Source: Tubiluchus corallicola
Lineage: Eukaryota; Priapulida; Priapulimorpha; Priapulimorphida; Tubiluchidae
Assembly: GCA_030141605.1 (NCBI GenBank)
Contig: JAQGDQ010002374.1
Location: 62,001 to 126,000 of the forward strand
Length of the DNA stretch: 64,000 nucleotides
Direction: 5' to 3'
This document shows positions 1 through 64,000 of this stretch, piece by piece. The notes below the pieces were generated by a model. The model made no database searches. It saw only the letters and a program-made list of their open reading frames with translations, and was not told the origin of the DNA. How positions within the stretch are numbered: the first letter of the stretch is position 1; every line of letters begins with the position of its first letter. Made by a program: the position numbers and the translations under genes.

Positions 1-413
1 TTAAGTGGGTAACATATTTTACTAAAGAGATGCTATTTTATGATGTTTCATTTTTACCACTTGATGATAGTGCACTATGCTTGTCGTGCCATTCCAAGAA
101 AGTTTACCACATTAGTGTCACCAAATACTAAAATGCTGAGTCATTTAAAATGTGAGGCAATCTGTCGGTTGGTTTGTGGATCTTGGAATTATTTACATAA
201 TGTAACCTGCAATCAAGAAAAACTAATATAAATTCTACTGCTTTACTGTGTATTACAAAAATGACAAATTCAGTGCATGTCTATTGAACTCCAATTTCTC
301 TTTTTCATCTTTTCTGGAGTTGTAAAAATTAAAACAGGCACCGCTAATATTTTCAGATCGGTGACGTCTTTTTAGTTTGATTCCATTTTGATGGAATTTC
401 ATTTTATTTGCAG
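1..413. other. Presumed intron of the ZYG11/ZER1-like gene
   Basis: Ends at the acceptor tttatttgcag. No exon recognised. Confidence 0.45.
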
Positions 414-998
414 TTCAATTGAACCGATTCTTCGCTTGGTTCATTGTGATGAAACACCTCAAGCTCAACTTTGGGCATTGTTGACTCTTGCCAATTTTAC
501 AAAAGTTGATCGTGAGTGTTAATGAAATTAATTAATGCTTGACTTTTTGTAAAATTACAGTCTGTTTTTGCTTGGTAATATTGATTACACTTATCTTTTA
601 ATTTTGATATTAAAATAAAATGAAAATCTGTTACTACACCTCAAAGTGAATTAAGTTTGGAAATTGTCTGTTTTCTGTGTGTGATGTTTTAACTCCCCTA
701 GCATTTCTGTTAAGGTTAGCCTTTCTATATTACTGTGACTACTCTTTCATTCTGATCCATATTAACATTACAGCCAACTACTGTTGTTGTTTAATTAGAT
801 TATAGACAGCTCTTTGTTGATTAAGTTGTGTTTTGCATTGCAGCTAGCAACTATTGCGGATTGATTAAAGCCGAAGGTGGATTGGAGCTGCTGGATGCAC
901 TGATACGTCATCCGGCTGCATACAGTCACATAAAGCGACTTGCTCGCATTATTCTGGCTAATTATCGTGCATATTGGGATTTAACTGATCAAAATAGT
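414..998 (+). CDS. Two exons of a ZYG11/ZER1-like armadillo-repeat protein, C-terminal part (partial gene)
   Basis: Exons 414-511 and 844-998. The first follows a tttatttgcag acceptor and ends at a GTGAGT donor; the second follows ttttgcattgcag and ends at GTAAGT. The split codon restores one frame. The protein contains AQLWALLTLANFTKVD and then YCGLIKAEGGLELLDALI, which resembles the last armadillo repeats of ZYG11B/ZER1, the substrate receptors of CUL2 E3 ligases that recognise N-terminal glycine degrons. The start and leucine-rich-repeat part lie before the window. If the donor at 999 is not used, the frame stays open to a stop at 1080-1082, giving a plausible gene end. If it is used, the phase-0 end fits the phase-0 acceptor of the ankyrin exon at 2667. 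Family assignment is from remembered motifs. Confidence 0.6.
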
Positions 999-2666
999 GT
1001 AAGTGCATTAGATTATCCATTCAGTGAGTCCCGTAACACTATTAAGAAGTGTTGCTTAATGCCTGTTCACAACTGTCAATGAACCTCCTGTCACTGACAG
1101 CTGTTATCAACTATCCTGTCCTAACCAAAGGCTACATTATGTGCTAAAATGTGTTTAAAAGGCTATCAAGGCTATCCTTCTAAGACGAGGCACTAAACCA
1201 GCAGAGGTGTTTTTGTCACATTCGGAATACGTCATGTGTCATCATGTTAGTACATCATGCATCAACAAAATAAACATCCAGAGACAGTAAGGTGAATGAA
1301 TTGAGTGAGTGTTGGACCCGATGGTCACAGATACTTGTACTGAACAGGATCAGTGATGCTTAACTGACAATGTTGTTAAACTGGCAGTTGTTAAACAATC
1401 GGCTGTTATTTGAAACTATTCATTGTGTTTGTTGCTTTTTCACTTTTTTTGCTCGTCATTAGTACTGGCTCTATAGCTTGTTCAATGATGTTTTCATTAT
1501 CAAATATATCTATTAATTTAAAGGACAAGAAAAGGGGTGCCTAAAGTAGGTTTCACAAAAATGGTCTTAAAAATTGTATTAGTTTGAATCAAATTTAATG
1601 CGTATATCGTATTCGGCATCATGTACGCTATACATGAAACAAAAAAAGATGTAAAGGATAGAAGGGGTTTGCTTCATCATTGCTCTGCACATTCATGCTA
1701 TTATTTTAATAATCCAGAGGTTACTGTTTCGAATACAGGGTAATGCCCACTTTTTTACTTTACAGTTTTCTTTCAAGTTCAGTTGAGGTGTGACTGAATA
1801 AAGTGTCATACTCAATGACTGAAAATGTCATAAATAATTTACTGTCATGGTGTCCGAGAGTATAGATACTTTTTGCATTGATCTCACCATGCCTTGTTAT
1901 TTTGTAACTGTGTTTTCATTTCAATAAAATCGAAAGTTGACATTTCTTGACCAGACGGCTGTTGGTCTCAATCTGTAAAAAAACTGGCTCCATTATATCT
2001 GCTATGCATGAATACGTAGCATTCATTTCAGTTTTCAGGCCCTAGAGAAAATGCACATGACCTATATTCATCCACTCACTAGGCGTCGACTCCACATAGC
2101 AATATACGCAGAAACTGTGACCCGAGTTCAACGTATTTAGCTAATAGGGTAAAGCCAATGGAACTCGGGGACGCCTGCCCATTTGTGACCTTTGACATCT
2201 TTCACAGCTTTGGCCTGTGGCGATCGGGTCACATTCAAAGCTAAATAAACACCACGAGAGACAAAAATAAAAAAGTATAAAAGGTCAAAATGGACATAAT
2301 AAAAATTCGGGTAAATCAAGAAGATACTGCTTTGCAGCAATTTCTCAAAAAAAACAATTTGTAGAAAGTTTGCACATTATTTGTCATCAGCAGATGGGTC
2401 TAACATGTTTGTCTTTGCACAGGCAAATGTTCACCAGACTATGCAGATTGAGACGGTGTAAATTTCAGTATCTTATTAATGCTTTTCACTCCAGCTAATC
2501 AAAATAGTCAAAAACAAAGTGGAAGAAAGCTTTAATTTTTCAAACTTTGAACTTTTTTGATTTAAACTCAAGTCACAATGACTGATCACTAAAAATTTAA
2601 CAATTTGCAAAAATTGCAGGTCAAAACTTAGTTTCTATAATTTCTCTGATTTTAAACTGGTTTCAG
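999..2666. other. Stretch between ZYG11-like and ankyrin exons
   Basis: Either an intron (GTAAGT donor at 999, tttcag acceptor at 2661-2666) or an intergenic space. No starter exon for the ankyrin gene could be identified. A GC-richer patch at about 2080-2240 is unexplained. Confidence 0.45.
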
Positions 2667-5600
2667 ATCGATGAGAGAGACGAAAATGGTTGGACAAAAC
2701 TCTATGGAGCAGTAAGGCTTAATAATGCTGAGCAAGTAAAACGGTTAATAAAAGATCGTGCTGATGTCAATGTTAAAGATGAAGATGGAGGCACAGCATT
2801 GATGTGGGCAGTCTGGGAAGATAATGAACACATTGTTAGTTTGCTACTAGAAGCAGGTGCAGATCCTAACTTGACTAACAATCGTGGTATTACAGCATTG
2901 ATGGATGCAGCCAGGAATGATAATGAACTCCTTGTTAGTTTGCTACTAGAAGCAGGTGCAGATCCTAACTTGACTAACAATGATGGTAGTACAGCTTTGA
3001 TGCTTGCAGCCAGGAAAGATAAAGAACGCAATGTTAGTTTGCTACTAGAAGCAGGTGCACATCCTAATTTGACTGACAATCGTGGTTGGACAGCGTTGAT
3101 GCATGCAGCCATGAATGGTAAAGAACGCAATGTTAGTTTGCTACTAGAAGCAGGTGCACATCCTAACTTGACTGACAATGATGGTCAGACAGCATTGATG
3201 TTTGCAGTCTGGGAAGATAAAGAACTCAGTGTTAGTTTGCTACTAGAAGCAGGTGCACATCCTAACTTGACTGACAATGATGGTAGAACAGCATTGATGG
3301 ATGCAGCCAGGAATGATAAAGAACTCAGTGTTAGTTTGCTACTAGAAGCAGGTGCACATCCTAACTTGACTGACAATGATGGTAGAACAGCATTGATGGA
3401 TGCAGCCATGAATGGTAAAGAACGCAATGTTAGTTTGCTACTAGAAGCAGGTGCACATCCTAACTTGACTGACAATGATGGTCAGACAGCATTGATGTTT
3501 GCAGTCTGGGAAGATAATGAACGCATTGTTAGTTTGCTACTAGAAGCAGGTGCACATCCTAACTTGACTGACAATGATGGTCAGACAGCATTGATGTTTG
3601 CAGTCTGGGAAGATAAAGAACGCATTGTTCGTTTGCTACTAGAAGCAGGTGCAGATCCTAACTTGACTGACAATGATGGTTGGACCACACTGCATTCTGC
3701 TGCTGATTATGAAGTAACTTTGGAATCAGGAGTGGTGCAATCATTAATGAAACATGGCGTTGATATTAACAAAGTAGACAATTCTGGCAAGACTGCAGTG
3801 CAGTTGTACATTGAAAAAGCAACAAATGAAACCCTAAACAAAGAACTACGAGAGACTATTGGTTATCTGCTAACATGTCTGTATGTAACAGCCAATAAAA
3901 AGACTGAGTACGATAGCCAGTTTATTACATTTAAAACGAAATGCATTAATTTGTTACGAGAGGAAGACTTGGATCATAAATCGGTGAAAGAAGTACTTGA
4001 GCTCCCTGGCATAGGACGTCTTCCACCAACCCATGAAAATCATGTTATCAGAACAAAAATTGAAGCCTTAGCTGCCAGAGTATGTACTAAGTTGGGAGAA
4101 ATGGATGAAAGGTTTGATTCTTTCTACAAGCTAGTAGACAGCAGCGCTTGTGGAATCAAAGCTGGGTTACCGGATGAATTTGATTTTTTCATCATCTTGA
4201 AAAGCTTATGCGAGGGTCTGAATGTCGAAGAAACCGACAAAGCAGGATATGTAAAAATTACGTTAGGTGACAAAGCAATGAGAATGTTTCCCGAGTTTGT
4301 TGAAAATGGCAGGTTTTCTTTTGACAAGTTCAAGAGCTATTTTACTATTCTTTTATCCCGGGCTATGAATGCAATTTTCCTGGAAGACTCGGAAATAACG
4401 GAATCTTTCAAGTTCGATAAGGTAGTGTGGAATAAGGTTTGTACTTGCTTCAAACTGATGTACATCTGGAGGCTACCTGGAGGCTGTTACGATGCACCAC
4501 TACCTATCTCATTAGACATGACACCTGCTATAGAAGTACCAGGAAAACCGGCAGGGATGTTGACATCATGTGACCCCGGCTCAGTTACCTCTTATCACCT
4601 TGTATTTAAGCCATGTCCTGATGCAGAGCAAAATTACTGTGCCGTATCTATGGCTGTGTATGAAAGTCAACTTGTTGGAAACATGAGTGAGCATAAGAAA
4701 GAAGGAATAATTCTGGCAAAAGCTTTGCTCAATGATGACCTTTATTCCAAGCAAGCGGAAACCATTGAGAACCTAAGGCTAAAATATTCCAAGGACGATG
4801 TCATGCGTGCCATTTATACGCTGAAATTCCATCCCAGCCTCCTGATAGATTCTTACGTAGTGAAAACAGCTTCAATTCATGAAGCCAGCTGCCATCAGGA
4901 TGACTCTCACTGGAAAGGCAATGAAGTTTTGAATCCAGTTTTAGGCATATTTACCTACATTTCAGACTGCTGCAAAAAAAAGCACATGCGTCACCACCTT
5001 CTTGAAGATGTAAATGTTCTTCAAGAACATGCCATTAAGCGTATTGGTGATATGTCTCTTCTGTATTTGATGAGCATATGCGCAGAAGATATATGTGCTC
5101 ATGTCAGAAAAGATGCTGTACCAGCTAACCTTGGGGATTTCAACTGGGAGCAACTTCATCAGTGGTCTCATGCACGGTTGAGATTTGTGCAGGTATTTTA
5201 TAGATTATTAGCAACATTAGTGTTTTTAGATCATTTCAAACTTTTGCTTGCATTGTTAACATTTCTGCATTTTTCACGTTTTAAATAATTTAAAATCTTC
5301 ATTGATTATTTTCAGTAAATCTGTTCTGCTACACAAGGTACATGCGGGAAATTTGTAAAATTGTTTTTCGTTTAATTTTTGAAAGACTAGAATAACATCT
5401 GTGCTGTTCTATGTGCAAAAAATTTATACTGGGTAGTGCAAAACAGAATCCCAACAGAGCAAGGCAGCATTGAATGGAAATTGTCTGAACAATATTTTGT
5501 AATGATTTCTTCTGTATTATTAACCTTTGCCTTCGTACCCCAAACTAGCAAAGGTTCTTTACCATCCTGCACACAGTGGAAGAGATTTTCATGTTATGTA

Positions 5601-8600
5601 TTATGATCAATAATGCTAAAATTCTTGGTTAAATGTACGACTTCATGTGCTCGTAATGTGTGTTGCGTGATCCCTAATACGAGATGCGTTTACAACAATT
5701 ACATTTAAACACGTGGAAATGCTTCAATGTGTACTTATTACTTAATACATCATCCAAATGCGTGATGCGTACTCACACAATGCGATGGCTATCGTCTGAA
5801 TACGCATCACGCATTACGAGCACATGTAGTCGTAGCTTTACAGAGTAAAACTAATAATTTTTAATTCCGCTCCATTGTTAGAATTGGTATGACTCCATAC
5901 TGATTTTGTGTACCATTGTACATAATGGCATGGCCTTTGGGAAAATTACACTAAAAAAAACTAAAATTAGCTCTGATTTGCCGAAAAAAAATCCTATTTT
6001 TACGTTTGACAAAAATGGGTTCAATTTGTTAATAGGTTATATTTTCGTGTTGTACAGTTGTTGTTTTTTAAAGATATTGTTTAAATTATTTAAAAATCTT
6101 TCGAAATGTCTAAAACAGCTGCTATGAAAGATAGTTTGTTTCCATGTGTTACAAATGAATGTAACTTTTGCTAAACTTTTACACTATTATCAAGATCTTA
6201 GTAAAATCTCTTTTTGCCAAGTCATTGTGCCACATACATGATGGAGAGGGATTGGCAGCAAGAGCTTTCATTACTGTGTCAAAAAGTTGTTTTAGACGTT
6301 TAATTTTAGGCAGTTTGACATGTTTTCATTTCTAAAATAATTGCTTTTCTGTCAGCTGTCAAATCTAGTTTAAAATCTTATCACCTTGTATTTAAGCCAT
6401 GTCCTGATGCAGAGCAAAATTACTGTGCCGTATCTATGGCTGTGCATGAAAGTCAACTTGTTGGAAACATGAGTGAGCATAAGAAAGAAGGAATAATTCT
6501 GGCAAAAGCTTTGCTCAATGATGACCTTTATTCCAAGCAAGCGGAAACCATTGAGAACCTAAGGCTAAAATATTCCAAGGACGATGTCATGCTCGCCATT
6601 TATACGCTGAAATTCCATCCCAGCCTCCTGATAGATTCTTACGTAGTGAAAACAGCTTCAATTCATGAAGCCAGCTGCCATCAGGATGACTCTCACTGGA
6701 AAGGCAATGAAGTTTTGAATCGAGTTTTAGGCATATTTACCTACATTTTAGAATGCTGCAAAGAAAAGCACATGCCTCACCACTTTCTTCAAGGTGTAAA
6801 TGTACTTGAAGAACATGCCAAGAAGCATATTCGTGTTGATGGTGTGTCTCTTTTGGATTTGATGAGCATATGCGCAGAAGGCATTTGTACTCATGTCAGA
6901 AAAGACGCTGTACCAGCTAACCTTGGGGTTCCCAATTGGGAGCAACTTGATCAGTGGTCTCATGCACGGTTGGAATTTGTGCAGGTATTTTATAGATTAT
7001 TAGCAACATTAGTGTTTTAGATCATTTCAAACTTTTGCTTGCATTGATAAACTTTCAGCATTTTTCATGTTTTAAATGACTTAAAATCTTCATTGATTAT
7101 TTTCAGTAAATCTCTTCTGCTACACAAGGTACATGCGGGAAATCTGTAAAATTGTTTTTCGTTTATTTTTTGGAAGATTAAAATAACATCTGTGCTGCTC
7201 TACTTGCAAAACAATTATACTGGGTAGTGCAAAACAGAATCCCAACTGAACAAGTCAGCATTGAATGGAAATTGCCTGAACAATATTTTGTAATGATTTC
7301 TACTGTATTATTAACCTTTGCCTTCGTACCCCACACTAGCAAAGGTTATTTACCATCCTGCACACAGTGGAAGAGATTTTCATGTTATGATGTATTATGA
7401 TCAATAATGCTAAAATTCTTCGTTAAATGTACGACTTCATGTGCTCGTAATGTGTGATGCGTGATCCCTAATACGAGATGCGTTTACAACAATTACATTT
7501 AAACACGTGGAAATGCTTCAATGTGTACTTAATACGTAATCCGTAATGCATAGTGCGTACTCACCCGAATGTGAAGGCTATCGTCTGAATACGCATCACA
7601 CATTACGAGCACATGTAGTCGTAGCTTTACAGAGTAAAACCAATAATTTTTAATTCCGCTGCATTGTTAGAATTGGTATGACTCCATACTGATTTTGTGT
7701 ACCATTGTACATAATGGCATGGCCTTTGGGAAAATTAAACTAAAAAAACTAAAATTAGCTCTGATTTGCGGAAAAAAATCCTAATTTTACGATTGTCAAA
7801 AACAGATTCAATTTGTAAATACGTTATATTTTCGTGTTGTACAGTTGTTATTTTTTAAATATATTGTTTGAATTATTTAAAAATCTTTCGAACTGTCTAA
7901 AACATCTGCTATGAAAGATAGTCTGTTTCCAAGTGTTACAAATGAATGTAACTTTTGCTAAACTTTTACACTGTTATCAAAATCTTAGTAAAATGTCTTT
8001 TTGCCAAGTCGTTGTGCCACATACATGATGGAGAGGGATTGGCAGCAAGAGCTTTCATTACTATGTTAAAAAGTTGTTTTAGACGTTTAATTTTAGACAG
8101 TTTGACATGCTTTCATTTCAGAAATAATTGTTATTCTGTCAGCTGTAAAGTCTAGTTTAAAATCTTTCTGTGAACAAAGAATATTGTCCTCTGTTACAAA
8201 GTTATATATTGTTGTTTTCAATTTTAATTCTTTTATTTCAGATGTATGTGCTCTGCAATGATGAGGCATGGTTAGATGCCGGTCACGAGCAAAGAATGTT
8301 ACGTTTGCTTAAAAGGCTCCATGAGTTGCGTTTTTCAGAACCAACTGTAGGTCTAATTAACTGGAACTTCTTATCCAAGGTTTGTATAAGAGTTTTGTAG
8401 TAAATTTACAGTTTTGTAATAATATTTGTGCAGCAATATTGAGACATATTTAAGGCAGCAATGTTTAAATTCCAGACACGAGCAAGTAATACTACGTTTC
8501 CTTAAAAGGCTCCATGGTTTGTTACTTGTAGAACCACGTCTATCTCCTATTTTTTTTAACAGGCGCATCTTATGTGAGTTTTGTGGAAGAGTTTTGTAAT

Positions 8601-10778
8601 AAATTCTCATGCACAAGAATTGTTGGCCAATTTGGAAATTGCTATATATTTGGTCTTTTTAATTGATTTGTTCATTTTGCAAGCTGCACTGCTAAAAGTA
8701 AAGGTGGCCATTTTGTTATTACATTCCACAATCTGTTTTCTGCTAGTCAAGAATTACTTTGTTTTAGGTGGAGCGGAAGTACCGCAACAATGATGAAATT
8801 CAAGACCTTACAAGGTATGAAATAACAGTAACTATAAATGTAGATCACATGTCAGAAATCTGCTATAAGCATCAGGTTTATACACCTTTTTTCTGTAACT
8901 CGACCATTACAACGGCTGTTGATGATAACAATATGGCAGTTATTTATTGCTTACGTTTTGAGACTTGCATCATCATCAGTGCACATTCACAAGTCATCTA
9001 GAAATGTACGTTAGATTATAAAGCAGTGAATGCTACTGTATTATCTATATTGTAAAAGAGCCTGTTAATGATGCAAATTTCCAATGAAACGTAAACAATA
9101 AAGCAGGGCCATTTTGTTGTCGAGAATAACCACTGAGTTTTGACCAGTCGAAAATATTTTCATTCTTTGAAACTATTTTTATTCTTTGAAATTATTGCTG
9201 TGAAGCCCTCCACTGGGAGCCACCAGGCGGTTCAGGGACTCGAAGACGGCTGAGCAGTCAGCCTTCTTATGACCGTGCTGCAGGTGGGAGTGCAGAAGAA
9301 AGAAAGATAAAAGATTATTAAGTAGGATCAAACTATGACATATCTATGAAAATGACAGCCACTGCTAGGCATTGGAAAGAGTAACACACATGATGGATGT
9401 GACAATCACGACAAAGACGTAGAAATCTACGTGCTCACTTCTTTTATAGCAAATGGTGTGCATGCGCAAGCCAATTCTTAATAAACTTGCCCGCAACAAC
9501 ATTAATTTTAACGATTTAATTGAATGCTTTTAACTTTTCAACTTTATGTAAAAAATGAATTTTCTAAAAAATAGGCGGAGAGCAAAACTTGGGCGACTGA
9601 ATGACCAAATGCCTTCAGTGATTTTCAAATTTTCTACCCAAATAATCACTAAATAGAGTTTTATTTGTAGCAGTTTTTTAAATGTATGTACTTTTACTTT
9701 TATATCGAAAACAAGACAAGTAATTAAAGTATTCGCATAATTACTGATGAATATTACATTTTTACAATAATAATATCTACAATGACGATAAAACAAGAGT
9801 AATTAGTACATGTTTATAATAAACAGAAACAAAACTACAATACGTCTAAATTACAACATGATTACTTTATGACAAGTCTAATACAAAAAGACTTTAGACA
9901 TACCTATTATACTGTACTCATGGTCATCCTCAAGCAATGGGGCAAAGGTAGCGATTGTGACTCATGGCTAGCTATGGCTTTGGCACAGAAAAAATGCTAT
10001 ACGTATAGATCTATGAAGGAAGCCTAAGTCAGCGTATTATATAGACTTGAATGATTACGATGTAAATTTAACATTACGCTTTTACATTCAAGAACTAGTT
10101 TGCAAGGACAGATCCATGTAAACAGGGTAAAAAAACACATTAGCTCTAGATATGCTATACTCGCGTGGTTCTCGAGAGGTGCATTATTGAAAATCAAAAT
10201 GTTGATTGTTGGGTTTATTTTCTTTTTGTTTCCGTGTAATATACATTTATATTATTGTATTTCTCAAATGGGTTATGAGAAATGGTAAAGTGAGCCCACA
10301 GTTATTGATTTCTTGAATTAACTGAAATGAAGGAAGTGTGAGTTTATTCCATATTAATCAGGAATCTTGAAATCAAGATGATAAATTATCACTTAATCGC
10401 CCATGGACTTTTCAGCCTGTAAAATAATTACAACAACATATTCTGATTAGCTATTCTAATTTTGCGGGTTAATTGGTAAACAATTCGTATTGACAATCCC
10501 GATTTGCTATGATCCAAGTGTGAAAATTGCACATGGTTTCCACACATGTGCTTTTCATGCTTATATATATGTAAATTATAATGATAGTGGTTTGTGTTAC
10601 AACTTTTCCATACAGAAGTGATGTTCCTTTTTCTTACTATATTCTTTCATTGGCTACGACTTGCCTAATGTTAATAATGCATTTGATTGTTTTCTGATAT
10701 TTTAGAAAAATTGCAAAAATACTGGATACTGATACGGATACAGATACTGATACGGAGACGGACGAAGAAGACCAATGA
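2667..10778 (+). CDS. Ankyrin-repeat + Mab-21/cGAS-like nucleotidyltransferase protein (multi-exon)
   Basis: Exons 2667-5192 (842 codons), 8242-8379, 8768-8814 and 10706-10778. All junctions are phase-consistent and the stop is TGA at 10776-10778. The big exon opens in phase 0 after tttcag and has no suitable early ATG (first in-frame ATG 2799), so an upstream exon supplies the start, possibly the ZYG11-like exons. Residues 5-400 of the exon are 12 ankyrin repeats. About 430-842 form a Mab-21 domain: SSACGIKAGLPDEFDF holds the ExD acidic pair (exon residues 504 and 506), ISLDMTPAIEV supplies a third Asp (617), and the C-terminal lobe shows SYVVKTASIHEAS, a Trp, and HHLLEDVNVL as in Mab-21 proteins. 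Known members include cGAS and cGAS-like receptors, which make cyclic dinucleotides on sensing nucleic acid. Whether this one is active is unknown. The tail is rich in Asp-Thr repeats followed by ETDEED. Confidence 0.72.
2679..3776 (+). repeat. Ankyrin-repeat array, nine near-identical 99-bp units
   Basis: Twelve ankyrin repeats of about 33 residues. Repeats 2-10 (2778-3668) are nine direct 99-bp repeats that differ at only a few positions in each unit, with the core TALMxAA...VSLLLEAGA(D/H)PNLT. Repeats 1, 11 and 12 have diverged. Variant blocks recur (MNGKERN units at repeats 5 and 8; FAVWED units at 2, 6, 9 and 10), which points to unequal crossing-over or gene conversion. The number of units may vary between alleles or be miscounted by the assembly. 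Confidence 0.9.
5635..5835. mobile_element. Fold-back MITE-like element (copy 1)
   Basis: About 200 bp with imperfect terminal inverted repeats of about 40 bp. The left arm starts GTACGACTTCATGTGCTCG; the right arm, read backwards, is GCTACGACTACATGTGCTCG. Inside are several TGCGT/ATGCG motifs. It lies in the intron after the ankyrin/Mab-21 exon and was copied with the tandem duplication. No transposase is visible, so the superfamily is unassigned. Confidence 0.6.
6376..6984 (+). pseudogene. Duplicated Mab-21 C-terminal lobe inside the intron (copy B)
   Basis: This second copy of the exon end opens with SYHLVFKPCPD and runs to LEFVQ, followed by the same splice donor as copy A. It reads without stops or frameshifts; the nearest in-frame ATG is 6436. 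It has several amino-acid changes from copy A (for example ECCKEKHMPHHFLQG versus DCCKKKHMRHHLLED). The catalytic half is absent and no phase-0 acceptor precedes it. It is either a young pseudo-exon or an alternative 3' module reached by a splice site I cannot see. RNA data would decide. Confidence 0.6.
7429..7625. mobile_element. Fold-back MITE-like element (copy 2)
   Basis: The second copy of the element at 5635-5835, carried inside duplication copy B. It has the same inverted arms, with scattered substitutions that give a marker of divergence between the two duplication copies. Confidence 0.58.
8242..8379 (+). CDS. Exon of the ankyrin/Mab-21 gene (C-terminal helical segment)
   Basis: The exon follows ttttatttcag and ends before GTTTGT; 46 codons, phase 0 at both ends. 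It encodes MYVLCNDEAWLDAGHEQRML and a basic-leucine helix ending NWNFLSK. It continues the frame after FVQ at 5192 and joins VERKYRNNDE in the next exon. I do not recognise a named domain. A related but degenerate sequence follows about 192 bp downstream. Confidence 0.7.
8470..8600 (+). pseudogene. Degenerate local copy of the 8242-8379 exon
   Basis: The sequence from about 8473 repeats the second half of the exon (CACGAGCAA...CTTAAAAGGCTCCATG) and the following GAGTTTTGT intron sequence at an offset of about 192 bp. The frame is open but diverged (FLKRLHGL versus LLKRLHEL), with no convincing acceptor. It looks like a small tandem duplication, decaying or acting as an unused alternative exon. 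Confidence 0.5.
8815..10705. other. Last intron of the ankyrin/Mab-21 gene
   Basis: 1.9 kb; contains the LTR-like relic at 9195-9490; otherwise AT-rich with nothing recognised. Confidence 0.5.
9195..9490 (-). mobile_element. LTR-like relic (possible solo LTR)
   Basis: Read on the minus strand this stretch has TATAAAAG near 9446, followed by pyrimidine-rich and GC-richer sequence unlike the AT-rich intron around it, and ends near an AATAAA-containing stretch. The composition resembles the LTR-like block at 13.6-14.0 kb, but I cannot align the two convincingly or find target-site duplications. It lies in the last intron of the ankyrin/Mab-21 gene. Confidence 0.3.
10706..10778 (+). CDS. Terminal exon of the ankyrin/Mab-21 gene, acidic DT-repeat tail
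   Basis: Acceptor gatattttag. The split codon AG|A joins exon 8768-8814 (a 120-nt pair that closes exactly on a stop). It encodes KIAKILD, then five DT pairs and ETDEEDQ-stop. The repeated GATACNGATACN codons suggest slippage-driven growth. A possible polyadenylation signal AATAAA follows at 10802-10807. Confidence 0.68.
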
Positions 10779-13615
10779 CACTAGCTGAGTTGACTTCAGC
10801 AAATAAATGGTATAAATTATCTCGCTTGGCAAAAACAACAACTTATGTTTATATATTTATAATTAACTAACTTTACATGGTAAAAGTAACTAATAGATCG
10901 CAAGGGTTAAATGCTATTCTAATTTTTAGCTTTTGAAAGTACCTTGTGAATAGGAGATTTCTTTTAAATCGTCTAAAACTAAGAGTTCTACATTAAACTG
11001 GATGACAAAGTCAAGTCTACAAAATTTTAATGTGATTTTTTTTTGTTCTAGAATAGTTAAAAAACGCTTTTCATTCACGAAAAATCAAATGTTGGAAACA
11101 AATAATTCCAAATTCTAAATGGGTAAACTGTGTTTTTTTTATTATTTCAGAAGAATCTTTTCAACGATCCAAACAAAAATAACTGAGTGATTGCATAGCG
11201 AAATTAAGCTTTTCTAATTGTTCACATATCCTGAATTTCCATTTCACGAGGATCATTTTGATACCAAGCTCATTGTTCCATGTTATTGCTATACTGAGAT
11301 AATCCATGTTGAAGTTGAGGATCACACTGCACACGGAAAATCATAATCTTGAGAAAATCATTGTTATAGTTAGGCACGTTTTTTGTCACGTTTTTCCTCA
11401 GAGGTTCACCTAATACTTCTAAAACAGGTGATATGTCTAATGAAATATACAGAGAATTGTAATAGTCTCCATGGTACATAAGATGGATGCAAGTACAAAC
11501 CTTATTCCTACCCACACCAAACAAAATCGAAAGATCCCGTTATTTCTGTGCCTTCTTTGAAAATTGCATTTTTAGCCAAGCATAAAAGCATCACAAAATG
11601 GCTCTTAAAGTTGCCAAAAGAAAACCTGCCATTTTCAATAAACTCTGGGAACAATCCAACAAAAATTATCCTCATATACAAAAAAAGATGATCCAAATGA
11701 GTTGAACAACTACTGACCTATCTCACTCGTATCACCCATTGATGCCTAATGCAATTTTTGCAAATTCAGTTATCATTCTTACTCAGTTCAGCAATGGTAA
11801 TGTTCACATGTGACAACATCAGCATCATTAAGCCTTTTCACAGTTTCCTGAGGTCAGGAGAAAACAGTTAGAGCTGAAAGTTTTGCTGCTTTCAGATGTC
11901 ACTCTCCGCCATTATTTAATGTCTCAAATGTGTTAAATATTTATGATATAAACAAATTCCAAGTCACTATTTTCATGTTCAAATTTTTCAACAATATGTT
12001 ACCACCAAGTTTTTTAGTAATTATTTTTGTTGCAATGCTGAACTGCATAACTAAAATACCCGCAGCAGATTAGATTTTCATTATATTCAATGTAGAATAG
12101 ACCTTTGGAAATTCTCAATTAAATATCATTGGTTCATATGTGTGGAATGCAATTTCAAATGTTTTGAAAAATGTCAATTTGCTTTCCACTTTTAAAAAAT
12201 TGTACATACAAGAGTTAGTTGAGTTTTATGTGTAATTAAAAGATATTCTTTTGTATAATCAGTATGTCTTTGCTTTTTATGCTAATGTCAACAATATAAT
12301 TTTTTTACTTATCTTGATACCTGAATGACGTTTTGAATTATGTTTGATTTATGTCTAATTAGTAAGCACCTGATATTTGTGCCAGCCACCCATTAGCATA
12401 TACATATTTATATAGTTTCACTCGATACATAACCCTGTACATAGAGCATCACTTGGGTTTTCTATAATCTTCATTTTAATTCTCTTCTACTAATTATGTG
12501 TGTTACTAATAACTTCATAATAATGACTAATAAGTCATTTATTTCACATAGTACATTTACAATAGTTCTGTGTACAATATATGATGAAAGGTCATACAAT
12601 GAACATAACAAAAAATAAGTTTTTATTGTTTCTGTACAAGAAAAGCCTCACACTATGTTTGCCTAAATAGAAATGCAAATGTGTTGTGGGAGCAATGCCT
12701 AATCTGGCAGTGTGATGTTAGAAGCTACAGTAGAACAATGAACATAGCTTATATCACAAATTTCATGGCAATCTATTGCTCCAGCTAAGTTGCAGCTTGC
12801 CACCACGTGAAATACACAACTTTTTTACAAATATCATCAGCGCACAAAAGTTTATGTCCTGCATTTGCATAAATAAAATATTATTCTGACTGAATATTTT
12901 ATTAGCTATTTGAAGATGTTGGCTGTTTTTGTTTAAGTAGGCAAATAATTTACCAACTTGAGAAAAATCTGCCAGTAATTCATGAAAAATGCTTCATTAA
13001 AACAAAACACAAAAAATGATCCTAGCACAAAAATGTGACAAAACCTAAGAACAAAATAGATCCGTTGGCTGTTTTTACCTGCAAATACTCATTGTAACAA
13101 AATTAACAAATGTTTTGTAAAAAGTGAAATTTCTCAGTGGCCGGCAAAGTTAATCAGGCGCCACAATAGAACTTCGACTTGCACTATTTGCAGTCGCCTG
13201 ATCTCTTTAGTATAATCCTAAGTCTTTCGACGAATGCGTCTTGCACTCAAATAAATAGAGTTTAATTTAATTTTATCCGAAAAAAGTCACAATAAAAAGT
13301 GATAATGATCTTTTGAAATAATTAATTGACTGCCAAGTTAAAGTAATAAGAAATCTGAGCTTCTAGGAAACTTGCTACTGTCGTGTGTGTATAACCAGTG
13401 ATACTAACACAGAATTAAATAAAAATCAGTAAAACAATTTACGAATCTTATTACAGCTGTGCATTTCTCATATACGAAAACATTACAATTATTTTAGTCT
13501 AGACTAAAGCACAAAAAGTTATTTCTGTGAATGGTAATTTATGCAAATTTGCACAACAAAACAATGAACTCATTGCTTTTTTTAGCCTTGGCACAAATTA
13601 GAATGATATTGGACT
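10779..13615. other. Intergenic AT-rich stretch
   Basis: Apart from the Mab-21 relic at 11270-11700 and a nested hairpin at 13153-13202, I see no coding exon on either strand. No missing RAD54B N-terminal motif (such as GLGKT) was found here. Confidence 0.5.
11270..11700 (-). pseudogene. Inverted, frameshifted relic of the Mab-21 domain
   Basis: On the minus strand, FPEFIENGRFSFGNFKSHF (from about 11660 down) matches FPEFVENGRFSFDKFKSYF of the ankyrin/Mab-21 gene. After a frameshift near 11520 the match continues as NKVCTCIHLMY and YISLDISPVLEV, against NKVCTCFKLMY and PISLDMTPAIEV. The third acidic residue is therefore still recognisable. No splice structure or continuing frame is seen. It is more diverged than the tandem copy, so it is an older paralogue fragment in opposite orientation just downstream of the gene. 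Confidence 0.75.
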
Positions 13616-14013
13616 GCTCTCCGCTTTTAGTGGAGGCAGAACGGATGGCACCGCGGCCTACACCGTGCGGCATGACTCAAAGACAAAAACCAAAATGAAT
13701 AAAATAAAAATGACGATTTATTACCCAAAAAAATAAATGTTCCAGATAGCTTACCGAATGGAGCAAACAGAAAGCCTGATGAAGTGCGAACAGAGCTGCG
13801 ATGAGATGAGATGCCCACTGACCACTGACAAGGATCTACAGCAGACCTACCCTTTTTATAAGCTCAGGTGTGCACGTGACTAGTGGCTCCCACTAACACA
13901 AGGTCAGAATAAGAATCTATGTGCTAGTTAAAGCCACGTTCACACGCACACCTGAGAAGTCTGCTGTATTCCCCTGCCAGTATTACACTACCTCATCACA
14001 GCCCTGCAGTACA
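13616..14013 (-). mobile_element. LTR-like block, probably the 3' LTR of the Ty3/Gypsy-like element
   Basis: Read on the minus strand, a purine tract GGAGGAAGGGGGA (14018-14029 region) is followed by CAG and TGTACTGCAGGGC, a candidate polypurine tract and LTR start at 14013. Inside are TATAAAAAGG at 13851-13860 and AATAAA at 13717-13722, the expected U3/R order. The 3' edge is not defined. It is downstream of the Gypsy-like pol end, though separated by 1.7 kb. The partner 5' LTR was not found. Confidence 0.42.
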
Positions 14014-15786
14014 CTGTCCCCCTTCCTCCAGACAAAGAAGTCCCTTCTTTGAAGATCTAGTCTTCCATCGGGAGGGAGAAGAACAGCTACCCACACAGAC
14101 CAGAAAGCAAGTTCGAGCACTGCTAATCAACAATACAAAAAGTTTCTCCTTCCATTAATCAAATAGAATCACAGAAATATTTTGCAAAGACTGGCAATTC
14201 TACAAAACAACATGAGTTAGTGCATAACGCCTACCGAATTACAAATTAAAAGATGAAGACAATGTCAGATTTCTTGTATGAATAAATTAAAGTTAAACAT
14301 TACATTTCTAGTAACAACAATTTTTGTATAACGGCGAGTCGACTTAAAAAAACTTCCAACTAAATATGCCTAAATATGCTACGTAAAAATGCAAAAATGA
14401 ACGAAATAAATGTAATCAGATATCATCCGCTATCCGTAAATAAACGTAACGTAGCGTAAATAATCCGCACGATCCGCAATTCTTAATGATTCACCAGTAC
14501 CAATTATCATGTCTCAACAAGCAAATGCAAGTAAGGTTTGAGGTGTGGACTAGCCCTTAGTCAAGCAACAACGCATCCGATACCACGGGTGTAACACCTG
14601 GGTTGGTAGAGCTTGCCTGGAAAAGATTAACGCTAGTACTCGTGTCAAGCATACAGTTAGTTCAAGTGAATTTTCACTGCAGACCCAGCATAAGATTTAT
14701 TAAGCTTCAGTATTGGCTCCTATGGCGATTAACGTCGATTCTCCATAAATTTCCAAAATAGCTGTGCTGTACAACAGAAAAAAGGTAGTAAATCTGCTTA
14801 CACCAACTATATTCATAGCGGGAAACAAAAACGAAAAGTTATATGCCACTTTATCTTTAAATAAATCAACATCTTTAATAAACAACAACAATGCTGACAA
14901 CTTAACTTCTAAAAAAAATTTTTTTTAACACCTTACCGTGTTCGATTAACTTACGCAACCGAGGGCTGGTCAGTGGTCAAAGTCGCTCTGTTCACATGGT
15001 AGCCAACGGACAAGGCTTTGTCGCGAAGCTAGAAATAGGACCTCGAAGAACGAAAGCAACAACAACAAAACGTCAATTATCGAAAAAGACTAATTAGAAC
15101 TAGTCATCAACTGGAATCGGTTGACTTAAGACAACGAAATTGAGAATTTCGATCACGACTATCTACTCGTACATCACAGCTGAAACAGTCTAAACAAACA
15201 GTAATTGTTTAGCAAAAATAAAATGTTTGTTCTGCCATTTATCTCTCGAGATTAATGCTAGAACAAATGACAATTTGCAATAACTATTTACAGAACGATT
15301 TTTTTTAAATTCCATTCAAGAAAAAAAATTGAAAATTTAAGAAAAGAATACGCAGTTGATTTCCAATACGGCCACTTGAAAACATGGAACAAAAACTAAT
15401 ATATTCGCCTCTCCTCCTCTCCTTAAAGAAGAGTGAAAATTCCATTTTTCACAAAATACGACAACAATAATAATGACATGAGGTAATCAATATACAGCCA
15501 AGGAAATATGTTCAATTCTTGGCTCCTCAGCTGCAAAAAAAATAAAAATTTTAACATTTTTTAAACATGCTCATTAAGTAAGTTTTATAATTCGAGTTAA
15601 AAAAGCATCTAGTCACGTATTTTCGTATTTGACAAGTGTAAGTAGTTGCTAATTTGGATGTATCAAGTAGAATAGTTGCTGGAATTACGAAAATGTTTCG
15701 CGTAAGTAATTCTATGAGTGCATCAAAACTCGAGCATTTTCTTGCTTGTAAAGTGAGGGTTAAGATGAGAGAACTCTTCTAGCATT
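14014..15786. other. Non-coding stretch between LTR-like block and Gypsy-like pol end
   Basis: No convincing reading frame. A second purine tract on the minus strand (about 15405-15430) could be another polypurine tract, so the element's 3' limit may lie here instead. An inverted A/T run is present near 14910. Confidence 0.35.
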
Positions 15787-16945
15787 TCATTTCTCAAGTC
15801 TCGGATTGCGTATTCGATGTGCAGTAGGGTCTTCATAGATGAAGTTTCCATAGTGGGTTGTAGGTTGTCTTGACCTGCGGGGGTAAGGTCGGGGAGGACT
15901 GGACGGCAACTGGACGTCAACGGCTGCATTGGCTTTCAAAAAGGTTAGAGGTGTGCTAGAATGGGTCTTGCTTGATACGAGAACAGGATTAATAGAAGTT
16001 GGAGAGAGAACAGGATCCGGTAACGTAGGTTGCGAGGTTACATTATGATCGGATTGAAACGATTTGGGTTGACTATCAACAGTTTTTCTATTGTTTATCT
16101 CAAGATTACACTCAACATTGCTCCTAGAATGGTTCACCTGGGTAGACTGCTCGCCCGAAAGAGGCGTGCGTACACTATCGCCGGCCTTTTCAGAGGAGTC
16201 CTCAGCAATTGCTGAACTGGAGCTACCAGGAAGCCATTCGTTGATGAGTTGTCGAGTTGATTCGTCGGGAATAAATTCAGCAGAGTCGGCTATGTCAAGT
16301 AAACTAAGAGTAGTTGAGCTGGGAAAATCAACTCTTTTGGGAGTGGATGTTCGTGGTTTTGGTATAGGCGGAGAGAAGGTGGGCAATGAAAGCCGTACAT
16401 CACCGTTGGATGAATTGTCATGGAGAAGGGAAAGTGGATCACGAATAGGAGTTAAGGCTGGCATGGAGGGATTAAGTAGTTCTGGAATTTGGGCTGGAAA
16501 ACTCGATGCATTTTCATTGTGCTCATCATTATAATCAGCTATTCTGCATGGTGAATATGGAGGTGGCGGCAATCCGAAAGAATCGAGAGATACAGAACGA
16601 TCAACTGCTGTCAGCTGTGGCTCGAGTTCAATGTTTTGTTCAGTTTTAGATTTATCGGTACCCGTTGGATCGGCATTGGATTTATCGGCACTAACTTCAG
16701 GATCAAGGCTATAAGTTACTGTAGCTTGGCTGTCAGATAATTCATTGAGTGAAGGCGTTTCACCAGGTGTCCAGGAAAATCCAGTGGCTGGTGTATAACG
16801 CCACAAACGATCTGCATGAACAATTTTGCATCTTTGTCTTGGTCCCGGCAAACGTATACGATAGACAACATCTGAGAGACGTGTTATGATTTCATAAGGT
16901 CCCTGCCAATCAGACTGAAGCTTTGGACTGCGACCGATTTTACGC
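15787..16945 (-). pseudogene. Ty3/Gypsy-like polyprotein, 3' end (integrase C-terminus and tail), truncated by the assembly gap
   Basis: The open frame enters from the N gap and ends at 15787. Its first part has SDWQGPYEIITRLSDVVYRI and KIVHADRLWRYT, the GPY/F module that follows the integrase core in Ty3/Gypsy elements. About 300 Ser/Pro-rich residues follow, ending with PRPYPRRSRQPTTHYGNFIY, a basic end typical of such polyproteins. Protease, reverse transcriptase, RNase H and the integrase catalytic core would be upstream, but beyond the gap the sequence belongs to a BEL/Pao element, so the two are different elements joined at or near the gap. Confidence 0.72.
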
Positions 16946-17251
16946 NNNNNNNNNNNNNNNNNNNNNNNNNNNNNNNNNNNNNNNNNNNNNNNNNNNNNNN
17001 NNNNNNNNNNNNNNNNNNNNNNNNNNNNNNNNNNNNNNNNNNNNNNNNNNNNNNNNNNNNNNNNNNNNNNNNNNNNNNNNNNNNNNNNNNNNNNNNNNNN
17101 NNNNNNNNNNNNNNNNNNNNNNNNNNNNNNNNNNNNNNNNNNNNNNNNNNNNNNNNNNNNNNNNNNNNNNNNNNNNNNNNNNNNNNNNNNNNNNNNNNNN
17201 NNNNNNNNNNNNNNNNNNNNNNNNNNNNNNNNNNNNNNNNNNNNNNNNNNN
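16946..17251. other. Assembly gap (306 N)
   Basis: A run of N between the Gypsy-like integrase end and the LTR of the BEL/Pao element. Frames that read through it are artefacts. Confidence 1.
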
Positions 17252-17470
17252 TGTTTTGAAGTAATCCCAAAAACTTTTATTTTAAATTCAATATTACAGA
17301 ACAAATCAAATACATGGCGATTTCTTCGCTTCCAATGAGTAGACTAAAAAACGTGCTCAATTCTGATTGGTTGACCTACTAAATGCATATAACGAAGCCA
17401 AGTTTCACAGGCAATTCTAAATAAGTACAACTTTAGATTAAAGGGCAAGCAGAGAGAATTCTTCCGAACA
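17252..17470 (-). mobile_element. 3' LTR of the BEL/Pao element (partial, runs into the gap)
   Basis: On the minus strand a polypurine tract GAGGGGGGAAA is directly followed by TGTTCGGAAGAATTC at 17470, the form expected for an LTR start. AATAAA on the minus strand lies at about 17276-17281. The LTR end is in the N gap. It is about 340 bp downstream of the pol stop. Confidence 0.7.
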
Positions 17471-17810
17471 TTTCCCCCCTCTTTGATAAGTTTTAACAAA
17501 ACATATCAACAAAATCTATTAATCTAGTCAAAATCAACAGTGTAACTAGTTCTACTAAACTACTTAATTTTCCATTTAACCATCAATACACATAGCAGTG
17601 GAAGCTAAATTTTAAGTTTTGAGTTACAAGTTTCAAGTTATTCTAACATTCGGTAATTAAAATTTTCCATTCTGTGCTACATGACGTTTACGTTTAACTA
17701 CAAAAAACAAATTTCTTGCAAACTTTAGCAAGCAGTACGAAAACGAATAATCGCAAAATCATAGTAATAATTTTCTGTGGTGCTGATCATCCGCAGTGTT
17801 TGTAGAAACT

Positions 17811-20800
17811 TCACTTTTGATTGTCGGGTTTTTCTTCCTCAATGAACTCCAGTGGACAGAGTTTGGTGATTGGTCGTGTAAGTTCACTATTGCCAATCTT
17901 CAGTTTTGCAACTCGAGTGTGCCCGTCGCTACCAGGGTAGACTTCTAGTATGCGTCCCATAGGCCACTGTCCTCTAGGTGTATTTGGAGATATAACAAGT
18001 ACGATGTCGTTTACTTGAATGTCTCTCTGCACACGATTCCATTTACTGCGTCTGTTGAGTCCTGGAAGCCACTCTCGCATCCATCTTTTCCAAAAATGAC
18101 GTATTAATTCTTGGACACGCCTCCAACGCTTTCTAGGATTAAAGTCTGTGTTATCCACTGATTCGGGCGCGAATTGTCCACCAACTTGCCCAAATAAAAA
18201 ATGGTTTGGCGTCAAGGGAATGTCATCTTTCTCATCTGCTGTTTGGTACGTCAATGGTCTCGAATTTAATAGTGCTTCTGCTCCGGTAAATGCTGTCATG
18301 AGTTCTTCATCCGTGACGTCAGCGTTTCCGAGAATAGCGAATATGGCTCGTTTTGAGGCTTTTACCATTATTTCATAGGCTCCTCCAAAATGTGGTGCTA
18401 ATGGTGGGTTAAAATGCCACTTGATACCTTGGTTTGCAGATGTCCGTTGAATCTTCTCTTCATCTAATTTCACTAATAGACTTTGTAGTTCATTGTTCGC
18501 TCCTACGAAGTTTAAACCGTTGTCAGAAAGCATCTCAGTTGGCAAACCTCTGCGATTGACCATGCGATAGAAGGCGTTTAAGAACGAATCAGTGTCAAGG
18601 CCAAAGGCTATCTCTAAATGCACTGCCCGCGATGTCATACAAGTGAAGAGGCAAAGATAGCGTTTCTGTCGACGTTTTCCTCTTCCTTGAACTGTAATAA
18701 ACGGTCCAGCAAAATCCACTGCTGTCCTAGCAAAAGCTCGTAAAGGCAGTTTCACTCTGATCTCTGGAATTGGTGCCATCACTTGCGTTGCAGATTGAGC
18801 TTTCTGCTTACGGCATTTTGCACATTCTTTCTCAAATTTTCTGATTTCTTCCCTGCCAGAGATTATCCAATATCGAGCTGACAGTGAAGCAAGAGTCTGA
18901 TTCACCCCTATTGCATGATGAGCTTTTTCATGATGATGTCCAATTATCAACTTGGTTACCCAGTTATTCTTAGGCAGAATGATCGGATGGCGTGCATCGT
19001 ACGATAAGTATTCTGCGTGAATGAGACGTCCTTCGCTGCGAATAACTCCATCCTCGTCTAATCTAGGTTGCAGCTTTAATAAATTGCTATTCTTCGGCAA
19101 CTGTTGGTTATTCTGGAGTAATTTGTATTCCAGTGAAAAGGCTTCACGTTGCATGTTTCGTACAATGCTTATCTCAACGTCTTGCAATTCGTCTGGCTCT
19201 AATTCTCCAAACTTCTTGTGCAGTTTGGAATCACGACAGTTTTCTAGAAAACGATGTACCCATGCTTGTACTCGAATCAGTCGTAACCAACTGGAAAACC
19301 GCTCAGGTTTTAGACGCCAATTGTCATCCTGGTTTTGTATTGGTCCAGTAATGTAAGTTTCAGCAGTTTCACGATTAGATACATGTCTAATTTTTGTTGG
19401 CTTTCTAAGTTCTGCGTCATCCATTTGCTGAAATTCTATAATTTTAGATGGCCATTCTTGCTCGTTCTTGTGAAGAAATTTCGGTCCTCTCCACCATTTT
19501 TCATCATTAATAAGTTGATTTGCAGTTTTCCCTCTAGTCACAGCATCAGCAGCATTCTCTTTTGATGTGACATGCCGCCATTGATGTGGAAATGTTTGAC
19601 TCTGAATTTCGCCTATACGATTAGCGATGAACGGTTTCAGTGTGCGACTTCTACTCCTTATCCACCATAAAACGTTCATACTATCACACCAAAAAATTGC
19701 ATTTTTTAGTTCCATGTTTAGTGCACCAGCTATGTGGTCCGTAAGCCTTAGCCCCAGTATTGCAGCCATCATTTCTAGTCGTGGAATACTAATTGCAATC
19801 AGAGGGGCTACACGAGACTTTGCTGCGATGAGTCGACACGATATAGTTCCGTCAGGATAGGTACAACGTAGATAGCTAACTGCTGCATAGGCTTCTTGCG
19901 ATGCATCTACAAATGTGTGCAGTGTGCATGAATCTGTACCCCCCTCCGTGACCAAACATCTCGGAATATGAATTTCTGGCATCTCGATCAATTCTGTAAA
20001 CCACATTTTGGCTTTCCATTGCAAGTTTTCGTCAAGCTCGTCGTCCCATCCTAAACCGGCTGTCCACATTTCCTGCATGATAATTTTCCCTCGAATGAGA
20101 AATGCTGCCAGAAATCCCAATGGATCAAATATTGTAGCGATCTTCCTCAGTATATTACGCTTGGTAAATAAGAAATTGTCGATGTCTATGGATTTTGGTT
20201 TGAAGGTGAAAACATCTTCCTTTGCCAGCCACAGTACTCCAAGTGTTTTTATACTCGGAAGAAGTCCTTCATCTAAGTTAATTTCTGATGCTCTCTCCTC
20301 TTGTGGTATCTCGGCTAACACTACAGGTGAATTTGATAACCATTTACGAGCTCGCATGCCAGCCTTTTCCCAAAGACTGGACAACTGACTGTAGAGCTCT
20401 ATGCCTTGTTCATCGTCGATGGCTGAATCCATGCTATCGTCCATATACGTCGAGTAGAGTACGGTTTCTGTAGCCATTGGATACTGCAATTGAAATTTTT
20501 CTGCATGCTTCCGCGTCACAAATTGTGCAAGAAATGGTGATGCATTTACCCCAAAAACGACTCTTTCGAATTCATATTGGTCAGGCTGTCTGTTTTCGAA
20601 ATTCCTCCAGAGAAATCTATGGTAAACCCTGTCCTCAGGAACAATTTTAATCATCAAGTACATCTCTGCAATGTCCGATACCAATGCTACAGGATTTTTA
20701 CGAAAACGAAGCAAGACATCGAATAAGTCTCTCTGCAGCTTTGGTCCGGGACTAATGACATCATTCAGCGAGACTCCATCGCATTCTTCTGACGAATCAA

Positions 20801-22304
20801 ACACCATGCGTACTTTTGTTGTCTCTCTATCTGGTCTGATTATTGGAAAATGGGGTAAAAACCATCGTCCGCATTGCTGATCTTCTAATGATGTCACTTG
20901 ACGTATGAAGCCTTTCTTCACATACTGCTGAATATTATCTTCGTATATTTTTGCCACTTCTGGATTTTTTAGTAGACGTTTTTCGGTGCTCTGTAGTCTT
21001 TTCAGTGCCTTTTCGTAGCTCAATTTCGCACTAGGCAGCTCAACTGAATTATCTTTCCATGGTATGCAAACCTCATAATGTCCATCCGTCATTTTCATGG
21101 ATTTCTCTACTTTAGCTAAAGCGTTCTCTGCATCAATATCCAGAATGCGGCAACTTGGCATCGTGCCAGCTGAATCTATCTGCCAAAATTGTTGCAACAT
21201 CTCATCAAGCCGAATTTCACTAGCTTCAGCCGAAAAATACGTGTGAACGAAATTGGTGCGAACACGATAACTGTCGCAATCATTTGGTTGTCCTATACAT
21301 GTCCATCCGAGTGGAGTTAATCTAGCTATTGGCTCCCCTGGCTTTCCACGAACATCTCTGTACGAATAATGTAAATCGGTGTAATCGCTGCCAATCAACA
21401 TGTCTACGATGAGGCGACGTCCTAGTTTTGGAAATTCAATAGCTTTCAAATGGCCCCACTTGTGACTGCATTCATTCCAGTTTATTACATTCAAATTTCC
21501 GGTAACTCTTTCAGCCGTTAATGCGCTGAATTTCATGTCCAGCTGGCCGTTGACACTCTGTAGATTAAATGTTACAGGTCTTGTTTCGAAAACTTTTGTT
21601 TGCCCATTTAAAACGCTGACGTTAATCTGCTGAGTCTCACCCTCAAGTCCTAACTCTGCTGCTACATCCGAGTTGATGTACGATCTTGTGCTGGCATCAT
21701 CTAATAATGCGTTGATTGTCAATTTACGATTTCCATTTTTCACGATTATTGGTATAGTTCGCAACATAATTTTTTCAACTATCTTGGGATTGCCAGATGT
21801 CATTGTCACAGCCGAATTTTGTTTGTCAGGTGGTATGGTCGATGTTCTACTGCGATGCGATGAACCATCTTCAGCTACAGGTTTGATTGATGACGGTGTA
21901 GAACCAACAGTATTGTTGTAGTTCTTGTTGGTCGCGGCTAAATGCGAATTATTTTCTCTAACTTCTTTTGACGAATGTAGAAATCTGTTATGATTGTATT
22001 TGCAGCTGTCTATGCCACAAACTCTGCTACGTGGACAGGTTTGACCTTGGTGATCTGACCCCAGACAGCGATAGCATAAGTTCAACCGCTTTGCAGAGTC
22101 CCATCTTTGTGGAATGCTCATCTTGCGAAACTCATCACACCTCCAAACACCGTGAGGCCCATTGCAAACTTTGCATAATCTTTGTGATTGACTACTTCTG
22201 GAAACTGCAGCTTCTTGGTTATCACCTGTTGTCCCAAAGTACGATCTCGGTTTTGGTTTTAAACCGATTTTTTTCTCTTTTTCTGTAATACTTCATTATT
22301 TATC
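17811..22304 (-). mobile_element. BEL/Pao retrotransposon, gag end plus intact pol
   Basis: An uninterrupted frame on the minus strand: 1436 codons from the first Met at 22121, open up to about 22304. Order: two CCHC zinc knuckles (CKVCNGPHGVWRC and CYRCLGSDHQGQTC), an A17-type aspartic protease around LLDDAST, reverse transcriptase with YMDDS (about residue 559), RNase H (TFVDASQEAY), an integrase zinc-binding HH..CC region, integrase core acids in TAVDFAGP, SDNGLNFVG and GGAYE, and a C-terminal DUF5641-like segment. This is a pol of normal length. The gag N-terminus and the 5' LTR are missing, so it is 5'-truncated and probably not autonomous, although pol shows no stops or frameshifts, a sign of recent insertion. 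It lies antisense to the host genes. Confidence 0.95.
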
Positions 22305-23806
22305 AATTTATGTCCGCATATTATCGCAACTGTGAGGTAACACTGCTGAATTTTACAAAACTATAACATTTTCATGGGGGAGGGGTAATTTTAAGTGTCA
22401 CCCAAGGTGCCACAAGCTCTAGCTATGCCACAGCTGCACCGCTGCCACTTTTAAATGGTTATTATTATTTATAAACTGTCCTTATCTGTGTGTATATTAC
22501 CACAAGATCTGGGTTCGAATCCTGGTTCAGTTAATTTACTCAGTGTCTTTAAACCCATCCTCTTTTTGAATTTAACTGTTGATAAAAAGATTTAATTTCA
22601 AAGGTTAATATGTCCTCTTTTGTTTCTTATTCCACGACGTTCTGAGCATAAAGTCCTGAACATTCATGGAAATTCCATAACTACAGCATTTCATGCTCAG
22701 TATTCATGATATCTAACTTGGTTAGTGAAGGATCTATTCTTATACATTCTAAAAAGAATATTTATTGCACCAGATATGGTAATTTAAAATGCACACAATA
22801 TAAAACTGCATAAGTTAGTCTAAAATAGTTTAACTAACTCCTATACATTAAAAGAAAATTGTTTAAAAATCTAATTGGTAAGAATAACAGGCCTAGAATT
22901 TATTAGCTGCGTACCCACTGGTATAAGGAAATAGTATTTGCTGTACATGCCAAGAGATGATATCTACCAACTTTTGAGATACGAAGCTTAGACATGCAGG
23001 TTTGTTTTTGATCAAAGCACTGGTTTGGGGCAGATTTTTTGGTGGAATCCATGAATTGCATGTCTTATCAGGGCAAGTCGGTTCTGCGTCTTGGGTTCTT
23101 ACCATTCATTCTGTGTCACTGTTGGTGTATTGTAGAATGCAGCTCTATTGAATTTACCTTATCTTGGACATTTTCTAAATATTTGCAGAATTCTCAAGTC
23201 TGGGATAAGTATTTACAAATTTCAATGCTGTATTACCTAGCAAGAAAGTTACCTAGCAGACCCAAAACACTTCAAAAACCTTCCTTTAATCGAGTCCAGT
23301 TTAAAAAAATTGCAGATGACATGTCATCCCAAAGACTCTCAATGCCATATGTTACAATAGGCAACATTTTAATATTGAACAGACATAGTACGGTTTCTTA
23401 TACATTCTTATATGGTGTTTATAAATTCTGTACATAAGTCTGGCCTCCTCTTTTCCATTATCTAACTAAAGTTGTCTAACTATCTGACCTAACCACATTA
23501 TCAGATATTCTGTAATCACAAAAATTATCAATAGTGCATTTAATAATGGCTACCTAACTTACCCAATTTATGATTGTGGGCAATATTAGGGAGTTACTTA
23601 AATTTTAGATTAAATGTATTCACACTCATTCTGAAAGCCTTCTGTTGTAACTACTTTACTGTACTCATTTGTAGGTAACTCATACCATTGTTGGTAATAT
23701 CGTTTGGTCTTTTTAACATACATGTGTCTAGAACATACACCTCAAATGATTAAATCTAGATTTAGTTCTTACTTTATAATTAATGTTTGTTTTGATTTTG
23801 TTATAG
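22305..23806. other. Non-coding stretch upstream of the first visible RAD54B exon
   Basis: No exon recognised on either strand. A tRNA-like B-box sequence GGTTCGAATCC occurs near 22513 (possible SINE or tRNA relic), without a clear A box. The sequence before 23807 should contain an intron of RAD54B if its 5' half exists. Confidence 0.4.
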
Positions 23807-23918
23807 TTGATAAAATCTCTGAATATTTTCCGACGGATTGTGCTAACTGGAACGCCAATACAGAATGATCTTCAAGAATTCTATTCACTTTGTGACTTCT
23901 GTAATCCTGGAGTTTTAG
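23807..23918 (+). CDS. RAD54B: RAD54B exon with SNF2 motif III
   Basis: After tttgttatag, encodes [15 protein letters not shown]...PGVLG, ending with one base of a glycine codon before GTATGA. It is the first RAD54B exon in the window. The preceding exon, expected to end in phase 0 with motif II, was not found. Confidence 0.9.
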
Positions 23919-26900
23919 GTATGAATGATAGTTATAAAGTTACGATTTATAATCTTTGCAAAAGAGATAAAGTAAAAAACAATAAAGAAGTAATGAAATG
24001 TTTTTCAGTAATTATGTAGTTATTTAAACGGAACAATAATTTAAAATGTCTGTGCAACTGTTGGTGATCTAACTTTTTTGATGTGTTTGGCTGTACTTAA
24101 CACATCTAATAAAGATGATAGATTATTATCTTTATCATTTTAATGAGGACTATCTGACTCGGTGGTACATTCTTTATGTTATTATATTAAATTCATCCAA
24201 ATCTATAAAATTTTCCACAGTCTGAATGTCTAAATGACATCTGTGTTTACCTCTTTATATCAAAATACAATTATAAGTGCCTTGTAACAGATTTATGTTG
24301 TGGGATGCACAATATAGTGCTAGATGAAAAAACCACACAAGCACATTTAAATAACTGTCTGTCACAGCCTTCTAAATCATTTCGTTGAAACTGATCCTAA
24401 TGTGAATGTTTTCTAACTCTAAAATTCTGCTACTGTAGCTATAGTATCAGTATTACCATATACATGCATAGAATCTCAGTAAGTAATCGTAGCTAAGAAA
24501 GTTTTCAGGTAAGAAAGTTTATTTTAACACCTAATCACATTTTGCTTTAAACTAAACAGATTTTAAACTTGGCCGATACAGTGGACCTAAGTATGAACAA
24601 CCATAAGTTCCTAACCCTAATTAAAAGATATTCAATCGTTATAGCTGGTCCACTGTCTTTTAATAAATTCACCTCTAGTGTCAATACTGTTAGTCTTGCA
24701 GTACATCCAAAAGCTTTACTAAAGTATGAACCCACCTCAGTAACAAATCATTTAGAATGTGAAGTAGGTGTCTGAAGTAGCTGCAGCCAGGAACCAATTT
24801 CTAAATTTATTACATCATTTATGTGCAAATTAATTTTTATCAACTTTCAACTTTACAAAATTTGTATAGAAAGCAGACCAAATTTCCCATCAGTGGGTTA
24901 AGCTTCAATGCAAATACACTTTTGTAGGCTTTAGCTATTTGCCGAAAGCTGATGAAATATTAAAGTTGGCACTTCCAAACTTATTGGCGCTGCGTATTAG
25001 TGTTAGCAGAACATAAAAAATAACAGCAGTAACAATAAAAATGTTTCTAATCATGTACTGTACTACCACAAGTTACATTTGTTTTTTGTTAAATAAAAAT
25101 AATGAATCGTCTGTACTTCATATGTCACACAATTACCAATCAGACACTATGAAGAAAAATACACTCAAATAACTTTGTCCTGCTTTATACATGCCTCAGA
25201 CAGAATTATAAATAAAACAATGGCTATTCTGTCACTAAGGGTGTAAAACAATTGGAAAACTAATCAATACAATAAAAATGCTACAGGGTATTTATGCATA
25301 TGATAAATATAAATTGTCTTGTTTCCCCAGAGGATTTGCATGTCATAATTCGCTGATACTACCCTTTTAATGAAATGACAAAGAAATATTTCAGAAAAAT
25401 TGCCTTAAAAATTATATTACTTTACATATATCGTACTCACATTAAAAGCAACTTTTGTTTGTTTTCATTTTAAATCTCTGGCAATACTATTCTGAAGTCA
25501 CCATTACATAATGTCACATACACAAACGTAAATCAAGGGAAGAAAAGGCAATTATGTCAAATTATGTCACAATAAACTTTCTAATCTATATTACTTAGCA
25601 TTTCACTTACCTGCTGGAAAGACTTATGTAACTAGAAATAATAATTTAAAATGTTCGTGCCAATTGGTAAATGTCACTGACTCACCCTCCAGGAAATTAA
25701 CCAGTTAATTTTTTTCAACAACACTTGGTATCCTTACAAAGAGACATTCTTCACTTTCTATGTATAAAAGTTTCACTCTTGTTTGAATATATTCCTCTAA
25801 AGTTTCACTTGATATGTTTGCATTGTAAATTTCTTGTTTATTTGTTTTTCTAATGATCTAGTCAGCAAATTACAGAGGGCCTTCGATGTTGCCTAAATCT
25901 GATTAATCGGTTACTTGATTAAGTACATCTACGAGCAATACTATTTGTGCAGCTTGCACATTAAATAAATGGCACTAATGCTTGACAATATCAAGTCACA
26001 TCGAGTAAATGGTACTAACATACTAGCAATAACATAACCCTACAATAATTTCATTCATATTTTATCAACTCTTAAGGCAACTTTAGCTGACAAATATACA
26101 CGCATCCATGAACCTTTCTTTAGGAAATCGAAGCAATACGAGATGTAAAACATAAAAAAAAAGTGATTTGAATAATACTTATAGTTTGGAAGAGCAAATG
26201 TGCATGCACCATAACGACTAACCTTGGATTTACACAGACAACACATCAGATTGAATTTACACATAATATTGAAATTACACACAGTGTTAGTGACACTAAC
26301 TCTATTACTAATACTGAGTAAAACAATACACTAATGTGATGATTTTTGGAGACTATCTCATCAATGCTTTCTGAGGTTGAAGCAGCAAGGACTTTATCAT
26401 TCAGGTCACTTGGCTTCATGAAGCCCGTTATATATCACTTGAGCAGAACTAGAGCTGGGAATACCCAATTGCTAGCAAACGAAAAGCAGTACATGTAGCT
26501 CCAGCAACTTTTATCTTATAGATACATGACTTACATTTTTGCTGCAAGAAACCATAAATATCTTTGTATTCAAAATGTGACAAAACATCTGCAGCAAGTA
26601 ACTCATTTTACAAAGGTTTACCCAAAGCTTATCATGAGTTATACGATAGTCTTAACATGCTTCCATAACTTGTGCAACAAATATGGATAAATTACGCTAC
26701 ATTTTAATAAAGAAGTGGTGCAAGGTTCAAACAATTAAACAAAATTAGCAATATAGTACACTACACTGTGCAGTATAAGTATAAGTGAGTTTTGCAGACA
26801 ATTTTGTAAATATAAAAGTTTTCATTAGCCACTTACAAGAAGTGCGACATTTCCTTCTTAATGGTGATAGCAGAACAGCCTTCACCTACTGTCTCTTTGT

Positions 26901-29900
26901 TGCTTTCACCCAAATATGGTGAAAGGTAAAACTCTTCTATGTTACATTCTTCAATACAGAAGTTAGCATCATCTACATTACTACCTTCTTCATGCACAGG
27001 GCTGGAGGTATCATCCTCCACAAGGGAGTAATCTAGGGGTTCTTGCTTAATAGGAATTTTGTCTAAAACTATTTCGTTTGTGTTATGCAAATAATTGAAT
27101 TCAGGAGTTGGTATTGGGGCATCATTAACTGTCTGTGACATATTGCGCTGTTCTTGCAAATGAGGAATTCTTTGCACTTTGACACTTACTGACAATTCTT
27201 TTCCTTTATGGCATGCTATGTGCCTGTTGCTGTGAAACTTCTTTACTGTTTTTAATAAAATAGTTTATTTTTCATAAATCTGTGCAGTTTTGATGTTTCC
27301 TGTTAGTGACTTTATTAACCAACTATTACTAACCTGAAATCGCTAACGAGGTACGCTGTCACAAGTCTCAAGGAAGCCAAAGTTAATAGATAAGCAATTC
27401 ATACCTAACGAAGAACTTTTAATACACACATGACTTACTCTAACAGCATTTAGGAGTCTGGACAAAATTATCCTGGCAAACTCAACGAATGCTACGGCAA
27501 GAGCAGCAATCTTTTTTACGGACTGATCCAGTCAAAGTGTAAAAAGAGGAAGTGATGAAATCCTTTTGTTACGTATTTCGTTTTTGCGATTAGCGGCTAC
27601 GCTGGCGGCATCGAACGGCGGATGATTAAAAAATTTTGAGCGGCGCGTTGACTGCATTAATAATATTCTTAGGTTCACCAATAATGTTGGCCATACGCGC
27701 AATTTCGATAAGCCAAAATCACTTTTGCGTTTTTAATAAAAGAAGAATATCTCAATTAAAAGCAATTATTAGTTTAAAAAAAACTGAAAACATTTCATGA
27801 AAAGGAAAAAATTGTAGCAATAAATTTGTATTATGTACTTGCAAATACTTCTTCAGTTTTCTTGGAAGTAAAATTTTATTGTTCTTCCTGAGGAAAGAGG
27901 CTAGCTGACTGCGTGATGGGCTGCCTACTATGTAAATAAGTAATGCAAAGTAATGCATTTTTATTGATTTATTAATTTTTCTCTCCCTCCCTCTCTTAGA
28001 GAGAAAGAGAGGGAGGGAAAGAAAGAGAAACAGTGAAAGGGAGGAAGAGAGAGAGAGAGATAGACAGAGAGAGGGAGGGAGGGAGAGAGAGAGACAGACA
28101 CACACACACACACACACACACACAGAGAGAGAGAGATCCTTCTTCCTTTTGTTGAAGGTTCTGCCATTTGTTTCTTGGTTGTTTTACTCCAAATGAGAGG
28201 TAGCGGATTTGGCACATTAAAAATTGCACCCATTTACGTGCCCTGCAATTAATCTATATAATTACACATATATTATATTGTAGGTTTTATATAAATAATG
28301 TGCACACGCACGCATGCACACAACAAGTAATTGCATACGGTGCTCCATACATTAATAATAAATACAGTAGTAGAGATGAGTGGGATTGAACTACCAGCCT
28401 AGGGCGTCGTAACATCTTGATACACCCATGCACACACACTCATATACATGTATGATGTATGCATTATTACATACAAAGATTCTATGAAGCTGAGCCTATA
28501 TATTTAACTATATAAAATGATTGCCCTTAGCACACAGGCTTGTATAAAATCAATTAATTTAAGCCTATCACTAAATAATATTTATCAAGACTTGTCTGTG
28601 GATTTAGCCACAGGTGTTTTATTAGTACGCTTATACCAGTACATTTTTTACATGTAAACAAACTGTATTTAATGAACATTTATTTTGACGTAAACCTAAT
28701 TGGATCTTAAAAAAATTAGGCTAAATATAAGTGACGTCTACACATGATATATAAGATGTTATGCGATTCTAATTTATGCGCCAGGTTGGCTTCTCACCTG
28801 AATTCTGTTACTTGGTTTTGACCTTGTTAGTTAGTTGTTAGTAGTTAGGTGGAAGTAATGTCAGCTGCTTAGGATGACAGCTCTAATGTTTCGTTTAGTT
28901 ATTTTTTGTTCACTGACAATAAAAAAGAGGAGTAATGTCGTAAATGCATCTCCGTTTGTTCAACGTGATTTTATAACCAACTCCAACTCATAACAGCTGC
29001 TATAAATCGCCAAAGACAGATGTAGGCCTTGCAGTCTTTGCTTAATGAACAAAATATTTAACTTGTAACAAAAGTTACAAAACTGTGTTACAATTAGCAT
29101 TTTGTTATAATTACCTGGCTGCATCCTTGGGAAATTCAAAAAGATATTTTTATTTGTGATTTTGCAACTCACTGCTGAGCAATTTATGAGCACCTGTCGA
29201 CCGGCCTGACTTTGGTGGTCTCATCAATTCATCTGTTACAGTACACACCGGTGTGCGAACAGCTTGCGCTATAGCGTACCTGACAACAACAGTCCATACT
29301 GCTGTGCCACTAGGGCGACACTAACTGCGCAAACTGCTGCGCAGTAGGATTTCTCTATTTCTGTGGTCCATAGCCTTTGGATCCAGTGTCATATCTTCGG
29401 TTAACTATTCAGACCAACAGTGAGTGACTGCTCCCATAATAATTAGAAACTAAAATAAATAGGGGTCCCTGTGTCTTTATTTACCTAAATACTAAAACAT
29501 AATCAATGATTCTAGCAGTGAAATGATAATTTTTATATAATCCTAAAATATAAAAGTACTTTGTTATAATTTCACAATACATTAATCGTATGTGTCTGGG
29601 CCAGTGCCATACTTACATATAGACTAACTGGGTTCACACACCAGGGCATCATAGACTACAAAACCCCATACTAACATTAAAACAAGCGAAATAAATGATA
29701 GATAAATCAGTCAATGAATGTACAAACATGAAATAGCTTGTGTTTAATGGTGACAAAGTGTTTTGATATTTTATGCATGCCTATTCTTCAATTTTAGGTT
29801 ATTAGTTTTGGCTAATTTGTTAATGCTCTGTATTAATGAGATCACTATTCAAGTCTCTTGCTTACCTACACATTTTCCTTTGATGTATTTTTAGTGGGGG

Positions 29901-32350
29901 GGGGGGGGCTTACTGGGGCTCAGGAATTGCAGGCAAACCCCATACATTATATTGTAGTCATGTTTTGTCAGGTTTATGTGTCACATTCAAGAAGTTCTGG
30001 GAAAATCCAATTTTACTGTCCAAGCAGCCAGAAGCTTCCAAGGAACATGTTGAATTTGGAAAAGCTCGGGAAAATGACTTAGCGAGGCTAGCACAAATGT
30101 TTGTTTTACGTCGCACTCAGAGCGTTAATAATGCATATTTACCATCAAAAGGTAGGAAATTATCATCTACGATGCTCCATTATCAGCATCAAAAATAACT
30201 ATTTTTTCCATACAGTAAAAGAACTGAAATAACATTACGTTTATCACTAGAAATTGAGGAGACATTCGTGTAATGTATATATTGAATCATGCAATGTTAA
30301 CTTTAATTTTTACCGTTTACCTTGAAATTTTAGCTACTAATCTAATTTTTAAGAAAATTCATTAACTTCAGGTATTTGTTTAATTGTGCTGCAATAACTT
30401 TTTGTGTTTTGTGCTTTTTGTAAAAAAAACTTCTTAAAACCACATATGTGTTTCATCAATCATAAATAAGTTATTTTATAAATAATGGTAAAAATTAATG
30501 GTATGGTTTTAGTGGAAATGGTAATATTTTGTCAGCCGTCATCATTCCAAGTGAAAGTATATGAAGCCATCCTTCATTCACAACTTTTAAAACAATACTT
30601 GGATGACTACAACACAGGTAAATTCTTGATTTAAATTTAATTATGTTTTTCTTTATATGTCGATCTAAATTAATGTTCTTTTGAGTGTATTGGTGTATCG
30701 CATGTGTAAAAAATGCTACATGATTTAGCTATAGCTGCGTTATAATTAGTTAGGTAATACCCAACAAACAGAAGAATTTGTGTGTCAGTGTGCACAGGCA
30801 ATTTATTTTTAAATTAAAAACATTTTAAATAACACTGTTGTGCATTTTGCAACTTTATGAGGAAATTGACTCTCTATACTTGTATTTTGTATAGCTTAGC
30901 ATTGAAAAAGTGTTAATTTATCAAAACACTACCTAATTTTCCACCTATAAATCAAATTAAAGAAAAATGTTGATTGTTGTTCTATGATTATAATAATAAT
31001 CTTACAATCAAGTTTATAAATAATTAATCATAATATTACACAGGGGTTAAACAGTTGCACTTGGATTAATCTAGGCTGTAAATAAATTATAAAAACATTA
31101 ATCTAATCAGTTAGTAATTAAGTGAAACTTTGTTTGAGTGAAACTTAGATATGCTGCATTAATTGGTAATCTATTAAGATTTAATTAAGATCTGCCTTGA
31201 TCACAAGGTGCTGTGTGGTCTATTGGTCATGACATTTGACCTGTTACTGTTAAACTTTTCCTTCTTCACTAGGTTGGTTTAAAAAAGTTAATACTTATTC
31301 TGTCCATCATTAATAATAATCTTGCAGTTAAAATTATAAAAAAATAATAATGCTGTAGTAATGCTAAATTACATAATCATCTTTTTAACTTGATGCAGAT
31401 TAATTTGCACTGAATTTATTAATTTTGTAATAGCTGATGGCAGAGTGCATCTAGCATGTATAGCAACACTCAAGAAACTGTGCAACCATCCTCAACTGAT
31501 CTGGAAATCAGCTCAGAAAACGGAGCGACAGAGGTCCAGTGAAGAGGATAACAATGAGGTAATTATATTGCGCAATGGCTGCCAAAACACTGTCATTACA
31601 GAAATAAAGCATTTGTGATGAAGTTTTACATTACCATCTTGATACTGCTGTTTTATTCTAAGATTCATATGAGAATTATTGAGTTTAAGTTTATTTTATC
31701 CAAACACGGTGATAGATGAGTGCCTAAGGTTAAATAATAGTGAGCTTGGCTAGTAAAAGGATAAGTGACTAACAGGAAAACTGCTTACAGGCAGCTTTAT
31801 CTGACAAACTGCCCTAAGTTGTTTACCTTCTTTTCGGAATATATAAGTATCTAGAAGCATTGAGCCCTCAACGTAGTTCAGTGTCTCATCTTACAGGATC
31901 ATTTATGAAGATGAACAAGGTTCTGGGCTGGCACATTTAGGCTTTGCCATTAATTGATAGTATCTTCGTATTACCTTGTGTTTGCCACGTTTAAAGTCAT
32001 GCTTTTGGCAAGTTTGCACTTTAATGCAAAAATATCAAAAATATTCTTAACTTGTGAACCACAAGTAATTTATGTATGATAACACAATTTCTGAAGAAAA
32101 GCAGTAATAAGACTTAAGCTTTACATAAAAAAACGCCAAAGAAAACATTGTGATTACTGTGGTGTTTATTAATTAGTTTGTTAACATAATAAAATGTGTG
32201 AGTGTATATTACACTTGGTGTTAATACTAAAACACAAACTACAAACCAGTCAAAATAAGACAAAACTTTTCTACGTGAATACGATATATGATAAATGTAT
32301 TCGACATACTCAAACTCACTTTTTGAACTAAACACATGAAGGTAATGGTA

Positions 32351-32406
<56 letters not shown>

Positions 32407-32410
32407 GATG

Positions 32411-32448
<38 letters not shown>

Positions 32449-35400
32449 TAGTACTGTTAATGTATTTAAGTTAATCAGCATTTATTTTTATGTGTACAAA
32501 AGTTTTTAGGGTCGGTTTCCTGGGATTTGATTTAATATACATCATCATATACATTGTAAGTTTACTTAGCAAATTAAAAGCACATGCACATCAGACACAG
32601 TGCACACTTAAATTATGTCAGAGAACAGCGAACATCTTTCGTGCTTAGGTTTCCAACATGTTCTATACATCTCATTTTACAATCATACTTCTAAGTACAT
32701 TAAAATTATTTACATGTTCAATAACATAATTTTTCTAGTTCACAACATGAATAACTGACAAAGTTACAAGTACATCTACGAGCAATACTATTTGTGCAGC
32801 TTGCACATTAAATAAATGGCACTAATGCTTGACAATATCAAGTCACATCGAGTAAATGGTACTAACATACTAGCAATAACATAACCCTACAATAATTTCA
32901 TTCATATTTTATCAACTCTTAAGGCAACTTTAGCTGACAAATATACACGCATCCATGAACCTTTCTTTAGGAAATCGAAGCAATACGAGATGTAAAACAT
33001 AAAAAAAAGTGAATTGAATAATACTTATAGTTTGGAAGAGCAAATGTGCATGCACCATAACGACTAACCTTGGATTTACACAGACAACACATCAGATTGA
33101 ATTTACACATAATATTGAAATTACACACAGTGTTAGTGACACTAACTCTATTACTAATACTGAGTAAAACAATACACTAATGTGATGATTTTTGGAGACT
33201 ATCTCATCAATGCTTTCTGAGGTTGAAGCAGCAAGGACTTTATCATTCAGGTCACTTGGCTTCATGAAGCCCGTTATATATCACTTGAGCAGAACTAGAG
33301 CTGGGAATACCCAATTGCTAGCAAACGAAAAGCAGTACATGTAGCTCCAGCAACTTTTATCTTATAGATACATGACTTACATTTTTGCTGCAAGAAACCA
33401 TAAATATCTTTGTATTCAAAATGTGACAAAACATCTGCAGCAAGTAACTCATTTTACAAAGGTTTACCCAAAGCTTATCATGAGTTATACGATAGTCTTA
33501 ACATGCTTCCATAACTTGTGCAACAAATATGGATAAATTACGCTACATTTTAATAAAGAAGTGGTGCAAGGTTCAAACAATTAAACAAAATTAGCAATAT
33601 AGTACACTACACTGTGCAGTATAAGTATAAGTGAGTTTTGCAGACAATTTTGTAAATATAAAAGTTTTCATTAGCCACTTACAAGAAGTGCGACATTTCC
33701 TTCTTAATGGTGATAGCAGAACAGCCTTCACCTACTGTCTCTTTGTTGCTTTCACCCAAATATGGTGAAAGGTAAAACTCTTCTATGTTACATTCTTCAA
33801 TACAGAAGTTAGCATCATCTACATTACTACCTTCTTCATGCACAGGGCTGGAGGTATCATCCTCCACAAGGGAGTAATCTAGGGGTTCTTGCTTAATAGG
33901 AATTTTGTCTAAAACTATTTCGTTTGTGTTATGCAAATAATTGAATTCAGGAGTTGGTATTGGGGCATCATTAACTGTCTGTGACATATTGCGCTGTTCT
34001 TGCAAATGAGGAATTCTTTGCACTTTGACACTTACTGACAATTCTTTTCCTTTATGGCATGCTATGTGCCTAACTAAATGTGCTTCCCTACTGAATGTAC
34101 TTGGACAAAGATTACATTTGTAAACGGGTTTTGCACGATGAGAATACAGGTGATTTTTCAAATTCCACGAATGAGTAAACAATTTGTTGCACTCGGGACA
34201 CTTGTGTGTCTTTCGTGGTTTGCTGGCAGTTCCTTTCACAAGTTGTGTTTTGTCACATATGGCAGTTTTGTGGGCCTCTTTGTGTTGTTTTAAAAGTGTC
34301 AGGAACTTGAAACTGGCAGCACATTGTTCGCAGTCATAATTCTTACTGGCAGTAGAGCATTTCTTAGTCTTACCAACTGAATGAGCACTTTGCTTATGTT
34401 GCAGTAGCTGTTCCTTTACTGAAAACTTTTCACCGCATTTATTACAAGAAAACACTTTTTCCCTTGTATGAATCCTACTGTGTGCCCAAAGAGTTTTCTT
34501 TGTTTTGAAAGACGCATTGCATTTTGTGCACACATGAGGTCTGCCTTCAACATGAATTTCTCTATGATGACAAAGGCTACTAGCATTTTTAAAAACTTTC
34601 CCACACACATTACAAACATGTTCTTTACTAGTATGTTTGTGAATTTTCATATGTATACGTAATAAATGTTTTGAGGTATAAGTGTTGTTGCATACATTGC
34701 ACATGTGTTCTTTTTCTTTGTGAGTTCTCATATGTTCACGTAGTAACTGCAATGAGGTAAATGTGTTGTGGCACAAGTTGCAACGCAGGTCTTCAAGTGT
34801 TGCATGTCTAACAAGCATATGTTTTGCTAATCCTTGTTTTGATTCATATTGTGCACTACACTGTGAACAAGGATACGGTCTATCAAATTCAATGTAGCCA
34901 TCAGCAGATAATTTCTCTCTCTCATGTAATGCAGTATGAGCTGACAAAAGCGATGCTCTCTTAAACTTTTCGCCACATTGTTCACATGTATATGCACTTT
35001 CTTGTACATGACTTTCAGAATGTGATCTTAGTTCTTCCTCTTCACTAAAGCTTTGTAAGCACACATCACACTGATGCATGAGTGTAGGCTGGTGACATTT
35101 CATATGTGTTTTACGCGAACGTCCGTGACGGAATTCTGCATCACAGATTGGGCACTTGAAAGGCTTACTATCAGTATGGACAATTTCATGTGCTCGGAGA
35201 TGTGTGGCCTTTCTAAATGCTTTTGGACAAGAAGTGCATTTAAATGGTTTCAACCTTGAAGCCGGGTTTCTGTGGCATTGTTGATGCCTCCTTAAGTGAC
35301 TCAGCTGTCTAAAACTTGTGCAACACGTGGTGCACTCATACGGTTTTTCACCAGTGTGAATTCGTTTATGAGACTGCAATGAAGTATGTGTTTTAAAAGC

Positions 35401-38400
35401 AGATTGGCAACTATTACATTGGTATGGTCGATCAGTTACATGTTTTACTTTGTGCGTTAATAAGTGTCTATGTTGTCGAAAACGCCTATTACACACGGTA
35501 CACGAGTAAGGCTTTTCGCCCGAGTGAATCATCATGTGCAACTTTAGATGACCATTTTGTGAGAACATCTTATGGCAGGTCTCACATTCATAAGGCCGTT
35601 CATTTGTGTGTGTTCTTGTATGGATCTTCAGCGTGCTCCAATGTCTGAATTGCTTATTGCATATCTGACACTGGTACGGTTTTAAATCTCCGTGAATCAT
35701 CATGTGTGACCTAAGATAAGCCGGCAGCTTAAAAGCAGCTGAGCACACTTGGCATTGAAATGGTTTTACATCTGAATGAACTAACTGATGGTTTTTCAAA
35801 TAAGTGGCTTGTTTAAACTTAGCACTGCATTGTAGACATGCAAATGGTCTTTCATTAGAATGAGTTATCTTGTGATGTTTTAACCCATCTTTTGACTTAA
35901 ATGCTCTGTTACACACATCACATATAAAGGGCTTGATGTCAGTATGTATACGACTGTGACTTTTCAAAGAAGTACCTGTTTTGAAAGCAGCACCACATAC
36001 TGTACAAGGATATCCTCTGTAGTCAGAATGAACAGTCATGTGAACCTTCAAATGTGCTGATTGTCGGAAACAGGCACTGCATGTATCACACTCAAAGGGC
36101 TTAGAATCAGTGTGAGTGATTTTATGTGATTTCAGCCCATTACGGGTTTTGAATGACTTACCACATCTTGCACAAATGAATGGGCGTACATCGCTGTGCA
36201 CCTGTTTGTGAGAATTAAGAGCAGTAGTTGTCTTGAAAGCAGCACCACATATCTGACATTGATGTGGTCTTTCATCAGTGTGCACTAGCATGTGAGTTCT
36301 TAAATTTGCAGGTTGTTTAAAGCATGCAGAACAGGTATCACATTTAAATGGTTTCAAATCTGAATGCCTTGTCTGCATGTGACACTTGAGATGTCCTGTT
36401 TGGCGAAACTTTGCATTGCACAGCTCGCATGAATAAGGTCGAATGTCAGTGTGTGTTCTTTTATGTAAGCGCAGTGCTTCCGGCAGCTTGAAATCTTTGG
36501 AACATATATCACAAATGTGTGGCCGTAAATCTGTATGTATCTTCTTATGCGAATTAAGGTAGGTATTTGTCTTAAATGATGCTTGACAAACGTCACAAGT
36601 CCATTTTCTTTCTTCAGAATGGACAACCATATGGCTTCTCAAGTAACTTGCTAATTTAAAAGAAGCGTTACATGTGTCACAGCTATATGGCTTCAGGTCT
36701 GAGTGAGTTGTCATATGTACCTTCACATGACCAATTTGTCTGAATCGAGCACCGCAAATCTTGCAGCTATATGGCTTTTCTCCTGTGTGAGTTTTTTTAT
36801 GAGCTCTCAAGCCTGTGGAAAACTTGAATGCTTTGTCACACAAGTCACAGGAATAGGGTCTCAGGTCAGTGTGAATACGTTTATGGGTGCTCAGAGATGT
36901 TGATGTTTTGAATGCAGCACCACACACTGCACAAGGGAAAGGTCTTTCATCTGAATGTACTGACATGTGAACCTTTAAATGGCCAGACTGTTTAAAACAT
37001 GCATCACATGTGTCACATTTAAAAGGTTTTGAGTCAGAATGTGTAAGAAGATGTATTTTTAAATGTCCTCCTTGTCGAAATCGTCTAAAACATATCTCAC
37101 ATTGGTATGGCTTCTCAGATGTATGAGTCTTTTTATGAGCTTTCAGCCCATCTGTAAACTTGAATCCCTTGCCACAGATATCACAGATATGAGGTCTTAC
37201 ATCACTGTGTGTTTTTTTATGAATGGCTAGGTATGATGCAGTTTTAAAAGCTGATTCACATATATCACAAATGTGATTTCTCTCGTCTGTATGAACTGTC
37301 ATATGAACTTTGAGATGAGCAGACTGCTTGAAGGCAGCTTGACATGTATCACACGAGAAAGGTTTTTCATTGGTGTGTATTCGTTTATGGAGTTTCAATC
37401 CATCTGGTAACTTGAAATCTTTTCCACATATTTCGCAGTTATATGGTCTCAAATCTGTGTGAATTCGTTTATGACTAGTGAGGTAACTAACTGTTTTAAA
37501 AGCTGCCTGACATATATCACAAACGTGTGGTCTTACATCAGTATGCACAATCATGTGACTTTTTAAATTGGAGGATTGCTTAAAACTCATACTGCATGTA
37601 TCACATGCAAATGGACGTTCATCTGTGTGTGTGTATTTGTGTGACTTTAGCCCTTCTCTAGTTTTAAAAGCTTTGCCACAAGTGGAGCAGATATGAGGCT
37701 TAATGTCACTGTGAACCCGTTTGTGACTGTTTAATGATGTGGTTGTTTTAAAAGCTGTTCCGCATATGGGGCAACAGTAAGCCCGAACATCAGAATGTAC
37801 TGTCATATGAGATTTCAAATTCCCGGACTGTTTAAAACAAGCATCACAAGTATCACATTTGAATGGTTTTGAATCTGAATGCGTAAGCATGTGTGCTTTA
37901 ACATGTGCAGTTTGCCGAAATTTCTGACCACATACATCACATGAAAACGGTCTTAGATTTGAATGTGTTCTCTTGTGAAGTTTCAGGGCATCAGGAAGCT
38001 TGAAGTCTTTTCCACACTGATCACAAATGTATGGTCTCAAATCTGTGTGAATTTTCTTATGTGAGCTAAGATAACTAGACGTTTTAAAAGCAGCTTGGCA
38101 AACGTCACATATCCATGGTCTTTCTTCAGTGTGAACAATCATGTGGGTTTTCAAATATGCTGCCAACTTGAAGCTAGCACTACAAGTGTCACATTTATAT
38201 GGCTTGAGATCAGAATGTGTAGCCATGTGAACTCGTACATGGGCAAGCTGCTTAAATGTTGAATGACAAATTTCACAAGCGTACGGTTTTTCATCACTAT
38301 GTGTACGTTTATGAAGTTTTAATGCATCGGGTGTTTTAAAATCTTTTCCACATTCACAAATGTAAGGCCTTATATCAGTGTGGATACGTTTGTGACTATG

Positions 38401-41400
38401 AAGGTATGCTTGTGTTTTAAAGGAGGCTTCACAAACATCACAAGTCCATGGACGTTCTTCAGTATGCACTACCATGTGGCTCTTTAAATTTCCTGCTTGC
38501 TTGAATTTGGCATGGCATGTATCACACTCAAAGGGTCTAGCATCTGTGTGTGAGTGTTTGTGTGACTTCAGTCCTTCTGATGTTTTAAATGCTTTTTCAC
38601 ATACGTCACAAATGTGTGGTTTAATATCACTGTGTATTCGTTTATGGCTGCTTAATGAAGTAGATGTTTTAAAAGTGGCCTCACAAATAGGACATGGATA
38701 AGGACGAATATCAGAATGTACGGCCATGTGGCTGCGCAAGTTTGCTGACTGTTTAAAACATGCATCACATGTGTCACATTTAAATGGCTTAGAATCGGAA
38801 TGTATAGTTTGCATGTGACATTTAAGATGTCCTGACTGCCTGAATCTCATACCACATAAACTGCAGAAGTATGGCTTCTCACCTGTGTGTGTACGTTTAT
38901 GCAATTTCAGTCCATCAGGTGTCTTGAAGTCTTTTCCACATTCACAAATGTATGGACGCAGTTCTGTATGAATACGCTTATGTGTGGTAAGATATGCCAT
39001 AGTTTTAAAAGCAGAGTCACATATATCACATGTATAATTTCTTTCTTCCGAATGCACCACCATGTGATATTTCAAGTTTGTGGATTGCTTAAATTTAGCA
39101 TGACATGTATCACATTCAAACGGACGTTCATCCATATGACTAATCTGGTGAGATTTCAATCCGTCTGGTGTTTTGAAAGCATTGCCACATGTAGCACATA
39201 TATAAGGCTTTATATCAGTATGTATTCTTTTATGACTGTTTAGAGCAGTAGATGTTTTAAAAGCAGAATAACAAATATCACATGAGTACTTTCTTTCTTC
39301 ACTGTGTACAGCAAGATGTGATTTTAAGTGAGCTGACTGCTTAAAACAAGCATCACAGGTGTCACACTTATAAGGTTTAGCATCTGAATGGGTTAACATG
39401 TGTGCCTTTACGTGGGCTGTTTGCCGGAATTTTGCACCACATATATTACACGAGTATGGTTTTTCATCGGAATGTGTCTTCTTATGTGCCTTTAAGCCAT
39501 CGGGCAGCTTGAAATCCTTGTAACAAATATCACATTTGTATGGTCTCATATCAGTGTGAATGCGCCTATGATTGGCAAGATAAACAGCAGTTTTAAAAGC
39601 TGATCCACAAATGTCACAAAAATGATTTCTTTCATCTGAATGTACAAGCATGTGACTTCTGAGATAAGCAGCTTGCTTGAATCGTGCATGGCATGTATCG
39701 CACTCAAATGGGCGTTCATTTGTGTGTGTCTTTTTGTGAGATTGTAATCCCTCCTTAAATTTAAAAGATTTTTCACAGACATCACATTGAAATGGACGAG
39801 CAGTCGTGTGTATTCTAATGTGATTCTGGAGATAGTATGATGTTTTAAAGGCAGCTTGACATGTTGGGCATGCGTACGGTCGAACATCTGTATGCACTGC
39901 CATATGACTTTTCAAATTGCCAGCCTGTCGAAAACTAGCATGGCATGTATCGCAAGAGAAAGGTCTCTCATTTGTATGAATTCGCCTGTGAGTTTTTAAT
40001 CCAACAGCAAATTTGAATGATTTCCCACATACATCACATGAATGAGGTTTAATGTCTGTATGGATTTTCTTGTGTGAGTTTAATGATGATTGTGTTTTAA
40101 ATGCAGCTCCACAAATTTCACAAGCAAATGGTCGTGATTCAGTGTGAACAGCCATGTGAACTTTTAAATGCGCAGACTGTCGGAAACGAGATTCGCAGGA
40201 ATCACATTTATAGGGTTTCAAATCAGAATGAGTTCTGACATGCATCTTTAAATGAGCAATTTGCTTAAACTGTGCAGAGCATTGGTCACAAGAATATGGT
40301 TTCTCGTTTGAATGAGTTCGTGCATGAGCTCGCAAGTTTGATGACATTTTAAAACCTTTTCCACAAATGTGGCAAATATGAGGTCGAATGTCTGTGTGAA
40401 TTTTGCTGTGGTTATGGAGGTAACTGGCTGTTTTAAAAGTAGCTCCACATGTAGAACAACAATAGGGTCGTATTTCAGTGTGAACTAGCATATGGCTTTT
40501 GAGATAACCAGCCAACTTAAAACATGCTCCACACTGGTCACATGAAAAAGGTTTGTCAGCTGAGTGTGTTTTCTTGTGAGATTTTAGTCCTTCCGAAAAT
40601 TTAAAGGCTCTGTTGCATACGTCACATACATATGGCTTCAGGTCCGTGTGAATGCGCTTATGACTACTGAGTGAAGTTGATGTTTTAAATGCCGCACCAC
40701 AAATATGACAAGGAAATGGTCGCACATCGCTATGAACAGCCATGTGAACTTTCAAGTGGGATGACTGTTTAAAGCGTGCATCACAAGTGTCACAGCAATA
40801 AGGTTTGTGAGTACTATGTGTAAGTAGATGAGTTTTGAGGTGAGGCTGCTGCTTAAAGCGTGCATGACAATGGCGACATTCATATGGCTTTTCATCTGTG
40901 TGAGTTTTCTCGTGCGCTTTCAATCCATCTGGTGTTTTAAATGTTTTTCCACATGTACAGCTATATGGACGCAAATCTGTATGTATTCGCTTGTGGCTTT
41001 GCAAATAACTAAACGTTTTAAAAGCTGATTGGCAAATGTCACATACATGTGGCCTTTCATCTGTGTGAACGGTTTGGTGACTCTTTAAGTTTCCTGGTTG
41101 CCTAAAACTGGCACCACAAGAATCACATTTATATGGTTTCGAGTCTGCATGTATTGACAAATGAACTTTCAAGTGTCCTGTTTGTTTAAATCGCTTTGAG
41201 CAGATTTGACACTGGTATGGCTTTTCGTTAGAGTGAGTTCTCTTATGAACTGTTAGATTTGCAGCGATTCGAAAGTCTTTTCCACATTCATCACAAACGT
41301 GAGGTTTAAGATGGGTGTGTACTTTAATGTGGCTATTGAAGAATGATTCAGTTTTAAATGTAGCGAAACAAGTTTGACAAGTATAGGGTCTATTTTCGTT

Positions 41401-44400
41401 ATGTACCATAATGTGATTTAGCAAGTCGGTTGATTGTGCAAATTCTGCACTACAAGAATCACATTTGTATGGCTTTAAGTCAGTGTGTACTAAACCATGT
41501 TTTTTTAAAGCTGAAAGTTGCTTAAAAGATGCAGCACATATTTTGCAAGAAAAAGGTTTGTGGTCTGTGTGAGTGAACATGTGACATTTAAGATGGGCTC
41601 TTTGTCGAAAACGACTATTGCAAACCTCACACTTATATGGCTTCTCGCCTGTGTGAACTCGCAAGTGTACACTCAGATAGGTAGACTGTGCAAATTTCAC
41701 TTCACATACGGGACATTGGTACTGTTTACCTTTACTAGTGCTGGTCACGTACTGCGTCAAGTTAGTGCTTGCATTCACAACCTCTTCAAGTTCTTTTTTT
41801 ACAATGTGAATTCTTTTGTGGACAGCTAAGCCAACTTGAGATTGAAATTTTTTTCCGCAAGTGAGACAATAGTGCATATTGTTCTTAGAATGTGACCACA
41901 AATGAATTTTCATGTGGCGAACCACTTTAAAACCGTTCTTACAAACGGGACATTTGTGGGGTTTAAGCCTAGAGTGACTAGTATCATGACTATCAAAAGC
42001 AAGCTTATTGTCAAACATACCATCAGTCTTTGCGTTTTTTGATGCATGAACTTTCTGATGAGCTCTCAAATCGCTGTATAGGCGAAAATCTTTGCCGCAT
42101 ACTCCACATTTGAATTTCTTAGCCTGTGAATGCACAGCCTTGTGTGTTGTGAGGTATTCGCTTAATTTGAATCTTTTTCCGCACACATCACAAGAAAATG
42201 GTTTATCATCACTATGGCTTGCTACATGTCTGACTAGATGGTGGTGTTGTCTGAATGTTGCTTGACAAATGTGACAAATGTATGGCCTTTCGTTTGTGTG
42301 TATGCGCTTATGAACTTTCAGAGTTCCTCCATCTTTGAAGACTTTCTTGCACGTGTCACACTCATAAACTCTTTCTCTTTTCTTCCCAAATGGCACTTTT
42401 CTCTCATTACTAAGATTTTCATTACCACTGCTGTGTAGTTCTCGCATACCAATATTTTGGAAGTCAACATAGCAGCTTGAATTTGAAGTCTCGGCAACCA
42501 TTTTTGTGTATGCTTCATATGACTTGTTGGTATGTGATGTTTGGTGGATGTCAAGTGTACTCATGTCACAAAAGTCTAGACCACAAATTCCACATTTATA
42601 AGGTTTTAGTGCCATGTGTACTTTTTCATGTACTAGTAACTCTGACTCTTTCATGAAAAACTTTCCACAAATGTCACAACAGTGCTCCATATCTTCACAA
42701 AAATCCATGTCTGCAGACTCCTGAATAGTAATAGCCTCGGCATGTGAATCTTCTACTTTGATTTTTTGCAGGCTTACAGTTGGAGTGTCCATTATGATAA
42801 TTCCAGGACTTTGTGCAGTTACTGAATGCTTGCAAATGATATGAGTCTTCAGCTGTTCTGACGAATTACAATTGAAATCACACTTATCACACTTATATTG
42901 CTCTTTGTGGGCTTGATTATGCAGTAGCATGTGGCTTTGCAAGCTATATTCTCTGTGAAATCCACCTCCACAAACATCGCATCGGAAAGCCTTTAATGCA
43001 CCAGAATGCACATTATTCACGTGTTTATTTCTGTTAGTGGATACTTTGAACATAGCAGGGCAAGCATTACACTCATACAGCTTCTTATACTGCTTCATGT
43101 GCTGGTCCAAGAGAGCTTTAGAATTAAAACTGTTTTTGCATACCCTGCATATACTGGAATCCAAGCTACTGTTTTGTTGCTCAGGTGTTGATTTTGCCTT
43201 CTCATGAGCAGTTTGCAAATGCACATCCCTGTCTAGTCGACTGTGAAAACTAACTGAGCAGACATTACACTTAAATATCTTCAGAAGTGCTTTTCTTGGT
43301 GTAGTTGTTATATCTGCCGTTGGCTCTTTCGTCTCAGAGTGGGTTTTAATATGTTCTTTAAGAACATCCGCTGATGAACATCTTGTGCTACACAAAAAAC
43401 AGAGGTACTGGTTTTTCTTTTTTTCCTGTACAGGCTGTAATTTAGCAATATGAAGTTTCATGTGCCGCTGCAAATTCTTCAGGGCTCTGTATGAAGCAGT
43501 ACAATGTTGACATTTATACTTTTTAGGCACACCCCCATGCACATCACTCATATGTTTTTTAACTGTTGATTTAACTCCAAATCTAGCTGGGCAGAGTTTG
43601 CATGAATACATTTTTATCTTGTTATGAGTGATTTGTATGTGCCTTTTAAGGCTTGCTGTATGTTTAAATGCAGCCGGGCACATTCTACACTTTATTGATT
43701 TCTCATCTGTATTCCCAGCCTTCTTAATGCCATTCACTGGTATTTTGTCAATACTGTCAGGCTTACTAGCTTGATCAGGCTTACTGGCTTCATCAGTTCC
43801 TGCTGTTGGGGTTTTTGTCGCTATTTTATCTATTCGCTGAGACTCAAATGACTGCTGCTCATTTTCGTGAAGCCGAAGATGTAATGTTAAATTCTTCAAG
43901 GCTTGAAAAGAAGCAGTACATTTAGTACATCGATACTGTTTTGGTATTGCACTATGAACAACTCTACCATGCTTTTGCAAATTAAAAACATTGGAAAATG
44001 AAGCTGGACAAATTCCACATTTATGGGTCTTTTGCAAACTAGCAGGTGGTTGTATGTAATTAGCAGCAACACTTTGATTGTCAGTTGAGTCCTCATCATT
44101 ATGTTTCATAACCATGTGATTTGTTAATGCAGACAGTCTGTGAAAAGTTATTTCACACATATGACAACTGTATAGTTCACTCACATGTAACTTAGAGGTG
44201 CTTACTTCATTTGCATAATGTAAACATTTTCTACCTTCCTGTAAGCATGTACACAACTTCACAACGGCTGTCATTAATCCAAGATGTTCTTGTGAACTCA
44301 GAAGATTACTCAGTGATGCACCACAGTCGAGACATTCACACTGTTCATCAGTTTTGAATAAGATCGTCTTACAGGAATTTTCTATTGTGTATTTTTGACA

Positions 44401-47400
44401 TTCTTCAATATTTACTGGAGAATTTGTGATTTTACATTCTACTTGTAATTGTTCAACATTATCACTGTTTAGACTAATGGGAAAACCACTTATCACTTTA
44501 GCTTCATTGCGTTCGAAAACCGAACCATTAATTATGCTATCAGAAGTTTTTTCATTTAAAGGAGCAACTGAATTCTGAATACTGTCCTGATTATCAAAGT
44601 CGTCAGAATTAGAATCTGAATCTGAAGAATCAGAATCAGAATCATCTATATCACGATTCAAGTCATTATCCTGATTATTTACAGGCATACTTGTAAAATT
44701 TTCCACACTGAATTTCACATCAATACCATAATCACTGCACATCTGCTTGGTAACATCACTAGCAAGACGTTGCTCCGTAACATCTTCTATGGGCAGATCC
44801 AATTCATATTGCTTATTGATTTCTACTTTTTGTGAAGTAGTGTGTTGTTGCCTAGACAACGAATGATCTGAGTCTTGCTGGCTGAACGGCAGTAGATTTA
44901 TATCTAATGCATTGCTGCCAATAGTCACAGCAACGTCGTTATTCTCTAATGTCCCTAATGAATCAATAGCAGTTTCAATGTACCCTTCACTCTGTAGAGT
45001 GTCAAAAACATTTTCATTATTGTCTAAATGCTCTGGTGTACCATTAGTTATTTCATTATTGTTTAAACTCTCTAGTAACCCACTAGCAGAAAATGATTCT
45101 TTCATTTGATTCTGCTGCAGAGCTTGGAATTCGTCCAAAGTGACAAAATCTTTTACAGCGGTCCCGGTACCCAGCGCACACAAACCATCTCTACTATCAA
45201 CGCAGGCTGTATTCATAAGCTCAAGGCTGACATTAAACTCATTTATTCTGGATAGAGCCTGCTGCTGATACGTAGCATGAGTCACAGCTGAACGAGTCTG
45301 ACTGCCTGCTTGCTGCTGCTGTACTGAGCCCACATCTGTTACGCTGCTAGTAATATTTTTGATGCTGTTAGTATAAACCAGTTCTGAAATAGAGCTTTCG
45401 CCAGCCTGCTCTCCACACAGATCGATTTGCTCAAGTTCTAACTGTTCAATGGCAGCTTGCAGCTCTTCGTTCATTTCATAAGCATTCATGATTGAACAAG
45501 GGATTGTGCAGACTATTCACTTGCTTTCCTAGCATCAAATTGTTCACCTGTGAATAAAACGTTAACTTTAACTAATATAAAATTCGAGATTAAAAACATT
45601 AAATAATGATTTTTCTCGAAGAATAATGCTACAGTAAAATTAAATAGAATCATAACCCTAATTCCCAACATAAACAACATGGATTACTTATCCAACACAA
45701 GTAATTGAAGTACAAGTGTTTATTTCTGAGTCTGAAAAGTCAGAGTACCTCTCTCGAGTAAAAAAAATTCATGCTTTCTATTTTGAAATTGTTGCCATGT
45801 ATTTACACAATTTCGTTTCGTAAAATTTTTTAATGGGCATGTATAAATCGAAAAGTGACTAAAAAAGTAACTGAATTTTGCGGGAACAGACTAAAGGTAT
45901 ATTGTCGGCTTTTGATATCTCACATCTGAGGCAACAAAAAATACACGCCTAAGATGATCAAGACACCAAAGAACTGAACTGGTATGAGAGACAACCTTGC
46001 AAAACTACTTCAAAACCATAACACAATAATATAGAAAACAAAAGTAACATAACAAAATCTGTAGCATAACGGACAAAAGGACAGAATTTCCTTGGTGCAA
46101 TTCGATGCCGTGCTTAGTCGATGCTAAGAGTTTGGAAAACAAAATAAAATGTCTTCAATAAATCATATCGGAAGATAGCGCACAGCGGTGTACTAAATAG
46201 CACTTCTAATGGCTTTGTTTCTTGTTCTTAAAAATTATTCGTTTTCTCATGTTAGTTTTCATTTGACTTTTAACTTTTTGCAAAAATTGCTGTCACATGT
46301 TCTATTTTAGCAACAAATTAGTCAGTTTTGATAGCTAAGACAACTGTTTCACCAAAAAAGTCAGATAATTAAAGCTTAGTAGCAACAGACTTATAACAGT
46401 CATTCGGCTATAAATGTAGCTCTAATATTCAATGATAATGAGTTAAAAAATTGCAAAATGCTTCCCCATGTCTTTCAAATCTTTAAGTCAAAACAAATAA
46501 AACATGTTCAATAATTTATAAATCATAATATCAACAATTTATAGCTACTCTTTTATTGTCTAGAAAAACTTCAGGAAGTTATTTTTATATAATTACATGC
46601 TATTAATACAGTATAATAATACTTTTTAGTATCTCTGTGGCAAGGGTGATAGCCGAATTATAATGGCATATGCTTAGATAAGTAAAATTAAACAATACTG
46701 AAGCTGATCAATGCAGGGTCTGCAGCTTAAAACAATGCATTTAAAATTCCATTGGTTCTAATGTTTTGCTGATTAGATCTTCAGGTAAAGAAAAGCCACA
46801 GTCTGTTGATAATAAAATACTCCTGCCTTAAACATAAATATTAAGCAGTACCTTTACTTAAGGTTCATAATATAATATCTATCATCTAATGGTTTGAGTC
46901 TGGTTAATAAAATGCCTCAAAAATCAAAATTTTAAGAACTTCTGGGAGTCAGGCCTCAAGAGTCAGGTTTGGGGTCGACTTTCATCAATCAGGAACCCAC
47001 ATTGATGTGCTTTTAGGCTCAACTCCGCAACCTAGCACTGGTCAGTGAATGCGATATAGATGACCACTGGATTCTATATGAACTTTAAACTGTTTCACTT
47101 ACTACACTGATTCGGGCTGCTTATCTCCTTCAGGGAGTGTATTCATCTTCCCAACCGGGCTGAGACACTTCTGCCAATTCACTGTTTCATCTAAAGGATT
47201 ATCCTTGATAATTCCTGATTATCACAGAATCCTTTGCCAGATCCTGTCACAACCGCCGGTATTAAATAAGCCAGGGCTGAGTACTGGTGTGCCACAATCA
47301 CTGGTATTAAATAAGCCAAGGCTGAGTGCTGGAGTGCCACACAAAAACTGTGGAAAAGGCAATACCTGGGCATCACAGCAGTTTTAGTATGCATAAAATT

Positions 47401-50400
47401 GTTAAGATTTATTAGATTTTAGAGGATATTTTACTTTGAAGCCTATAAACTTTGTCCTGTCAAAAATTTAAATGATGAGTTATTCCTAAAATGCTAGGAT
47501 GTTATTAATAACTTATGTATCTCACAACATTGTTGTAGTAAACATTTTGCTATTATGTAACAGATGCCTTCCATTGAAAAGAATTACTATAAATTTTGAA
47601 AATCATCAAAGGAGCTAAAAGTTGTTCATTGAGCTCTTTCCTAGCCCATCTCCTAAATAAATTTATTATTTGTTTGCCTCACGAATAATTTAATCATATA
47701 CTGACGGAGAAGAAAAATATCTACGTCTAAGGTGTGCCTGTCTGGTGAACAGGGGCTTCGCTAGGGTTAGGGTTGCTGGACGTCCCTTATATACAGGACA
47801 TGTCCCATATTTGATAATTTTGTCCCCCGTGGCGTATTTAGTTCATTTTCAAATTTCGTGATAAAAATGCATTTTTACTACCTTCTTACGGGTTCTTACT
47901 AGTAACTTTATGAATAATTGTATTTTCTTTTCTCAGATCCTTTTGATGAAAATATCCCAAATGTAATTATTAAATAATCATAATATTTCTCCATTTTCGG
48001 TATTAAATAAATATTTTCAAATGATTTTACTTTTGTTTTCCTCATAACCCATTAAAATCCCTGCTTAATGTTTTTAACTTATGTCTCTACTTTTATATAA
48101 TATATTGATCTGGGTGTTAGGCGTGTTTAAATTTATGTCTATATATATATATATACAGTTGCCCTATGGTTGCCAGATTAGAAAATTAGAAATATGGGAC
48201 ACTTATAATCTCTTATATTATATATGTGTGTGTATGGAAAGAGATTATAAGAGTGTCCCATATTTCTAATTTTCTAATCTGGCAACCACAAGGTTGGTGT
48301 CATTCGGTGCAGTACTCATGGTATCAAACGTGCATTGGAGCTTATATACTGTATCCTTTAGTATGATCTTATGTGCATAGCTAGTACTTGCTGCATGGCG
48401 ATTAGGAGAAACATCATCTAGACAACATCACTTTATTTTCCATCCTACTGAGTTAAAGTGCTAAGCACACATTAGTATACTGACAATGTTTATTTTAAAT
48501 TGAAAACTTAATATTTTTAATTTTTATGATATATTTGCACATTGAAGCAGCACTTTTAATCATATGAAAATACACTTCTTAGTTGAAGTATCAAAAGAAA
48601 CTGGCATTAAAACACAAACAGTTCAGTATTTTACTAATTATAATTTATGTCAGCAATCAGAACTTTCCATTCCTGGATTTCACTGCTGCAAAGTTGTCAA
48701 TTACTTCATCAAAATCAATTACTTTTGCTAAGTCAATTTTAACAGATAAAACCGAAAGATCAGATAGCTTTGACTGTTCCATTGTGGATCGCAAGCAGTT
48801 TTTGGTTTGTTTAAGCTTTGAAAAGCTTCTTTCACATGACTTCACTCTTACACTCAACTTAAAATTGTTTCTCACGATCTAAGTTTGGAGAGATTCAAAC
48901 CCCCTCCCCACCAAAAATGTACTTGCATTTATGGACTGCCGGTACATTTATTAAATTAAACTCAATGTCTCATAAACTATGTTGCTACATTCTTCCCGTA
49001 TAGCAATTTTTTGTTGTATCATAAGACGTTTCTTGTTATTGGAAAAAACGTTTCTAATTGCAGTCCTTAACTAATTTATCGCATTAGTATGGGGTCAATA
49101 TGGCGGAGCGAATATGTTTGTAATACGTCTTACCCGAGTATCGAATTGCGTTTGAACTGCTTTCCATTCATTAAGCTCCTCGGCACAGCCGGTTCGTAAT
49201 CTTCATAACTTGCATTACTGAAGGTATTTGTGGCAATTTCTTTCACATGATGATTCTCCGATTCGTTTTGTAATGATCAGTACGTTCCTCAACTAATTCA
49301 CTGAAATCATTCATTGCTACATTGTGCTTCGCGTTGAGGGCAATATTTTCTGCCGTACTTTTCCTTTGTACATCAGCTCCAGCAACAAGCACTCGAACAG
49401 GCTTGCCTATCAGCACAAGATCGTGGGAAAAATGCGCATGCGCCTCATTCACTGTACAAGCAGACGCTCGCTGAGTTACTGAATGCTTGCTCATTTACCA
49501 TGCTTTGTGTTATAGTCGTTATACAAATTGTTTCTGTATTATCTGGCATGTTGGATCTTTAACAATGGACGATACGTAGCATAAATTACCGATTACTACA
49601 TCTTTGCCAGAGTTGTAGCTAAACACAGGGCTAGATGAACAAACTATTCCCAGACAAATGATAAAAGAATCTCAATTATTTTGGTGCAATAATTGGTTTT
49701 AGGCCACATGACAATTACAGATATAGGAACAACACTTGGGAATAATAATTGACTATTAATTGGCATGGCATTCCCATTCCAACATGTTAACAGCAAAATA
49801 AGCAAAATTAATGGAATGTCTTTTTTTAAATTGGGCATAATATCAATAAAGATACAATGAAACTCATTTCTGACTGTTCATGGCATTGCCCCTAATTCAG
49901 CTTTGAAACCCCTTACAATCAATCAAAATAAATTTATTTAATTAATGACATTTGCCAGTAGAAGAGCTCATGTTACATCGTTGTGTTATGAATTAAACCT
50001 GCTAAAACTAAAACATACATAAATTAGAATTAAACAATTTTGTTTACAGATTCAAACATAACACTCATCCAGTACTGTTTTCTTATTACTATCACTCTAT
50101 AGACACAACACATGATTACAACTCTAGATTTGCAAGCAGCAGCAATTATGACATAGAACGTTTCAACACAAATTTGAGACAGGTCACTGAAATTCCAGGG
50201 TCTATTTTGTGGAATAGCCTTCCCAGTGATATGAAAACTGCTTCCTATCGTAATCTAAAATATAAACATTATTAAAGTTAAGATCTAGTCTTATAGCTGA
50301 CTACTGTAACAACTAGCATTACTATCATTACTGGTTATCTGATCCCAGGTAAAAAAGTTGCTGACAAAATGCATTGGAAAAAAAATAACCCTAACCCTGA

Positions 50401-53400
50401 CCTTAGCCAGAACTGTGGCTTTTTCCGTGACTTTTTTCCTGTGACTTTATTATAGATCTGGGCCTATTATTAGGTACATGTTAGTTAGTATTATAGATTT
50501 TATTTTTTTTAAAGTTACTTCAAAATGATATCGTTATAAATTCACAGTCCTGAAATGGAAGGAACATACATCCAGTCAATTGTTGATTTGTTGCATTATG
50601 CTTAAGAGAAGAAAAATAAATTGTCTATGTCTTATAAAATTTTGATTTCTGATGTTGATTTTGCTTTTGGTATTTTACATTCTGTAGTCTTGAACATGAC
50701 TTTTCTACAATTGAAACTAACTTTGTCTTACCAACAAGAACACTAGCTGTTGTAAATTAGCAGTACTGTTAAATCTACATACTGTACGTAAACAAAATAT
50801 TGTAATCCCTCTCAAAAAAGATAAATTTCCTTTCACAAATTGAGTCTGAATTCGCCAGCTTAGTATCTTAGTCAATCAACTTCTTGATCAAAATCCTTAT
50901 TTTTCTGATTACTGTTGTCTGTGCAAGCATGCACAGTTAACTGTACTAAATTTCTGCATGTAACTTATGTTTTATTACTCTTATGGCATATTAATTTTGG
51001 CTGTCTGTTATTCCATACAGTTGTGCCTTTTTGACGATATACTGTCATTGTTTTCTGGAGAGCACGTGTCACTGGCAGAACATTCAGGGAAACTCCTTGT
51101 GTTATCTAGCTTGCTGTACTCTTTTCATGCAACAAACAAAAATGTAGAGAAATCTGTTGTTGTTTCAAATTATACTGAGGTATGCTACTGGCACGTTCAG
51201 ACGTAGAGACTAATCTCGCAATTTGCTGCGCAACTTCTGTCTGAGAGTAGTTGCAGGTGTGAGTGGTTTGGCAACTTCTCTCGCAACTTGCTGTGCAACT
51301 TTTCTCTTTTCCTTCTGGGTTTGCAATAAGCTGCAAGAAAAGTTGCCAACCATTCACACGTGTGGCGTACTCTCAGAGAGAAGTTGCGGGAGAAGTCTCG
51401 ACGTCTGAATATGCCATAAAGAAAATGCAATAAAGTTTAAACATGCATTCATAATTGTATTAATAGCACTTATTATTATACTATATACTATGAGTATTAA
51501 TTGTTACACCGTAATTAAATTGTGTTAAAAGTTACCACTATTTGTAAACTACAACCACTAAATTGTTTATTTTGTAAATTCCTGAGAAACCTCGTCCTAA
51601 ATTTGTTGTACATCGATGCAGTTGAAATGTATTTGTAATCAAGTGGTTAATGTTTTTAGACGTTAGATATTTTACAAGAAGTGTGCGTTAAAAGCAATTA
51701 TCGTTACTTGAGACTGGATGGGACAACACCTTCCAGTAGACGGCAAGAACTGGTAGATCAGTTTAACAACAGGAACGCTTCAGAAAGTATGTAGAGTTTT
51801 AGTTGTTTATGTGGTTAGTGAAATCGTGATGTAGTTTGGTTTTGCATTCTTGCTCATATTTAGAAATGGCTAAAAAGGTGGTAATTTTGTTGGTATATGT
51901 CACTTCAAACACACCTAAATTTGGCATCATTATTTAAGCTTATGGACATGAAATTTTATAAATACTAATACTAGAAGAAACTGCTTGATATCTTTGTCAA
52001 CGATGAGTTCGATCCATGACTTGCATAAATTATTAATTAAATTCTGTTGTATTCGCATTCTAGCTGTATTCTTACTAAGCTGCAAAGCTGGCGGACAAGG
52101 ATTAAACCTGATCGGAGCTTCGAGGCTTATTCTCTACGACATTGACTGGAATCCGGCCAATGACCTGCAGGCCATGGCTCGTGTATGGCGAGATGGACAG
52201 AAAAGAACAGTGCACATATATCGTCTGCTCACAGTGGTATTTTATTACTGTCTTTTAAAAGCAATTTTATTCTTAGAATTGGATTGAATCATTTTTAGGT
52301 GTTTTCTTCTACAATATCGTTTTATTTACTAACCATAACGCAATTAGTTTAGATACAGTTTTTGGATCATTTGCCCGTCACATGAAATTGGCAGGTAGCG
52401 GTTGCTGCTTTTCTTTTCTGGTCTCCCCTTTCCCAGTAATGTGCCATGCTAGCTAAATGCCACCTAGTAAAAATAGTAACAAAAACCTATGAATTATTAT
52501 GTAATTATAGATTATGATAATGCATACTAACCATGCACAAACGGGGAACCCTAGCATGCTGCTTATTACAGGCATCCACAGCATACTGGCCACTATGGCA
52601 CAGGTGCTGGAAGTGTCCCATGGTATTGATGTCATGCCTATAATTGACTGAATGATGTAAAATGATGTGGATACTAATGCCTGCACAATTGTACATGTCT
52701 AACAAAAGGACTCCACTCTCTGCTTCTGCAGACAGAAAGTGGTTCAAGCTGTTCAAGAAAACTTGCACTCATTGTCATCTACTATGTAGATAGTTACAGA
52801 AATGCACTGTTAGCTTTTTATATGCATAAGAGTTGTTGATTTGAATTGTGATGAATCATAGCGGGAGACCCACATGTCCTGGACAACGTCTTGTCAGGTT
52901 GATCACATCGTCTTTCAGCAAGTATCACATTGTCTGGGGAGGTCAGGATCTCATTTAAAGTGTCAGCCGGCCCACTCAAATACATGACCGTATTACTGAC
53001 AAACGTTTTGCCGAACCTCTGTCATAATCTTAATCTTGATGAATGTAGATGTTGTATTACTAGATGAATCTTCCAATCTTTTCCTTGCACTTTTTCAACT
53101 TGTGGTGTGACTCTTAGACAAGAAAAGTAGCTCACATTAGTGGCTGGGAGTACGTGAAAAAACTTGGAATATGCCTGTTCTCACTTGTAAAGACCTAATT
53201 CCTGATACTGTACTCTATCTGCGCAGTTCAACCATTGGACCACTTATGGAGTCCGTGTCTGGGATGGTGTCATTGTCTTTTTTACTGTAAAGCACTTGGC
53301 AGATTGCAAATAACCATTCTAGTGACATCTGACTTGGGATCTGCAGTCTTTTGTACAACGAAGGTTTATTGTTACATGAAGCCGCTTATTGCTCCGCTTG

Positions 53401-56400
53401 AGAAGATGCATTCACGATCCTTGTTTGTTGGTTGCTAAATGCCAACAACTTGTTGGCAGTACTTACATTGTACCTTTTGCTTCAGGAAAATATGTTATAA
53501 AATATTTCAATTCGGTAACAGCTTAATTGTAGGAATTCTGTTTTCTCTAAACCTGCTTTCACATTTCACTTCCTAGTAAATGTAGACCTTTAACTGTTGT
53601 ACTATTAGCCTTGCATGGCAGAGGCATCTCTAATGCATGGGCATGCTGGGCAGTTGCCCCGGGACTCGATGTGCATCGGGCCCATGCTAATCTATGAATG
53701 TTGTGATTTGCTGTCAATAAATAAATACTATGCTAAGCTATACTATACTATACTGGAAGTACCAATACAATAAATATATGTTTAATTTTATCGACATTTA
53801 CATTTTTGTTCCAGAATGGTTGTGTAGGTAGGGGGTCCCAATACACTGCTTTTCTGGGGGCCTACAATACTGTTTTGAGATGGTTCTGTTACCTAGCTGT
53901 CTATATGTATTAACCAATGTTACTGTTGCATTACATATTTATTTGCAGGTGTGTTAGTTATTTTGTCTTATACAGGGCACCATAGAAGAAAAGATTTATC
54001 AGCGGCAAGTAATGAAACAAGGCTTGAGCAGTGCCATAGTCGATGCCAGCAGCTGCAGCAGCACTGTCACTTTTTCTCAAGAGGAATTAAAGGTTGTATA
54101 TGCAAATTTTGATCAGTTGAATTTCTGGTAAAAAAGGGAATGCATGAGTAACTCGTGTGAGTCTGCATTTTGAAACAAACTGTCAATCACGATAATTGTT
54201 TTTAAGCAGCAATTGGAAACTTCAACTTCATAATTGGTTGAACTGTACCATGAGTATTAAGGAAATAAATTGCTATTATTATTACAATGACTTTTGAGCT
54301 AATATACTGAAGTTTATTAAAGAAAATCAGAGACAAACATTCAAGTCTGCTTGTGCGATATGCTGGTTTGCAGCATCAACACCATAAACAAATGTGGTAA
54401 TGCACAAGGTAATGTGTAAATACTTGCATTATTGATGAAATTTATTTTTATTTCCTTTTTTATTAAAAATTTCTTGCCACAACAATGCCTAATGGTATTT
54501 TATTAATAGGATTTTCCTATCTGTCTTTATGTTATGACAAATTGTTCGCAGGATTTATTTACTCTGGTGAAAAGTGAAACCTGTGCTACACATGACTTGC
54601 TGAACTGCGTGTGTGACCAACTATGTGGTGCCATTTCATCTTCCAAAATTGACAGTATGGTACCTATGAATGTGAAAGCCAAACACTTATCTATGGATCA
54701 ACTGATGGAGTGGGAGCATTACAAAGGACCAATACAGAACTGCGTTCTTCAAGTGAGAATTAAAGTTTTATTGTAACGATGTTTTTACAGCAATTAATAT
54801 TATTTACTGTAAATTTTATTTGGTAAAAGTTAATTTATCGATAAAAGCTTTTAAAGGCCAGTGCAAGTGAAAGTTTAATTTAGCACAGAAACTCTAGTGA
54901 CTTAATATACAGATGTAGGTAGGGTAACTTTGTGCAACTAACCGACCCTTTCAATATTGCATAATGGCATCCTGCAACAAAGAGATGAGATAACTGTAGG
55001 TCAATGAGACCAGAGGTGGGTAACCATCTGTCCCCTACTTTTTGGGCATTCGCTCAGATTTATGGCAATTTTCTTTGTGTCCTGGCTTGTACGCCTACGT
55101 AAGACAATGAGTAATAACTAGGCAATAACCTGTACATAACATTTACAAAGCATAGAAAATAAACAGTACATAAAACATTTTCCAGTCCCTGCAAGAAGCA
55201 ATTTCCATTCCGTAGATATTTCATTTTTTGAAGATGGAAGCGCTCTAAATGCGCTCCAGTGTCTTTAGTACAGGCTAACAGATTCGCAATATTCGTTTTG
55301 TGCGGATAACTAGTCAGAATACCGCATTTAACGCTGGTAAACAGCCCAGAAAACGAACATTTTAGTCCAGCAGTGGCCGCCATCTTGAATGCTAGAGTCC
55401 AGTCCTGTCGGTAGTTTAACCAATGTGCTGTCCAGGCCCCTAGTTGCCAAAGATGAATATTTATGACGTTTTGAAGTATTTTGACAGGATTTGACAACTC
55501 ATGTTACCTACACGAAGCTTTTTGATGAACGTTGTTACCTATATTTTCACCCTGATACATGCCTCTTTCAAGGGTCATTTACAATAGGGTGGAAATTCGC
55601 TCCATCGAAATTGTCACTGCAACATAGTGGGATGGGATGCTCTGTTCACATACATATCGATATTTTTGTTCCCGCCCCCGCAGTGGGTAAGATATAAGAC
55701 TTTGAAATGACGGAGTATTTGCATCTTGTGCGTAATGCGAGCTGAAAGAGGGGGGTTTGGGACAAAAGTCGAAAAGTCATTTTGGAGAAGATAACAAGAC
55801 CCAATACTGTGCAGAGTCAGATTTATTCAAACTCAGTGGTTGTTGCATGGTTAATCCTTCAAATATGTGTAAAAAAATAGAGAAAAATAGGCACTTTTTC
55901 ATGAAAATCGGCCTATGTCGTACCTCTGCTACTATGAGGAGTTGGACCAAGCAGATTCACATAGTGAATACTAGTGACTAGTGGACCTCATACCCGAACT
56001 TTGGTCTGAATCGGTTTACCTAACCTTGTGCCGGAATTTTTCGAATTTGCATGGTCTTCTGGCGGACGCGTTCTTAAGCTTCACACATTAAATTTATCAG
56101 TGGTTAAAAACTTATCGAAAAAATAAAAAAAGTGCCCTGTTTGCGTCATGCTGGATACATTAAAGGAAAAATCAGGACTTTTAGGAAGTTGAACTTATTT
56201 TAACATTTGGGGGGAAAATGTTAAGAAAGTTTCAGCAGTAACTTCAGCTTTAGTTTACAGGCGCCTGGTGCAATTAGTAAAGTCAATTTAAAGTCATGAT
56301 AATTTCACACTTGGGGTGCTCATTTTGAATGAAAAATGACGTTATATGGTTGCCGTTCAGTTTAAAGCCTGGTGCAATTAGTAAAGTCAATTTAAAGTCA

Positions 56401-57300
56401 TGATAATTTCACACTTGGGGTGCTCATTTTGAATGAAAAATGACGTCATATGGTTGCCGTTCAGTATAAACACCTATCCTGCCAGGTGCTTCAGCAAACT
56501 TTTTTGCAGCTGCATTTGCTGTTATATTACTTAGAAGCAGTCCAAAACATAAAACGAGAGATTAATAATACCATTTTTTTGCTGTTTGATGAATCTTTAT
56601 TGCCCACTATATAATAAAATCAGTTACCCACGATAATAGTAGATATTAATAATACCATTTTTTGCTATTTGATGAAAAGCGTGCTTTCCTGTTACTTACC
56701 AGCTTACATCATTTTTTGTGTTTGTCCTCAGCGAGGTTCGTTTGGCGGAACATAAAAAATTATTTTGCATTTTTAAGCAAGGCATCTTATGTGCATATAT
56801 TGTGCGGTGAATTCAGTACTTCTCAGTGTATATTAAAATGCAATAAATTTTGTTAATTCAAGAACTGGTTTTCCTTTAACATCTGCCCCTACTGCTTTAC
56901 CATAAATTGGTGAGATCACAAAATTTGACTTTAAGCATTTTTTTCTTTTTGTCTCCCAAGTCCCAATTCAGCTGTCCAGTATTTTAATGAACGATACTTC
57001 TCATTTAAATTAAATAAAAACAGATCTTAAATGCCAAAGCAGAGTAAATACCACTTACAGAATTAGCTACTATAAAATGCCTGGCTGTGTTCACCATAAG
57101 CAATATAATAGCATCAATCGTATTAAAATTATTAATATTATCTCGACGAAAGTAATCTACGAGTCTTTCTAATTTCACTAAAAAAGTTATACGTATAAGT
57201 TACTATTATTTGCAACTAATTACAGGGCAGCCATTTGCAAGCTGTTGGCAATGCAGTCAGCTTTGTCTTCTCCTATAAAGTCAACAAGCCAACAACATAA
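23807..57300 (+). CDS. RAD54B: RAD54B, C-terminal half (ten exons; 5' part not found)
   Basis: Exons 23807-23918, 29972-30151, 30513-30617, 31434-31558, 51021-51179, 51660-51786, 52064-52236, 53976-54092, 54552-54752 and 57226-57300. All have GT..AG borders and matching phases, 1374 nt (457 residues plus stop). RAD54B is a nuclear SNF2-family ATPase that remodels RAD51-DNA filaments in homologous recombination. Visible motifs: [18 protein letters not shown] (III), [14 protein letters not shown] (start of the second lobe), VVVSNYTE and LRLDGTT (IV), [11 protein letters not shown] (V), [11 protein letters not shown] (VI), then the RAD54B-type tail [24 protein letters not shown] and a final VSFVF. 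The tail favours RAD54B over RAD54L. Motifs I and II (ATP binding) and the N-terminal domain are absent from the window. Confidence 0.93.
25921..27224 (-). repeat. Segmental copy of the zinc-finger gene 3' end (partner 32768-34071)
   Basis: About 1.3 kb matching 32768-34071 in direct orientation, offset 6846-6847 bp. I found one single-base length difference in an A run and one substitution beside it. It carries the last residues of the final finger, the whole C-terminal tail (open frame 26833-27195, stop included) and the 3' flank. It breaks off in the last finger at 27224, so it is a 5'-truncated pseudogene or an assembly duplicate. Confidence 0.92.
27580..27710. promoter_or_regulatory. CpG-rich patch
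   Basis: About 15 CpG dinucleotides in roughly 140 bp (runs such as GGCGGCATCGAACGGCGG and GAGCGGCGCG) in otherwise CpG-poor, AT-rich intron. It could be an unmethylated promoter island, for an unseen transcript or for the truncated zinc-finger copy on the minus strand. No TATA box or exon was identified. Confidence 0.35.
27985..28137. repeat. GA/GGGA and CA microsatellite
   Basis: A purine-rich (GAGA/GGGA)n stretch passes into (CA) about 14 units and then (GA)n. Frames predicted across it are low-complexity artefacts. Confidence 0.97.
29972..31558 (+). CDS. RAD54B: RAD54B exons 2-4 of the visible set
   Basis: Three exons, 29972-30151 ([20 protein letters not shown] to AYLPSK), 30513-30617 ([20 protein letters not shown]) and 31434-31558 ([14 protein letters not shown]). 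The first two end in phase 1 and the last in phase 0. They join the two ATPase lobes. Confidence 0.92.
31559..33678. other. Start of the 19.5-kb RAD54B intron; 3' flank of the zinc-finger gene
   Basis: Non-coding. Contains the AT microsatellite and, from 32768, the zinc-finger gene's 3' flank that is shared with 25921-26832. Confidence 0.7.
32350..32448. repeat. AT microsatellite with GA end
   Basis: About 85 bp of (AT)n with small interruptions, followed by (GA)6. It lies in the large RAD54B intron, downstream of the zinc-finger gene. Confidence 0.97.
33679..45489 (-). CDS. Giant C2H2 zinc-finger protein (about 110 fingers), single coding exon nested in a RAD54B intron
   Basis: One uninterrupted frame of 3936 codons. 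Residues 1 to about 430 are acidic and Gln/Ser-rich, with a D/S run ([16 protein letters not shown]) and no KRAB, SCAN or ZAD domain that I recognise. From about 436 to 3811 I count about 110 C2H2 fingers. The C-terminal tail has two sumoylation-type motifs (IKQE in IPIKQEPLD and IKKE near the end). Fingers 1-20 and 93-110 are diverse; about 30-92 form a repeating set. Most linkers are T/S-D-x-K/R-P, not TGEKP. The likely role is a nuclear DNA- or RNA-binding protein; the target is unknown. The start ATG at 45489 follows a probable 5'UTR splice acceptor (ttttattcacag, exon from 45547). Confidence 0.95.
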   Translation of the reverse strand: MNAYEMNEELQAAIEQLELEQIDLCGEQAGESSISELVYTNSIKNITSSVTDVGSVQQQQAGSQTRSAVTHATYQQQALSRINEFNVSLELMNTACVDSRDGLCALGTGTAVKDFVTLDEFQALQQNQMKESFSASGLLESLNNNEITNGTPEHLDNNENVFDTLQSEGYIETAIDSLGTLENNDVAVTIGSNALDINLLPFSQQDSDHSLSRQQHTTSQKVEINKQYELDLPIEDVTEQRLASDVTKQMCSDYGIDVKFSVENFTSMPVNNQDNDLNRDIDDSDSDSSDSDSNSDDFDNQDSIQNSVAPLNEKTSDSIINGSVFERNEAKVISGFPISLNSDNVEQLQVECKITNSPVNIEECQKYTIENSCKTILFKTDEQCECLDCGASLSNLLSSQEHLGLMTAVVKLCTCLQEGRKCLHYANEVSTSKLHVSELYSCHMCEITFHRLSALTNHMVMKHNDEDSTDNQSVAANYIQPPASLQKTHKCGICPASFSNVFNLQKHGRVVHSAIPKQYRCTKCTASFQALKNLTLHLRLHENEQQSFESQRIDKIATKTPTAGTDEASKPDQASKPDSIDKIPVNGIKKAGNTDEKSIKCRMCPAAFKHTASLKRHIQITHNKIKMYSCKLCPARFGVKSTVKKHMSDVHGGVPKKYKCQHCTASYRALKNLQRHMKLHIAKLQPVQEKKKNQYLCFLCSTRCSSADVLKEHIKTHSETKEPTADITTTPRKALLKIFKCNVCSVSFHSRLDRDVHLQTAHEKAKSTPEQQNSSLDSSICRVCKNSFNSKALLDQHMKQYKKLYECNACPAMFKVSTNRNKHVNNVHSGALKAFRCDVCGGGFHREYSLQSHMLLHNQAHKEQYKCDKCDFNCNSSEQLKTHIICKHSVTAQSPGIIIMDTPTVSLQKIKVEDSHAEAITIQESADMDFCEDMEHCCDICGKFFMKESELLVHEKVHMALKPYKCGICGLDFCDMSTLDIHQTSHTNKSYEAYTKMVAETSNSSCYVDFQNIGMRELHSSGNENLSNERKVPFGKKRERVYECDTCKKVFKDGGTLKVHKRIHTNERPYICHICQATFRQHHHLVRHVASHSDDKPFSCDVCGKRFKLSEYLTTHKAVHSQAKKFKCGVCGKDFRLYSDLRAHQKVHASKNAKTDGMFDNKLAFDSHDTSHSRLKPHKCPVCKNGFKVVRHMKIHLWSHSKNNMHYCLTCGKKFQSQVGLAVHKRIHIVKKELEEVVNASTNLTQYVTSTSKGKQYQCPVCEVKFAQSTYLSVHLRVHTGEKPYKCEVCNSRFRQRAHLKCHMFTHTDHKPFSCKICAASFKQLSALKKHGLVHTDLKPYKCDSCSAEFAQSTDLLNHIMVHNENRPYTCQTCFATFKTESFFNSHIKVHTHLKPHVCDECGKDFRIAANLTVHKRTHSNEKPYQCQICSKRFKQTGHLKVHLSIHADSKPYKCDSCGASFRQPGNLKSHQTVHTDERPHVCDICQSAFKTFSYLQSHKRIHTDLRPYSCTCGKTFKTPDGLKAHEKTHTDEKPYECRHCHARFKQQPHLKTHLLTHSTHKPYCCDTCDARFKQSSHLKVHMAVHSDVRPFPCHICGAAFKTSTSLSSHKRIHTDLKPYVCDVCNRAFKFSEGLKSHKKTHSADKPFSCDQCGACFKLAGYLKSHMLVHTEIRPYCCSTCGATFKTASYLHNHSKIHTDIRPHICHICGKGFKMSSNLRAHARTHSNEKPYSCDQCSAQFKQIAHLKMHVRTHSDLKPYKCDSCESRFRQSAHLKVHMAVHTESRPFACEICGAAFKTQSSLNSHKKIHTDIKPHSCDVCGKSFKFAVGLKTHRRIHTNERPFSCDTCHASFRQAGNLKSHMAVHTDVRPYACPTCQAAFKTSYYLQNHIRIHTTARPFQCDVCEKSFKFKEGLQSHKKTHTNERPFECDTCHARFKQAAYLRSHMLVHSDERNHFCDICGSAFKTAVYLANHRRIHTDMRPYKCDICYKDFKLPDGLKAHKKTHSDEKPYSCNICGAKFRQTAHVKAHMLTHSDAKPYKCDTCDACFKQSAHLKSHLAVHSEERKYSCDICYSAFKTSTALNSHKRIHTDIKPYICATCGNAFKTPDGLKSHQISHMDERPFECDTCHAKFKQSTNLKYHMVVHSEERNYTCDICDSAFKTMAYLTTHKRIHTELRPYICECGKDFKTPDGLKLHKRTHTGEKPYFCSLCGMRFRQSGHLKCHMQTIHSDSKPFKCDTCDACFKQSANLRSHMAVHSDIRPYPCPICEATFKTSTSLSSHKRIHSDIKPHICDVCEKAFKTSEGLKSHKHSHTDARPFECDTCHAKFKQAGNLKSHMVVHTEERPWTCDVCEASFKTQAYLHSHKRIHTDIRPYICECGKDFKTPDALKLHKRTHSDEKPYACEICHSTFKQLAHVRVHMATHSDLKPYKCDTCSASFKLAAYLKTHMIVHTEERPWICDVCQAAFKTSSYLSSHKKIHTDLRPYICDQCGKDFKLPDALKLHKRTHSNLRPFSCDVCGQKFRQTAHVKAHMLTHSDSKPFKCDTCDACFKQSGNLKSHMTVHSDVRAYCCPICGTAFKTTTSLNSHKRVHSDIKPHICSTCGKAFKTREGLKSHKYTHTDERPFACDTCSMSFKQSSNLKSHMIVHTDVRPHVCDICQAAFKTVSYLTSHKRIHTDLRPYNCEICGKDFKLPDGLKLHKRIHTNEKPFSCDTCQAAFKQSAHLKVHMTVHTDERNHICDICESAFKTASYLAIHKKTHSDVRPHICDICGKGFKFTDGLKAHKKTHTSEKPYQCEICFRRFRQGGHLKIHLLTHSDSKPFKCDTCDACFKQSGHLKVHMSVHSDERPFPCAVCGAAFKTSTSLSTHKRIHTDLRPYSCDLCDKAFKFSTGLRAHKKTHTGEKPYSCKICGARFRQIGHVKVHMTTHSDLKPYSCDTCNASFKLASYLRSHMVVHSEERKWTCDVCQASFKTNTYLNSHKKIHTDLRPHICDICSKDFKLPEALRLHKRTHTDIRPYSCELCNAKFRQTGHLKCHMQTRHSDLKPFKCDTCSACFKQPANLRTHMLVHTDERPHQCQICGAAFKTTTALNSHKQVHSDVRPFICARCGKSFKTRNGLKSHKITHTDSKPFECDTCSACFRQSAHLKVHMTVHSDYRGYPCTVCGAAFKTGTSLKSHSRIHTDIKPFICDVCNRAFKSKDGLKHHKITHSNERPFACLQCSAKFKQATYLKNHQLVHSDVKPFQCQVCSAAFKLPAYLRSHMMIHGDLKPYQCQICNKQFRHWSTLKIHTRTHTNERPYECETCHKMFSQNGHLKLHMMIHSGEKPYSCTVCNRRFRQHRHLLTHKVKHVTDRPYQCNSCQSAFKTHTSLQSHKRIHTGEKPYECTTCCTSFRQLSHLRRHQQCHRNPASRLKPFKCTSCPKAFRKATHLRAHEIVHTDSKPFKCPICDAEFRHGRSRKTHMKCHQPTLMHQCDVCLQSFSEEEELRSHSESHVQESAYTCEQCGEKFKRASLLSAHTALHEREKLSADGYIEFDRPYPCSQCSAQYESKQGLAKHMLVRHATLEDLRCNLCHNTFTSLQLLREHMRTHKEKEHMCNVCNNTYTSKHLLRIHMKIHKHTSKEHVCNVCGKVFKNASSLCHHREIHVEGRPHVCTKCNASFKTKKTLWAHSRIHTREKVFSCNKCGEKFSVKEQLLQHKQSAHSVGKTKKCSTASKNYDCEQCAASFKFLTLLKQHKEAHKTAICDKTQLVKGTASKPRKTHKCPECNKLFTHSWNLKNHLYSHRAKPVYKCNLCPSTFSREAHLVRHIACHKGKELSVSVKVQRIPHLQEQRNMSQTVNDAPIPTPEFNYLHNTNEIVLDKIPIKQEPLDYSLVEDDTSSPVHEEGSNVDDANFCIEECNIEEFYLSPYLGESNKETVGEGCSAITIKKEMSHFL
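35700..40900 (-). repeat. Seven-finger higher-order repeat in the zinc-finger array
   Basis: Finger types recur in the order A ([11 protein letters not shown]), B ([16 protein letters not shown]), C (KAFKTxEGLKSHK), D (CDTCHAxFKQ), E (AFKTxxYLxSHKRIH), F ([17 protein letters not shown]), G (FRQTxHxKxHMxTH). The unit is seven fingers, 196 residues or about 588 bp. Clean copies start near 39340 and 38760; other copies have lost or gained fingers (spacings of 8, 10 and 11 fingers between A types). Confidence 0.8.
47258..47347. repeat. 45-bp tandem repeat, two units
   Basis: GGTATTAAATAAGCCAGGGC at 47258 recurs with few changes at 47303, including the following GCTGAGTRCTGGNGTGCCACA. Non-coding. 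Confidence 0.8.
48167..48288. repeat. Near-perfect long palindrome (fold-back element)
   Basis: Arms of about 47-49 bp beginning TGGTTGCCAGATTAGAAAAT at 48167 and mirrored to 48288, differing by one two-base insertion, around an AT/GT-rich loop of about 26 bp. It is preceded by a short (TA)n run. Probably a small fold-back transposon. Confidence 0.85.
48657..48880 (-). pseudogene. hAT-family transposase relic (C-terminal dimerisation region)
   Basis: The minus-strand frame reads [36 protein letters not shown] and [12 protein letters not shown]. This matches the hAT C-terminal dimerisation signature ([16 protein letters not shown]...RL..L..LS) in ZMYM1-like hAT transposases. Only about 70 residues remain; a stop precedes it and no catalytic part is seen. 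Confidence 0.8.
51021..52236 (+). CDS. RAD54B: RAD54B exons 5-7: helicase C lobe, motifs IV-VI
   Basis: Exons 51021-51179 ([22 protein letters not shown]), 51660-51786 ([29 protein letters not shown]) and 52064-52236 ([35 protein letters not shown]). The first follows the 19.5-kb intron that hosts the zinc-finger gene. Confidence 0.94.
51188..51417. mobile_element. Fold-back MITE-like element next to a RAD54B exon
   Basis: Imperfect inverted arms of about 100 bp: the left begins TGGCACGTTCAGACGTAGAG; the right, reversed, begins TATGGCATATTCAGACGTCG. Both contain GTTGGCAAC/TTGGCAACTT-like inner motifs. It starts only about nine bases after the donor at 51180. A TA flank on both sides could be a target duplication. 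Confidence 0.65.
52237..53975. other. RAD54B intron (1.74 kb)
   Basis: No exon seen. The stretch at about 53630-53880 is GC-richer (CAGTTGCCCCGGGACTCG and GGGGGTCCCAATACACTG) and looks transposon-derived, but I cannot classify it. Confidence 0.4.
53976..54752 (+). CDS. RAD54B: RAD54B exons 8-9: end of helicase lobe and RAD54B-specific tail
   Basis: Exons 53976-54092 ([27 protein letters not shown]) and 54552-54752 ([28 protein letters not shown]). The second ends at a GTGAGA donor; reading through it would give a stop only eight codons on (54774-54776), a possible alternative end. Confidence 0.92.
54753..57225. other. RAD54B last intron (2.47 kb)
   Basis: Holds a 104-bp tandem duplication (56264-56471) and a GC-richer block at about 55000-55740. 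GGTGGGTAAC near 55015 and its inverse GTTACCCAC near 56623 could be transposon ends of a larger inserted element. No supported gene. Confidence 0.4.
56264..56471. repeat. 104-bp tandem duplication
   Basis: CCTGGTGCAATTAGTAAAGT at 56264 and 56368 starts two direct copies that end GGTTGCCGTTCAGT. They differ at a few bases (GACGTTA versus GACGTCA). Confidence 0.9.
57226..57300 (+). CDS. RAD54B: RAD54B terminal exon
   Basis: After ctaattacag, 24 codons in phase 0 and [22 protein letters not shown] and a short end. The VSFVF core and position match the extreme C-terminus of vertebrate RAD54B (VSFIF). A polyadenylation signal AATAAA lies at 57766-57771. Confidence 0.8.
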   Translation, partial: GSHLQAVGNAVSFVFSYKVNKPTT

Positions 57301-60300
57301 TTAGTCCACACCGATTCACAGCATGTGGCAAATGAGGTTCTGTGCACCATGATTCTATGTACACGATATATAGTAGCAACAGATGTGCTTAAGATGTGGA
57401 CTGAAACAATATTTTCAATTGTAAGTATGTCTGAACCTCATAATTTAACATATGTTTGAACCTCATACCTCCAGCCGATTGAATAACTGAATGGAGTAGT
57501 TGTACATACGTGTATCAACATGCTGAAAAATGTTACAGACAGTTGTCTATTTACTCATACTTGTTTATTGTATATCTCTGCAGTAAACTATTGTACTGTT
57601 TAAGAATGACTTACAAACTAATCAACTTCAAGTCTTTCTTTCATATACTTAAAATATCTATATTTTTTCTACAAGTTAATTATCACTTTATGTACTATCT
57701 AATAATCATTACTTGTCCATTGCAATGCTAATTTTTAATGCATTTCCAATGAAAAAAACAGCCAAAATAAAACTGCAATAACTCATTTATCTAGTGTGTT
57801 CAGTGAATTCATTTCTGGAATGCCAAAACGTGCTTACAAGTAAAATCTTAATGAAAGCACAAATCTTTGTGATTTTATGTTGGAATGGTCATCAAATCAA
57901 CAAATCAAAACAAATAATAATAACAAAGCATAAAACATAACAACACTGATTACCCGTTATGAACAAATTTACGAGAACTGGCCATAGCCCAACAAACAAA
58001 TCAAATATATTTCAATCACAGATTATTCAGATGAAATGAATAACCATTAAAAATTATAACTAACGAGTCTCATCACATTAGCACATGATAAATGCAAATC
58101 TATGAACTTTAAACGTATCAATAACTATCCCTTGCTAAAAAAAGTTCTGTGCATTTACTATAATGAAAATCTAACAGTACTATCTACAATTACTGACTAT
58201 TCCACAATGTAGAATTTCTAACTGTATCAACAATATAATTAATGCAAAACTGCACACCAATAAACTTGAAACACGAAAATGTATATTGCACATCACCTGC
58301 TAAACAACTAAATTATATAACAATGAAAATTTGACAAGGTTATCCATGACTTCATGATTATTGCCACATAGTGAAAAATTTCTAATTGCTAACAACATAC
58401 ATGTAATGCAAAATCAAGATTATAAACACCAACTATTTATACACAGTTATTACTTTTAATTACAAACAACATCAATACAATTAGTAGGCAACTTAGGATA
58501 ATTTAACACTTAATCACATAATAATTTTAATAACATCTAAACAAAAAAAACTCGTATTAAAACGACTATGACTAGATCAATAAACTAAATTAAATCATTT
58601 ATTTTTTTTTTCACGTATGATTAGTGATGTTAACAGTTGTTATTAATTCATCAGTCCACAGACAGTAAATTATCATAGTAATACATTCATGCCAATAAAA
58701 TATGATACTGAAAATGACAGACATTATAAGCATAGTTTATAATACCTACCAAACAGTCAAATCACAAATTAAACAAAATGAATGCTAGGAATTTAGGAAT
58801 AATAGTAAATGTAAAGTAATGAAAAACTGAGGCCAATAAAAGTAATAATTCATTACATATATGTCTAAGCATACTCGTTGTTAAAGATACCTTATAGAAA
58901 GGCTCCATGAATGATGTTTAAAACCAGTCTGAATAATTACTAGTATGTCAAATTGTGATTATACATCAAATTCTGAAGGCTATGACATACTTAAAACTAA
59001 AAAAATGAAAAACCATGTTAGTATGTTCACAAACACACATAAGTAACTTATCTGCTGTTTAATCGAAAATGAGTTGAGCTTGAAAGAGAATAAAGAGTTT
59101 TTGAAAATGTGTGCAATTTATACATGCTCGACAAAAAAAATTCTCAGCGTAATTACAGATGGCTACAAAAACAATACACTAAATGATTCACAAATTCTCG
59201 CAACTAATTGTGCAAATTAAAGTTCAGCCAATCACTTATTGCTCAAGCTATAGTATTGAGATAAATGTTGGCTGGGCATACAATATATGGAATGGAATAC
59301 TTGGCAAACTTTAGCTATTACAAATGCTGCGAAAAATAGAGAAAATAAAGTGCAATAGCAACACTAGCATCAATTGTCAGGGCCAATTAAGCATTTGCAA
59401 TCATAATACAGTCAAAAGTAAAAAAAGAAAACTTGCAAAAATGTATAATATCACTAAGCAAAAATAAATTTAGGAATACCAAGCAAAAGCTTCTAAATGA
59501 AATCATAAACCAAAAGAACAAAAGTGTTTTACCTCTGCATAATGGCAAGGTGACTAGGCCAAACGTAATTTTATAATAATTATGACTTAAACAACTTTTC
59601 AGCCTTAACACGTAACAATATACTCAGACATTAGTAATCACAAACAAATTATAACTTAATAAATCATAATGGACACATGTATCACTAAAACACCTAAATG
59701 CACAAAATAGACTACTAACGAGGGCAAGAATTTGGCATTGCTGCAAGAACTGCATTAACTCTTTGGCTTTTGTGACTAACAAAATCACTATAAAATTAAA
59801 AAATAACACCTAATAATACATCTCTAATGACAATTACAACCAGTGTGCTACAGACTAACAAATACAACATTAACAATGGCAAAGTAACCACCTATAGTAC
59901 CTACAATGCTTCTAGAATAAATTACATGACCTCAGTGAGGTAAATATTTAAAATTATATGAACAAATTACTGACTACCATTATTGTTGCATAGTATTCAA
60001 TATGCACTGGTTGAACAAAAAGCTTTTGTGCAACAGCAATTACATTCACATCTTGTCTTACTGCCAACCTTATCAATACACCACAACTTTTCTGGGTGCA
60101 TAATCAATGAACTAATAGCAAGTAAGCTTAGACTGTACTTTAACAATTAACAAAGTTATAAGCAAATGCACTTAAAACATAAAATATTAAATATAACAAA
60201 ATCAGCATCAAGTTAAATAATATTGCTTAAAACGATCTGCAAGTAGTTATGCAGTTGGAAAGCCTCAAAGCTATCACTCCAAGTAATATAACATCTAAAA

Positions 60301-60932
60301 ATTAAGTATAGTAATTCCTCATGTTGTAAAACAAGTTTATTTTGCTAAAATAACCTTAAATAATGCTATAATCATGCTTTTATATTGCACATTGTATCTA
60401 ATATAATGTCAACCATTTTCCATCTTAAAGGAAAGACTGAAGATGTTTTACCTATTGTTTTGCCGCTCATCTTGCACTTACAGTAGAATCTCAATTACTC
60501 GAACACTTATTAACCAAACGAACGAGTTCGTGTTTTATTTGTAGCACGTTTTATACCTTGTGTTTAAATACATGGTCAAGCACTGCTTTTCGAAGTTTTT
60601 GACCCTTAAAACCTGAATACTTCAAACATTCATCATTTCCAATTAACCCTACATACAATGCAACAAATAAATGTAGTGTGATTTATAACTATGGCAAATT
60701 AGCCAAGAATCAGTTATTTGCCATAATTGACTATCAGTCTGGTTAACTGAGACTTTACTGTAATAACTTTGTCACGCTACTGCCCTGTATGTATACAACC
60801 ATACCACAGTGACACTTGCCATAAAGACAAGCAATGGTCTTTGGTTAATGCAAAAATTCATATCCTTTGCAAATCTTTATACCTGTTACTCGAAGCCTGA
60901 AAGTGTCTGGAAGACTCGACAATGAACAGACT
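57301..60932. other. Intergenic stretch between convergent RAD54B and SEC14-like genes
   Basis: Very AT-rich. It holds the RAD54B 3'UTR with AATAAA at 57766-57771 and, on the minus strand, an AATAAA near 60535 that may serve the SEC14-like gene. Nothing else recognised. Confidence 0.5.
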
Positions 60933-63729
60933 TTACAAGCGATCATCAGGCGAAAGAACATCAACCTTATACCATAGTGTTTTGTTCTTTGTCCAACTGT
61001 ACGAATTGTCGAATAACGTGACATCTAAAAACAATACAATAAACTCCGCTAAGAAATTTTACAAGTGTGGCTTGCTGCACGAAACAGAATACCTGCAATA
61101 TTCATTTGCTGTAAAGTACTATAACAATATGCTTCCAATTGTTCTTCAGCATTTTAAACAAAAAAACAGCTTTCTTCCATATCTGGAAAGTCGCATACAG
61201 CAACAGTTAGAGCAATCTAATCATCGATTGCGCAAATAGCTTAATTATATATCAATTTTTAATGCATAATTGTCAAATAACTGATGAAAAAAAATCAGTC
61301 TGAAAAAATTCACTCTGTTCATGCCTTGTAACTTTTATGTTAAATTACTGTCTGTAAAGAGCTTACTCTTTGAAATTTAATTAGATCATTTTGTAGTCTA
61401 AGCTCCAGACGAGGACTAGACTACCATTGAAATAATTTTCTGAAATACCAGATCTACTAACATCCCCTACAGGGTTGAACGACCTTGTCATTAGGGGTGA
61501 GCATTCTCTGCCAGAAAGCAAATTCGAATCGAAACGAGCTTCAGTATTTCAAATTCAAATTCAAATTGAAAGATTTTCAAACAAGTTTTCGAATCACCAG
61601 TAAAATAGTCTTACAAGGATCATACATATTACTCGATTTTGTTCTGCAGTAAAACCACTAATAATTTGTTTGAAATTGTGCACAGAAATCACAGCTAAAT
61701 TATGCTAATTGCATGATGTTTCGATCATTTTAATGATAAAAAATGTATGTGATTGAAGTGATGAATATTCGAATCTATAGAATCGAATTTGAAAAAACAC
61801 TAATAATTTGTTTAAAATTGTGCACAGAAATCACAGCTGAATTATGCTAATTGCATGATGTTTCAATCACTTTAATGATAAAGAATGTATGTGATTGAAG
61901 TGCTGAATATTGGAATCTATAGTTTTACATTCGAATCGAATTCAAACTAAAAAAACTCGTTCGAATTTGATTTGAATGTTCAAACTCGAACATTCGATGC
62001 TCACTCCTACTTGTCACTGCATAGATAAGCATCTCTGTCCTCTGTTCTTCTGTTCTATAAATAACATTAAAGATGCTTTTCAACTAACTAGAAGAACTAT
62101 GTGACAAGCACTAACTCATCCAGAAACTGGCTAACAATAGTGTTTGCTAAAAAAACTAAGATGGGCTGCACAAATGCATAATCATATACTTACATATGCC
62201 TGGAACTTCTGCAATGAAACTTCCTGTCTCTGGCACTAGATGGCAGTTACACCGCTGCAAGCTTCGCACATTCGTTAAATCAGACGGTTTGAGTTTTTCA
62301 ATGGGAGTGCCATCCGTTTTCAGGTACAAGCCAAAGCCAATGTCATTTTCGTCTGTGATGAACTCCCACCTGCAAACAAACCAAAATTAACTTGTAGTAG
62401 GAAACAAAGACGTTTATAAATGGCCAATACCCATGAAGAACGATGGCTCAACCAAAGCTACTTTACAGTGCTTATTTTAGACATCGACAGTTTTAATTAT
62501 TGCAAACAGATCAGTGTGACAGCATTATAAAAAAATCTATAAGGTTGCCTGCTTTTTGTTAATACAGATATACTAGTGATAAGCAAAGCTGGTGAGACAT
62601 CAAAACAAGATCTATCTGTGCATCTCTTTTAAAGAAAATGACTTGGTCCACTAGAAGCGTTAACCTAAACAATTATAACAAATCAGTTATACTAAATATT
62701 TAAAACACAGAAAACCCACCAAATGTTTAACATTTGCAGTTATAATGTTTTCTGATTAGGGCTGCTTAGAGACAATTAGCAACTACCTAGCCATACCTTT
62801 CAGGATCAGGTTATGGATTATCAGTTGCAGATTTAGAGGATGGGTCTAAGAAACCTGCTCCCCTTTCACAGTAGCACTTACAACACATCAAATAAATATT
62901 TTCTCTGGATTATAAGCATTAGAACGATTTGCTAAATCCTAGCAGTGGCTTTACTAAAATTTAATACCTATAAAAATCCTATATCACAAGAGTTCTACTT
63001 TTCAAAACACATGAAATTTAAGTACACCATGTACACTGTATACCACTATATTGCTGAATATTACAATGCTTCCCCAGACCCATTAACTGCCTTTTGTTGG
63101 GCCCACCATTTTTCAAAAGCCAGTATCCGCCCTTGATTATAAACTTACCTACATGTCAGGACAAAATATAAAATATTATTAGTCAAACAGTACAACACTG
63201 TTATATTTTTGCAGACAAAATTTTCTCAGAATACTTCTCCAAGCAATTTAACTTAATTTGGGTACAAAAATGCATATATTTGAGAGTTTTTGTTTGCAGA
63301 CATAACATGACATAGAGAAATGTGGAAATATAGGACTAGAACAGATTGCTAATTGGTAGAAAGAAAAGACCACTTTACTCTGCAGAAATTTTGTCACTAT
63401 GGCTGATAATATGCATAAATTCTTTAAATAATGGGAAGGATGAGTATAAAAATCTACAATGACACCTTCCTTATTTCGGACATTCTTTTTGTCAACAGGG
63501 CTCTTTCAATTTTATTTGAAAACACGATTTGCTGTTTTACTAGAAAATCAGAAATCTACTTAAAGTCCGTCATTCATTACCTGATTATGGACCCTGCCTT
63601 TCCTACATGATGTTCAACATAAAAATTTGCCCTCTTGTTCACAACAGCCATGTCCATCTTAGTCTTATCTATAGCTTCTTTGTTGTTTTGAAGGTAATAG
63701 CTTTTTGGGATTTCCCCTCCATAACAAAT
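60933..63729 (-). CDS. SEC14-like protein with C-terminal GOLD domain (last three exons; 5' part beyond window)
   Basis: Minus-strand exons 63581-63729, 62194-62369 and 60933-61024 have consensus splice sites and exact phase matches (2+1 and 1+2 split codons). Encoded motifs: CYGGEIPKSYYLQNN; then WEFITDENDIGFGLYLKTDG and CNCHLVPETGSF..PGI; then YVTLFDNSYSWTKNKTLWYK and VDVLSPDDRL-stop. This is the linker and GOLD domain of SEC14L2/3/4-type lipid-binding proteins (DIGFG, SHLVPE, FDN(T/S)YS are family landmarks). Such proteins carry hydrophobic ligands between membranes through a CRAL-TRIO pocket, which would be encoded to the right of the window. A plus-strand frame at 60922-61239 overlapping the last exon is a shadow. 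Confidence 0.88.
61025..62193. other. SEC14-like intron carrying a hAT-type MITE
   Basis: Mostly filled by the element at 61492-62009. No coding content outside it. Confidence 0.6.
61492..62009. mobile_element. hAT-type non-autonomous transposon (MITE), 518 bp
   Basis: The ends are TAGGGGTGAGCATTC and, inverted, TAGGAGTGAGCATCG. Flanking 8-bp direct repeats CTTGTCAT (61484-61491) and CTTGTCAC (62010-62017) match at seven of eight bases, as expected for hAT target-site duplications. The ends are rich in TTCGAA motifs. Two internal direct repeats of about 138 bp start CACTAATAATTTGTTT (about 61659 and 61797). No coding capacity. Confidence 0.85.
62370..63580. other. SEC14-like intron (1.2 kb)
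   Basis: AT-rich; no exon, RNA gene or repeat recognised. Confidence 0.5.
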
Positions 63730-63874
63730 CTGAAATATTGCAAAAGAAACACCACAATTAATAAGGCACTTAGTGTATATGAAAAATTAATTGAAAAGTA
63801 TACAAATTATTAAGTAAAACAAACCTTGCAGTTGAAATGATTTAACTGTTTTGACAAATAAAAAGCGAAACATA

Positions 63875-64000
63875 CCGTATATACTCGCATATAAGCCGAA
63901 TTTAGAACTGTAAAATACAATACTGAAATCAGGGGGTCGGCTTATATGCACATGAAACAAAATGAACACAAGGACAGACACTAATGCCAATTTTCCAGCC
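63875..64000. mobile_element. Possible MITE end with 13-bp exact inverted repeat
   Basis: GCATATAAGCCGA (63887-63899) is exactly inverted as TCGGCTTATATGC (63937-63949), after CCGTATATACTC. CGTATA..ACTCGCATATAAGC-type ends occur in widespread small DNA transposons. Upstream intron of the SEC14-like gene, at the window edge. Confidence 0.4.

Follow-up and report, generated by a model that had tools for sequence, protein, structure and literature searches.

Does an exon that joins ankyrin repeats to a cGAS-like enzyme in the priapulid Tubiluchus corallicola belong to an innate-immune sensor, and which of its parts would do the recognising? The exon (2667..5192, plus strand; 842 codons) lies in the 64,000-nucleotide stretch of DNA analysed here (the window, bases 62001-126000 of contig C2100) and encodes an ankyrin array, a cGAS/Mab-21-type nucleotidyltransferase (NTase) and a Mab-21 C-lobe, as the first-pass annotation had observed from the letters alone; that observation is confirmed. 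The fusion within one exon held: the enclosing frame (2601-5288) is open over 895 aa, the acceptor TTTCAG stands before position 2667 in five of the six close copies compared (window, L003, L004, L008 and L060, with L005 differing), stops are found just 5' of this acceptor in L003 and L060, and the donor, CAG followed by GTATTTTATAGA at 5193, is present in all five copies compared (window, L002, L003, L004 and L005). The 12 ankyrin repeats (2667..3836, plus strand), readable by eye, gave an Ank_2 match at E=4.9e-82, and the HMM search that the annotation had proposed as a check placed both enzyme parts above the Pfam cut-off of 24.1 bits: the Mab-21 NTase model PF03281 (E=6.1e-6, 26.9 bits) and the Mab-21_C model PF20266 (E=5.1e-7, 30.2 bits). 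The latter, the HhH/H2TH-like C-terminal lobe, covers 4845..5051 on the plus strand (residues 337-405 of 3837-5285), and the two motifs pointed out earlier, PDEFD (4170-4184) and LDMTPAIEV (from 4512), are both present. A chance open frame was rejected, since at least 105 stretches of the 343.5-Mb assembly match (88 of 137 candidates scored). No in-frame ATG stands 5' of the repeats in the open frame 2601-5288, and a first exon with a start codon was not found.

Exon-like stretches flank the gene on the plus strand (window 420-992 and 8243-8381), the upstream one being ARM-repeat-like by eye; the limits guessed for these flanking exons were rejected because their frames contain stops (Pfam scan). 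The ankyrin-fused exon may sit within an intron of another gene. Downstream, a tandem duplicate (6376..8166, plus strand; 93%) of 4590-6379 comprises a truncated 3' part of the gene and its 3' flank, with a remnant frame at 6319-7020. Further along, on the minus strand, 15787-22292 holds BEL/Pao-type retroelement frames (Pao peptidase A17 at 2.7e-51, DUF5641, DUF1758, RT and integrase pieces) with a stretch of N inside, and one frame of 3945 aa runs open through 33679-45516, the 1000 aa scanned being C2H2 zinc fingers.

Compared singly with known structures, the enzyme domain barely matched (best E 0.021). A profile of 39 family domains matched cGAS (E=1.1e-14) in both the NTase core and the C-terminal helical bundle, as well as cGAS-like receptor 1 (4.1e-14) and MAB21L1 (4.5e-8). 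MAB21L1/2 are developmental proteins without an ankyrin part, and a pure Mab21L developmental protein was rejected as an identity for the gene, the 39-domain profile being closer to cGAS. An AlphaFold2 model of the enzyme domain, built from only two sequences, had a mean pLDDT of 36.5. On the plus strand, the first two catalytic acids (E-F-D, 4176..4184) align with the EFD of cGAS, and the third is the D of LDMTP (4515..4517; family alignment). This acidic triad ([DE]-h-D acids plus third D) was kept in all 41 aligned family frames including the window's, and the GS motif in 40 of the 41, preceded in each of the 40 by V or I ([QT] in 0/41); between the two acid motifs lie 108 residues, counted in the window copy only. 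No zinc ribbon was seen by eye in the aligned enzyme domains. The calculated pI exceeded 8.5 in 5 of the 39 family enzyme domains (median 5.92; window 5.84, whole domain). The earlier suggestion of an innate-immune sensor survived in part: a cGAS/Mab-21-type enzyme with the triad in its sequence, in what is plausibly an immune sensor, was borne out, while an active enzyme in the window copy, whose GS motif is altered, and the sensing of DNA or dsRNA, in view of the pI values, were not.

How many such genes does the genome hold? Exact duplicates occur (L022-L024, L008/L009 and L028-L030); the assembly holds redundant copies, and haplotype copies may inflate the gene count. The family comparison covered 41 non-identical long frames, after removal of the fragments L006, L008, L009, L013 and L014 and of the exact duplicates L022, L023, L028 and L029; stretches from the genome search without an assigned locus and the members on C2234 and C1720 were left out, and the alignment of 39 domains is the same set minus L040 and L054. 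A Pfam scan (E <=0.001) found ankyrin in 37 of the 41 frames (the window row being entered without its ankyrin part), Mab-21_C in 38 and the Mab-21 NTase model in 16; NACHT and NB-ARC were absent from the 12 families that the 41 members matched at this threshold. Genome-wide the Mab-21_C model matched 51 times, 44 of them in open frames of at least 463 aa, a frame count that under-counts intron-split genes. Five of the other seven matches were a conventional separate Mab-21 frame of 375 aa on C162, which scores far higher against Mab-21 (1.2e-45), a 150-aa frame on C970 with the same score as C162, short frames on C2284 and C2025, and the truncated copy in the window. The remaining two, on C134 and C865 (L063 and L064), are Mab-21_C exons of a different type that lead into a hydrophobic, glycine-rich stretch and showed no ankyrin in the 1.4 kb inspected. 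The STING ligand-binding domain (STING_LBD) matched 22 times on 10 contigs (C460, C2192, C235, C414, C2160, C818, C1844, C2317, C1326 and C1793), several of the matches being neighbouring pairs on one contig. The gene content (introns, STING and Mab-21 domains, a BEL/Pao element) agrees with an animal source. At G000:C1996:48824-59620 about two dozen tandem pieces, mostly from the middle of the enzyme domain, make up a fragment array of the family, and in one ankyrin-fused frame models of retroviral aspartyl protease match as well (RVP 1.8e-5). Among 57 pattern stretches in viral contigs, none was confirmed as a relative.

Within the ankyrin array of the window gene, nine of the twelve repeats (2778..3668, plus strand) are near-identical units of 33 residues, visible in the DNA as a 99-bp period with 89% matches over 902 bp. 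Compared pairwise, they have a median identity of 0.87 at the DNA level and 0.76 at the protein level; their protein identity to the majority residue is 0.83 (0.78-0.86 in other arrays), and they vary most at positions 5, 10, 14, 19, 13, 3 and 18. Single-sequence AlphaFold2 on 2667-3836 yielded a best model of five with pTM 0.83 and mean pLDDT 92, the remaining four reaching 52-72; the series of helix pairs in the best model agrees with the 12 repeats, and its best PDB matches by Foldseek were DARPins and ankyrins (ankyrin-R/B). In each of the nine repeats of this model helix 1 spans positions 7-13 and helix 2 positions 17-25, so that positions 3 and 5 fall in the hairpin preceding helix 1, and positions 10, 13 and 14 within or just after helix 1. 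In the ankyrin fold, the hairpin/helix-1 side that carries these five positions is the concave one, which contacts the target. As contact set we used positions {2, 3, 5, 13, 14, 33}, the contact positions of DARPin libraries; since this set was named after the first per-position tables had been seen, the arrays examined later weigh most. DARPins bind via randomised positions on the concave face, according to the excerpted text of PMC8229355.

From one gene copy to the next, the arrays gain, lose and alter repeats at a faster pace than the enzyme evolves: repeat numbers differ (6 in L003, 12 in L059 and 1 each in L004 and L005, in one scan), while L002-L004 retain 78-85% identity to the window copy in their enzyme parts. 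The sister copy (L060 with L002), inverted on the same contig about 50 kb away, shares with the window gene its first repeat and the residues before it, and continues with 13 or more repeats of its own, all distinct in DNA; in L002 a stop lies between ankyrin and enzyme. Two further loci, L061 (C618:151380-153120, with two in-frame stops) and L062 (C1616:19700-21300), hold ankyrin arrays of a second type (type B), with no Mab-21 domain in the stretch inspected. Such turnover bears on what the arrays bind. Ankyrin repeats are general protein-binding scaffolds, any arms race is expected to change the binding face, and the array might accordingly bind a host partner (an adaptor, a self-inhibitor or a guarded protein), its surface changing to escape pathogen inhibitors; a repeat number that varies between close copies would be hard to reconcile with a fixed host partner, however, and the family has expanded, as receptors tend to. 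We regard a host partner as doubtful, if still worth serious thought, and prefer a receptor whose ligand itself changes.

Does the change fall where a receptor would touch its ligand? Unique repeats were compared pairwise, with no inference of ancestors, in set A (window, L002, L003, L004, L059 and L060; 41 unique repeats, those of L005 and L008 excluded) and in set B, a second repeat type (L017, L044 and L045; 19 repeats, those of L015 and L020 excluded). The pN/pS of set A was 1.40 overall, 3.30 at contact positions (bootstrap 2.76-3.99) and 0.94 at the rest (permutation p 3e-4); that of set B was 2.91 (2.12-4.08) at contact positions and 0.66 at the rest (p 4e-5), and the nine repeats of the window alone gave 4.40 (2.56-9.61) and 1.25 (p 0.007). 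Among the arrays examined later, contact pN/pS was 5.32 in L002 (3.63-8.35; p 0.002), 2.76 in L059 (2.21-3.45; p 4e-4), 3.86 in L062 (p 3e-4; three units of this array came up a second time, shifted by one residue, and such pairs mostly went uncounted via the identity threshold) and 2.13 in the stop-bearing L061 (p 0.015; stop-bearing repeats dropped), the last two being of the same repeat type as set B and hence no control with unrelated ankyrins. The top positions were 5, 14, 10, 3 and 13 in set A and 3, 5, 13, 2, 10, then 14 in set B; positions 33 and 2 vary little in several arrays, and position 10 varies strongly though outside the contact set. Moreover, of the 33 cyclic shifts the true register ranked top in sets A and B alike, even under a stricter choice of repeats, and 54 of 116 amino-acid steps fell at 6 of the 33 positions (minimum-step count, five arrays). 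Counter-cases were the two-repeat array L020 (0.09) and array L044 (0.96 overall).

Such ratios might also arise without positive selection, if the variable positions were unconstrained and synonymous divergence were kept low by gene conversion. The repeats of one array are indeed homogenised, with a pS in the window of 0.131 over codons 1-19 and 0.019 over codons 20-33; in set B, on the other hand, pS is even (0.116 and 0.134) and the contact value is still 2.91, and neutrality predicts about 1 at contact positions. A gene-to-gene comparison, which needs no internal repeats and is thus independent of their homogenisation, covered 12 young paralogues (the 13-gene omega set with L048 dropped; the repeat register of L042, two of whose six repeats lack the usual glycine, was set by hand). 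Their pN/pS was 3.57 (3.05-4.16) at contact positions, 0.91 (0.80-1.01) over the other ankyrin positions and 0.71 (0.63-0.79) in the enzyme; with ankyrin pS as the denominator, contact positions stood at 4.28, compared with 1.09 elsewhere (p 5e-5 by permutation; the five leading positions were 13, 3, 5, 10 and 14). Across the 13 genes, the ankyrin/N-terminal part had a median omega of 1.59 (66 pairs; dS 0.090) and the enzyme one of 0.73 (78 pairs; dS 0.088), with dS nearly the same in both. An account without selection is therefore improbable in our judgement, and we favour positive selection at the contact residues.

Thus, in tests that share genes and whose gene pairs and repeat pairs are non-independent, with gene conversion likely and some copies perhaps alternative haplotypes, the ankyrin contact positions of this family change far faster than the rest, a pattern that a fast-evolving immune sensor would be expected to show, and the enzyme domain is constrained. 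In blocks of 20 enzyme codons the ratio was 0.08 around DSYxxK, 0.41 around PDEFD, 0.65 around the third acid and 0.75 around GS; fast blocks were the helix before the GS block (1.36) and the C-terminal end (2.37). Fast change extends beyond the ankyrin face, as the 80 N-terminal residues preceding the repeats reached 1.70 in the 12 paralogues. The idea that the ankyrins form the regulatory or recognition part of the protein is supported, and the contact-position ratios sharpen it.

The window copy itself calls for separate judgement. Its GS site (4137..4142, plus strand) reads D-S (GAC AGC), the sole exception among the 41 frames, with the D codon GAC at 4137-4139 where the three close copies compared have GGC. 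With D for the GS glycine, the window copy may not work as an enzyme; it could be inactive, serve as a decoy or be turning into a pseudogene, and we file it only as a family member whose active-site GS is altered. The idea that it is a dead or dying duplicate without a function of its own, which is compatible with the explanation preferred below for the family, deserves real weight and is in our estimate not far short of an even chance: the change from G to D is unique among 41, a truncated tandem copy follows the gene, gene fragments and the stop-bearing sister L002 exist, and enzyme omega against the nearest copies is 0.65-0.74. Yet the copy keeps a long stop-free frame and the splice signals common to close copies, its enzyme omega against the more diverged L005 is 0.31, and its array retains the contact-site signature (4.40). 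Enzyme omega among the closest copies L002, L003 and L004 is 0.93-1.08, so that some of these may be decaying.

What, then, would these proteins do? With confidence a little above even, we propose that they form a large, partly young family of ankyrin-fused cGAS-like receptors (cGLRs), in which a diversifying solenoid recognises and a cGAS-like enzyme signals, and which evolves like the repeats of fungal NLRs. The proposal builds on the observed domain order, sequence relation to cGAS, kept triad, many copies, repeat turnover, contact-position excess and STING-like domains. The concave face of the solenoid would bind a fast-changing ligand, and binding would release or assemble the attached nucleotidyltransferase; this ligand and the coupling of ankyrin to enzyme are what we infer, as are catalysis and product in the next step, in which the enzyme would make a cyclic nucleotide that STING-type proteins encoded in the same genome would detect. 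Germ-line diversification would come from near-identical repeats being gained, lost and exchanged, together with positive selection at contact residues, as in fungal NLRs. Taken together, the acidic pI and repeat behaviour like that of fungal NLRs favour, as far as sequence can tell, an ankyrin sensor with a cGAS-type output.

The ligand need not be microbial: the excerpted text of PMC4986451 links fungal ANK/TPR/WD repeats with this pattern to non-self recognition, and diversified arrays could likewise detect the tissue of other individuals. Coupling to a cGAS-type enzyme and the presence of STING domains point to antimicrobial sensing instead, and allorecognition seems to us distinctly improbable. 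Returning to the cGLR receptor family proposed above, a bolder form of it is that cGAS serves here as an anticipatory receptor repertoire: tens of genes would each pair a conserved second-messenger enzyme with an ankyrin library shuffled in the germ line, its contact residues under strong diversifying selection, and ligands other than nucleic acids (proteins, microbial or allogeneic) would thereby feed into STING; we advance this tentatively, as a minority expectation. If true, cGAS-type sensing extends beyond nucleic acids and the repeat diversification of fungal NLRs gains an animal counterpart.

Several known systems share parts of this design. MAB21L1/2 have the same two Pfam domains; the present family differs in being ankyrin-fused, and its profile matches them more weakly (4.5e-8 against 1e-14). 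RNase L also joins an ankyrin solenoid to an innate-immune effector, there a nuclease, and ranked 48 among the fold matches; its ankyrins bind 2-5A, not a fast-changing ligand. DARPins share the 33-residue repeats varied at contact positions and are engineered.

Closest are the cGLRs, which the family resembles in its NTase with GS (in the family) and acidic triad, its C-lobe and a gene expansion beside several STING genes. The excerpted text of Li et al. 2023 (PMC9980059) defines cGLRs by [DE]h[DE] with a further [DE] and by G[S/G], and in strict form by h[QT]GS with 50-90 residues between the acid motifs. The triad and homology over both NTase core and C-terminal bundle are present here; G[S/G] is present in the family but not in the window copy, and the family departs from the strict form, with V or I before GS in the 40 GS members and a spacing of 108 residues in the window copy. 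According to the same excerpt, 87% of surveyed cGLRs stand alone, whereas here ankyrin occurs in 37 of 41 scanned frames and frames of at least 463 aa account for 44 of the 51 Mab-21_C matches. The cGLR ligands identified in that survey are dsRNA and dsDNA, which the enzyme itself senses with its back face; the excerpt describes acidic cGLRs as having no known ligand and reports pI >8.5 (by another programme than ours) for nucleic-acid-sensing cGLRs, from which the present family differs in that most of its enzyme domains are acidic. Ankyrin-fused cGLRs, for example of the coral Stylophora, are already in print there, and the ANK-cGLR architecture is therefore not new; we class the family with the cGLRs, as a new variant. 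Diversification of ankyrins at contact sites was not found for any cGLR in the literature searches made, which apart from that survey turned up only papers of no apparent relevance.

In mode of evolution the nearest counterpart is the fungal NLRs, for which the excerpted text of Dyrka et al. 2014 (PMC4986451) describes ANK/TPR/WD repeats highly conserved internally, with turnover and positive selection on the concave face, and puts the share of such repeats in metazoans with high internal conservation at only 0.8%. Near-identical repeats, turnover in repeat number and contact-site pN/pS above 1 (sets A and B and the paralogues, by statistics simpler than the HyPhy used there) are common to the family and to the NLRs as excerpted. 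Against the threshold given there (>85% over at least 100 aa, by T-REKS) the window array is borderline, with protein identities of 0.76 pairwise and 0.83 to the majority. Turnover was between individuals in the fungi and is between gene copies here, and the repeats sit there on NACHT/NB-ARC and here on a cGAS-type enzyme. If the attached fast-evolving solenoid is the sensor, the ankyrin part could be used alone as bait, its contact residues telling where to look, and a bridge would be made between two modes of immunity that have been studied separately: second messengers of the cGAS/STING kind and receptors that, like fungal NLRs, shuffle their repeats.
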